Source of the DNA: Acidobacteriota bacterium
GTDB taxonomy: Bacteria > Acidobacteriota > Terriglobia > Bryobacterales > Bryobacteraceae
Assembly: GCA_003223115.1 (NCBI GenBank)
Contig: QHXW01000362.1
Coordinates: 1 to 41,419 of the forward strand
DNA: 41,419 nt
Reading direction: 5' to 3'
Every line of letters starts with the position of its first letter. Positions within the stretch are counted from its first letter, which is position 1. The translations under genes and the position numbers were made by a program. The notes beneath the pieces are model-generated. The model was not told the DNA's origin. It ran no database searches and saw only the letters and a list, made by a program, of their open reading frames with translations. This document shows, piece by piece, positions 1 through 41,419 of this stretch.

Positions 1-1
1 A

Positions 2-397
2 TTCAACCACGAGAAAATGTGCGGACATACGGACCAGCCGATTGCGGCGCTTCTCATGGACTTGAAGCAGCGCGGGCTTCTGGATTCGACGCTGGTTGTT
101 TGGGGCAGCGAATTCGGCCGCCTGCCCATGTCACAAAGCGGCAACGGCCGCGATCACAATCCGCACGGATTCACGATGTGGTTCGCTGGCGGCGGCGTCC
201 AAGGCGGGCAGTTGATTGGCGAAACTGATGAGTTCGGGTTGCGCGGCGTAGGCGAGCGCTATCATATGCGCGACTTTCATGCGACGATTCTGCGACTGGT
301 AGGGCTCGATCAGAACCAGCTCTGGTATCTGCATAACGGGCGCCATGAAAAACTCACGGATTTCGGCGGCAAAGTCATTGATAGAGTCGCTACCTAA
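2..397 (+). CDS. DUF1501 family protein, C-terminal part (5' end outside window)
   Basis: The frame is open from base 2 at the window edge and ends at TAA 395-397, so only the last ~131 residues are present. Segments [11 protein letters not shown] and [17 protein letters not shown] are the alkaline-phosphatase-superfamily-like C-terminal signature of DUF1501 proteins, and a full-length relative in this window (12283-13659) carries the matching EFGRTP and GRDHWPQCW. DUF1501 proteins are normally Tat-exported and sit next to DUF1549/DUF1553 cytochrome-like proteins; here that partner would lie upstream of the window. Biochemical function is unknown. Family assignment is firm, role is not. Confidence 0.85.
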
Positions 398-441
398 GCC
401 TCACTAAAACCCACTTACTAACTTCAGTTATTAAACTCAAG

Positions 442-479
442 TTATCATTCTTGACTTATGTAAGTATATGATGTAACAA
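442..479 (+). promoter_or_regulatory. AT-rich leader with promoter-like hexamers before the first receiver gene
   Basis: The 174-base gap between the DUF1501 stop and the first receiver start is clearly A/T-rich against its surroundings. It holds TATGAT (467-472), a good -10 hexamer, with TTATCA (442-447) at a long 19-base spacing. An alternative -35, TTGACT (451-456), has only a weak -10 at the correct distance. No single consensus promoter can be fixed by eye, so only the region is called. Confidence 0.3.
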
Positions 480-550
480 ACTTTACTTAAATAGATGCGT
501 TCACTCCGAAATATCTTGTCAAATTGTGTAATTCGAGAGACAATCAGCCT

Positions 551-560
551 AAAGTTAATT
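551..560 (+). repeat. Leader 10-mer AAAGTTAATT, copy 1
   Basis: AAAGTTAATT ends exactly 11 bases before the ATG of the first receiver gene. The same 10-mer stands exactly 11 bases before the ATG of the second receiver gene (1243-1252). The shared spacing supports the chosen start at 572 and suggests a duplicated leader or a regulatory/ribosome-loading element. Confidence 0.6.
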
Positions 561-571
561 CGAGGCTGACA

Positions 572-1003
572 ATGTCCATCCCTACAAACGATTCGAAGAC
601 CATTCTAGTAATCGACGATCATCCCTCCGTCCTGATCGTCCTCAAGGCCATGCTCGAAGGCGGCCTTTGCAACGTTCTGCTGGCCAACGATGCCGAATCT
701 GCTCTTCGTTTGGCTCAAACGAACGACCTTGATATTGACCTGATCCTGACTGACATCACCATGCCGGATTCGAGTGGGCGCGATCTCGCCGACCGCATAC
801 TCGCCGTGCGCCCAGGCGTGAAAGTGCTATTCATGGCCGCATTTGTGGATTCTGAAGTAGTGCGCATCAAGCTGCTGGAGCGAGTGGGGGGCCTGCTTCC
901 TGAGCCGTTCACGAAAGGCGGATTGGTGGAGTGCATCCGAGAAAAGCTGGCCGTCTCACTTGGCCGGAGCACAAACGCCAAGACCATGAACGCTGGCGCG
1001 TAA
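572..1003 (+). CDS. Stand-alone response-regulator receiver protein with altered active site
   Basis: A 143-residue protein that is nearly all CheY-like receiver domain (about residues 10-130), with no output domain. The acidic pair D15/D16 (VIDDHPS) and the expected phospho-acceptor D61 (LTDITMP) are present. The conserved Ser/Thr after strand beta4 is Ala (A89 in LFMAAF) and the conserved Lys after beta5 is Glu (E111 in LPEPF). The tandem paralogue has S93 and K115 at these places. Losing both switch residues usually impairs phosphorylation or signalling, so this copy may be a pseudo-receiver or a decoy; that is inference. The frame can extend to 524, but the ATG at 572 is preferred because its leader matches that of the second gene. 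No sensor kinase lies nearby. Confidence 0.88.
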   Translation: MSIPTNDSKTILVIDDHPSVLIVLKAMLEGGLCNVLLANDAESALRLAQTNDLDIDLILTDITMPDSSGRDLADRILAVRPGVKVLFMAAFVDSEVVRIKLLERVGGLLPEPFTKGGLVECIREKLAVSLGRSTNAKTMNAGA

Positions 1004-1019
1004 GTTTGCGGAGCCACCC

Positions 1020-1043
1020 CGATCCGGAGAAATTCCCGGATCG
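1020..1043 (+). terminator. Hairpin after the first receiver gene
   Basis: CGATCCGG (1020-1027) and CCGGATCG (1036-1043) form a perfect 8-bp stem with an 8-base loop, 16 bases after the stop. There is no T-run behind it, so it may attenuate transcription or protect the transcript rather than act as a classical intrinsic terminator. Confidence 0.35.
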
Positions 1044-1242
1044 TGCAGCCCGATGCCGCTGCGCTGGCGGTATTTTACGGGTCTTTTGTATAACACTAGA
1101 AAGAGCGTTGGTTGCGCGTTCCTTCGGTTATCTAAGGTTACTAACCCTCCGCTAACTCATTGCGACACTCATGCGGGGGGTGAGCACCACCCGCAACAGA
1201 GGCCCTTGAGTATTTTCATCACCCAGCGCCACAATTAGGACG

Positions 1243-1252
1243 AAAGTTAATT
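1243..1252 (+). repeat. Leader 10-mer AAAGTTAATT, copy 2
   Basis: Second copy of the 10-mer found before the first receiver gene, again exactly 11 bases before the ATG (1264). The bases between the 10-mer and the ATG differ (GAGGCTGACA-type versus GAGACTCTAAC-type), so the 10-mer is conserved beyond its flank. Confidence 0.6.
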
Positions 1253-1263
1253 GAGACTCTAAC

Positions 1264-1719
1264 ATGCCTGTATTTCCCATACATACCCGCGACAAACATC
1301 CGACTATTCTGGTGGTCGACGATGACCTGTCAGTACTAGGACTAGTCAAGCTGATGCTCGAGTGCGGAGATTATAACGTCTTGATAGCCGACAGCGGGAA
1401 CGAAGCGATCCGGTTGGCTGAGCAAACCGATTTGCAAATTGACATGATTCTGGTTGATGTGGTCATGCCCGACGTCAAAGGTCCTGATCTGGCGGAACGG
1501 ATTCTTGGAATGCGTCCCCGCATCAAGGTTTTGTTCATGTCCGGATTCGCGGATGCCGAAGTGGTGTGCGTCAAGGTTTTGGAGCGTGCGCTGGGATTCT
1601 TGCCGAAGCCGTTCACTTCGGCAGGATTGCTCGCCTGCGTGAAGAATGCCTTGGCCAGACCGGCACTGCGGGCGGCCGCGGGATCAAACGTGCTGGATTT
1701 CAGCGCTGGCACGAGCTGA
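1264..1719 (+). CDS. Stand-alone response-regulator receiver protein
   Basis: A 151-residue CheY-like receiver without an output domain. All switch residues are present: acidic D19-D21 (VVDDDLS), phospho-acceptor D65 (LVDVVMP), S93 (LFMSGF) and K115 (LPKPF). The LFMSGF and LPKPF segments are typical of receivers associated with hybrid histidine kinases. It is a tandem paralogue of the gene at 572-1003, from which it is separated by 260 bases holding a hairpin and an 11-base palindrome GGTTACTAACC (1136-1146). The C-terminal ~25 residues are Ala-rich and unstructured-looking. It converges with a broken BON gene whose end lies 2 bases away. The cognate kinase is not in the window. Confidence 0.92.
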   Translation: MPVFPIHTRDKHPTILVVDDDLSVLGLVKLMLECGDYNVLIADSGNEAIRLAEQTDLQIDMILVDVVMPDVKGPDLAERILGMRPRIKVLFMSGFADAEVVCVKVLERALGFLPKPFTSAGLLACVKNALARPALRAAAGSNVLDFSAGTS

Positions 1720-1721
1720 GG

Positions 1722-2087
1722 TCAGCGAGGCCGGCCAGCGGGAACCCGACGGGAACGTTCCTCGCGATCGTGATCGCGCGAAGTAGTTTCGACGTGCAGT
1801 TCATTATTGACCTGGGCTACGCCTTGCACACTGCGCGCCAATTCTTCGGCTTGGGGACTATCGTGCGGATCGGTAACCTCTCCCGCCAGTGTCACCACGC
1901 CCCATTGGATACCGTCACGTGAACATCGGTGGCCGTCCGTAGACTTCGTCGGCAGCGAGCTTGGTCTTGACGGCCGTAACGATCTCGGCGTCACCGAGCT
2001 TGTGCTGAATGACACGTTCGTCGTTTTTCGAACACCCACATCACCACGCGACAACGAGAAATGTGACCACAACGCATAGTTTTTCAT
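1722..2087 (-). pseudogene. BON-domain lipoprotein, frameshifted
   Basis: Pieces of one BON-domain (OsmY-like) lipoprotein are spread over the three minus-strand frames. From ATG 2087 the order is a hydrophobic stretch CVVVTFLVVAW, an in-frame TGA, then CGCSKNDE (lipobox-like cysteine) and DAEIVTAVKTKLAADE in one frame; DVHVTVSNG in a second; and GVVTLAGEVTD followed by AEELARSVQGVAQVNNELHV in a third. Together these give the canonical BON order, a bacterial envelope-lipid-associated fold. At least three frame disruptions plus a stop argue for a pseudogene or poor local sequence. It ends at TGA 1722-1724, tail to tail with the second receiver gene. Confidence 0.7.
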
Positions 2088-2181
2088 AGCGACTCGATCC
2101 ATTAGCGAACAGTGGCAATTCCAGGACCAAACGGGGCGCAAGACTCGAGCCGGCCACAACTCCGTCAGACCCGATAAACCG

Positions 2182-3024
2182 TCACGCCGGCGCGATGCGA
2201 TTCCGAAGGACGCCGATGCCTTCAATGTCCACCTCCACCAGATCGCCTTCGGACATGCGGCTGGTCTGACCGGGTGTGCCGGTGTAAATCACATCGCCGG
2301 GCGTAAGCGTTACGTATTGGCTGATCCAGCTCACGATAGCGGGTCCATCGAAGATTAGATCCGAGGTGAACTGCTTCTGCACCACATTGCCGTTGAGCCG
2401 TGTCTGGAGCAAGAGGCGGCTATAGTCGAGGCCGCGCGCGATTACGGGGCCGAGTGGAGCAAAGGTATCGGCGCCCTTTGCGCGCCACCACTGCAGGTCT
2501 TTTTGCGGGCCGCCCTGCCAATCTCGATCGCTGACGTCGTTCCCGCAGGTGACGCCAAAGATGGCCTCCCGCGACTCATCAATTGAGGCACGCCTGACGC
2601 GTTTGCCGATCACCAGCACCAGCTCACCCTCATAGTGGATATTGGCGGCCTTGGGCGGAATCACAATCGAGTCTTCAGGATTTTGCAGCGCGCTGATGGG
2701 CTTGTAGAAAATCTCCGGGTGTTCGGGAGGTTTGCGGTCGCCAAGATGGCTCCTGTAGTTTAGGCCCACCGCCAGGATCTTGGGCGGCTCGCACGGATGG
2801 AGCAGCTTCACGTCGGCCAGCTTGTGCTTGACACCTGCCTCTTCATGCTGGCCGAACAGATCCCCGCGAATTTCGCGGACGGTTTCGCCGTCGAGGATAC
2901 CATACGCGCAGTTGGAACCCCGGCGGTAGCGGATGTATTTAGTCACGTTCATTTTTCCTTGTGAGCGGACGAGCGGCGTACTTCCCAGCCAGGCGATTAC
3001 GGAGCGCCGTGTGAGCTGTACCAT
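2182..3024 (-). CDS. Fumarylacetoacetate hydrolase family protein
   Basis: Up to 280 residues. The segment VGLNYRSHL opens the FAH catalytic domain; the metal ligands are visible as E132 and E134 (HYEGELVLVIG) and D163 (GNDVSDRDW), and the YTGTPGQTS loop follows. The family hydrolyses C-C bonds in acylpyruvates, fumarylacetoacetate or 2-keto-3-deoxy sugar acids (magnesium-dependent). The start is uncertain: ATG 3024 gives an N-terminal TRRSVIAWLG stretch that resembles a decayed Tat leader, while ATG 2952 (MNVTKYIRYRRG) looks like the usual cytoplasmic start and has AAGGA three bases upstream. It follows the antitoxin gene by 15 bases. The sugar isomerase and cupin genes upstream make a sugar-acid substrate plausible, but that is inference. 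Confidence 0.88.
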   Translation of the reverse strand: MVQLTRRSVIAWLGSTPLVRSQGKMNVTKYIRYRRGSNCAYGILDGETVREIRGDLFGQHEEAGVKHKLADVKLLHPCEPPKILAVGLNYRSHLGDRKPPEHPEIFYKPISALQNPEDSIVIPPKAANIHYEGELVLVIGKRVRRASIDESREAIFGVTCGNDVSDRDWQGGPQKDLQWWRAKGADTFAPLGPVIARGLDYSRLLLQTRLNGNVVQKQFTSDLIFDGPAIVSWISQYVTLTPGDVIYTGTPGQTSRMSEGDLVEVDIEGIGVLRNRIAPA

Positions 3025-3039
3025 GAGTCGTAATCTACA

Positions 3040-3342
3040 TTAACCGCGACGGAACAGTCTGCCGGCAACCAAAGCAGCAATAAGTGGCCATAAGAAGCGT
3101 CGATCTTTGGATCTTTGGAATGCCCGCTCCATTTCCCGCGGCAACCGGTCGAAATCATTGGCGATGACCACTTTGCCTCTCCAAAATCCAGGGCGCCGTC
3201 CCTTCGGCGAAGTACTGTACGGGACTAGTTTCGCAATGGGCGCGCCTGCTCTGCCGATGAAGATCTGGTCACCCTTGGCGACGCGTCGCAAGAGCTCATA
3301 TAGATTGGTCTTCGCCTCGTGAATACTCACGATCTTTCTCAT
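3040..3342 (-). CDS. Phd/YefM-type antitoxin, apparently without its toxin
   Basis: A 100-residue protein. The first ~50 residues (VSIHEAKTNLYELLRRVAKGD, then APIAKLVP) are the DNA-binding fold of type II Phd/YefM antitoxins, which neutralise PIN (VapC) or Doc toxins and repress their own operon. The segment DFDRLPREMERAF is the usual C-terminal toxin-binding tail, after which most family members stop. Here the frame runs on for ~27 odd residues (FLWPLIAALVAG). No toxin gene follows: the FAH gene begins 15 bases downstream. In a shifted frame the tail region reads HLLLLWLPAD, which resembles the start of a PIN toxin, so the partner may have been deleted. Confidence 0.8.
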   Translation of the reverse strand: MRKIVSIHEAKTNLYELLRRVAKGDQIFIGRAGAPIAKLVPYSTSPKGRRPGFWRGKVVIANDFDRLPREMERAFQRSKDRRFLWPLIAALVAGRLFRRG

Positions 3343-3412
3343 GGACTTGGTCCAGCTAGTCTAGCCTCATGGTCCGGCAGCCGGTATGGCGAAATTGAGG
3401 AAATCCACGCCT

Positions 3413-4267
3413 TTACCGTGCCGCCGCAGCCACCGTGCTCTGTTTGAGAAACTTGATCCCTTCATACGCAATTGAGTCTGGCGTAGGCGCGATGTCACGC
3501 CAGATGGAGGCCGCGGCCGATAGCTCGCCCAACGCGAAGCCAAAGCTCTCAATGGTCAGCCATCCGTCGTAGCGCACGTCGCGAAGCGCCTGAAAGACGT
3601 CTTTCCACTCGACGTGGCCCGAGCCGGGAATACCGCGGTCATTTTCACACGTATGTACGTGCTTCAAGTAGCGTCCCACCAGCCGGTAAGCCGCGGCGAT
3701 GTCTTTCTCCTCGATGTTGGCGTGGAACGTATCGAACAAGATTCCCACATTCGGATGATTGATCTGATCGCAAAGCGCCACAGCATCAGCCGCTGTATTG
3801 AGAAAATAGGTCTCGAAACGGTTCAGCGGTTCAATGGCGATGGTGACGTTGTGTCGCGCGAGCACGGGGCCAATGGCCTGGTAACACTCCACCGCCCACT
3901 GCCATTCATCCGCTGTGCGCCGGCGGCCCGGAAGATAGCCGACTGGTGAATAGAGCGGTCCGGCCATGATTTTCGCGCCCACGTCGGCAGCGGTCTTGAT
4001 GCAGTCCTCCATGTGCGTGCGGGTTTTTCTGCGCACGTCAGCATCATCAGAGATCAAGCTCAGAGGCCGCGGCAGTACAGAGCAGATGGTGCACTCGAGT
4101 CCATTCTGTTCGAGACCCTGGCGGATGTCCCTGGTGGCAAAATCGGCGGGCCGAAAAAGCGGCACCTCCACACCGTCAAAGCCGTGCCCCTTGATCTCCG
4201 CCAGAAGCGGCAGATTCTGGCGGGTGAAGTTCGCGGTCCAAATAAAGGTATTGACGCCGTATTTCAT
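3413..4267 (-). CDS. Sugar isomerase/epimerase of the D-psicose/D-tagatose 3-epimerase type
   Basis: A 284-residue xylose-isomerase-like TIM barrel. The four metal ligands of ketose 3-epimerases are present with conserved spacing: E146 (AIEPLNRFE), D179 (LFDTFH), H205 (HVHTCEND) and E240 (TIESFG). The second-shell substrate residues E152, H182 and R211 also fit, all at a constant offset of 4 from the Agrobacterium D-psicose 3-epimerase numbering as I recall it. The predicted role is C3 epimerisation of a ketose in the cytoplasm, with the exact sugar open. Its ATG overlaps the TGA of the upstream cupin gene (ATGA), so it is translationally coupled as the last gene of the eight-gene operon. Confidence 0.9.
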   Translation of the reverse strand: MKYGVNTFIWTANFTRQNLPLLAEIKGHGFDGVEVPLFRPADFATRDIRQGLEQNGLECTICSVLPRPLSLISDDADVRRKTRTHMEDCIKTAADVGAKIMAGPLYSPVGYLPGRRRTADEWQWAVECYQAIGPVLARHNVTIAIEPLNRFETYFLNTAADAVALCDQINHPNVGILFDTFHANIEEKDIAAAYRLVGRYLKHVHTCENDRGIPGSGHVEWKDVFQALRDVRYDGWLTIESFGFALGELSAAASIWRDIAPTPDSIAYEGIKFLKQSTVAAAAR

Positions 4268-5475
4268 TTTTCCAATCCTTTCGCATCCGGGTTGCCTGGA
4301 CCGAAATGTTTCAAAAGCACCAGGTCTTCCTCATCGCTCCGGTTGGTGACGGTTACGCCTCGCTGAGCTACCCCGGCTATCACAAACAACTCATCTTTGG
4401 TCATCTGGCCGTACCGGATCAACGAAGGCGTTTCGACCTCCATTTTGCCAACAGTACCCCAGCCTTGGACCACGATCGACCCATAGGCCGCGGCATCGCG
4501 CACGGTCGCCGAACGCCGGGGCGAGACCGTCAACTCTTTGGCCGAATAGTAAGGAGTTGAATACGTCACCCACTTTTCCGAATAGCCTGCGTCCGCCATT
4601 TCCTTTTCCGGCCGGACGAGCTTTGGGTGAAACAGGCGGTGTTTGGCGAACTCGGGGTCGACATTCGCCTTCCAATCGAGCATGCCGATGATGTAGTCGA
4701 GATCGTGATGATACTCCGGCGGGACATCTTTCACCAATAAATCCCACGGTACCGCGCGGCCTTCCACCATGGACTGGAACATTCCGAAAACGTCGGAGTT
4801 CACCTGCGGCTCGTAGGTCACAAGCGAACCCGGCGCGTGTAAGAGTCCGGCATCGATCTGCCAACCGGTGCCCGGCTGCAGCTTGTAAGCTTTCGAGTGG
4901 TACAGGATTCCGTTGTCGCCTTCGTTCCAGCGCTCCAAACAGCGGCGCACGTCGTCTTTGGTCGTGCCGGGCTCGAGGCCCATGAAAGTATACGGAAAGT
5001 TGTTGTCTTTGAAGTTATACTGAGGCGGGAAGTAGTAGGCTTCGGGTTTGCCGTGCCGGCCCACGCGCCGCGCGTGCTCTTCGTTCTGATGCATGTGATG
5101 CGGGATCGGTCCCAGGTTGTCGAAAAACTTGCAGAGCACGTTCCAGCCGCCCTGTTCCCGCATGACGCTGGCGCTTAGGAACTCATCGCCGATGGTTTCG
5201 ATGGCTTCTTTGAGCAGTACGCGGCCGCTGCCAACCGCGATATAGCTGAGGCCTTCGTCCTGGGGCGTGCCGGGACCGTTGTCGGCTTTTGTTGTTGAAG
5301 AGAACCAGCGCTCGTCAATACCGCCACGATGCGCTCCCAACGCATAGAGGTCGCGTGGATCCAGTTTCAGGCGCCCACCCGGCATCAGAAACGCACGCGG
5401 CACCCAACAAGGCGCCAGACGCACCACACCCTCACCCGAGGCGAGGGCCTCTCGAAGCAGGGAAGTGGTGGACAT
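4264..5475 (-). CDS. Cupin-fold protein, possibly ManA-like sugar isomerase
   Basis: A 403-residue protein. The central block HHMHQNEEHA, followed about 110 residues later by WQIDAGLLHAPGS, provides the His/Glu metal ligands of a cupin barrel and resembles class I phosphomannose isomerases. The N-terminal part carries RGGIDERWFSST and ADNGPGTPQDEGLSY, which look family-specific. No signal peptide is present. Its start overlaps the upstream PPC-protein stop by one base (TAATG), and its stop overlaps the epimerase start. Paired with an epimerase it is likely a sugar isomerase, but substrate and even phosphorylation state are guesswork. Confidence 0.7.
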   Translation of the reverse strand: MSTTSLLREALASGEGVVRLAPCWVPRAFLMPGGRLKLDPRDLYALGAHRGGIDERWFSSTTKADNGPGTPQDEGLSYIAVGSGRVLLKEAIETIGDEFLSASVMREQGGWNVLCKFFDNLGPIPHHMHQNEEHARRVGRHGKPEAYYFPPQYNFKDNNFPYTFMGLEPGTTKDDVRRCLERWNEGDNGILYHSKAYKLQPGTGWQIDAGLLHAPGSLVTYEPQVNSDVFGMFQSMVEGRAVPWDLLVKDVPPEYHHDLDYIIGMLDWKANVDPEFAKHRLFHPKLVRPEKEMADAGYSEKWVTYSTPYYSAKELTVSPRRSATVRDAAAYGSIVVQGWGTVGKMEVETPSLIRYGQMTKDELFVIAGVAQRGVTVTNRSDEEDLVLLKHFGPGNPDAKGLEK

Positions 5476-7886
5476 TACTTATTGGCCGAGGGTTTTTCCG
5501 GGGCCGGTTGCACGAGCGCGTTGGCCTGCGCCTTCGCCCTCACTTTGAGCATGATGGGCTCGGCGGCGTATGAGCTCTGCTGCGGCGCCCGGGTCTCGAT
5601 ATCGCCCGACACAATAATCGGCTGCTCCACGGGCTGCGCGGTGGGCAGCGCCGCCAGCACGAACTTGCGCCGGTTCTCGTTCTCGTTGATGAGCACCCCG
5701 TTCAGCCCCACGTCGAGCACGCGCACGCCGGGCGGAAGGTTGCGCACTTCCACGGGCACGCGGCCCCCGTAATTGTTGTTGCGATGAATCGCCACTTCCA
5801 CCTCGGCTGTGCCACCCGGCTCGAGCACCACTTGCTTGGTTTCGGTGGTCATGATGATGTCCGATTTGGGCATGAGCGAGATGAGTTTCAGTCTATCGTC
5901 GGTATCGGCACGGCGCTCCGCCCATTGTTTACCGAGCTGTGCGCGGCCCACCACTTCGAGCGGAACGGCACCATCCAGCCTGGCGTCTTCATCCGAGCTC
6001 AATAACAATGTGACGCTAGTCTGGCCGGAACCGATGACGCCCGAGGTAGCGTGCAGACCCGCCGGAAGATCCTTAACGGAAACTTCGATCGGCCCGTCAA
6101 AATCATCAATACGGAACGCGGTAACCGTCACCGGAATGCGTCCACCCTGAGGGACGTTGGGGTTCTTCTGCGAGACGCTCAACATGAAATCGGACGTCGG
6201 CGGCCGCATGGTCAGCCGGTACGTGTAATCAGGGCCCTTTAATCCGCGCACATCGTGAAGCCTGACGACGTAATCACCGTCGGCCGGAGCGGTGAAGTGC
6301 AGTAGCGAATCTTTCTCGTACCCCGGGCCCCCATCATCGTTGCGATAAGGCAGATGAACCACAGGCAGGCCATTCGGAGCGAATTTTGCACCTGCCGGGA
6401 AGAACTGCACTTTGTATACCGGCGAATCCACTGCATGTGCCTCAGCCGTGGTATCGAAATACGTTAGACGCTGGTTGTCGAATCCCTCGAAAGTGAAATC
6501 GTCATCCGGCCCGCGCGGCATCGCCGCAACCTTGATGATTTCCGCGCCGACCATCATATAGTCGCCTACGGCGAATCCCGATTGCGAGGTGATGCGAAGA
6601 CCTCGTCCCGTCGAGCCGCGGTCAAAAAGAGTGGTGGAGGTTTCGAGCACGCAACGAACCGTGGCGCGCTCCACCGAAGCGCCCTTGGCGTCCACGATTT
6701 CGAGTATAGAATCGAGCAGCGATCCGAGACGATTTGCGTCCACCTCCAACACCACTTGCTCGCCCTTCCGCGCATGAAAGCGATAATAGTTTTCCGCTGC
6801 TTCCAGGCGGCCATTAATCGTCGCAGGTACAGTGACCGGCTGGGCTTGGGCAAGCGAGGTGTTCGAGCCGCTGGCCAGCATCTCAGGCCAATCGCCTAAA
6901 GCCAGCTTGACGCGATTGAACGCAAGACCGGCGGGTGTTTGCGGGCGGAAGATGACCGACCGCATGTCTTCGGGCGATGGCTCTCCCTTCACTTCGACCG
7001 TCTCTTTGCCGAGGTTGTACCCGGTGAGGCGAATTTGAGCCGCTTTGCCTTTTTCGACTCCCAATGGAAATGCGGCAAGGGCCAATGGCAGACGTCCCAC
7101 TTTGGTCCGATAGAAATGCCCCCCGCTGCCACTTGATTGGTAATCAGCCACGCGAAGGTAGTAGGTGCCGCCTTTCGAGAACTTGTAAGCGAAGGTGATT
7201 TGCTCGCGGCCGCCATAGTTGCCGAATTCCTTCACCAGGTTCTGATTGGAATCGTAGATTCCGATCACCGGCTGCAGGCTCGAACCCAGCTCCCGGGCGG
7301 CATCCTCGAACACCAGTTGCTCGCCATCCTTGACGTTGAGCTTGTAATAATCCACATCGCCGGGCTTTGAAATTGTGCCCACCAGAATTGTAGGCAGGTA
7401 GGTTTCGAGCGCCTCCTCCGGTGTGTTGTTGGGCTCACGATCAGAGCTTTCGCCGTAATACGGCTCGACTTCGAAGCGCGCTTCAGGACTGGTGCCGAGC
7501 GGAGTCAGCAAGCGCAACCCCACGGGTCCGATGGGCGACTTCGGATCTACGGTGACTTCAAGCGCGACCTGGTTTCGGGGCGGCAATGGACCAAGATCGA
7601 CCGTCGACGGGGTTCCATTCGAGCCCAGCCGGACATCGGATAGATCCGGCAGCTCTTTAATCCGGAGAATCCGGGCTTTGATCCCGGGTTCGCTGAAATA
7701 AACAGCACTAGTGCGGGCGAGGTTCAGACCCTCGACGTTCATCTCGACAGTCGCTCCGCGAGCCACTCCGAGCGGTGAAACGGAGTTGATCGTCGGTGGA
7801 GTGGTGCGGTTACCCGTGGGCCAGTCTTCCGCCGACTGTGCGAACGCGGTTGCTGCCAGGGCGGCGGCCAGCAAAATGTTCTTCAT
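5475..7886 (-). CDS. Exported protein with PPC-type beta-sandwich repeats
   Basis: An 803-residue protein starting at ATG 7886 with a signal peptide (MKNILLAAALAATAFAQ). GTISKPGDVDYYKLNVKDGEQLVFE (read in parts: GDVDYYKLNV, GEQLVFE) and NGRLEAAENYYRFHARKGEQ are two bacterial pre-peptidase C-terminal (PPC) domains. The N-terminal INSVSPLGVARGATVEMNVEG segment resembles an IPT/Ig fold, and the C-terminal third is a series of beta-rich domains with NLPPGV and DLPAGL turns. The frame is open to 8003, but the signal peptide and a GAGG 9 bases upstream fix the start at 7886. That GAGG overlaps the stop of the preceding WD40 gene, so the two are coupled. It is probably a periplasmic or surface binding partner of the cytochromes encoded upstream. 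Confidence 0.85.
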   Translation of the reverse strand: MKNILLAAALAATAFAQSAEDWPTGNRTTPPTINSVSPLGVARGATVEMNVEGLNLARTSAVYFSEPGIKARILRIKELPDLSDVRLGSNGTPSTVDLGPLPPRNQVALEVTVDPKSPIGPVGLRLLTPLGTSPEARFEVEPYYGESSDREPNNTPEEALETYLPTILVGTISKPGDVDYYKLNVKDGEQLVFEDAARELGSSLQPVIGIYDSNQNLVKEFGNYGGREQITFAYKFSKGGTYYLRVADYQSSGSGGHFYRTKVGRLPLALAAFPLGVEKGKAAQIRLTGYNLGKETVEVKGEPSPEDMRSVIFRPQTPAGLAFNRVKLALGDWPEMLASGSNTSLAQAQPVTVPATINGRLEAAENYYRFHARKGEQVVLEVDANRLGSLLDSILEIVDAKGASVERATVRCVLETSTTLFDRGSTGRGLRITSQSGFAVGDYMMVGAEIIKVAAMPRGPDDDFTFEGFDNQRLTYFDTTAEAHAVDSPVYKVQFFPAGAKFAPNGLPVVHLPYRNDDGGPGYEKDSLLHFTAPADGDYVVRLHDVRGLKGPDYTYRLTMRPPTSDFMLSVSQKNPNVPQGGRIPVTVTAFRIDDFDGPIEVSVKDLPAGLHATSGVIGSGQTSVTLLLSSDEDARLDGAVPLEVVGRAQLGKQWAERRADTDDRLKLISLMPKSDIIMTTETKQVVLEPGGTAEVEVAIHRNNNYGGRVPVEVRNLPPGVRVLDVGLNGVLINENENRRKFVLAALPTAQPVEQPIIVSGDIETRAPQQSSYAAEPIMLKVRAKAQANALVQPAPEKPSANK

Positions 7887-7896
7887 ACACACAACC

Positions 7897-9324
7897 TCAC
7901 TGCGGCAGGTTTCGCGCCTGGCTAACGGGCGCGCCCAACATTTGTCCGACATCGTAGAACTGAATGGTTCCATCGAACCGGCCGGCGGCGACAGTTTTGC
8001 CATCGGGCGAAAAACCGAGCGCCAGCACCCAATCAGGTTGATCGAATGTCTTGATCTCGCTCAGGTCGCCGGCTTTAAAAACTTTCATGGTCTTATCCGC
8101 GGCGCTCGAGACCAGCAGCTTGCCGTCCGGTGAATAAGCCAACTGCAATATGGCATCTTCGTGCGCGATCAGCGAATTGATCAGCGTGCCGCTCTTGGGG
8201 CCAAGCGACCATACGCGGATGGTCTTGTCGAGGCCGCCCGCCGCCACGTGCTGGCCAGAAGGATCGAGAGCGATCGCGTTCAGGCCGTCCTGTGGCTCGC
8301 TCAGCGTATAGAGCCGCGCGCCGGTCGCGACGTCCCAGACCTTCACGGTACGGTCCGCGGCGCCCGATACCAGTCGCTTGCCGTCGGGTGTGAAAGCCAG
8401 TGCGTAAACCGCGTCGATGTGGTCCTTAAACGTGCGGATCTCTTTTCCGGTATCCACGTCCCAGAGCTTGATCAGTTTGTCATAGCTCGAAGTGGCCACG
8501 CTTTTTCCGTCAGGTGAAAAGGCGACAGCGTAGATGCAGTCGTAATGACCTTTGATGGTCCGTTGATCCTTACGCGCATCGACATCCCAGATCTTGACCT
8601 CGCCCCAACGCGCGGGCAGGCCCCCGGCCGCCGCCAGATATTTTCCGTCGCGCGAAAAGGCAATCGCCCGGATGGCCTCAGCGTGACCCGGCAGTGTGGC
8701 TAGAGTTTTCCCAGTCGCCGGATCATCCAGCCTCACTTCTTTATAGGTGCCCAGCGCCAGGAGTTTTCCATCGGGACGGTAAGCCAGCGCGCCGATCTGG
8801 GATTTCATAGCCATCTGGGGTTTGATTTCCGGAATTGCGGGTTTGGCAAGACGCGCCGCGAGTTCCTTGGCTTCTTCCGCAGTGGGAGGCTGCGCGCCAG
8901 CGTCAATCCATTTCTGGATAATTTCGATTTCGCCCTCGGCCAGCGGCTTGCCGGTCAGCGGCATCGCGGGCGCGGCTTTCCCCGTGATCATCAGGTACAA
9001 ACGGCTCTCTTCACTTTTACCCGACACGAACACTTTGCCGTGATTGCCGCCTTTTTCCAGACCTTCGTATGTATCGAGGTCGAGGCTCCCCATGCGCACG
9101 TTTGCGGCATGACAGCCGGAGCAATTGGCCTGAAAAATCGGCGCTACATCCTTGGCGAACGACGACGCTTGCTGCGCCTGCGCGACGAACGGCAGAAGGA
9201 GCCCCAGGACAACCTGTAACGCAGGGCTCGAGCCGGCATTCATCAAAGCCCGCGGAAAATTGCAGACAGGCGAGCGCTCATCGCTTGCGTCCCGCCGTGT
9301 TACGTCAACTGTGTATGGTCGCAT
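7897..9324 (-). CDS. Cytochrome c domain-WD40 beta-propeller fusion protein
   Basis: Up to 475 residues. A hydrophobic leader (VVLGLLLPFVAQAQ) ends near residue 51. A class I cytochrome c domain follows, with heme site C68-S-G-C71-H72 (NCSGCHAAN) and distal MPLTG. From about residue 175 there are seven WD40 blades, each with a SPDGK-type turn and IWDV/LWDV/VWDV ends. This fusion is common in Planctomycetes and Acidobacteria beside DUF1549/DUF1553 proteins and suggests a periplasmic electron carrier with a docking platform. ATG 9324 overlaps the stop of the preceding gene (TGATG), which favours it; ATG 9243 would give a cleaner signal peptide. Neither has a strong ribosome site. Confidence 0.9.
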   Translation of the reverse strand: MRPYTVDVTRRDASDERSPVCNFPRALMNAGSSPALQVVLGLLLPFVAQAQQASSFAKDVAPIFQANCSGCHAANVRMGSLDLDTYEGLEKGGNHGKVFVSGKSEESRLYLMITGKAAPAMPLTGKPLAEGEIEIIQKWIDAGAQPPTAEEAKELAARLAKPAIPEIKPQMAMKSQIGALAYRPDGKLLALGTYKEVRLDDPATGKTLATLPGHAEAIRAIAFSRDGKYLAAAGGLPARWGEVKIWDVDARKDQRTIKGHYDCIYAVAFSPDGKSVATSSYDKLIKLWDVDTGKEIRTFKDHIDAVYALAFTPDGKRLVSGAADRTVKVWDVATGARLYTLSEPQDGLNAIALDPSGQHVAAGGLDKTIRVWSLGPKSGTLINSLIAHEDAILQLAYSPDGKLLVSSAADKTMKVFKAGDLSEIKTFDQPDWVLALGFSPDGKTVAAGRFDGTIQFYDVGQMLGAPVSQARNLPQ

Positions 9325-11768
9325 CAGTAATTAAATATGAACTCTTTGCTGGTCAGCAGCGCCCACATCGCATCCTCGAGAGCTTCGCGACGGGTTTCGC
9401 GCTGCGCTTCGAGCGATCCTGTGGCGGTACGGGCCTTCTTCAAAGCGTCCAGCAGCGGTTGCTTCTCGGCCTCGCTCGGATACCGGCTGTACGCCGAAAG
9501 AAACAGATGCTCGATCATCTTTGAATCTGACAGACCGAGTTTCAATGCTAGCGCCGGGTAAGCGTCCGGAGCCATCAGTTTTCTATTTAGCGTCTCGCCG
9601 TTAATCACATGCAGCGCCTGAGCAATACTGGGAGCGCTCGATCGTTCCCCGGCATCGCAAAGAATGCGCGCGGGCCGGCCGAACGACGCCAAGAACTCCG
9701 ATTTCACCTGCGTATCCGGCAATTGCAGCGCTCGCGTTCCGGCCGGGTAACCACCGAATTGCGTGGGCACTCCCGTCACCTGCGACATGGCGTCCAGCAA
9801 AACTTCAGCCGGCAGCCGTTTCACGATGTACTTTGAATAGTACTTGCCGTCATTCTGGTTGGTCGAATTAGCGTTTGCCGACAGTTGATAAGCCGCTGAA
9901 TTCATGATGGTGCGGATCAGGTACTTCACATCGAAGTGATGATCCACGAAATCCTTGCACAGCGCGGCAAGCAATTCTTCGTTGGAAGTCGGATTCGTGG
10001 CCCGCAGGTCGTCGACTGGGTCCACAATGCCCCGGCCCATGAAATTGGCCCATACGCGGTTCACCAATGCGCGCTGGAAATAGATGTTGTCAGGGCTGGT
10101 AAGCCATTTGGCAAACGGCAGCCGGCGATCGATACTTGAATCGAGCGGAATCGATTTGCCATCGAGCGGTGTTGGCGGCAAGGGCTTCAGCAACCGCGGA
10201 TGGTTGATGTTGCCCGACATTTTGGCGAACACCACGATGTCGCCCGCCTCCGCGCCTTCTTTTTCGCCGATGCGCGCGAACAGGTTGGCAAATTCGTAAT
10301 ACTGCTTTTGCGTCCACTTCTCGAGCGGATGATTGTGACACCGCGCGCAGGTGAGGCGCTGCCCCATAAAGGCCTGCGTGGCGTTTTCGGCGATGTCGAT
10401 CGGGTCCTTATGGATGACGTAATAGTTCAACGCGCCGTTCTGCCGCGTGTTGCCGGCCGACGTATAAATGTCGCGTGCGAACTGGTCCCAGGGCTTGTCC
10501 TGTTTCACGCTGTCGCGGATCCAGTCGTAGAACGACCACATGGCCGTGCGCGGCAATTTGCGTGTGGAAACCAGCAGCAAATCGGACCATTTGTACGCCC
10601 AGTAATCGACGAACTCGTCCCGCGCTAAAAGCGAATCGATCACTTTTTCGCGTTTGTTAGCGGATTTGTCCGCAAGAAAATCTTCTACCTCTTCGGAATT
10701 AGGAAGAATACCGGCGGCGTCCAAATAGGCTCGCCGGATGAAGGTGGAATCGTCGGCTACGGGCGACGGTGCCAGATTCAAAGTCTTCCATTTGGCCAGG
10801 ATCAGATCGTCAACGTAATTGTGGCGTGGAAACTTATCGTAAACCGCGGCGTCCACCTTATTGGGATATGGAACGCTCACGCGCGCATACAACACGCGGC
10901 TGGAATACCAAAGCGTGATAGCGGCCTGGCCTTCGCCGTTCATTTTCACGTGGCCCAGATCATCGACCGATGCCACTCCCTCATCGCTCGAACTGAATTT
11001 CACCCAGCGGGTTACGTCACGGTACTGGCCGTCGGAATACTTGGCCTGGACCACCAGTTGCTGCTCGGCGCCGGGAGCCAGACGCGCCGCCGCGGGAAAA
11101 ACTTCCAGTCCGGCCACTTGCAAATCGGTGTCGCGTGGGCGCGGCGTTCCCTCGGCGATCCAACCTGAAAGAATCTTGTACTCGAGCGAGTCGGTGCCGA
11201 AACGCCGCCCGCCACCGTGGGGCACGGCCATGGTCGGTTTCAACAGCATCAGGCTGTGCGCCGGTTCCATGGGGTCGACGCGGCGGCCAATCGCCTGGCG
11301 CGTTAGCGTGTCGTAGTCCAGGTCGGGATCGTAGCCACGCAGCGTCATCTTGAAACCGCTCTTGCCGGACAATGCGCCGTGACACGCACCCTGGTTGCAG
11401 CCGACCTTCGTCATCACCGGCATCACGTCGTTCCGAAAGCTCCAGGTGTATGGCGTCTGCGAGTTCTTTACGCGCACCGTCACAGTGGCCGTTTGAGCTT
11501 TGGCAGTTGCCGTGATCGTCGCCTGGCCGTCGCCGATGGGGCGCACTTCGCCATTGGCATCCACGATAGCGACCTTTGGGTTCGATGAACTCCACTGCGC
11601 CTGGCGCGTCCAGTCTTCCTGGTGATCGCCGACGGTGGCTTCAGCTAGCAAATCCTGGCGGGATTCGGGACCATTGAGATCGATGCTGTTGGGCAGAATA
11701 GCGAGCGCTTCACCGTACACCGAAAGCGCGGTTACCAGGAACCCAAAAATGACCTGCCGTAGCTTCAT
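9324..11768 (-). CDS. DUF1549/DUF1553 cytochrome-like protein with Ig-like (BIG2) domains
   Basis: An 814-residue exported protein (signal peptide VIFGFLVTALSVYGEALA). Order: BIG2 Ig-like domain (about 25-100), a heme-like site C124-x4-C129-H130 (VGCNQGACHGA) that is not the canonical CxxCH, a second BIG2-like domain (about 220-300), DUF1549, a canonical heme motif C474-A-R-C477-H478 (CARCHNHPLEKW), and DUF1553 to the C terminus (RALVNRVWANFMGRG, ILCDAGERSS). Such proteins are typical of Planctomycetes, Verrucomicrobia and Solibacter-type acidobacteria, are almost always adjacent to DUF1501, and are suspected to act in extracellular redox reactions on organic matter. Its ATG overlaps the DUF2283 stop (ATGA). 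The enzymatic reaction is unknown. Confidence 0.92.
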   Translation of the reverse strand: MKLRQVIFGFLVTALSVYGEALAILPNSIDLNGPESRQDLLAEATVGDHQEDWTRQAQWSSSNPKVAIVDANGEVRPIGDGQATITATAKAQTATVTVRVKNSQTPYTWSFRNDVMPVMTKVGCNQGACHGALSGKSGFKMTLRGYDPDLDYDTLTRQAIGRRVDPMEPAHSLMLLKPTMAVPHGGGRRFGTDSLEYKILSGWIAEGTPRPRDTDLQVAGLEVFPAAARLAPGAEQQLVVQAKYSDGQYRDVTRWVKFSSSDEGVASVDDLGHVKMNGEGQAAITLWYSSRVLYARVSVPYPNKVDAAVYDKFPRHNYVDDLILAKWKTLNLAPSPVADDSTFIRRAYLDAAGILPNSEEVEDFLADKSANKREKVIDSLLARDEFVDYWAYKWSDLLLVSTRKLPRTAMWSFYDWIRDSVKQDKPWDQFARDIYTSAGNTRQNGALNYYVIHKDPIDIAENATQAFMGQRLTCARCHNHPLEKWTQKQYYEFANLFARIGEKEGAEAGDIVVFAKMSGNINHPRLLKPLPPTPLDGKSIPLDSSIDRRLPFAKWLTSPDNIYFQRALVNRVWANFMGRGIVDPVDDLRATNPTSNEELLAALCKDFVDHHFDVKYLIRTIMNSAAYQLSANANSTNQNDGKYYSKYIVKRLPAEVLLDAMSQVTGVPTQFGGYPAGTRALQLPDTQVKSEFLASFGRPARILCDAGERSSAPSIAQALHVINGETLNRKLMAPDAYPALALKLGLSDSKMIEHLFLSAYSRYPSEAEKQPLLDALKKARTATGSLEAQRETRREALEDAMWALLTSKEFIFNY

Positions 11769-12016
11769 CGCTTATCTCCCAAGACCGCGTGTGTCGAGGG
11801 CCACTCCGCTTTGTTGAGGACTTCTGCAGGCAGGATTGACCTGGCTCCCAGCACCTCGATCCGCAGCAAACGTCCCGATTCATCGAAGTCCAGATTGAAT
11901 ACGCCTTTTCCCCCGCCCGGTTCGCAGGGATGTGTTTCACGCACTGCCCCGGCGCCGATGTGATCGATAACGTAAATATAGGCGGCGTCTACTGACGCAT
12001 CATATGTCATCCTCAT
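11765..12016 (-). CDS. DUF2283 domain protein, possible antitoxin partner of DUF4258
   Basis: An 83-residue protein. YDASVDAAYIYV followed by GVFNLDFDESGRLLRIEVLGA is the DUF2283 signature (a small beta-rich domain, usual length 70-90). DUF2283 genes commonly lie directly beside DUF4258 or other RelE-like genes in toxin-antitoxin-like arrangements. Here its ATG overlaps the DUF4258 stop (ATGA) and its own stop overlaps the DUF1553 start (ATGA), so all three are translationally coupled. The C-terminal ~20 residues beyond the domain (KAEWPSTHAVLGDKR) are not family-typical. Antitoxin function is inferred from context only. Confidence 0.8.
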   Translation of the reverse strand: MRMTYDASVDAAYIYVIDHIGAGAVRETHPCEPGGGKGVFNLDFDESGRLLRIEVLGARSILPAEVLNKAEWPSTHAVLGDKR

Positions 12017-12258
12017 ACGATTTTCTTCCTGAGACCTTCGATATGTTGCTCACTTACACAAAGAATGACGGTGGTCACCGTATCGCCGGCAACGCTCACA
12101 ATAACTCTCCTTTGATCGTCATAGTAGCCTTGCTTTTGGGATCCGCCGTGGACGTAACGGAATGGAATCGCATTTTCAAGTATCTGTAGAGCTAACTCTC
12201 TACTCACTCCTCGCTCTTGCATGCGCAGCAGCGAATGGCCGGAAAAACGGATTTTCAA
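12013..12258 (-). CDS. DUF4258 domain protein, possible RelE-like toxin
   Basis: An 81-residue protein. SGHSLLRMQERGVSRE is the N-terminal DUF4258 signature, followed by YDDQRRVIVSVAGDTVTTVIL, a beta-hairpin core like that of RelE/BECR-fold nucleases. The start codon is TTG at 12258: no ATG or GTG is available before the conserved FSGHSLLRM segment. The gene sits 24 bases after the DUF1501 stop and overlaps DUF2283 by 4 bases. A purine-rich AGGGTGG lies about 19 bases upstream, too far for strong initiation, which with TTG suggests low expression. A toxin role is suggested by fold and pairing, not shown. Confidence 0.78.
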   Translation of the reverse strand: MKIRFSGHSLLRMQERGVSRELALQILENAIPFRYVHGGSQKQGYYDDQRRVIVSVAGDTVTTVILCVSEQHIEGLRKKIV

Positions 12259-12282
12259 TGCCGATTTAGTTCGATAACCACC

Positions 12283-13659
12283 CTACACGAATAGCTCTTT
12301 AATGGGCTCGGTTCCGCGCTCCACCAGCGGAATCGGGCGCCCCTGGGCCCCCGGAAGTTCGAGGCCGGTGGAAATACCCAGGCCGTGATAGATGGTCGCG
12401 GCGATCTCACCAGGAGTAGTAGGCCGGTCCTTCGGAGCACCACCGATGTCATCGGAGGCCCCCACCACCTGTCCGCCCTTGAGCGGACCCCCTCCCATAA
12501 TGACGGTCCAGCACTGCGGCCAGTGGTCGCGACCGCCGGCAGGATTGATTTTAGGCGTGCGGCCAAACTCGCCCATGGCCAGCACCATGGTGTTGGAGAG
12601 CAAACGCCTGTCCTGCAGATCTTCCAAAAGTGAACTGAATGCGTTGTCGAACATCGGTCCGACCAGATCGCGGTAGCAACTAATGGGGCTGAATGGCTTC
12701 GATCCGTGTATGTCCCAGGTGATCTCGTCGAACACAGTTTCAAACATGTTCACCGTTACGAATCGGACTCCAGCCTCGATCAGGCGCCGTGCCAGCAGGC
12801 AGCTTTGACCGAACCGGTTCAAGCCGTATTTCTGGCGCACGGCCTCTGGTTCCTTAGCCAGTTCGAATGCCTCGCGCGCTTTTTGCGAGGACATCAGCGT
12901 GTAAGCCTGATGGAAGGTCGCATCCAGCAGCCGCGCATCCTGCGATGTCTCGAATTTACTGACCGAGCGGTCGATCATCTCGCGCCAATTCCGCCGGCGG
13001 TCAACCCGCAGGGCCGTCAGATAATCGGGCGGCAACATGTCCGGCACCTTGAAATTGGGATCGGAGGGATCGGCATTCAACACGAACGGGTCGTACATTT
13101 TTCCCAAGAAGCCGGCAGTCTGGCCATGGGGCATATTGCCGCCCGTGTTTCCGATAGGGTGCGGCATCAGGACGTGCGGCGGTACGTCGCCCTTGGGTCC
13201 CTTGATATTGCCCAGAACGCAGCCGTAATGCGGATATTCGATGCCGCCTTGGAACAGCCGCCCGGTCTGCATCATCTGGTGGCCGGTGTCGTGTACGGCG
13301 GCGGCGGTATGGTACACGCTGCGGATCAGCGCATATTTGTCGGCGTGCTTGGCCATCCGCGGGAAATTTTCCGAGATTTCGATCCCACTGACGTTGGTTT
13401 TGATCGGCTTGTAAGGGCCGTGGATTTCCGCCGGCGCATGGGGCTTCATGTCCCAGGTGTCGAGTTGAGACGGACCGCCCACCAGCATGAGCATGATGCA
13501 GTTAATATCTTTTGAGTTATCGACGGCGCCGAGGGCCTTGAGATCGAACAGTTGAGTCAGCCCCAACCCCAGCATCGAGAGCGAGCCGGCGTGCAGGAAA
13601 TCTCGCCGCCTCCAGCCATCACAGAATTTAACCGGCTTGTCGGCATCAAGGCGAAACAT
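12283..13659 (-). CDS. DUF1501 family Tat-exported protein
   Basis: A 458-residue protein of full family length. The N terminus carries a twin-arginine signal (RRRDFLHAGS, residues 17-26) followed by a hydrophobic stretch, so it is exported folded. Family landmarks: LVGGPSQLDTWDMKP, HDTGHQMMQTGR, ETVFDEITWD, MGEFGRTP and GRDHWPQCWTVIMGGG. DUF1501 proteins are distant alkaline-phosphatase/sulfatase-fold proteins of unknown activity found beside DUF1549/DUF1553. It is the first gene of the eight-gene minus-strand operon; AGGAG lies 9 bases before the ATG. Upstream, TAAAAT with a weak TTGCGG 18 bases before it is a possible promoter. In this operon the usual neighbour DUF1553 is displaced by the DUF4258-DUF2283 pair. 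Confidence 0.93.
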   Translation of the reverse strand: MFRLDADKPVKFCDGWRRRDFLHAGSLSMLGLGLTQLFDLKALGAVDNSKDINCIMLMLVGGPSQLDTWDMKPHAPAEIHGPYKPIKTNVSGIEISENFPRMAKHADKYALIRSVYHTAAAVHDTGHQMMQTGRLFQGGIEYPHYGCVLGNIKGPKGDVPPHVLMPHPIGNTGGNMPHGQTAGFLGKMYDPFVLNADPSDPNFKVPDMLPPDYLTALRVDRRRNWREMIDRSVSKFETSQDARLLDATFHQAYTLMSSQKAREAFELAKEPEAVRQKYGLNRFGQSCLLARRLIEAGVRFVTVNMFETVFDEITWDIHGSKPFSPISCYRDLVGPMFDNAFSSLLEDLQDRRLLSNTMVLAMGEFGRTPKINPAGGRDHWPQCWTVIMGGGPLKGGQVVGASDDIGGAPKDRPTTPGEIAATIYHGLGISTGLELPGAQGRPIPLVERGTEPIKELFV

Positions 13660-13927
13660 AGGGAGTGGCTCCTTTAAGGATTGTAAATAGATTTTATGCC
13701 ATTCCGGGGTGTTACCGCAATCCCATCACAGGGCTCATATTAGGTTGTGCGGAACCGGCCTCGCGGCAAGCTAACATTTTGAAATTGAAATGATTTGCGG
13801 CTTTTTTCGCCAGGCAAGAGTAAAGCACCACTTGTCAGAATCTGAACCAATCGCTGCATGTGCGGGACATACCGTGGGCCGGCGATTTTTCTGGGTCACT
13901 ACTCCTCACGGCCGTCGTAGAACCATC

Positions 13928-14104
13928 ATGTTAGACTGGCCCTCGGTGTCTGAACCAGACAACGAGATCCCCAAAGCAGATTTCTACTGCCCCAAGTGCC
14001 AGGTACCGGTCAGCGATCCGCTGGTTTGCGGCGATTGCAGTGCCTTGATCTGCCGCCGCTGCGGAACACCGTTAGAGCGAATCGACGATCTAGGAATCGG
14101 TTAG
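13928..14104 (+). CDS. Small zinc-ribbon protein
   Basis: A 58-residue protein from ATG 13928 (MLDWPSVSEPDNE). Three CxxC pairs, in CPKCQVP, CGDCSAL and CRRCGTP, make a compact zinc ribbon or double zinc knuckle. The frame stays open to 13790, but the upstream part is Arg/His-rich and unlike a conserved protein, so the later ATG is preferred. It lies divergent to the DUF1501 operon and convergent with the phosphomannose isomerase gene (29 bases between stops). From memory, very similar tiny proteins occur in other acidobacteria. Function is unknown; zinc binding is predicted from the cysteines. Confidence 0.65.
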   Translation: MLDWPSVSEPDNEIPKADFYCPKCQVPVSDPLVCGDCSALICRRCGTPLERIDDLGIG

Positions 14105-14133
14105 CGGAGAAACGTACACGTTTCTGAGAAGCC

Positions 14134-14940
14134 TCAGATCTTCGAGACTTCCGCCGGCCCCGTCACTGCAAGCACACGAACAGGAGAGTCCGGGTAAATC
14201 TGGTGAGCGAAGCTCTGCGCCGGAATGAGCCATACTTCGCCCTGCCGGAATGAGGCATCATCCAATGCGCCGTGGCCTTGAAGAAAGACAAGAAGCTGAA
14301 ACCGGTTCACGTGCGCTTTTTGTTCCACCTTCTCTTCCGCGTCGATCAGCTCTGTCTCAAAATACTCGCAGCCCGCCAGCAATTGCCGTGTGGCTGAGCG
14401 CCGGACCGGTTGGCTCAATCCGCATTGCGCTCCGAGATCCGCAATCGCAATACCCTGCTCCAGGTGTAATTCCCGCGGTCTGCCGTAATCGTATAGCCGG
14501 TAAGTAATATCCGAGTTCTGCTGGATTTCGCACAGTGCAATCCCCGCTCCAATAGCGTGGACCGTGCCTGCCGGAGCGAAGTACGTCTCACCGGGCTTCA
14601 CCGGAAACCAGCGCAGCAATGATTCGATTTCGCCTGATTGTGCCGCTTCGCGCATTCGCTCCCGCGACGACGGCTCGCGAAATCCCAGAGCGATCTGCGC
14701 CCCGGGCTCCGCGCGCAGGATGTACCACATTTCCGTTTTTCCCCGCGCGCCGGCCGGATGCACTTGCACCGAAAGTTTGGCGGAGGTAAACAAAAACTTC
14801 ACGAGAACCGGAATGGCGCTGTCGGCGGTGAACCACACTTCGCCGATCTTCCTGTCCGATCGTGGAAACCAGGGCTCCAGATTTGTAGAGCCCCAGATTT
14901 TTTCGTGCAGTGTCGCTTTGAGCCGTTCCGGTCGCGTCAA
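14134..14940 (-). CDS. Class I mannose-6-phosphate isomerase (short form)
   Basis: A 268-residue cupin-type enzyme interconverting mannose 6-phosphate and fructose 6-phosphate with zinc. Ligands visible: Q59 and H61 (SVQVHPA), E70 (KTEMWYIL) and H128 (AGTVHAIGAG). The N-terminal LHEKIWGS and the YRLYDYGRPRELH segment are class I landmarks of the shorter bacterial form. The start is TTG at 14940, which overlaps the TGA of the upstream aminotransferase gene, so it is translationally coupled; there is no in-frame ATG before the conserved block. It could supply mannose precursors to the glycan clusters nearby. Confidence 0.9.
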   Translation of the reverse strand: MTRPERLKATLHEKIWGSTNLEPWFPRSDRKIGEVWFTADSAIPVLVKFLFTSAKLSVQVHPAGARGKTEMWYILRAEPGAQIALGFREPSSRERMREAAQSGEIESLLRWFPVKPGETYFAPAGTVHAIGAGIALCEIQQNSDITYRLYDYGRPRELHLEQGIAIADLGAQCGLSQPVRRSATRQLLAGCEYFETELIDAEEKVEQKAHVNRFQLLVFLQGHGALDDASFRQGEVWLIPAQSFAHQIYPDSPVRVLAVTGPAEVSKI

Positions 14941-16130
14941 GCCAGTTCCGCAATGAAACGATGGATCCGGTCGAGACCGCGCTCGAGTTCACGCATAGAT
15001 GTGGCGTACGAGATGCGGATGTGACGATCGGTACCGAACGCTTCACCCGGCACTACCGCCACGTGCGCTTCCGAAAGAAGTTTTTCTGAAAATTCAAGCG
15101 TGTTGTGAATACCCCCACGGCCCAGCGCCTCACCGATATTGGGATACGCGTAGAAAGCGCCTTTGGGCTCCGCGCAGGTTACACGCGGAATTGCGCGAAG
15201 GCGCTGGATCACAAAATCGCGCCGCTTGCGGTATTCCGCCAGCATGGTTTGCACTGACTCTTGCGGCCCGCGTAGCGCCTCGACCCCGGCTTTCTGCGAA
15301 ATGGACGTCGGATTCGAAGTCGAGTGGCTTTGCAGCTTCAGCATGGCTTGCGCCACAGGCTGCGAAACCAGCCCAAATCCCACGCGCCAACCCGTCATGG
15401 CGTACGTCTTCGAGAGCGTGCCCGCCACCAATACCGTTTCCTTGGCTCCGGCGAGCGACGCAATGGAAAACGGTTGGCCTTCGTACAGGAAATGGCAGTA
15501 GCACTCGTCGGTGAGCAAATAAATACCGCGCCGTGAGGTGAGCCGGTAAATCTTTTCGAATTCCTCGCAATCGAGCACCGCGCCGCTAGGATTTGAAGGC
15601 GAGTTGATGAGAATCATCCTGGTCTTTGCCGTCAGGTGCGGCTCCACCATATCGGCCGTCAATCGGAATCCCTTGGCTTCGTCCGTGTCCACGAAAACGC
15701 ATTTGCCGCCCGCATAATTCACGACATCTTTATAAGTGACCCAGTAGGGCACCGGGATCACCACCTCGTCGCCTGGGTTCACCAGCGCCTGCGTGAGATT
15801 GAAAATCACATGTTTGCCGCCCACGCTGATGATGCACTCGGGTGGTTTGTAATTCGTGCCGAAATCTTTGGCATGACGCTCGCACACGGCTTGCTTCAGC
15901 TCGAGCGTTCCGCCCGCGCCCGTGTACTTGGTGAAATTCTGCTCGATTGCGCGCACGGCGGCCTTCTTGATATTCTCCGGCGTCGGAAAATCGGGCTCGC
16001 CGGCGCCGAAATCCACTACGTCCACGCCCGCGGAGCGCAGCTTTTCCGCTTCGGCAGATACCTTCATCGTAGAAGACACGCTGATCAAAGAGATGCGATC
16101 TGCTATTTCGGTTTTGAGTTCTGCTGGCAT
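14937..16130 (-). CDS. Pyridoxal-phosphate-dependent aminotransferase (aspartate aminotransferase-like, class I)
   Basis: A 397-residue fold-type I aminotransferase. The Schiff-base lysine is K241 (GTLSKTYAMTGWRVG), with N180 (INSPSNPSG), D208 (LLTDECY), the FGAGEPDFPTP N-terminal segment and a late Arg in RISYATS that binds the substrate carboxylate. The sequence fits the bacterial Ib-gamma aspartate/prephenate aminotransferases, though the exact amino donor cannot be read off. It ends inside the isomerase start (4-base overlap) and starts 22 bases after coaD, so the three genes form one minus-strand unit. Confidence 0.93.
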   Translation of the reverse strand: MPAELKTEIADRISLISVSSTMKVSAEAEKLRSAGVDVVDFGAGEPDFPTPENIKKAAVRAIEQNFTKYTGAGGTLELKQAVCERHAKDFGTNYKPPECIISVGGKHVIFNLTQALVNPGDEVVIPVPYWVTYKDVVNYAGGKCVFVDTDEAKGFRLTADMVEPHLTAKTRMILINSPSNPSGAVLDCEEFEKIYRLTSRRGIYLLTDECYCHFLYEGQPFSIASLAGAKETVLVAGTLSKTYAMTGWRVGFGLVSQPVAQAMLKLQSHSTSNPTSISQKAGVEALRGPQESVQTMLAEYRKRRDFVIQRLRAIPRVTCAEPKGAFYAYPNIGEALGRGGIHNTLEFSEKLLSEAHVAVVPGEAFGTDRHIRISYATSMRELERGLDRIHRFIAELA

Positions 16131-16152
16131 TGTTTTTCTGATACGTCCTGTT

Positions 16153-16680
16153 CTATTTCGAATGCACCCGGCTGCCTGCGCCGGCTGCGTTGAACCGTTT
16201 GCGAAGCCGCACCTCTACGGACGGCGGCACGAGTCCCGAGATATTTCCCCCGAGGCCAATGACTTCTTTCACCAAACGCGAGCTGATGAATGAATACGCC
16301 TCGCCCGACATCATGCACACTGTCTCGATCTCGGGCCGCAGACGGCGGTTCATCAGCGCCATTTGCAATTCTTTCTCGTAATCCGAAATGGCGCGGATAC
16401 CGCGCAGCAGCACCGTCGCCCCGCGTTCAGCGGCGTAATCCACCAGTAGCCCAGCGAAGTGATCCACTTCCACGTTGGGATAGACGGCCACTACCTCGCG
16501 TAACATCTCCAAGCGTTCTTCCACGCTAAACAGCGGCTCTTTCTTGTCGTTGCGCAGGATGGAAACGATCAGCCGGTGGAAAAGTTTCGAGCCGCGCTCA
16601 ATCAGATCCAGGTGCCCATTGGTGATGGGATCGAATGAGCCAGGATAGATGGCGATGACAGTCGCGGGCTTCAATACCAA
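16153..16680 (-). CDS. coaD: Pantetheine-phosphate adenylyltransferase
   Basis: A 175-residue nucleotidyltransferase that makes dephospho-CoA from 4'-phosphopantetheine and ATP, the penultimate step of CoA synthesis. Landmarks: PGSFDPITNGH (the HxGH-like ATP site with H23), LLVDYAAERGATVLLRGIRAISD (parts LLRGIRAISDYE), and FISSRLVKE near the C terminus. There is no in-frame ATG before PGSFDP. TTG at 16680 is 6 bases after GAGGG, so it is taken as the start; a second TTG two codons in is possible. First gene of the coaD-aminotransferase-isomerase unit. Upstream (16681-16927) I see only G+C-rich non-coding sequence. Confidence 0.96.
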   Translation of the reverse strand: MVLKPATVIAIYPGSFDPITNGHLDLIERGSKLFHRLIVSILRNDKKEPLFSVEERLEMLREVVAVYPNVEVDHFAGLLVDYAAERGATVLLRGIRAISDYEKELQMALMNRRLRPEIETVCMMSGEAYSFISSRLVKEVIGLGGNISGLVPPSVEVRLRKRFNAAGAGSRVHSK

Positions 16681-16927
16681 GTCAGTCCCTCGAGGGAAGG
16701 TAAGCCTAGATTGTATCGAACAATGCGGGCCGTGGGGTCAGCCGCGGCGCAATGGGAGCGGCCGGCTGGTGGCGTAGGCGCCGCGCGCCTGTTTGTTTAC
16801 GCAGCGGCGGCGTTTTGCAAATTGTAGCACAGCGGCTGCGCTGGCTTTGCGCAGACCTGCGGACGCTTTGCGCCACGAACGCCACCGGCACTAGTATCCG
16901 CAGCAGGCCCGCGCCTGCGCACCGTTG

Positions 16928-17737
16928 TCATGGAGCGGCGGGACTCAGGGGCCTACATCTGTATGTTGCAAATTGCGCGTCGCTTGAACCGGCAGAGCTT
17001 CCGTAGTTCCAGTCTATGGTCAACAATTCATAGCCATTCTCTTCAAGTAAGGTCATCATCTGTTTTGGAGTAGAACAACGAATCCGCTCAACCGTGCTCA
17101 TAGTTCTAAGTATTTTGAAGGATCGGTCTAATAGACGATAGTGCCGGCGAATTAAGTTTACAGCTGGATCTAGGCCTCCTTCGAGCATTTTCCATCGCTG
17201 CAGGATTCGACCATCAGCGATCGATCGGGTGTAATCCCAAATGGGCTCACCGTACCTTATCGTCGGATTCGGGATGAACGCGTCGATAACGCAATGTCCG
17301 TCACGGCAGATCTGTCGATGTATGTACGACAATAAGCCCCGCTGTTCTGATGGCTCTACAAAATAAGTAAAAAATGAGTAAGGAAGCAGAATCGTAGAAA
17401 ACTTTCCGCGTAATCCCCCCTGTCGAACGTCCATTTGTGCGATCTGTAGACGGCTCTGCTCGGAACGCGTGCAGGTCCGTTTACAGTTTTCCTGAAGCGC
17501 CGACAACATTCGGCCCGAAATGTCCACGGCTGTTACCGTCAGCCCGGCTCGTAACAATGGCAAAGTGACGCGTCCTGTCCCACAACCAAGTTCGAGGATT
17601 CGGCCTCGATTTTCGAGAGCCCGCTCCACGTAGTAGGACACATCAGCGAATCGCATGTTGCGGCCCATATCATCGTCATAAATGTCCGCAATTTGGTCGT
17701 AGCAGGTTCTACTGCAGGTCTCCGGCGATGTGCCCAT
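16928..17737 (-). CDS. Class I SAM-dependent methyltransferase
   Basis: A 269-residue protein from ATG 17737. Motif I is ELGCGTGRV (residues 49-57), motif II ends in VD72 (VTAVDISGRML), and DVRQGGLRGKFSTILLPYSFF (parts DVRQ, STILLPYS) gives motif III and beta4. It begins with YDQIADIYDDD, as many Methyltransf_25-type enzymes do. The start at 17737 has AAGGG 4 bases upstream and lies inside the end of the glycosyltransferase gene (29-base overlap), so it is coupled to it. The longer frame to 17875 is judged spurious. It likely methylates a sugar or glycan made by this cluster; that target is inferred from context. Confidence 0.85.
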   Translation of the reverse strand: MGTSPETCSRTCYDQIADIYDDDMGRNMRFADVSYYVERALENRGRILELGCGTGRVTLPLLRAGLTVTAVDISGRMLSALQENCKRTCTRSEQSRLQIAQMDVRQGGLRGKFSTILLPYSFFTYFVEPSEQRGLLSYIHRQICRDGHCVIDAFIPNPTIRYGEPIWDYTRSIADGRILQRWKMLEGGLDPAVNLIRRHYRLLDRSFKILRTMSTVERIRCSTPKQMMTLLEENGYELLTIDWNYGSSAGSSDAQFATYRCRPLSPAAP

Positions 17738-19946
17738 GCGTCCCTTTGTAAAATGTCTGCTGGCTAAGCTGATGGTTGTAAAAGTCACCTTGAATTCGGG
17801 CTGACTTAGCCCAACTGAGTTGGCAGTGGATCCAGGCGGCGGGCTTCTCGAGCTGTAGTCGTGCGGCTTCGTCACGCAAGAATAACTGAAGAAGCTCTAA
17901 GAAATTATCTACAGTTGTAACTTGTATTAAAGCAGGTAAATTAAGGTCAGCGAAGCCTCTGGCTCCCTGTTGCGTCGAGATACATAGGCGCCCGGACGCA
18001 ATAGACTCTATCAACTTGACACTGGAACCGCCAACCCCATACACAGGATTAATCGTCAACGCGCAGTTTTCGAGCCAGGCATACACATCGGTGATTGGAC
18101 CGTGCACTCGAACCCCAGTTTGATCAAAGCAATTCATTTGGGACGCCAACTCTGGAGCGCCCGGTCCTCCGAGTATGTCCAGATGCACGTCAGGCACCGC
18201 GTGAACTAGTTTCGGATAGACCTTCTCCAAGAACTCCTGTATACCCATAAAATTGGGCGGATATCGAAAAGGTCCCACAAAAAGGATACTGTGCTTGCCC
18301 AAAGATGGACCACAGACTCGGCTCCTCTCTTCGACACCATTCGGCACCACCCTGGTGCTCGGATGATTTACCAGTTCAGCATCCTCTCGAGTACATGTAA
18401 TTACGCCAGTAAAGCGGTTGACCAGCCGTCGCTCAAAACGATCCGCCACAACATCGCCGGACCCATCAAAGAGGACGTCATGCAAGGTGATGAACCACGG
18501 CGCTCCGTTGCGCTTAGCCTTAATCAGACCGGCCAGTTCAACATGCTCGAGCTGAACTATGTTCGGTCGATAACATGCCACAATTCTGTCAAGCTCGCAT
18601 TTCAATAAACTATGCGAGTGAACCTGGATCCGTGAGATGCGGTTTTGTGAGTCCTCACCCCGCTCCGCAGGTCGGCCTCCAACCAGGTGAACTGCGACTG
18701 GACCCTTGAAATCACGCACCGCATCGTTGGCGTACAGCGCGTCCTCATCTCCGAGAAAGATAATCTCGTGCTCTAACGCCAAATGTTGGATCAGTCCGGT
18801 TATACGCTTCGCGCCGCCATGGAGCGGTGGACAGACTGCGTAAGGAGCGACAATCAAAAGTCTCGGTCGCACGGTCGGCTCAGCAATGGGCCGTAGATAA
18901 AATTTCTTTCTGAGGTACTGCAATGATGCAGGCCGCTGAGGCGCCCGAGCGTCCCGACAGAGCGCACAAAGCACGGACATTGCAAACCGGACAGAGCAGA
19001 GCCCAACCTGACTCTGGCGAACCTGTGTACCCACCTGCTGAATCAGCAGCCTGGGTTCGGTATGTGTGAGATCATTGCGCAGGTCACAGACCAATGCGTT
19101 TCTCCGAAAGATTCGGTCGATCTCTGCGATCTCATAAAGCTGTACAACTGTTGCGCGATGGATGTGTGTCGCCCTCGAACGAGGGCAGAATAGTACTTCA
19201 TACCCAAGGCGCCAGGCACGTACACCCCATTCCACATCTTCCCAGTAACAAGGGTGATAGGGATCGGACCGATTCATCACAAGTAAGAGAAGCTGACGAC
19301 GGTAAAGAGAACTCCCGCCACCCGCATACAAATGACCTCGAACCGTTTCCGAATCTTCAGGGCGAACATCAACAGCTTCGACGCCGCCAGGAGTGATCCG
19401 AAAATCTGTCCATCCTGTTTCTTCCCGCCGGCGCGTCGAATCGGCAAAAAAGATTTGCGTTGCGATTGCAAAAACATGCGCTGCGCGCCATTTGACAACC
19501 TCTTGCAGTGCATCGGCGTCCAAAGTCATGTCACTGTTCAACAGATAGACCCAATCAAATGTTGCCGAGCGAACCCCCATTGACACTGCACCGCCAAAAC
19601 CGAGTGGCTTCGTGTTGTGAAGCCATTTGACATTCCGAAATTGATCCTTGCAGCCGGCATACTTGTCTAATGAAGTTCCGTTGACTACTACGATCACTTC
19701 AACGGGCTCCGAGATCTTATCCGCTGCCCGGTATGTGGCCGCTAAACATGCCCCTAGTAAGTGCGGAGTGCAACATTCCGGAATCACGACGCTTATCCCG
19801 GGTCGCCATTTGCCAGCGTGTGTTTGCTTTTTGGGAAAGCGAGTCAAAACACGAGTAATCAGCCGCCCCAAAACGAGCGCACCTAACAATGGCAGAAATC
19901 GCAAGAGCGATACAGTCTCTGGGTTATTAGGGTCTTTATGTTTCAC
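17709..19946 (-). CDS. Bifunctional glycosyltransferase: GT2 domain fused to GT4-like domain
   Basis: A 745-residue protein with two GT domains. Residues ~50-300 are a GT2 (GT-A) domain: ISVVIPECC, EVIVVVNGT, NSDMTLD (DxD-like, D139), then the acceptor-side motif CYWEDVEWGVRAW and ATHIHRA. Residues ~370-740 form a GT-B domain of the GT4 type: LLIVAPYAVCPPLHGGAKR, PWFITLHDVLF, ILFVGPFRYPPNFMG, and GVGGSSVKLIESIASG (donor-binding region, with E in LIES). A ~65-residue linker with RKKFYLRP joins them. A hydrophobic N-terminal segment (LLRFLPLLGALVLG) may tether it to the membrane. The TGA/ATG with the radical SAM gene overlap by 4 bases. Two sugars may be added in sequence by one polypeptide; the identity of both is unknown. 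Confidence 0.88.
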   Translation of the reverse strand: MKHKDPNNPETVSLLRFLPLLGALVLGRLITRVLTRFPKKQTHAGKWRPGISVVIPECCTPHLLGACLAATYRAADKISEPVEVIVVVNGTSLDKYAGCKDQFRNVKWLHNTKPLGFGGAVSMGVRSATFDWVYLLNSDMTLDADALQEVVKWRAAHVFAIATQIFFADSTRRREETGWTDFRITPGGVEAVDVRPEDSETVRGHLYAGGGSSLYRRQLLLLVMNRSDPYHPCYWEDVEWGVRAWRLGYEVLFCPRSRATHIHRATVVQLYEIAEIDRIFRRNALVCDLRNDLTHTEPRLLIQQVGTQVRQSQVGLCSVRFAMSVLCALCRDARAPQRPASLQYLRKKFYLRPIAEPTVRPRLLIVAPYAVCPPLHGGAKRITGLIQHLALEHEIIFLGDEDALYANDAVRDFKGPVAVHLVGGRPAERGEDSQNRISRIQVHSHSLLKCELDRIVACYRPNIVQLEHVELAGLIKAKRNGAPWFITLHDVLFDGSGDVVADRFERRLVNRFTGVITCTREDAELVNHPSTRVVPNGVEERSRVCGPSLGKHSILFVGPFRYPPNFMGIQEFLEKVYPKLVHAVPDVHLDILGGPGAPELASQMNCFDQTGVRVHGPITDVYAWLENCALTINPVYGVGGSSVKLIESIASGRLCISTQQGARGFADLNLPALIQVTTVDNFLELLQLFLRDEAARLQLEKPAAWIHCQLSWAKSARIQGDFYNHQLSQQTFYKGTHGHIAGDLQ

Positions 19947-21391
19947 TTCACTTCGATGTGAGACAGCGCAAAACTTAGCTCGCGGACATCATCAAAACCG
20001 TAAGCGCTGGGCCGGTACGGACGATCTGTTGCGAACCGTATATAGAAGAGTGGTGCTGTCTCAGGTAAGCGCACTGACAGCTCAAAGCCCCGCTGCTCGC
20101 TGCTATGATTTGCAATGGTCGCGACCGTTCTATCGTTGCACCAAATGGACAACCTGACGCCATCTGAATCAGGGAAAGAAGGAAGGATACCCTTGATATA
20201 TAAATGCCGTTTGCCGGTTCCTCCGGCCAGCACAGCGGCACTGCGCTGCTTACTCCAGAGAATTTCGCCTTCCGTCTGATACCAACCTCCGAGTAGCTGC
20301 GAATTGTTGCCATCCTTCGCAGAAATACTCGATGCAAGGGCCGAAGGGTAATACGCCAATTTATAAGGACATGTCTGACATGGCGTGATTTGACCTACTT
20401 GATAACGATCTCGAAAGGTCTGGTACGCTTCACCATGCCAGATCGACGCCAACGGCTGCATATTCAGATTTCCGAGCACCATTTGGTCCTGCACTTCGCA
20501 CGGCACCACGTCTCCGTTCGCCAAAATGTGTACTGTTTCCCAAGGATTCTGGTCGCATGTGGAAATCCATGCTCCGTTCGGCAGCGGTCCCGTATGGCGC
20601 CGCGGACGGCTGTCCAAAGGACAGTCCGGTTGCAACTCCGCAGTCGAACTGCTGATCTCCACGCCCGGGAAATTTCGGACTGCCTCCCGTATAGCGTCTG
20701 CTAAATCGCGTTTAAATGTGGGCTGCAGCCGATTCCCTACCAGCTCCAGTCCGAATTGCGCGGGAATGCCAGCTCGACGGATCACTGGATGCACTGAGAT
20801 ATTCTTGATTCCTAAGGTTTGAGCGTACTCCGCCACTGAGTTCAGCTGTCCGAGGTTCTCATGCATGGCAACAAATGCGAAATCCGCAATTGGTTTCTGA
20901 ACGCGAAGTCGGCGCTGGCACTCAATGAGTGTCCTCAGCTTGGCCCGCATGACCTCGAGACTACTGAAACGATAGACGCGCGAAAACTGCTCGTCATCCA
21001 TGGTATGAAGTGAAACCGTAAGGCGATCCAGGCCGCTCGTGACTAATGTGGGGATTCGCTCCTCTGGATACGAAGCCAATGCCGTCACGAGTTCCGTAAA
21101 TGCTCCTGTCTGATGCGCAAGCCGAATTGCGTCTAAGAGAGAGGGGTGAGATGTGGACTCTCCGGAGTAATTTAACCTGATTATTTCGGGCTGGCGAAGT
21201 TGATCGATAATAGAAGAATATAAAGAGAAATTCATGTGTTCGCCAGATCCTCGTACAGTCTTCCGTGAGCAGAATATGCAATCGAATGGACACTTTGATG
21301 TCAGCTCGATCCAAACGATCTTGGGCGCATCAGTAGTCAACATTTCGCTGGGACGATGAGATCGCGCCGTCTCCAACGTGGGTTTCGTCAT
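19943..21391 (-). CDS. Radical SAM/SPASM protein with C-terminal beta-sandwich domain
   Basis: A 482-residue protein. The radical SAM cluster ligands are C34, C38 and C41 (CPFDCIFC), followed by LNYSGEST (the GGE-like SAM site). A SPASM/Twitch region carries C279, C298 (ANGDVVPCEV, then LGNLN and IWHG) and C338/C341 (PCQTCPYK), so one or two auxiliary Fe-S clusters are expected. Residues ~365-482 form a separate beta-rich domain (GWYQTEGEILWSKQRSA, then RHLYIKG and FELSVRLPE) resembling one attached to bacterial glycosyltransferases and polysaccharide-cluster proteins. It lies 3 bases after the toroid gene and overlaps the GT fusion by 4 bases. The likely job is radical modification of a sugar, lipid-linked glycan or small peptide; substrate unknown. 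Confidence 0.88.
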   Translation of the reverse strand: MTKPTLETARSHRPSEMLTTDAPKIVWIELTSKCPFDCIFCSRKTVRGSGEHMNFSLYSSIIDQLRQPEIIRLNYSGESTSHPSLLDAIRLAHQTGAFTELVTALASYPEERIPTLVTSGLDRLTVSLHTMDDEQFSRVYRFSSLEVMRAKLRTLIECQRRLRVQKPIADFAFVAMHENLGQLNSVAEYAQTLGIKNISVHPVIRRAGIPAQFGLELVGNRLQPTFKRDLADAIREAVRNFPGVEISSSTAELQPDCPLDSRPRRHTGPLPNGAWISTCDQNPWETVHILANGDVVPCEVQDQMVLGNLNMQPLASIWHGEAYQTFRDRYQVGQITPCQTCPYKLAYYPSALASSISAKDGNNSQLLGGWYQTEGEILWSKQRSAAVLAGGTGKRHLYIKGILPSFPDSDGVRLSIWCNDRTVATIANHSSEQRGFELSVRLPETAPLFYIRFATDRPYRPSAYGFDDVRELSFALSHIEVK

Positions 21392-21394
21392 GGA

Positions 21395-22525
21395 TCACAC
21401 CAGAAATCGAATCATCTTAGGGTCAAAAGAGTCATCTAATCGCTGATAGAGTCGTAATGCCTGTACGGCAAACATCGTACTCCAAGTGTTCGCGTGTAGC
21501 AGGTGGCCCTGTGAGTCTCGGTGGAAATACACAGCGCCGTCGCCACAACAACTGATCAGAGAATTGGCTAGCGTTTTCTCAAGACGTGTCACGCCTCCCA
21601 CGTAAGCTACCTCATGTAAAAGGCAAGCCACTCGCAAACTCTGTGCGACGACATCCGACCGATGTTGAACACCCTTGCGGAAAAATTTCGCAACGGCTCG
21701 ATCATCGAAGATAGAAGCCAATACGCTGCCGGCGTGCTGTTGTAATTTCGAATCCTGTAAGTGAATACCAAGCAAGAGGAGACCCTCGATGAAATATAGG
21801 GTTGGATGCAGGTCTTTGAAACTGAATGTCGTGGGCGCATACGACCTCTACCGGCCAACAATTTCTTCAGCAGCAGTCTGAAGCCGGCTCGGCACAATCC
21901 CGGAAAGTTCCAGAATCGGAACCGCCGCTTTTAGTTGATAGGGCCCGCTCTTGACTGACCAGGTTTCCGGCTGTGGGCCATCAGTGATTGCGACACAAGC
22001 CTTCAGCAAGCCGTCCGTGTCCACGAAGTCCAACAAGTGTGCGCAGAGGCATGCTCGAAGAGACTGGAATGTTCGCGTATCGATACAATCAGCTACGCAT
22101 ACCAACCCCCTGAGCATCATTGCCAAATCAAACGAAAACCGAAACCTATTGCGCCAGTCTCTTTGATTGCATCCATCGAGATATAAACGCGTGTAGGGGT
22201 AGGCGCTGGAGTTCCAGTTTCGCTCGAGCCATCGAACTGCCGACCGAATACGGGGTATCACTCGGCTTTCTTCAAAGCCGAAAGCCCGTAAGTAGGCCAG
22301 AAAAATAAGATAGTAGCCCGTGATTTCCGGATATATGAACCTCGTGTCTTGAAAAGAGTCACTCCAGCCAATCACGCCTCCGGTATGGCGTCCTTTTCGC
22401 ATTTGTACGTCCCCGGATAGGAGCCACTCTATCATCCGATCCACGATCGCTGGATCACGACTAGCGGACCTGGGAGTAACTCCCAACGTGATCGGCGAAT
22501 GCATGCGGCTTAAGGGAGTACGCAT
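21395..22525 (-). pseudogene. Alpha/alpha-toroid (prenyltransferase/squalene-cyclase-like fold) protein, split by in-frame TAG
   Basis: Two open segments, 22525-21848 and the part ending at 21395, lie in the same frame and are separated only by TAG 21850-21848; coding continues at once with YAPTTFSFKDLHPTLYFIEG. The joined ~376 residues show alpha/alpha-toroid features: VIGWSD, YPEITGYYLIFLAYL, WSVKSGPYQLKAAVPILEL and DGAVYFHRDSQG, then TWSTMFAVQALRLY. Such toroids occur in terpene cyclases, prenyltransferases and polysaccharide-acting enzymes; here polysaccharide context makes the last likely. The N terminus may also be shifted: an ATG at 22559 opens MNSSVTAAITYYAYSLKPHA in another frame, which looks more protein-like than MRTPLSRMHSP. 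TAG is used as a normal stop elsewhere here, so recoding is unlikely; a nonsense mutation or sequence error is favoured. Confidence 0.75.
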
Positions 22526-22590
22526 AGTACGTAATCGCAGCGGTCACACTCGAGTTCATATTTTACGACAGTGGCCGGCTTCAGACTGGA

Positions 22591-23733
22591 TCAGGAACGC
22601 TCTTCGTTGAAGAAGGAAAGAATCGCTCGGGAGATCCGCTCGCTCGCGCGTCCATCGCCATACGGGTTGTGAGCACACGACATTTGCTGATATGCCGCGG
22701 GGGAGTCAAGCAGGCCGTGAGCCTCTCGCAAGATGCAATCCACATCGGTTCCTACCAGACGTACGGTCCCGGCGTCGACGGCTTCCGAGCGTTCCGTTTT
22801 GTCACGCAAAACCAGCACGGGTTTGCCAAGAGCAGGTGCTTCCTCCTGAATGCCCCCAGAATCACTCATAACAAAAAAGGCGCGACGCATGAGGTCAATG
22901 AACGGCACGTACTCCAGCGGCTCTGCCAGCAGGATATTGGGGCGGTTGGAGAGGTGACGACAGACCGGCTTATGTGCGTTGGGGTTGGGATGAACCGGGA
23001 ATACGATCTGAATGTCGTCACGTTCGGCGAGCCGGGACAGAGCCGCACAAATTCGCTCGAACCCCTCGCCAAAGCTTTCCCGCCGATGCGCCGTAACAAC
23101 GATCAATTTCTTGGAATCATCAAGCCAGGTCCCGAGCGCATTCTCGCCGTCAGCGGTCCAGCGACCCTGCTCGAGCCCGTTGCGCACGTAGAGCACTGCG
23201 TCGATGCCCGAATTTCCTGTCACGGCGATTTTTCGGGAGTCAACGCCTTCAGCACACAGGTTACGGGCGGCTTCTTGCGTTGCGGCGAAGTGCAGGGAGG
23301 CGAGCCGCGTGGTCACTACGCGATTCATTTCCTCGGGGAAGGGCTGGCGAAGATCGCCAGTTCGCAACCCCGCTTCGACATGCCCCACTGGCACGTTTTC
23401 ATAAAAGGCGCCCAGCGCGCCGCATACAGTTGTCGTCGTGTCCCCCTGTACCAGCACCAATTGCGGTCTCTCGGAATTCAGCACGTCTTCAAGTGCGGCA
23501 AGAATGCGCGCGCTCGATTGGAGCAGACTTTGGCCTGACCGCATGAGGTCAAGATCGTAGTTGGGACGAATGTCGAATGTGGTCAAAACCTGGTCGAGAA
23601 GACGCCGGTGCTGGGCGGTAACGGCCACGCGGACCGAGAATTCGGACGGCCGGGATCGCATGTGCAGCACAACAGGGCTAAGCTTGATGGCCTCCGGCCG
23701 GGTACCGAACAGAAACAGGATCTTTAGCGGCAT
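22591..23733 (-). CDS. wecB: UDP-N-acetylglucosamine 2-epimerase (non-hydrolysing)
   Basis: A 380-residue GT-B-fold enzyme that converts UDP-GlcNAc to UDP-ManNAc. All landmarks are present: LFGTRPEAIKLSPV at the N terminus, VQGDTTTT, HVEAGLRTGD, FPEEMNR, TAHRRESFGEGF and SDSGGIQEEAPALGKPVL. Length is normal for the family. It is the first gene of the five-gene minus-strand glycan island; 31-65 bases separate it from the toroid gene, depending on that gene's start. It should feed ManNAc (or a derived uronic acid) to the glycan made by the downstream transferases. Confidence 0.96.
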   Translation of the reverse strand: MPLKILFLFGTRPEAIKLSPVVLHMRSRPSEFSVRVAVTAQHRRLLDQVLTTFDIRPNYDLDLMRSGQSLLQSSARILAALEDVLNSERPQLVLVQGDTTTTVCGALGAFYENVPVGHVEAGLRTGDLRQPFPEEMNRVVTTRLASLHFAATQEAARNLCAEGVDSRKIAVTGNSGIDAVLYVRNGLEQGRWTADGENALGTWLDDSKKLIVVTAHRRESFGEGFERICAALSRLAERDDIQIVFPVHPNPNAHKPVCRHLSNRPNILLAEPLEYVPFIDLMRRAFFVMSDSGGIQEEAPALGKPVLVLRDKTERSEAVDAGTVRLVGTDVDCILREAHGLLDSPAAYQQMSCAHNPYGDGRASERISRAILSFFNEERS

Positions 23734-23780
23734 GGCTTTTACTAGAATTATGTCGAATCATCAACTGCGCGCCGATGCCA

Positions 23781-24938
23781 TTACACGCAATAGTCCAGCG
23801 CCGCGCGCACCAGGATTTCCGCCAGACGCGTCACCGATTCGATGTCCACCCACTCTTCGGCCGCGTGCGCGCCCGCCCCAGCCGGTCCGATGACAACTGT
23901 CTCGACGTCCGCCGCGGAGAGGAGCGCCGAATCCATCCATGGCGTATCGCCGAAACGTCTGACTTTTCTTCCGAGCACCTGATTGGCCGCGCGCTCCACA
24001 ACCTGTACGATGCGCGCATCCGGCGAAACTTCGAAAGCCTGCCGCGTGAAAAACGGCCGAACGGTCGCGTGAAACGTCGGGTCAGCGGCAGCCAGACGAT
24101 CCGCGATTTCCTGGATCTCGCGAACGGCCTGCGCCGCCGTTTCACCCGGCACACTGCGCCGCTCGATCTGAAGCTTGCAACTCGCCGCGTACGTGCTCAG
24201 CCCCGTGCCGCCCGAAATCGTGGCTGCGTGCAGAGACGGAGGGCCGACCAGTAGATGCCCCGGACGCGCCCGCAGTTCACGCTCCACTTTCTCGAGTTCG
24301 TTCAGAAACCGGCCCATGCGTATGTTGGCGTCCACACCTTCGGCGAATTTGCTGCCATGCGCGGCTCGGCCTTCCGTTTCCACCTCGATCCACAGATAAC
24401 CTTTGTGAGCCAGGCAGAGATCGAGCGCCGTGGGTTCGGTGACAATCGCCCCATCGACTCTGATTTCCCGGATCACCGCCTCGGTGCCGATGCTGCCATA
24501 TTCTTCGTCGGCCACCGCGGTCACTGCGATCGCGCCAGCCGAGAGTCCGCTGCTGTCCGTCAGTGCTTTCGCAGCCGTCATGCAAGCGGCCAGGCTTCCT
24601 TTCATGTCGTAAGCACCGCGGCCGTAGAGTTTTCCATCGCGCATCGCACCCGAGAAAGGATCGCTCATTCCGTCGATGCCCACGGTATCGTAGTGCGCAT
24701 TGAGCATGAGCGAGCGCCCATGATGTTTGCCTCTGAGGACTCCTACGATGCTCGGCCGGCCGCGCTGCGGTTCCACTACAGTGACGTCCAGCCCGATGTT
24801 GCGCAACGAGCCGGCTACGTATCTCCCGATCTCCGCCTCGCCTGGCGCGCCAGGCACCAGCGTCGGATTAATGGAGTTGATGCGAACCAGTTCGGTCAGC
24901 GTTTTGAGGAGATAATCGCGATCGATCTCGATGCTCAA
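23781..24938 (-). CDS. M20 family metallopeptidase (ArgE/DapE/CPG2-like)
   Basis: About 385 residues from TTG 24938. Zinc ligands of the M20 fold are visible: LNAHYDTV (His and Asp), GAYDMKGSLA (bridging Asp), ADEEYGSIG (catalytic and ligand Glu), TEPTALDL and, near the end, GAGAHAAEEWV (last His). The dimerisation lid lies between. The family covers acetylornithine deacetylase, succinyl-diaminopimelate desuccinylase and glutamate carboxypeptidase; the substrate cannot be decided. The frame is open up to ATG 25022, but that N terminus (SLFHQISGKCATCG) would be encoded by an intergenic repeat, so the TTG before SIEIDRDYLLKTL is preferred. It has no clear ribosome site. Confidence 0.88.
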   Translation of the reverse strand: MSIEIDRDYLLKTLTELVRINSINPTLVPGAPGEAEIGRYVAGSLRNIGLDVTVVEPQRGRPSIVGVLRGKHHGRSLMLNAHYDTVGIDGMSDPFSGAMRDGKLYGRGAYDMKGSLAACMTAAKALTDSSGLSAGAIAVTAVADEEYGSIGTEAVIREIRVDGAIVTEPTALDLCLAHKGYLWIEVETEGRAAHGSKFAEGVDANIRMGRFLNELEKVERELRARPGHLLVGPPSLHAATISGGTGLSTYAASCKLQIERRSVPGETAAQAVREIQEIADRLAAADPTFHATVRPFFTRQAFEVSPDARIVQVVERAANQVLGRKVRRFGDTPWMDSALLSAADVETVVIGPAGAGAHAAEEWVDIESVTRLAEILVRAALDYCV

Positions 24939-24988
24939 AGGAGGTGTGATTGTAACACCACATGTGGCGCATTTGCCGCTGATTTGAT

Positions 24989-25067
24989 GGAATAGGCTTC
25001 GCCATTCGAGTGGAATAAGCATTCCTGCCTGTAGTGGGACAGGCGTCTATCCGGGCTTTCGCCTGTC
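24989..25067. repeat. Intergenic repeat element, copy 1, with hairpin
   Basis: Contains GAATAGGCTTCG (24990-25001), GCATTCCTGCCT (25019-25030) and an inverted repeat GACAGGCG (25038-25045) / CGCCTGTC (25060-25067) with a 14-base loop. The same modules recur at 40211-40298, and the 12-mer GCATTCCTGCCT recurs at 41330-41341. It resembles a REP/BIME-type interspersed element. It lies in front of the M20 peptidase gene and overlaps the implausible long start of that gene. Confidence 0.65.
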
Positions 25068-25872
25068 TAATGCCAATAAACTTTCGGAGTGGAAGCTTAT
25101 AACCGGATGTACAGCTTTGTGGCTCTGAGCGAGAATTCCGAGAAGTGGGCAATTGGCGGAGACTTGAGCGTTTTTGCCCGGGATTGTGTCCGCGCCAGGA
25201 TCCATTTTCTTGCGCGACGCCCTGAGCGGGAGATCTTCTGGAGCGCCCGGTCTCTGAGAGAGCACCCGACGATCCCTGGCGGGAACGTCTCTGGCGGCAG
25301 AAACCTCTGTTCGACCGGTTCTTTGTTTCCAACGACTTGCACCGAGGTTTCTGGTGAGTTGTCGCGACCAGAATCCGAGGCTAGTAGGCGAAGTGTTGAT
25401 GGGCGTAACCATCGATTTCACAGGGTCTTGTGGCGATCTGGCCCTGGGGCGCCGCGTCGTCTGAGCGGCAGGGCATCCCGCGCGCAGCGGGTTCGCGCAT
25501 CCCATCTATCAGCGGGTGGTGATCGCGTCCTTGCATAGGGAAAGACCCAAACCGGGAACCGCGGCACTTTCAGTTGGTGCCGGCGATGGATGCCAAAAGC
25601 GTGCCGGAGTGCCGGTGAACATCGGCGGTGACTCACTTCCGAAGCCTTCAGCCTTGGCGAGTGCCACAGCCCCGATCACAGAAACTCAATGAAACGGGGG
25701 TACTTTACAGATTCCTGCTGATTGACCTGCCAATCTTTGCTCCGCGCGGAGCGGAACTCCAATGAATGGATCGGACCGGTCAATCGGCTTGTCTTCAATC
25801 GCTTCGCTTACTATAATTTTTCGGTGAAGTCACGATTGGCCGATCAACGGTAGAGAGCCAGCTTTGTAAAGG
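25068..25872. other. Gene-poor stretch of about 800 bases
   Basis: No open frame here looks like a conserved protein; the long frames on both strands (for example 25089-25538 and 25047-25505) are Arg/Ser/Pro-rich and mutually overlapping, as expected by chance in G+C-rich DNA. It holds a 14-base palindrome GCTCCGCGCGGAGC (25739-25752) and one short protein-like fragment on the plus strand (25226-25357, listed separately). It may be a decayed gene. Confidence 0.5.
25226..25357 (+). pseudogene. Protein-like fragment, C-terminal remnant of unknown gene
   Basis: Between TGA 25223-25225 and TGA 25355-25357 the frame reads GDLLERPVSERAPDDPW and then RLWRQKPLFDRFFVSNDLHR, rich in Trp, Phe and charged residues and unlike random translation of this DNA. 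There is no start codon with a ribosome site. I cannot name the family. It is offered as a possible remnant of a deleted gene. Confidence 0.25.
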
Positions 25873-26154
25873 TCACGAGCATGCGGCGAATACTCTCAAA
25901 ATGTCGGGCGCGGAGAGGCCATCCAGTGTTTCCCGAAGCTGGCTCAATTTGCTCTCTAACCGGCGACGCTCACCAGGATCCTCAACTTTGTGAGTCAGTT
26001 TCTGAGCCTCGGTGTAGGCTTTCGCCGCCGTGACTGGCGCTGTCAGCGCAACGCGAAATCCGAGATTCAATTCCTCATCGATCAGGTTCACCAGCTCTTG
26101 ATCCGTCTTTGCGCGGAGCTCCGCGAGTTTAGAATATATTGAGACGCTGCTCAT
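25873..26154 (-). CDS. Small helical hypothetical protein
   Basis: A 93-residue protein from ATG 26154, which has GGAGGG four bases upstream (a strong ribosome site), so the longer frame to 26187 is rejected. The sequence SSVSIYSKLAELRAKTDQEL, then EELNLGFRVAL and EDPGERRRLESKLSQLRETLDGL is predicted to be all helical, with a heptad-like C-terminal half. No catalytic motif, signal or membrane segment is seen. From memory, similar short proteins recur in acidobacterial genomes. Function unknown. Confidence 0.7.
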   Translation of the reverse strand: MSSVSIYSKLAELRAKTDQELVNLIDEELNLGFRVALTAPVTAAKAYTEAQKLTHKVEDPGERRRLESKLSQLRETLDGLSAPDILRVFAACS

Positions 26155-26274
26155 CGAACCCTCCGTGAAAATAGCCGCTACGCTCATTAAGTTAGACGAT
26201 TGAACCCGGCAGTTTGGTTCAGCCGATCAAGAAAAATTATTTGGCCCTGTTTTGAACGACTCGCCGGTCCTCCA

Positions 26275-28713
26275 TCATTCATAGCGCAGCGCAATTGCCG
26301 GTTTGATGCGGACAGCGCGTAAGGACGGCACGAGCGATGCGATCAGCGCGACGAGTGCCAGTATTACGGCGGCGATCAGGAATACGACCGGATCGGTCGG
26401 TCTCACATCATAGAGCAGAGTGGTCATGAGTCGCGTCAGCGCCAGCGAACCCGCGATCCCGATGGCAAGGCCGATCCCGGCGAGTTTCAAGCCATTCCCC
26501 AGGACCATTCGCATCACGTCGCGCACGCCGGCGCCGAGCGCCACACGGATGCCGAACTCGCGCGTGCGTTGGGTAACCGTGTACGCCAGGACGCCATAGA
26601 GACCCACAGCCGCAAGCGTCAATGCCAGACTGCCAAAAACCAGGCACAGGATCATGGCCGCGCGCCGGCTCACCACCGAAGATGAAACCCGTTCCGGCAT
26701 GCTTTTGATGTCGGCCAGCGGCAGCTCGCCATCGACCTCGAGGATTTGCCGCCGGATGGTGGACGCCAGTTGCGGAAGATTCCGATCCGTCCTCACCACC
26801 AGATGCATGGTCCTGGGAACATACTGCTTGTAATAAAAGTAAATCTGTCCTACGGGATTGCGCTCGGCTAGATTGTCGGTTTTCACGCTGTTAACCACTC
26901 CAACAATCGTCCAGAGCGGCTCATTATTCTCCATACCGCGCTTGATCCTGCCGCCGATCGCGTCGCCTTTGGGCCAATACTTCCGCGACATGAACTGGTC
27001 GATCACCGCAACCTTCTGCGCCTCTGCCGTATCGCTCTCAGCAAAGATCCGCCCGCGCAGAAGAGGAATGGCCATGGCCTGGAAGTAGCCGGAATCAACC
27101 GTGTTCCATCCGGGGACCGGTGGAAGCTCGCCGGGCGAGAGTGGGTGGCCGTCGATGCTAATCGCACTCGCATTGTTATTGCCGCTGAACGGCAAATAGG
27201 TTGTGGCGCCTGCGTGCGTCACACCGGGAAGCCTACGCACCTTTTCCAGCACTGCGCCGATAAAGCTGCGGGCCCGGGCGTCATCCTTGTAACGGACGTC
27301 GGGCAGGGAAAGCTGTGCCGACCATACGTTCTGCGGCTTGAAGCCGGGATTGACGGACAGCAGCCTTGCGAAGCTCAGCGTCAACAGTCCCGAGCCGATC
27401 AGCAGTACGAAGGCGAGCGACACCTGGCAAACCACCAGAGCTGAACGGGTCCACACTGCCCGGCGCTCAGTGGTGCCGGTCCGCCCGGAGCCGCGAAACA
27501 CCTCGTTCAAGTCGCGGCGGTAGAGATGGAATACAGGGATGCTTCCGAAAATCAGTCCTGTAGGAACGGTAACCAGAGCGCTGAAAGCCAGAACCGCGCC
27601 ATCCATCTGAATCGTTTCGCCGCGAGGCAATTCTTTGGCGCCCAGATACGCGAGCACAAGAATGCCGCCGAAGCCTGCCATGACGCCAAGCGCTCCGCCA
27701 AGTATCGCCAGCGTAATGCTTTCGGTCAGCAACTGGCGGCCCAACCGCCAGCGCCCTGCGCCCAGGCTGAAACGGATGGCCATTTCCTTCATCCGGATAT
27801 TCGCACGGACCAGCATCAGGTTGGCGATGTTGACGCAACCAATGAGCAGCACGAAGGCGACAGCGGCCTGCAGCAGATAGAGCGTGGGACGGATGGTCTT
27901 CACCATTTCATCCTTCAGAGCCAGCACTTTTGTGCCGAAACGGGCATCAATGAGGAGTTGGCGGTACTGCGGGAATCGATCGACGTTCTGTTTGTTGAGT
28001 GCATCGATACGACGTTGCGCGTACTCGACCGTCACACCCTGCTTCAGCCGCGCGATCATTCCCCAACTGTTGCTGTGCCGCGCATCATCGGCGGTTTGCT
28101 TCGGCTCGAAGGCAAATGGAACCCAGATCTTAGTGTCGCGATCCAGGCCTCGTCCGAATTTTTCTGGCAACACTCCGACGATCCGATATGGCACGCCGCT
28201 GAGCCTGATATCTTTACCCAGAACGTTCCGGTCCGCGGCGAACATTTCCTTCCACAACCCGTAACTCAGGATGGCAAACTTGTCTGTGCCGAATACCGCG
28301 TCATCTTCTGTGAAAGCCCGCCCCAGCATCGGCGCCGACCGCAGAACGCGGAAATAGGAGGGCGTAACGTATGCTCCATCGATACGCTGCGGCGAGCCTT
28401 CGGCACCTACATCATAGCCGCGATGCCCCTCGAGATCGACGGAATCGAAAACACCGCTCATTTGCTTGCGGTCCAGATAGTCCGGCACACCATTTGCTCC
28501 GTATTCAGTGACGCCCACGCCGGGGTAGATGTTGTACATCGTGACCAGGCGCTCTGGTTCCGCGAAGGGAAGCGGCTGGAGCACTACCGCATTGAGCACT
28601 GTGAAGATTGCGGTATTCGCGCCGATGCACAACGCCAGAGTGACTAGCGCGGTCAGAGTGAACGCCTTCTCTTTCCAGAGCAGTCGGAGTCCGAATCTCA
28701 GATCTTGGAACAC
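26275..28713 (-). CDS. ABC transporter permease, acidobacterial duplicated orphan permease (ADOP) family
   Basis: An 812-residue intact protein. It has two repeats of the MacB type: N-terminal membrane helix (FTLTALVTLALCIGANTAIF) plus a MacB-like periplasmic core (about 50-240), an FtsX helix bundle (about 290-410, with VNIANLMLVRA and the coupling segment IRFSLGAGRWRLGRQLL), a second helix and periplasmic core (about 430-640), and a final FtsX bundle (about 690-805, with EFGIRVALGAGVRDVMRM). ADOP proteins carry this duplicated layout and are typically encoded without an ATPase, as here. They are proposed to act in efflux or lipoprotein/outer-membrane export. A decayed relative lies divergently at 29076-31332. 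Confidence 0.93.
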   Translation of the reverse strand: MFQDLRFGLRLLWKEKAFTLTALVTLALCIGANTAIFTVLNAVVLQPLPFAEPERLVTMYNIYPGVGVTEYGANGVPDYLDRKQMSGVFDSVDLEGHRGYDVGAEGSPQRIDGAYVTPSYFRVLRSAPMLGRAFTEDDAVFGTDKFAILSYGLWKEMFAADRNVLGKDIRLSGVPYRIVGVLPEKFGRGLDRDTKIWVPFAFEPKQTADDARHSNSWGMIARLKQGVTVEYAQRRIDALNKQNVDRFPQYRQLLIDARFGTKVLALKDEMVKTIRPTLYLLQAAVAFVLLIGCVNIANLMLVRANIRMKEMAIRFSLGAGRWRLGRQLLTESITLAILGGALGVMAGFGGILVLAYLGAKELPRGETIQMDGAVLAFSALVTVPTGLIFGSIPVFHLYRRDLNEVFRGSGRTGTTERRAVWTRSALVVCQVSLAFVLLIGSGLLTLSFARLLSVNPGFKPQNVWSAQLSLPDVRYKDDARARSFIGAVLEKVRRLPGVTHAGATTYLPFSGNNNASAISIDGHPLSPGELPPVPGWNTVDSGYFQAMAIPLLRGRIFAESDTAEAQKVAVIDQFMSRKYWPKGDAIGGRIKRGMENNEPLWTIVGVVNSVKTDNLAERNPVGQIYFYYKQYVPRTMHLVVRTDRNLPQLASTIRRQILEVDGELPLADIKSMPERVSSSVVSRRAAMILCLVFGSLALTLAAVGLYGVLAYTVTQRTREFGIRVALGAGVRDVMRMVLGNGLKLAGIGLAIGIAGSLALTRLMTTLLYDVRPTDPVVFLIAAVILALVALIASLVPSLRAVRIKPAIALRYE

Positions 28714-29075
28714 TACGCCTCCATATGCACTTCTGGGAGCGCCTCTCTAATCAATACGCATGAGACGGGCTCCCGTTCGCAAAATATATGATCCTAAATC
28801 CGGCAGTTCGGCCTTCGCCGCATTCTGATACGCTTTTGCCGACTACGAGTTCCAACTGCTGCGCAGATCACCTTCTGGGTGACAACCGATTTTTCTGCAA
28901 TGAGTTGCGGCGACAAGTAGATGGCGGAATCCGGCGGCCCCAACTGCCAGATTTAGGATGATTGGCAACCAGCGATGGAACGAATCTCCGGGGTTTCACG
29001 TAGTTCCATGCAATGCGGCCGCGGATCCAGAACTGGGCCGCCCTGAATCAACTGCGCTCCGAATCGAGGTGAATA
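28714..29075. other. Divergent intergenic region between the two ADOP genes
   Basis: Holds no convincing gene. A GAGGTG lies about 5 bases before the GTG start (29076) of the decayed permease. The A/T-rich patch around 28776-28796 (AAAATATATGATCCTAAAT) could be part of a promoter for the minus-strand permease, but no clear -35/-10 pair can be fixed. Confidence 0.4.
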
Positions 29076-31332
29076 GTGAACAACCTGGTGCGGGAATTCC
29101 GCTATAGCCTGCGTGTGCTGATCAAGAATCCCGGTACAAGCATCGTGGCGGTGCTGGCCCTGGCTTTGGGAATCGGCGTCAACGCTTCCAGCTTCACCGC
29201 CGTCAGCGCACTGGTTCTGCATCCGCTGCCCTTTCCACCTCTGGAACGCGTTATGACGCTTTGGGAAACCATTCCGAAGGTGCGAACGGCGTGAGACGCT
29301 GTGGCCGCGGCCAACGTCTTCGATTGGAAAGAACGCAGCCGGTCGCTCGAGGATCTGGCTGCCTACCGGGCGTGGGATGTGAATCTGACCGGCGTCGACG
29401 ATCCTGAACACATTCAGGCGTGCCTGGTCTCGCCGCGTTTCTTTCCGCTTCTGGGAACCAAACCCGTGCGTGGCAGGACTTTCCTGAGCGATGAAGGCCG
29501 AGCCGGCCCGCGACGGGGTGGTGGTGAGCCAGGGCTTCTGGCAGCGCCGCTTCGCTTCGACGCCGACATGGTCGGAAAACGGATCTCGCTTGATGGCCGC
29601 AGCTACACCGTGGTCGGGGTGATGCCGAACGAGTTTGATTACCCGCTGGCCACTGAGCAATGGGCGCCGCTGGCGTTGACGCCCAGCGAAAAAAATCAGC
29701 GGGCCATCCATGACTCCAGGTCGCCGACCGTTTTGTTCTGATCCTGCTGGGCGCGGCAGCGTTTGTGCCGTTGCTCGCCTGCGCGAATGTAGCCAACCGC
29801 CAACTGGCGCGCCCAACCTCCCGGCAAAAGGAAATCGCGGTCCGGGCGTCTCTCGGGGCCAGCCGGTGGAGCATTGCGCGTCAACTGCTGGTTGAAAACA
29901 TCCTGATTGCGTTGCTGGGCGGAGCGCTGGGGCTGGCGCTGGCCAGTTGGAATCTGACGTGGACGAACTCCAGCCGTCCGCCGCAGGTGCTCCGGTGGAT
30001 GGCTCGTCTAAAAAACATGGACCTCGATCGCGGCGTGGTGATGTTCACGCTCGTGACATCGCTGGTTGCAGGCGTGCTCTGCGGTCTTCCCGCCATCATC
30101 CAGCTCCTCGGAAGAAGAGCCGCCGAAGACCTGAGTGAAACTCTCAAAGAAGGCGGGCGGGCATCCAGCACAGGGCCCGCGCGCAGCCGGTTGCGCAGCG
30201 TGCTGGTCATATCAGAAGTGGCTCTGGCGCTGGTTCTTTTGGATGGTTCAAACTTTCCAGCGCATGTTGACGCTCAATGCGGGCTTCAATCCGAAGAAAT
30301 TGATCACCATGCAAGTCACGCTACCGGCATCGAAGTACCGTGAGAACGCCCAGATTTCTGCACTCTATGACGAGGTATTGCGCGGGCTAGAGAAGTCTTC
30401 CAGAGGTGCGGGCGGCAGGCGCCGTCGGGTTCTCGGGAATGGCCAAAGGACTTCATACCGAAGGACGGCCGGAGCCTCGGCCGGGTGAGCCCCACCCCAG
30501 CATCCGGGCATAGCGAGCACTATTTCCAGGCCATGGGAATTCCGATCCTCGGGGGACGATCAATTTCGGCACAGGATGGCGCGGACTCGCCGCGAGTAGT
30601 GGTGGTCAGCGATTCGGTGACGCGTCACTATTGCCCGGCTCCGATCCAATCGGCCGGCGCATCAAGCTTGGGAACTCTCAATCGCCCTGGCTCAGGATCG
30701 TCGGCGTTTGCGGGGACACCAAGGACTGGTTTACCGGCGAGCCGCAGCCGTCCGCCGCTATTCTCTACCGCCAGGCACCCCAACTTTCGATAGTCTCCGC
30801 GTGCGTACTGCGGGTGATCCGCCGGAGGCCGCTAACTAAACTAACGGCGCTCGGGCCAAAGTCCGTGATGTGGATCGAAACCAGCCGGTGTTCGACATCA
30901 AGAGCATGGAACAAGTCATTGCCGAACAGACTTCGGGCGTGCGGGTCTCAGCCAACACCATGAGCATGTATGCCGTCATCGGCCTGCTGCTGGCAGCCAC
31001 GGGAATCTATGCGGTAATTTCCTATTCCGTGGCGCAGCGCACTCACGAAATCGGTGTGCGTGTAGCGTTGGGGGCCGGGCGGCGTGAGATCCTCCGGATG
31101 GTCGTGGGGCAGGCGTTCCGCGTGGCGGTACTGGGCCTCGGCATTGGAATTCCCGTGGCCTACATTTTGACCCGGGTCATGTCCAGCGCCCTTCTTAATG
31201 TGGTAGCGGTAGATCCGATGACATTCGCGGCCCTTGCCTGCGTGCCGGGTCTATTCTGGGCTTCTGGCCGGCTATATTCCCGCGCGCCGCGCTGTAAGAG
31301 TCGACCCTGTGGTGGCGCTCCGTCACGAATGA
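29076..31332 (+). pseudogene. ADOP-family permease, heavily decayed
   Basis: The gene starts with GTG 29076 (NLVREFRYSLRVLIKNPG) and its true C terminus [20 protein letters not shown] ends at TGA 31330-31332, so both ends are recognisable. Between them: an in-frame TGA at 29292-29294 (coding resumes in the same frame with AAANVFDWKERSRSLEDL); a pair of compensating shifts around 29505-29565 (RDGVVVSQGFWQRRFAS lies in another frame); a junction near 29715 where about 70 codons are missing compared with the intact relative; a shift with small deletion near 30245; and further shifts near 30395, 30515, 30635, 30850 and 31250. The last FtsX bundle (RTHEIGVRVALGAGRREILRMV) is well preserved. No product is expected. 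Confidence 0.9.
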
Positions 31333-31359
31333 CCGAAGTTGACCGAAGTTGACCGAAGT
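31330..31359 (+). repeat. Tandem repeat TGACCGAAGT x3
   Basis: Three perfect copies of the 10-mer TGACCGAAGT follow each other; the first begins with the TGA stop of the decayed ADOP gene. The 10-base period would put the copies on one face of the helix. It could be slippage or a direct-repeat binding site. Confidence 0.8.
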
Positions 31360-31506
31360 CCGGCGCCAGATCGGGTTCGGGGTGGATTTTCCTGGCTTGA
31401 GAGTTATCTTTAGTTTCGATGCCCCTACTTTCTTTGTAAATAGCGAACCGATTAACGAGCATTTAAACTCAAATTACTCAACGAATTGCTGGAAATCCGC
31501 CTTATA

Positions 31507-32859
31507 ATGAGGGCAGAAGCCGTAGGACGGACTAAACGAGTGCTGTGTCTTTATTGTGAGGCCGAGCTGAAACCCTTGCGGGGCTTTTTCGACGAGGATT
31601 TTTGTTGTCGAGAGCACCGGGAGAAATATTCCTCCTCTTTCCGCAAATCGTGGGATCAGATGCCAGCTCATCAGTACGCGGTCCCGGAGATCGCAGTCGT
31701 CGATGGCGAGAATGCACCCATTGCTCTCCGATGGGCAGGTTCCATGTCGAAAGGTGAGGCGAGGCCTCCGCGCGTCGAGTCCGACGATTCGGGCCCGTTC
31801 GTCCGGGTCTTTCAGTTGGTCAGCACCGCTGCGGGCGAGACGGAACTGAACGCGACTTGCGTGGCGGAATTCACGCCGGTGAATCTTGGAGCATTGGACA
31901 ACATTCGCGGCAGCGTGCATAGCGCCGGGCGAATTGAATCGTCGGCTCTCATCCAGCTTCCGCAGGCTTCGGGCTTGCCCGCCGCGGAACTGATCGCCGA
32001 ATCAGGATTGATTTTCCAGATTGAGCTGCCGGACATGCCCGCCGCACCGCGTTGGACGGGACTGCCGCTCGCGCATTTCGCACCGGCCTCGCAAGCGGCT
32101 CAACGCGCTGAAATTGAGTTGAGCACGCCAAGCCCATCCGCGGATGCTCAGCCTCAGGCGGAAAGCGCATGCGCCGAAACCGGATCGTTGATTCCGGCGC
32201 AGGCCACCAACCGCGCCTTCGAGCCCAGGCTTCAGCTGGGTTTGCCGGTATTAGCCGAAGCTTCCCATGGCGCCGCACTGCCGCTGGCGGATGGGTGCGA
32301 ACTGTCCTTGTATTGTCATTCGCTAAAAAGTCATCCGGCAGCCGTTTTGCAGTTGGCGCCGGTGTTCCCCATCGAGCTGCCCGGTTTCGCTGCAGCGCAA
32401 GAAGCTCTGGAGATCGAGTCCGAAGATCAGGCAGGCGCAGGCCAACAGATTTCTGCGGAGGAGCGGCAGGATGAACTGCTTATTGCCGGCGATCTTTCAC
32501 CACAAGCGGCAGCTGTTCATCACGAGGCTATTCCCGAAATCGCGCCGCCCATGGCCTACTATTCGTCCGCCGTGGGGGCAACGTCCTTGCGTTCATCGGA
32601 AGAATCGGGTGAGACAACGGCCGCTTTGATCGCGCAACCTTCCGCGCTCGAACTGCCAGGCTTTGCCTCGATTCTGGAACCGGTGGCGCCCGCGCCTGCC
32701 GCGCAAATGGCTACCGGCGCTCCGCTCGAACCCGCTCCCCCGGATGCTGCTGTGCCAGGTGCGGATCAGGACGCCGGCAAGCCGCTACGTCTGACCTTCG
32801 GAAGTCTGGTACGAATCAAGAACTGGCGGCTGCGCATCACCTTCGCCCGCTCGGCTTAA
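31507..32859 (+). CDS. Hypothetical protein: N-terminal zinc finger, long low-complexity region
   Basis: About 450 residues from ATG 31507 (TTG 31486 and GTG 31540 are alternatives). Residues 14-37 form a treble-clef-like zinc site C14-x2-C17...C33-C34-x2-H37 (VLCLYCEAELKP, then DFCCREHREKY). The rest is Ala/Pro/Glu-rich and probably disordered, with a recurring short motif: FQIELPDMPAA, VFPIELPGFAAAQ and ALELPGFAS. The C-terminal 30 residues (LTFGSLVRIKNWRLRITFARS) turn basic. TATAAT (31503-31508) overlaps the ATG, so if it is a -10 element the protein would start later, at GTG 31540. No signal peptide. It may be a scaffold or adaptor; I do not recognise a named family. Its stop abuts that of the convergent GT4 gene with no bases between. 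Confidence 0.7.
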   Translation: MRAEAVGRTKRVLCLYCEAELKPLRGFFDEDFCCREHREKYSSSFRKSWDQMPAHQYAVPEIAVVDGENAPIALRWAGSMSKGEARPPRVESDDSGPFVRVFQLVSTAAGETELNATCVAEFTPVNLGALDNIRGSVHSAGRIESSALIQLPQASGLPAAELIAESGLIFQIELPDMPAAPRWTGLPLAHFAPASQAAQRAEIELSTPSPSADAQPQAESACAETGSLIPAQATNRAFEPRLQLGLPVLAEASHGAALPLADGCELSLYCHSLKSHPAAVLQLAPVFPIELPGFAAAQEALEIESEDQAGAGQQISAEERQDELLIAGDLSPQAAAVHHEAIPEIAPPMAYYSSAVGATSLRSSEESGETTAALIAQPSALELPGFASILEPVAPAPAAQMATGAPLEPAPPDAAVPGADQDAGKPLRLTFGSLVRIKNWRLRITFARSA

Positions 32860-34059
32860 TCACATCTTAATTCTTACCCCATTCTTACCCGGCCTTTGAT
32901 TCTTGTTCACAATGGAGACTTCGTCCCCAGGCGACGATCTCGATGGGCGCGCCGCTTCGAGCAATACATCCAGCGTCAATCGCGCCGTGGTAGTCCATGA
33001 AAATAAAGCCGCGCGCTCGGGGCCTGCCGCGGTAAGCTTCGTACGCAAAGCCTCGTCTGATGTGATGCGCACAAGCGCTTCGAGCATCTCGGCGTCACTC
33101 GACGGGTCAAACAGCAGAGCTGCCTCGCCTGCCATGCTGGCCAGAGGCTCAATCTCCGTGCAGGCTGTGGGCACACCCGCCGCCAGGGCTTCGAGCACCG
33201 GCAAGCCGAAACCCTCAAAATTCGATGGATAGACGAACGCCCACGCGCGCTCGAACAACGTGAACAACTTGTCGCGGTCAATCCAGCCGGTGAATTCCAC
33301 GGCTTCCGCCAGCCCCAGCGCGACCCGAAGCTGCTCTAGCTTTTCGGTGTCAAATCCGCGAACACCCGTGATTACCAACCGGTATTCGGGCCGCGTGCGC
33401 CGGAACTCCGTAAATACTCGCAGCAGCCGATCCAGATTCTTGTGCGGATGTAGAGTGGAAGCGGTCAACAGGAACGGCTCCGGCGGGGATGCAGGGCGCG
33501 CTCGCGCAATTTCTGAAAATCTCGGCGTTACGCCCTCCGGCACCACGCGAATTTTCTCTCGCGGCAGGCGATAATAATTCTCGAGATCCGCCCGCGTGGC
33601 TTCGGAGACCGCGATCAGCAAGGTCGCCAGTTGCGCCGACCAGAACAGCAATGTGCGCCAGAACGGCAGGTCGAACCAGCGGAAATATTCCGGGTGCCGC
33701 TTGTGCTGCAAGTCATGAAACACCGTGACCTGAGGCCGGCCGCAAATCAGCGGGGCGGTAAAACCGGGATTGAGCAGCACGTCGATGTCGCGGGTCGCCA
33801 CGGATAACGGCAGTACGGTCTGTTCCCAGATGATGCGCGCCGGCCGGAATGCCGCGTTCACACGTTGGCGGACTGTGGTGAAATTCGCCTGCTTGGGCGC
33901 CAGATCAGCACCGGTCTCAAGATTTGTGAAAACGTAGTATTGATTCGTGCGGTCGATCTCTGCCAGCGCTGCCAGCAGATGACGCAGGTAGATTTCCGTT
34001 CCGCCCACGCCGCCAGGGATCAGATAAAGAGCGTTGACGCCGATGCGCAGCGGTCGCAT
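32860..34059 (-). CDS. Glycosyltransferase family 4 protein
   Basis: A 399-residue GT-B enzyme. N-terminal acceptor domain: IGVNALYLIPGGVGGTEIYLRHLL (parts GVGGTEIYL); VFHDLQHKRHPEYF and LIAVSEATRADL in the middle. C-terminal donor domain: STLHPHKNLDRLL, VEFTGWIDRDKLF and the E-x7-E element in YPSNFEGFGLPVLEALA. It fits the mannosyl/rhamnosyl-type GT4 of bacterial surface glycans. Its start lies 2 bases after the stop of the TPR membrane protein gene, so it is the last gene of the minus-strand glycan cluster. Donor and acceptor sugars are not predictable. Confidence 0.93.
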   Translation of the reverse strand: MRPLRIGVNALYLIPGGVGGTEIYLRHLLAALAEIDRTNQYYVFTNLETGADLAPKQANFTTVRQRVNAAFRPARIIWEQTVLPLSVATRDIDVLLNPGFTAPLICGRPQVTVFHDLQHKRHPEYFRWFDLPFWRTLLFWSAQLATLLIAVSEATRADLENYYRLPREKIRVVPEGVTPRFSEIARARPASPPEPFLLTASTLHPHKNLDRLLRVFTEFRRTRPEYRLVITGVRGFDTEKLEQLRVALGLAEAVEFTGWIDRDKLFTLFERAWAFVYPSNFEGFGLPVLEALAAGVPTACTEIEPLASMAGEAALLFDPSSDAEMLEALVRITSDEALRTKLTAAGPERAALFSWTTTARLTLDVLLEAARPSRSSPGDEVSIVNKNQRPGKNGVRIKM

Positions 34060-34061
34060 TA

Positions 34062-35858
34062 TCAGGGACGGCTTCGCAGGATTGCCTCCGCGTTCACCAG
34101 CGCCTGTGCCGCTCTCTGATTGTTCGGATTGATCGCCAGCCCTTGCCGAAAATCCTTGATGGCTCCCTGCAGATCGCCCATGTTTTGACGCACGCCCCCA
34201 CGGTACACGTACGTCATTTCAAAATTCGGATTGAACTGCTCCGCCCGCGCCAGCGCCTCCAGCGCCTCCGCATTTCTCCCTTGCTTGCCGTACACCATTC
34301 CGATCTGGGAATACACGTGCGCCGTGGGATTCATGGCGGCCGCCTGTTTCAATTTGGTCAGCGCTTGATCGGGCTGATTCAACTGGTCGTACGCCAGCCC
34401 CCAGTCAATGAACAGCCGGTCATCGGGCTTCTGGAGCTGAGCAACCTTTTCGTATTGTGGAAGGACTTTCGCGTAATCGCCCCGGTCATAGTAAGCTTGC
34501 GCCAGCTGAAAATGCGCGCGGGCGTTGCCGGGTGATTTCGCGACCGTGTCCTCCCATAACACCACCGCATCGGTCCAGACAACATTGCGGCGATTCGTAG
34601 CAATGGCCGCCAGCAATAGCACCGCGGCCATGGCTGCCATCCACTTCGGTTGCCTGACGTCAACACGCCGCAGACATTCGAGCGTAATCAACAGCAGGCC
34701 GATCATCGAGAGGTATAGCCTTCGTTCCGCTACCGGATCCTTGATTGGAATGAATGATGACGTTGGTGCCATCAGAATCAGAAAGGTAAAAAATCCATAC
34801 GCTGCCAGTGGATACTGCCTGCGGTAGTAAAATGCCGCAGCCACCGCCGCCACGATTGCGACCAACCCGAAAATTGCGCCGTGCTCCAGCAGGCTGTGGG
34901 AAATCGGAAAATCGTAGTCGATGTCCAGACCCGCCGGAAACAAAAAGAGCCGTATGTATACCCAGAACGCGCGGCACTCGGTGATGAAATATTGATACCA
35001 GGTGAGGTCCTTGATGGCGAATCCCGCGGTTTCCGCCCCACGCAGTTTCCTCAGCAGGAACATTCCCAACGCGGCCGCGCTAATCACCACAGGCGCATAG
35101 AGCCGCCAGTTTCGCCGTATGCCCTGAAATGAAAACGGCGGATTCCAGAAATAATCCGTGAGCAACAGCAATGCCGGGAGAACCACCGTGTGCTCTTTGG
35201 TCAGCGCGGCTGCAGCGAATAGAGCCAGCACTCCAGCCGCTCTCACCCAGGAAATTGCCGTCGAGCGCCTGTAAAGAAAAACAGCGAACGCCGTGAAGAA
35301 AAACAGAACACTCAGATTTTCTGAGCGGCTGGCCACGTAGCCTACGGCTTCCGAGTTCACCGGATGAAACAAAAACAGCGCGCCCGCAAACCCCGCCAGA
35401 ATGTCCCGCCGCCTGCGCTCCACACCGGCAAAATCCAAAAGCTTGAGCGTGATCAGGAAAATGAGAACCGCGTTTGCCGCGTGAAACAAGACATTGAACG
35501 CGTGATAAGAACCCGTCTCCAGACCGGAAATCCGATAGTTGATCCAGTAGCTGAACATCAGCAGGGGCCGTACTCCGGCCAGCCAGGCCCTCAGCGCATC
35601 CAGCGGAAAGTTCGGGACACTGAACGGCAGGTAATTATCGTCGAACAGGAACGGGCCATTTAGCGAAGGCCCATAAACTTCGAAGGCCGCAATCAGCATT
35701 CCCGCTAATGCCAGCGCGTACGGCCAGTATTTCTTGCGCGGCGGCTCGGCTGCCCGCACGGCTTTCGCTCTGCTCCGCAATCCGGCCGCTCGAGCTCCAC
35801 CTGCGCTCCTGGCACTAGCCGGCGCCGTCTTTCGAGACTCCTGCCCTTTTGTTTTCAT
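34062..35858 (-). CDS. Multi-pass membrane protein with C-terminal TPRs, TMTC-like (putative protein O-glycosyltransferase)
   Basis: A 598-residue protein. A basic N-terminal tail precedes roughly ten hydrophobic helices (about 46-410), then tetratricopeptide repeats to the end (ARAHFQLAQAYYDRGDYAKVLPQYEKV in parts, AHVYSQIGMVYGKQGRNAEAL, FRQGLAINPNNQRAA). The lumenal-loop motif FDDNYLP near the first helix has the acidic pair seen in GT39/PMT-type GT-C enzymes, and LFHPVNSEAVGYVASRSE is the conserved second loop of TMTC1-4-like proteins. Animal TMTC proteins are O-mannosyltransferases; in bacteria the role is inferred. Neighbouring polyprenyl-phosphate sugar synthase and DUF2304 genes fit a lipid-linked donor. 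Confidence 0.85.
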   Translation of the reverse strand: MKTKGQESRKTAPASARSAGGARAAGLRSRAKAVRAAEPPRKKYWPYALALAGMLIAAFEVYGPSLNGPFLFDDNYLPFSVPNFPLDALRAWLAGVRPLLMFSYWINYRISGLETGSYHAFNVLFHAANAVLIFLITLKLLDFAGVERRRRDILAGFAGALFLFHPVNSEAVGYVASRSENLSVLFFFTAFAVFLYRRSTAISWVRAAGVLALFAAAALTKEHTVVLPALLLLTDYFWNPPFSFQGIRRNWRLYAPVVISAAALGMFLLRKLRGAETAGFAIKDLTWYQYFITECRAFWVYIRLFLFPAGLDIDYDFPISHSLLEHGAIFGLVAIVAAVAAAFYYRRQYPLAAYGFFTFLILMAPTSSFIPIKDPVAERRLYLSMIGLLLITLECLRRVDVRQPKWMAAMAAVLLLAAIATNRRNVVWTDAVVLWEDTVAKSPGNARAHFQLAQAYYDRGDYAKVLPQYEKVAQLQKPDDRLFIDWGLAYDQLNQPDQALTKLKQAAAMNPTAHVYSQIGMVYGKQGRNAEALEALARAEQFNPNFEMTYVYRGGVRQNMGDLQGAIKDFRQGLAINPNNQRAAQALVNAEAILRSRP

Positions 35859-35867
35859 GCAAAATTA

Positions 35868-36218
35868 TTAGCCGGCGTTCTTCAACGATTGAACGTGGTA
35901 TTCCAGAATCGCCACGCGCTGCGCGAGCGCGATGTTGTCGTCCTTCAACTGCGAGATGATCACCGAGAATCGATAAAAAATCACCAGAAACAAGCAGCCA
36001 GTCAGTAGCACCAGCGCCAGTGGAGGATAGGTGACGCCAATCAGATCGGCGATCGAGTGCAGGAGCCCCCGCGCCCGCGACAGAATCAATAACGCGAGAG
36101 CGGCCATCAGCCAGCTCACCGAATACTCAACCCGGATCCTGGCGCGCCGCACCGAAACCAGCACCAATAAAATGAGCAGCGCGCTCAAACCTGTCATCAC
36201 ATTCAAGAGGCGGTCCAA
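35868..36218 (-). CDS. DUF2304 small membrane protein
   Basis: A 116-residue protein with three hydrophobic helices (LSALLILLVLVSV, SWLMAALALLILSRARGLL, LALVLLTGCLFLVIFYRFSVII) and a short C-terminal coiled coil (QLKDDNIALAQRVAILEYHVQSL), the usual DUF2304 layout. DUF2304 genes usually sit next to DPM1/GtrB-type GT2 genes, here one base downstream of that gene's stop, and are thought to partner or anchor them. Precise function unknown. Confidence 0.88.
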   Translation of the reverse strand: MDRLLNVMTGLSALLILLVLVSVRRARIRVEYSVSWLMAALALLILSRARGLLHSIADLIGVTYPPLALVLLTGCLFLVIFYRFSVIISQLKDDNIALAQRVAILEYHVQSLKNAG

Positions 36219-36219
36219 T

Positions 36220-36960
36220 TCACGACCTCCCAGGCTGCTTGGGCGCGCGCCGTTCGTATTTCAGCACGTTGACGAACACACCCAGCAGCACATGAACAAT
36301 ATAGTAGATGGATTTCAGCGGCGTGATGGATGAACGCCCGCTCTTTCGCGGCAACATGCGGCACGGTACTTCCTCGAAGTGGAAACGCCGGCGCTGCAGC
36401 ACCACTAAAGTCTCAATTTCCGGATATTCCAGCGGGAAACTTCGGCTGAACACTCCTAAGGCATTCCTGTTGACGCCCACAAATCCGGATGTCGGGTCGT
36501 GGACTGCCTTGCCTAATATCGGCCGTAGCACCATCCGGAAAAAACGGGAGCCCAGTGCGCGCACCATACTCGTGTGCTCGCCGTTTCCATTGATGAATCG
36601 CGAACCGATGACCATCTCGCAGCCCGACGAATGCAGCGTTTCGAAAATCCGTGGAATGTCCGCCGCGTCATGTTGGCCGTCACCGTCCACTCGAATCACA
36701 TACTGATAGCCCAACTCGAATGCCAGCTTGTAGCCGGCCTGCACGCATCCCCCGAGTCCCAGATGGTGCGGCAACGAGAGCACCTCCGCGCCCGCTCCGC
36801 GCGCCACCGTCACCGTCGCATCTGAGGAGCAATCGTCCACCACCAGCACCGGTACATCCGGCATAACGCGGTTAACATCCGCGACTACGTTGCCAACCGC
36901 ACCTTCTTCGTTGAATGCCGGCACGATGACCAATAGCGACTTGCCGTTCGGACTCATCAC
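36220..36960 (-). CDS. GT2 glycosyltransferase, polyprenyl-phosphate sugar synthase-like
   Basis: A 246-residue GT-A enzyme: VIVPAFNEEGAVGNVV, VVDDCSSDATV, RVDGDGQHDAADIPR (metal-binding DxD and catalytic Asp) and DPTSGFVGVNR, followed by a C-terminal segment with SIYYIVHVLLGVFVNVLKY that may dip into the membrane. It resembles DPM1/GtrB enzymes that move mannose or glucose from a nucleotide sugar to undecaprenyl phosphate. It starts inside the end of the next upstream GT2 gene (4-base overlap) and is followed by DUF2304. It probably supplies the lipid-linked sugar for the TMTC-like protein. Confidence 0.92.
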   Translation of the reverse strand: MMSPNGKSLLVIVPAFNEEGAVGNVVADVNRVMPDVPVLVVDDCSSDATVTVARGAGAEVLSLPHHLGLGGCVQAGYKLAFELGYQYVIRVDGDGQHDAADIPRIFETLHSSGCEMVIGSRFINGNGEHTSMVRALGSRFFRMVLRPILGKAVHDPTSGFVGVNRNALGVFSRSFPLEYPEIETLVVLQRRRFHFEEVPCRMLPRKSGRSSITPLKSIYYIVHVLLGVFVNVLKYERRAPKQPGRS

Positions 36961-37970
36961 AGCTCCGCCACCCGGCGCGCCTTGATCGAATGTGCCCGCA
37001 GCAATCTGGCGAAGTCCGATGCCGTCAGTCTCGCGCGACGCTTGATCTCACGCCGCTTGCGCCACAGCGCGCCTGAATTCATGAGTAAGGCCCAGTGCGC
37101 CCGGAACACGATCAGTGCCAGTTGGAGAGAGCTATTACCTTCCCTGCGAAACTGCGCTGTTGTCCCGCGGCCTAGGGACATCGATCGCAAGTGCCACCAG
37201 TAGCGCGCCAAAGTCACGAACGGTGCTCGCCACAGCATTCTTGCCGGGAAATTTTTCAGCAGCACGAAGAGGCGGTTCCGCTCCACCTGGTAAGCCTTCA
37301 ACCTCGAGGCGCGCCCCGCGGAATGCGAATAGTGATGCTCCACAATCGCGCGCGGCGTGTAGATGCACTTCCACCCCGCCCGCTGCGCGCGCAAACCAAG
37401 GTCGGTGTCTTCGCAGTACAGAAAGAAATCTTCATCAAACAGCCCAATCTCGTCCAGCATCGCCCGGCGATAAAGCGCAGCCGACGCACTCGGAAACAGG
37501 ATTTCCTCTTCTACATTGAAATCGTCCGGTGGATACAGGTGCCCGCGCTGCTTGCTGCTTCCATCGCCGCAGATCACCATGCCCGCTGAATCCAACTGGT
37601 CTTCCGCGTACAGACGCACCTGCGACGCGCACATCCCGGCTTCTGGATGCGCCTCCGCCGCCGCCAGCAGCGATTCCAGCCATTCTGGGTGCGCCACAGC
37701 GTCATCATTCAGCGGAGCCACGAACGGCGAGTTGCTTTTCCTGAATCCCAAGTTGACCGCCGTCGCAAACCCCACGTTCGCTCCCGGTTCGACGACCGTC
37801 GCGCGGAACTGGCTGCCCACCGCCTGCTGCGCCAGACCTTTTCCGCTGTTGTCCACAATCATCACTTCAAAATCGCGCCGCGTCTGCTTTTCGAGCGCGC
37901 CCAGGCACTCCAGCAGCTTCTCGTCTGCCGATAAGGTAGGAATCACGACGGTAACAACGGCGCCGGGCAA
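36957..37970 (-). CDS. GT2 glycosyltransferase, rhamnosyltransferase (WbbL)-like
   Basis: A 337-residue GT-A enzyme. VVTVVIPTLSADEK opens the fold, PLNDDAVAHPEWL holds the DxD-like pair, and LYCEDTDLGLRAQRAGW is the typical acceptor-side ED motif of WbbL-like enzymes; the C-terminal ~80 residues are basic and helical. The start is TTG at 37970, four codons after an in-frame TAG, with no ATG before the conserved strand, so no longer start exists. First gene of the cluster that runs to 32860; 39 bases after the FG-GAP gene. Confidence 0.9.
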   Translation of the reverse strand: MPGAVVTVVIPTLSADEKLLECLGALEKQTRRDFEVMIVDNSGKGLAQQAVGSQFRATVVEPGANVGFATAVNLGFRKSNSPFVAPLNDDAVAHPEWLESLLAAAEAHPEAGMCASQVRLYAEDQLDSAGMVICGDGSSKQRGHLYPPDDFNVEEEILFPSASAALYRRAMLDEIGLFDEDFFLYCEDTDLGLRAQRAGWKCIYTPRAIVEHHYSHSAGRASRLKAYQVERNRLFVLLKNFPARMLWRAPFVTLARYWWHLRSMSLGRGTTAQFRREGNSSLQLALIVFRAHWALLMNSGALWRKRREIKRRARLTASDFARLLRAHSIKARRVAEL

Positions 37971-38009
37971 TCCACGATTCTAGCAAGCCCGCGAAAACCG
38001 CCTCGTACA

Positions 38010-39191
38010 CTACCGGGCTCCCAGATTTTCGTACCACTTCAAATTCGCGGTTGCCGATCCGATGCACGCGACGTCGGTTCGGCCATCACCGTTCAGATCC
38101 GCCACCGCGCACGCCGCCGCCGCTATACCGCCATCATCCAGCACCCGTTTCGACCAGTGCCCGCCGCCCTTGGCATCATCGGCGTAATACACAAATACGC
38201 TGCGGCCTTTTCCGCGGAATCCGGCGATGATCTCGTCGTTTCCATCGCCGTTCAGATCCGCCGTACAGATGGTGTGGCCGTCCACCAGCGAATCATCCAA
38301 CACGCGCCGCGTCCAGTGTTTGCCGGCCTGCGTATACATCACCACTTGATTTCCATGCCACGGCTCAATTGCCGCGAAGTAACGCCCCTTGCTCAGCCGT
38401 CCCACTGCAACGTCGCTCGAACCGCATTTGGGCCACGGCGTCGGGTCCCCTTTGGAGATCTCCGTCCGCTTCCATTTGCCGTTTTTTCCCGATTGGTACA
38501 GATCAATCCCCACAAAACTCGCTGTCAGGATGTCCTCGCGGCCATGACCCTCCCAGTCCACGATGTAAATCCCGTGCACCACACCTTCGTTTTCATCGCC
38601 GGTCAGTTCCCGTTTCCATTCTCCCGGCCGATAGAACACCAGCGGCGTGTGATCGCGGTAATCTGGCGCTTCCGCGCGCGGCCCCAGGAGCGGCGCATTG
38701 ACCAGCACTTTTTTTCCATTGCCGCAAACATCGGCCCAGCGCAGCCTATGCGATGTAGGCAGCCGGTCGATCTCCGTCGCCTTCCACGGACCTCTTGGAT
38801 CGCCGTCGTGATGCACAATCGAAACCACACCGGCGCTTTTCTTCGTCTCTTGCGCGAACTCGCTCGCCAGCGCGATCTCCGGAATCCCGTCGCCGTCGAT
38901 ATCCCACGCTGCGCAGTTGATCATGCGCGACATCCCGCCCACAATTACATGCCGCTCCCACGTTGGGTTCTCGTACCACACCAGCTCCGGCATCCCGCTC
39001 GCCAGCGCGATCACGTCGGGCTTGCCGTCATGGTTGATATCCGCGACCACTACTTGGTAGCCGCCCCTGAGACCTGTAGCAATCGTGTGTTCGGTGAATC
39101 GGACTGGCGGTGCTGCGCGCAATGCGACTGAAACGGTGAGCAGAAGGAAGCCGCTGTACCGGTGCCGCGCGGAAAAACTGGCGTACCGCAA
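38010..39191 (-). CDS. Exported FG-GAP/VCBS repeat protein
   Basis: A 393-residue protein with a signal peptide (SGFLLLTVSVALRAAPP). Four calcium-binding FG-GAP loops are clear: DINHDGKPD, DIDGDGIPE, DLNGDGNDE and DLNGDGRTD, each following an integrin-like propeller blade; LVWYENPTWERHVI and LKWYENLGA are matching strands. It should form a seven-bladed propeller acting outside the cytoplasm, for carbohydrate or protein binding; no catalytic site is visible. The start is TTG 39191, as no in-frame ATG or GTG precedes the signal peptide. Only 23 bases separate it from the divergent MetE-like gene, so the two promoters must overlap the neighbouring coding ends. Confidence 0.86.
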   Translation of the reverse strand: MRYASFSARHRYSGFLLLTVSVALRAAPPVRFTEHTIATGLRGGYQVVVADINHDGKPDVIALASGMPELVWYENPTWERHVIVGGMSRMINCAAWDIDGDGIPEIALASEFAQETKKSAGVVSIVHHDGDPRGPWKATEIDRLPTSHRLRWADVCGNGKKVLVNAPLLGPRAEAPDYRDHTPLVFYRPGEWKRELTGDENEGVVHGIYIVDWEGHGREDILTASFVGIDLYQSGKNGKWKRTEISKGDPTPWPKCGSSDVAVGRLSKGRYFAAIEPWHGNQVVMYTQAGKHWTRRVLDDSLVDGHTICTADLNGDGNDEIIAGFRGKGRSVFVYYADDAKGGGHWSKRVLDDGGIAAAACAVADLNGDGRTDVACIGSATANLKWYENLGAR

Positions 39192-39214
39192 GCCCCAGTA
39201 TAGAATGAATCCTG

Positions 39215-40210
39215 ATGGCCATCCGCACCACCGTCGTAGGCAGTTATCCTGTACCGCATTGGCTCCTGGGTGACTCCTCCCGCACAGCCCTGCGCGATGC
39301 GATCATGGTCGTCCTCAAGACCCAGGAACTGGTCGGCATCGATGTCGTCGCCGATGGCGAGCTGAACCGTTTTAATCCCAGCCATCCGGAAACCAACGGC
39401 ATGATCGATTATTTCGTCAGCCGCATGAATGGCATTCAGACGCGCTTCTCCATCACGGACCTCGAAAAATTCCGCGCCGATCAGGGTGTGGCCTATCGCT
39501 CCGAGCCCGCCGGCATCGTCACCGGTGAAATCGGCGAAGGCACGCTCAACCTGCCACGCGATTACGACCTTACCCGCTCGCTCACTGCCCGCACGCTCAA
39601 GTTCACCTGCACCGGCCCGCATATGCTGGCCAAGGTACTCACCGACCGGCATTATGGCGAGCGCCCCAGGCTCGCAATGGCTATTGCAGACGTGCTGCGG
39701 CGGCAACTTGAGTTGGTTGGCGCTGAGGTCATCCAGCTCGATGAGGCCAATATCAGCGGCCACCCGGAAGACCGTGAATGGGCGCTTCCCGCCATCAATC
39801 ACGTGCTCGGAGGCATTCGGGGCGAGCGCGCCGTGCATGTCTGCTTCGGCAATTACGGCGGCCAGTCCGTTCAGAAAGGTTTCTGGAAAGATCTGATGCC
39901 GTTTTTCAATTGCCTCAAGGTCCATCATCTGGTCCTCGAGTTCGCACGCCGTGGCTATGATGAACTCGAAGCCTTTCGCGATCTCGACCCGCACATCGGA
40001 CTCGGCTTGGGTGTCATCGATATCAAAGACAACGCAGTTGAGGAGCCTGAGCTGATTGCGCGCCGTCTCGAGCACGCGTCGAAGACACTTGGACCGGAGC
40101 GCGTGCGCTATATCCATCCCGATTGTGGCTTCTGGATGCTTCAGCGCAGCGTCGCCGATGGCAAGATACGGGCACTCGTCGAGGGCCGCAATCTGTTTGA
40201 AGGCCGCTAA
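39215..40210 (+). CDS. Stand-alone MetE C-terminal-type (cobalamin-independent methionine synthase family) protein
   Basis: A 331-residue TIM barrel matching only the C-terminal half of MetE. VVGSYPVPHW and DVVADGELNRFN open the barrel, and VIQLDEANIS is the substrate-side motif. The zinc ligands of MetE are recognisable as HVCFGNYGG (His-x-Cys) and HPDCGFWMLQ (Cys). Methyl-THF-binding N-terminal domain is absent, so the methyl donor must differ: short or core MetE proteins use other donors such as methylcobalamin carriers, or act in other thiol-methyl transfers. The sequence continues to a repeat at 40211. Start ATG 39215 has no strong ribosome site. Confidence 0.88.
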   Translation: MAIRTTVVGSYPVPHWLLGDSSRTALRDAIMVVLKTQELVGIDVVADGELNRFNPSHPETNGMIDYFVSRMNGIQTRFSITDLEKFRADQGVAYRSEPAGIVTGEIGEGTLNLPRDYDLTRSLTARTLKFTCTGPHMLAKVLTDRHYGERPRLAMAIADVLRRQLELVGAEVIQLDEANISGHPEDREWALPAINHVLGGIRGERAVHVCFGNYGGQSVQKGFWKDLMPFFNCLKVHHLVLEFARRGYDELEAFRDLDPHIGLGLGVIDIKDNAVEEPELIARRLEHASKTLGPERVRYIHPDCGFWMLQRSVADGKIRALVEGRNLFEGR

Positions 40211-40298
40211 TTTTCGTAGAATAGGCTTCGTGATGTGGTGGGACAGGCGCTTCCGCCTGTCTTGCTCCCGTTTTCGTAGAATAGGCATTCTTGCCTGT
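40211..40298. repeat. Intergenic repeat element, copy 2, with doubled 16-mer
   Basis: TTTTCGTAGAATAGGC occurs at 40211-40226 and again at 40271-40286, exactly 60 bases apart. The first is followed by TTCG and a hairpin, the second by ATTCTTGCCTGT. Compared with copy 1 (24989-25067), the GAATAGGCTTCG, GCATTC(C/T)TGCCTGT and GACAGGCG...CGCCTGTC modules are all shared but in different order. Confidence 0.7.
40242..40261 (+). terminator. Strong hairpin within repeat, terminator-like
   Basis: GACAGGCG (40242-40249) pairs perfectly with CGCCTGTC (40254-40261) around a CTTC loop. It lies 31 bases after the MetE-like stop. No T-run follows directly, so rho-independent termination is only possible; the identical stem in repeat copy 1 points rather to a mobile or REP-type hairpin. 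Confidence 0.4.
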
Positions 40299-40314
40299 GC
40301 GCTGATCACAACCC

Positions 40315-41325
40315 ATGCATTCTCCGATCAAGCTCGCCGCCGTCAGCCTCTTCGCAATGGCGCTTACCACCACCTCCCCGCATTTGATCAACATGAACCA
40401 GCTCACTTTTGGTGGGCAAAATGCCGAAGCCTATTGGTCGCCCGACGGCACGCGGCTCATTTTCCAGACCACGCGCCCACCTTACCAATGCGACCAGATC
40501 TTCATCATGAATGCCGACGGTTCCGGCCAGCACCTGGTTTCGACCGGCAAAGGCCGCACCACCTGCGGTTACTTCCTGCGCGACGGCAAGCACATCGTCT
40601 ACGCATCCACGCACGAAGCCGGCGAGTCGTGTCCCCCGGCAGCGGACCGTAGTAAAGGTTACGTCTGGGCCGTGTATCCCGGTTACGACGTCTATCTCGC
40701 CACTGATACCGGCAGCATTTTGAAGAAGCTCACGGATACTCCGGGCTATGATGCTGAAGCTACCGTTAATTGGAAAACCGGAAAGATCGTCTACACGTCA
40801 CTCGCGTCCGGCGATCTGGATCTATGGACCATGCGCATCGACGGGTCGCACAAGCAACGCATCACCAAAAAAGCTGGATATGACGGTGGCGCTGTGTTCT
40901 CGCGCGATGGCAGGAAACTCGTGTGGCGTGCGAACTACCCGCCGAATGCCGCCGCGATGACGCGCTACAAAGAGTTGCTCGCCGATAATCTGACTTCGCC
41001 CATGAAGGTGGAATTGATGGTTGCCGATGCAGGCGGCAAGAACGCGCACGCAATTACGAGCTTCGGCTGCGCCAGCTTTGCCCCTACATTTACGCCGGAT
41101 GGCAAGAAAATTCTCTTCGCGTCAAATAAGAATCACTGCGACAGCCGCCAGTTCGAGCTGTTCTTCGTCAACCTCGATGGCTCGGGGCTCGAGCAGGTCA
41201 CTGATTTCGGAGGCTTCACCTCTTTCCCCGAATTCTCACCCGATGGCAAGAAGCTGGTCTTCTGCTCCGACCGCAACGCCAAAGAGCGCTACGAGTTCAA
41301 CATCTTCGTCGCTGACTGGCAGTAA
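40315..41325 (+). CDS. Exported TolB-like PD40 beta-propeller protein
   Basis: A 336-residue protein with a short signal peptide-like N terminus (LAAVSLFAMALTTTSP). Repeated PD40 strands are visible: YWSPDGTRLIFQT, FLRDGKHIVYAS, FSRDGRKLVWRA, FTPDGKKILFASN and FSPDGKKLVFCSD, and the linking MNADGSGQHL, MRIDGSHKQRI and VNLDGSGLEQV turns. This is a six-bladed TolB-type propeller without the TolB N-terminal domain. Such exported propellers are abundant in acidobacteria; a binding or peptidase-accessory role is possible, function unknown. It starts 16 bases after repeat copy 2. Confidence 0.88.
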   Translation: MHSPIKLAAVSLFAMALTTTSPHLINMNQLTFGGQNAEAYWSPDGTRLIFQTTRPPYQCDQIFIMNADGSGQHLVSTGKGRTTCGYFLRDGKHIVYASTHEAGESCPPAADRSKGYVWAVYPGYDVYLATDTGSILKKLTDTPGYDAEATVNWKTGKIVYTSLASGDLDLWTMRIDGSHKQRITKKAGYDGGAVFSRDGRKLVWRANYPPNAAAMTRYKELLADNLTSPMKVELMVADAGGKNAHAITSFGCASFAPTFTPDGKKILFASNKNHCDSRQFELFFVNLDGSGLEQVTDFGGFTSFPEFSPDGKKLVFCSDRNAKERYEFNIFVADWQ

Positions 41326-41329
41326 ATCA

Positions 41330-41341
41330 GCATTCCTGCCT
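41330..41341. repeat. Repeat core GCATTCCTGCCT, copy 3 (partial)
   Basis: The 12-mer is identical to 25019-25030 and one base different from 40285-40296. It sits 4 bases after the stop of the TolB-like gene. The hairpin part is not seen before the window ends. Confidence 0.55.
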
Positions 41342-41419
41342 TCTGGTCTGTGACTTCTCCCTGTTTGAACACGACAGCCCGGGTTGGCCGCAATATGGAC
41401 GCTGGTCTAGAGGAGTGCT

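Follow-up and report, generated by a model that had tools for sequence, protein, structure and literature searches.

The mycofactocin system pairs the radical SAM enzyme MftC with the GT2 glycosyltransferase MftF and, to our knowledge, most of the radical SAM chemistry described on sugars comes from antibiotic pathways. One of these is the butirosin pathway, in which BtrN acts as 2-deoxy-scyllo-inosamine dehydrogenase. According to the excerpts of PMC6231123 used here, a SPASM domain, which holds two auxiliary clusters, is recognized by a seven-cysteine motif (CX9-15GX4C...CX2CX5CX3C...C), and the Twitch domain is a truncated SPASM domain whose ligands serve a single auxiliary cluster (in BtrN, four cysteines). 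The same excerpts state that some Twitch enzymes have peptide substrates (SkfB, for example), and that similarity networks are poor predictors of fold or function in this radical SAM subfamily. A different type of small glycan cluster is the four-gene set responsible for the synthesis of methylmannose polysaccharide (MMP) in mycobacteria, which in the excerpted text of PMC9883506 consists of the glycosyltransferase ManT, the endomannosidase MmpH and the methyltransferases MeT1 and pMeT3. Fusions of RRE domains to glycosyltransferases, distinct from the radical SAM-GT2 fusion reported below, are mentioned in PMC7470986. Here we describe a five-gene bacterial cassette that encodes a Twitch radical SAM enzyme together with WecB, a toroid protein, a two-domain glycosyltransferase and a methyltransferase. 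We read it, with a probability of about 0.63, as a mobile glycan-tailoring cassette whose radical SAM enzyme would act on a sugar.

The window, that is, the whole stretch of DNA analysed, spans 41,419 bases and is one of the 594 contigs of a 9.14 Mb assembly. Five co-directional genes occupy positions 16928-23733 of the minus strand, flanked by genes for an M20 peptidase and CoaD (PF01467). The first gene to be transcribed is wecB (22591..23733), encoding a non-hydrolysing UDP-GlcNAc 2-epimerase (TIGR00236, 448 bits vs a cut-off of 210). It is followed by a gene for an (alpha/alpha)6 toroid (21395..22525), which is interrupted by an in-frame TAG at 21848..21850, leaving an N-terminal part at 21848-22525 and a C-terminal part at 21395-21847. 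The radical SAM gene (19943..21391) encodes a Twitch domain and a C-terminal beta-sandwich, as assigned from domain search, cysteines and a structural model. Next come the gene for the GT2-GT4 glycosyltransferase (17709..19946), whose GTG start overlaps the stop of the radical SAM gene, and that for a class I SAM-dependent methyltransferase (16928..17737), assigned from domain search and relatives. Its start is probably the ATG at 17737, rather than the 17875 of the open reading frame list, because relatives fit the former better. The radical SAM and GT2-GT4 genes overlap by 4 nt, 3 nt separate the toroid stop from the radical SAM start, and the longest gap inside the cassette is the 65 nt between wecB and the toroid gene; the set looks like one operon. 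The original prediction had proposed five packed minus-strand genes between coaD and an M20 peptidase, with a fusion glycosyltransferase, a methyltransferase and wecB among them. Strand, order, flanks and these three identities held, including the presence of GT2 and GT4 domains within one protein, and the radical SAM, GT2-GT4 and methyltransferase frames are intact; the toroid gene, whose nonsense codon had been missed, is not a single open frame.

Alignment of the radical SAM enzyme with its relatives (32 of 38 sequences, L050, L055, L066, L068, L070 and L072 being dropped) revealed seven cysteines invariant in 32/32 proteins: C34, C38 and C41 of the SAM cluster, and C279, C298, C338 and C341. 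The latter four are spaced as CX18C, 39-40 residues and CX2C, and constitute the predicted ligands of one auxiliary cluster. The Pfam SPASM model matches the window's enzyme, and the CX2CX5CX3C segment of the full SPASM motif was found in 0/32 relatives. Since only four auxiliary cysteines are conserved, the enzyme is, by its predicted ligands and under the definitions in the excerpts of PMC6231123, of the Twitch type and not full SPASM, so that the earlier radical SAM/SPASM label is kept in its first half and replaced in its second.

When the radical SAM profile was compared with solved structures, BtrN was the best match (E 2.6e-12 and 4.5e-12), followed by PqqE (6.9e-8) and the sugar enzyme DesII (1.2e-5), with weak matches to anSME and BlsE (E 0.026 for BlsE). 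A model of the protein (mean pLDDT 91.1) matched SuiB, SkfB, DesII, BlsE, PqqE, MoaA, viperin and BtrN; the structural Z values of SuiB and SkfB (about 24) were above those of BtrN (16.8-18.1). With sugar and peptide enzymes mixed among the matches, fold alone cannot separate the two kinds of substrate. The C-terminal residues, about 378-481, are predicted to form a beta-sandwich, for which Foldseek returned a few carbohydrate-binding or carbohydrate-active proteins with TM-scores of only about 0.25. We favour a sugar substrate because relatives are fused to GT2, because the enzyme resembles BtrN, and because methyltransferases, a reductase and wecB occur as partners. A BtrN-type reaction that turns a ring hydroxyl into a ketone would be in line with the similarity to BtrN in sequence and predicted fold.

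The toroid was studied through its relatives. At the TAG column an amino acid was present in 39/39 other toroids aligned, and the window's copy was the sole toroid found in searches of its genome. The stop may be real, may be an assembly error (a base error being possible in a 594-contig assembly), or may be read through; the rest of the protein keeps the conserved pocket residues despite it. A model of the intact toroid from locus L037 (12 rows; mean pLDDT 89.8, pTM 0.91) gave an (alpha/alpha)6 barrel, the fold also seen in AGE-type sugar 2-epimerases, so the fold originally proposed for this gene was supported at the level of prediction. The nearest Foldseek matches were AGE-type sugar epimerases (E 8e-7 to 3vw5). 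In VIA-align comparisons the highest score was for the GH15 glucoamylase 3eqa (Z 26.6 over 324 residues), with sugar epimerases at about 25, MmpH (7qsj) at 23.9 over 298 residues and unsaturated glucuronyl hydrolases at about 23.

Ten toroid residues (E55, D121, K188, H229, Y233, E236, R278, D280, Q284 and R287) are identical in 11/11 cassette toroids, that of the window among them, and in 29/29 core toroids; the core set, 29 of 30 loci offered, was chosen by a pattern requiring E55-G58-Y59-like and Q284-R287-like motifs, so that conservation of these motifs is partly by construction in the core set and not in the 11 cassette toroids, and that of D121, K188, H229, Y233, E236, R278 and D280 is unaffected by the pattern. 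The L058 toroid, which lies in two frames on either side of an ambiguous base, was left out of the alignment. In the L037 model several of the conserved residues are found where every second barrel helix begins, a placement that one would expect of an enzyme pocket and not of a scaffold. Among the 40 toroids, the only invariant histidine is H229; AGE enzymes employ a pair of histidines in catalysis. GH15 and MmpH-like glycosidases carry an acid and a base carboxylate at the mouth of the barrel; the invariant acids of the toroids are E55, D121, E236 and D280. Neither four toroid relatives nor the two halves from the window gave a Pfam match over cut-off, two of the four relatives producing sub-cut-off Pec_lyase or Glyco_hydro_76 rows, and comparison of the toroid sequence with the PDB returned only one 26-residue chance match. 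By sequence, this is a family unnamed over cut-off in the domain libraries scanned (including Pfam, NCBIfam and PADLOC). At least 101 genomes of the host's Acidobacteriota family were sampled, and 83 of them carried it.

Recurrence of the gene set was investigated in other genomes. The radical SAM protein was found in 7/61 genomes by a single-sequence search at E 1e-20 (own genome included), and the gene in 11/399 genomes of the host's class by a profile search. A scan of genome contigs yielded 37 related loci from Acidobacteriota, Pseudomonadota (Lysobacterales, Dyella, Cellvibrio and Thiotrichaceae), Planctomycetota and Verrucomicrobiota. Because these loci were picked by two short peptide patterns, distant relatives are under-represented; the set also includes near-duplicates (L054/L055/L070, L062/L063 and L039/L042); L037, L047, L048, L052, L060 and L062 were taken as the same contigs as six matches of the single-sequence search. 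With purpose-built profiles and a limit of 5 kb around the radical SAM gene, GT2 was detected at 33/37 loci and either GT2 or GT4 at 34/37, and at 18/37 loci radical SAM and GT2 were fused in one open frame. A toroid gene was present at 11/37 loci, wecB at 8/37 (8/8 of them also with a toroid), and the window's type of methyltransferase at 5/37. A glycosyltransferase was missing at three loci: the contigs of L066 and L072 end within the radical SAM gene, and in the 14 kb of L051 none was detected.

All five genes were found at four loci, from Planctomycetota (L038), Dyella marensis (L056), Cellvibrio (L058) and Lysobacterales (L064). The Lysobacterales locus has exactly the gene order of the window, and in the Planctomycetota locus wecB and the toroid gene are divergently placed. 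Other arrangements included a single 1225-residue protein made of radical SAM, GT2 and GT4 behind a toroid gene (L036), a Verrucomicrobiota contig in which the toroid gene adjoins the radical SAM gene, and a 6.6 kb contig of a further genome (G088) carrying wecB, radical SAM, GT2-GT4 and toroid genes together. The five-gene and fused loci are spread over Acidobacteriota, Pseudomonadota and Planctomycetota. Given this recurrence in distant genomes, the grouping of the genes exceeds chance, in agreement with the co-localization expected for an undescribed sugar-modifying system. It has to be noted that 17 of the 18 fused loci have neither toroid nor wecB within 5 kb, which counts against a glycan-tailoring cassette.

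Comparison of neighbouring open reading frames of at least 90 aa, obtained with a simple ORF picker, revealed further partner genes. A TylF-type O-methyltransferase gene (PF05711) follows radical SAM-GT2 at eight loci, assigned by Pfam for L046 and L047 and by similarity for L041, L054, L055, L057, L070 and L121. The same eight loci (7/37 plus L121) carry, 0.2-0.7 kb beyond TylF, a gene for an RMNT/CmcI rhamnosyl-type O-methyltransferase (PF04989), assigned by Pfam for L041, L046, L047, L057 and L121 and by similarity for L054, L055 and L070; these last three are close relatives, and the frames of L070 are broken. A third methyltransferase gene (Methyltransf_24) lies on the opposite strand between the TylF and RMNT/CmcI genes in L046 and L047, and frames similar to it occur in L041, L054, L055 and L057. 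The window's class I methyltransferase is of a type distinct from TylF and RMNT/CmcI. An aldo/keto reductase gene directly precedes the radical SAM gene at L037, L066 (both PF00248) and L122, where the copy has an in-frame stop, and directly precedes wecB at L119, the latter two being assigned by similarity. The window's cassette has no aldo/keto reductase gene, the best relative elsewhere in the genome being 40% identical, and no wecC; nucleotide-sugar dehydrogenases were found in 13/13 genomes searched, which speaks neither for nor against an oxidation of UDP-ManNAc. Other neighbour families common to at least three loci were seen among close relatives only.

To what extent the five genes share an origin was judged from composition, similarity and phylogeny. 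The kilobases 17001-23000 have a GC of 0.50-0.54, vs 0.53-0.62 in the rest of the window. The methyltransferase, GT2-GT4, radical SAM and toroid genes show GC values of 0.510-0.525 and GC3 values of 0.525-0.547, differing from the 22 flank genes measured (GC 0.571-0.614); wecB has a GC of 0.590 and a GC3 of 0.656. Codon use of the same four genes departs from that of the flanks by 0.129-0.179 per codon, and that of wecB and flank genes by 0.026-0.111, with one short gene at 0.257. These data indicate that four genes look foreign and wecB does not, so the A/T-richer stretch noticed in the original prediction is real for all of the set except wecB.

The window's wecB is 73% identical to the copy of a congener and 50-66% identical to those of 22 further genomes, with matches at E 1e-100 in 24/41 genomes of relatives (own genome included); the wecB genes of cassettes at other loci share 34-49% identity with it, and two additional, distant wecB-like genes in the window's genome share 34% and 36%. 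Judged by these identities, the window's wecB is of the host-family lineage and therefore need not have arrived together with the other four genes. In a wecB search with a single sequence, 2/13 genomes (G422 and G431) yielded no match at E 1e-30; G422 is the genome of the Lysobacterales five-gene locus, where the profile search did detect wecB, showing that such searches miss divergent copies.

A tree of the radical SAM protein (34 of 38 sequences; L066, L068, L070 and L072 dropped) grouped the window's copy with a Planctomycetota copy (support 82/56), and the pair adjoins nine proteobacterial copies with a support of 92/93, below the starred level. The window's copy is thus placed with most of the Gammaproteobacteria copies and does not belong to the clades of Bryobacterales fusions, which have full support; that of the five-gene Cellvibrio locus lies on the other side. 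The five-gene loci require 4 changes on this tree, implying that the arrangement was gained or lost repeatedly. Tree and GC together favour a horizontal arrival of the four genes, with a host-lineage wecB occupying the place of the wecB of other cassettes. An empty site could not be demonstrated: the congener's 13.6 kb contig carries the M20 peptidase gene (72% identity) and none of the other window genes. A viral origin, carriage on plasmids and a role in defence were considered and rejected: no relative was found in the viral contigs scanned with the radical SAM alignment, 72,556 plasmid records contained no match at E 1e-30, and PADLOC returned only rows for the radical SAM protein (viperin, 17-34 bits) and the methyltransferase (mad2, 49 bits).

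In the joint pathway that we infer, with its substrate, order, product and chemistry, WecB would supply UDP-ManNAc and the GT2 and GT4 domains would add sugars to an acceptor. The beta-sandwich and the attached GT2 may hold the radical SAM enzyme on the glycan, where it would abstract a hydrogen from a sugar carbon, and the single auxiliary cluster would accept the second electron, as in BtrN, to give a keto-sugar. Alternatively, the outcome could be an inverted centre after re-reduction of the keto-sugar, a step that the aldo/keto reductase encoded beside related loci might perform. Methyltransferases (class I in the window, TylF and RMNT/CmcI in other genomes) would then block hydroxyls, and the toroid, with its conserved polar pocket, may trim or epimerise the sugar chain. 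This last step is probably lost in the window's genome, barring a sequencing mistake at the stop or its readthrough. Several observations weigh against the reading as a whole: the structural scores of SuiB and SkfB exceed that of BtrN, the window's toroid is interrupted, its wecB is of host lineage, its cassette contains no aldo/keto reductase gene, and the tree grouping is below the starred level with the Cellvibrio copy apart from it. The full scheme, in which a GT2-coupled Twitch enzyme oxidises or epimerises a sugar while the glycan is being assembled, reductase, O-methylation by several methyltransferase families and a new toroid family take part, and the cassette moves between phyla, is put forward tentatively, at slightly less than even odds; that the radical SAM step is dehydrogenation or epimerisation in particular appears somewhat doubtful.

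Other explanations of the locus were also considered. The stop in the only toroid found in the genome could mark the window's copy as a decaying remnant, with a toroid pseudogene and the rest on its way out. This would be compatible with the glycan-tailoring reading, and we find it rather unlikely: all seven cysteines of the radical SAM enzyme and the frames downstream of the toroid are preserved, the pocket residues of the toroid persist, and the TAG itself may be a base error. An improbable alternative is a soluble methylated oligo- or polysaccharide of the MMP kind, elongated by the glycosyltransferase and capped by the methyltransferase, with the toroid as a hydrolase that both trims it and recycles primers and the radical SAM enzyme as an extra decoration. 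The content of the mycobacterial cluster (a glycosyltransferase, two methyltransferases and MmpH in the excerpts of PMC9883506), the presence of MmpH among the fold matches of the toroid, and the lack of flippase, polymerase or ligase genes in the part of the flanks scanned all agree with it. However, the linkage of radical SAM to GT2 (fused at 18/37 loci) is tighter than that to the toroid (11/37), and the likeness to MmpH is one of predicted fold. Moreover, the window's glycosyltransferase has a hydrophobic N-terminus (19-residue mean 1.88) that hints at membrane work, a feature not general across loci (1.98 in L044, 1.5 in L042 and L037, lower in most others).

The TylF and CmcI families include antibiotic-pathway methyltransferases. 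Their presence beside related loci, the position of BtrN as best sequence match, and the compact and sporadic nature of the cassette in the host's class would suit a small, aminoglycoside-like aminosugar product, made in the manner of butirosin with a BtrN-like enzyme that acts as oxidant of a cyclitol or an aminosugar; as no recurring transporter, resistance or cyclitol gene was seen among the neighbours compared, we regard such a product as very unlikely. Still more remote is a peptide-modifying, RiPP-like system with glycosylation. The top structural Z values belong to the peptide modifiers SuiB and SkfB, the methyltransferase has sub-cut-off similarity to a daptide RiPP methyltransferase (78 vs 175 bits), and the excerpts of PMC7470986 mention both RRE-glycosyltransferase fusions and the occurrence of radical SAM genes within possible RiPP clusters. 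Against this, the gaps inside the window's cassette, which overlap or reach 65 nt at most, leave no room for a precursor gene (precursors encoded elsewhere are possible), no precursor-like neighbour recurred among the frames of at least 90 aa compared, and Pfam and NCBIfam found no peptide-binding domain.

Apart from the toroid family, the enzyme types of the glycan-tailoring cassette are known. Searches of open-licence PMC papers found no description of the combination or of a radical SAM-GT2 fusion. The recurrence supports the original view of a sugar-modifying system. If the glycan-tailoring reading is true, bacterial glycans can carry radical-made sugars, and in ordinary environmental bacteria. 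The natural radical SAM-GT2 fusions, together with Dyella marensis as a named carrier, would provide a ready set for the identification of substrate and product, and through the cassette a role for the unannotated toroid family becomes open to testing.

Compared with described systems, the cassette shares with mycofactocin the pairing of radical SAM with GT2; it differs in that its glycosyltransferase scores 24 bits with the MftF model, vs a cut-off of 280, and in having no precursor peptide gene inside it. The GT4 half resembles the XrtA/PEP-CTERM glycosyltransferase TIGR03087 far below its cut-off (56 vs 317 bits) and is not a member. The toroid resembles in predicted fold the AGE superfamily (N-acylglucosamine and cellobiose 2-epimerases) and GH15 glucoamylase with other (alpha/alpha)6 glycosidases, and seems unlike the former in its single invariant histidine and lack of a Pfam match over cut-off, and is unlike the latter in sequence. 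For the radical SAM enzyme the nearest analogue is BtrN, with no membership claimed: both combine a radical SAM core with a four-cysteine Twitch domain, whereas the window's enzyme has an additional C-terminal beta-sandwich, is frequently fused to GT2 in its relatives, and is set in glycan rather than aminocyclitol surroundings. For the cassette as a whole, the nearest working analogue would be the mycobacterial MMP cluster, which, in the four-gene form given in the excerpts of PMC9883506, has no radical SAM enzyme or wecB; our toroid, moreover, shows no meaningful similarity in sequence to any solved chain. The analogy is one of gene types, without a claim of membership: a glycosyltransferase, a methyltransferase and an (alpha/alpha)6-type toroid encoded together in one small cluster.

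An aldo/keto reductase gene was found adjoining the cassette at four loci in other genomes (L037, 8864-9913; L066, 1178-2155; L119, 1-513; and L122, 7719-8753, where the copy contains an in-frame stop), and the four encoded enzymes form one close family. The presence of this reductase next to the cassette is in keeping with a keto-sugar intermediate. At eight further loci (L041, L046, L047, L054, L055, L057, L070 and L121), O-methyltransferases of the TylF and RMNT/CmcI types were located in a row after the radical SAM-GT2 gene; in at least two of these eight, a Methyltransf_24 protein is encoded between the two types on the opposite strand.

A second, divergent "core" version of the toroid was observed in the Acidobacteriota family to which the window belongs (examples at loci L027-L033). 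Sampling of the family covered at least 101 genomes, and 83 of them gave a toroid match, a count that includes the window's own cassette toroid. The core toroid was adjoined by a GT2 or GT2-GT4 protein in seven of the nine loci read, does not require a radical SAM enzyme, and in several cases carries an additional N-terminal region of approximately 190-290 residues. A search of the window's own genome for toroids did not reveal a second copy.

In a proteobacterial genome (L043, 8261-11404) the order of the radical SAM-GT2 fusion is reversed, with GT2 preceding the radical SAM domain. The five-gene Lysobacterales cassette (L064) has a mobile element as neighbour, a group II intron reverse transcriptase gene (14359-15840) situated ca. 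0.2 kb behind the methyltransferase gene. In one Thiotrichaceae copy (L068, 8423-11335) the radical SAM gene is spread over several frames and no GT2 domain was detected; this copy represents either a degraded cassette or poor sequence.

Elsewhere on the window contig, a second small group encoding a GT4, a TPR protein and a GT2 (32860-37970) shows normal GC content. At 9324-13659, a DUF1549/DUF1553 protein containing Ig-like repeats is encoded close to a DUF1501 protein, a pairing that is frequent in Planctomycetes and Acidobacteria.
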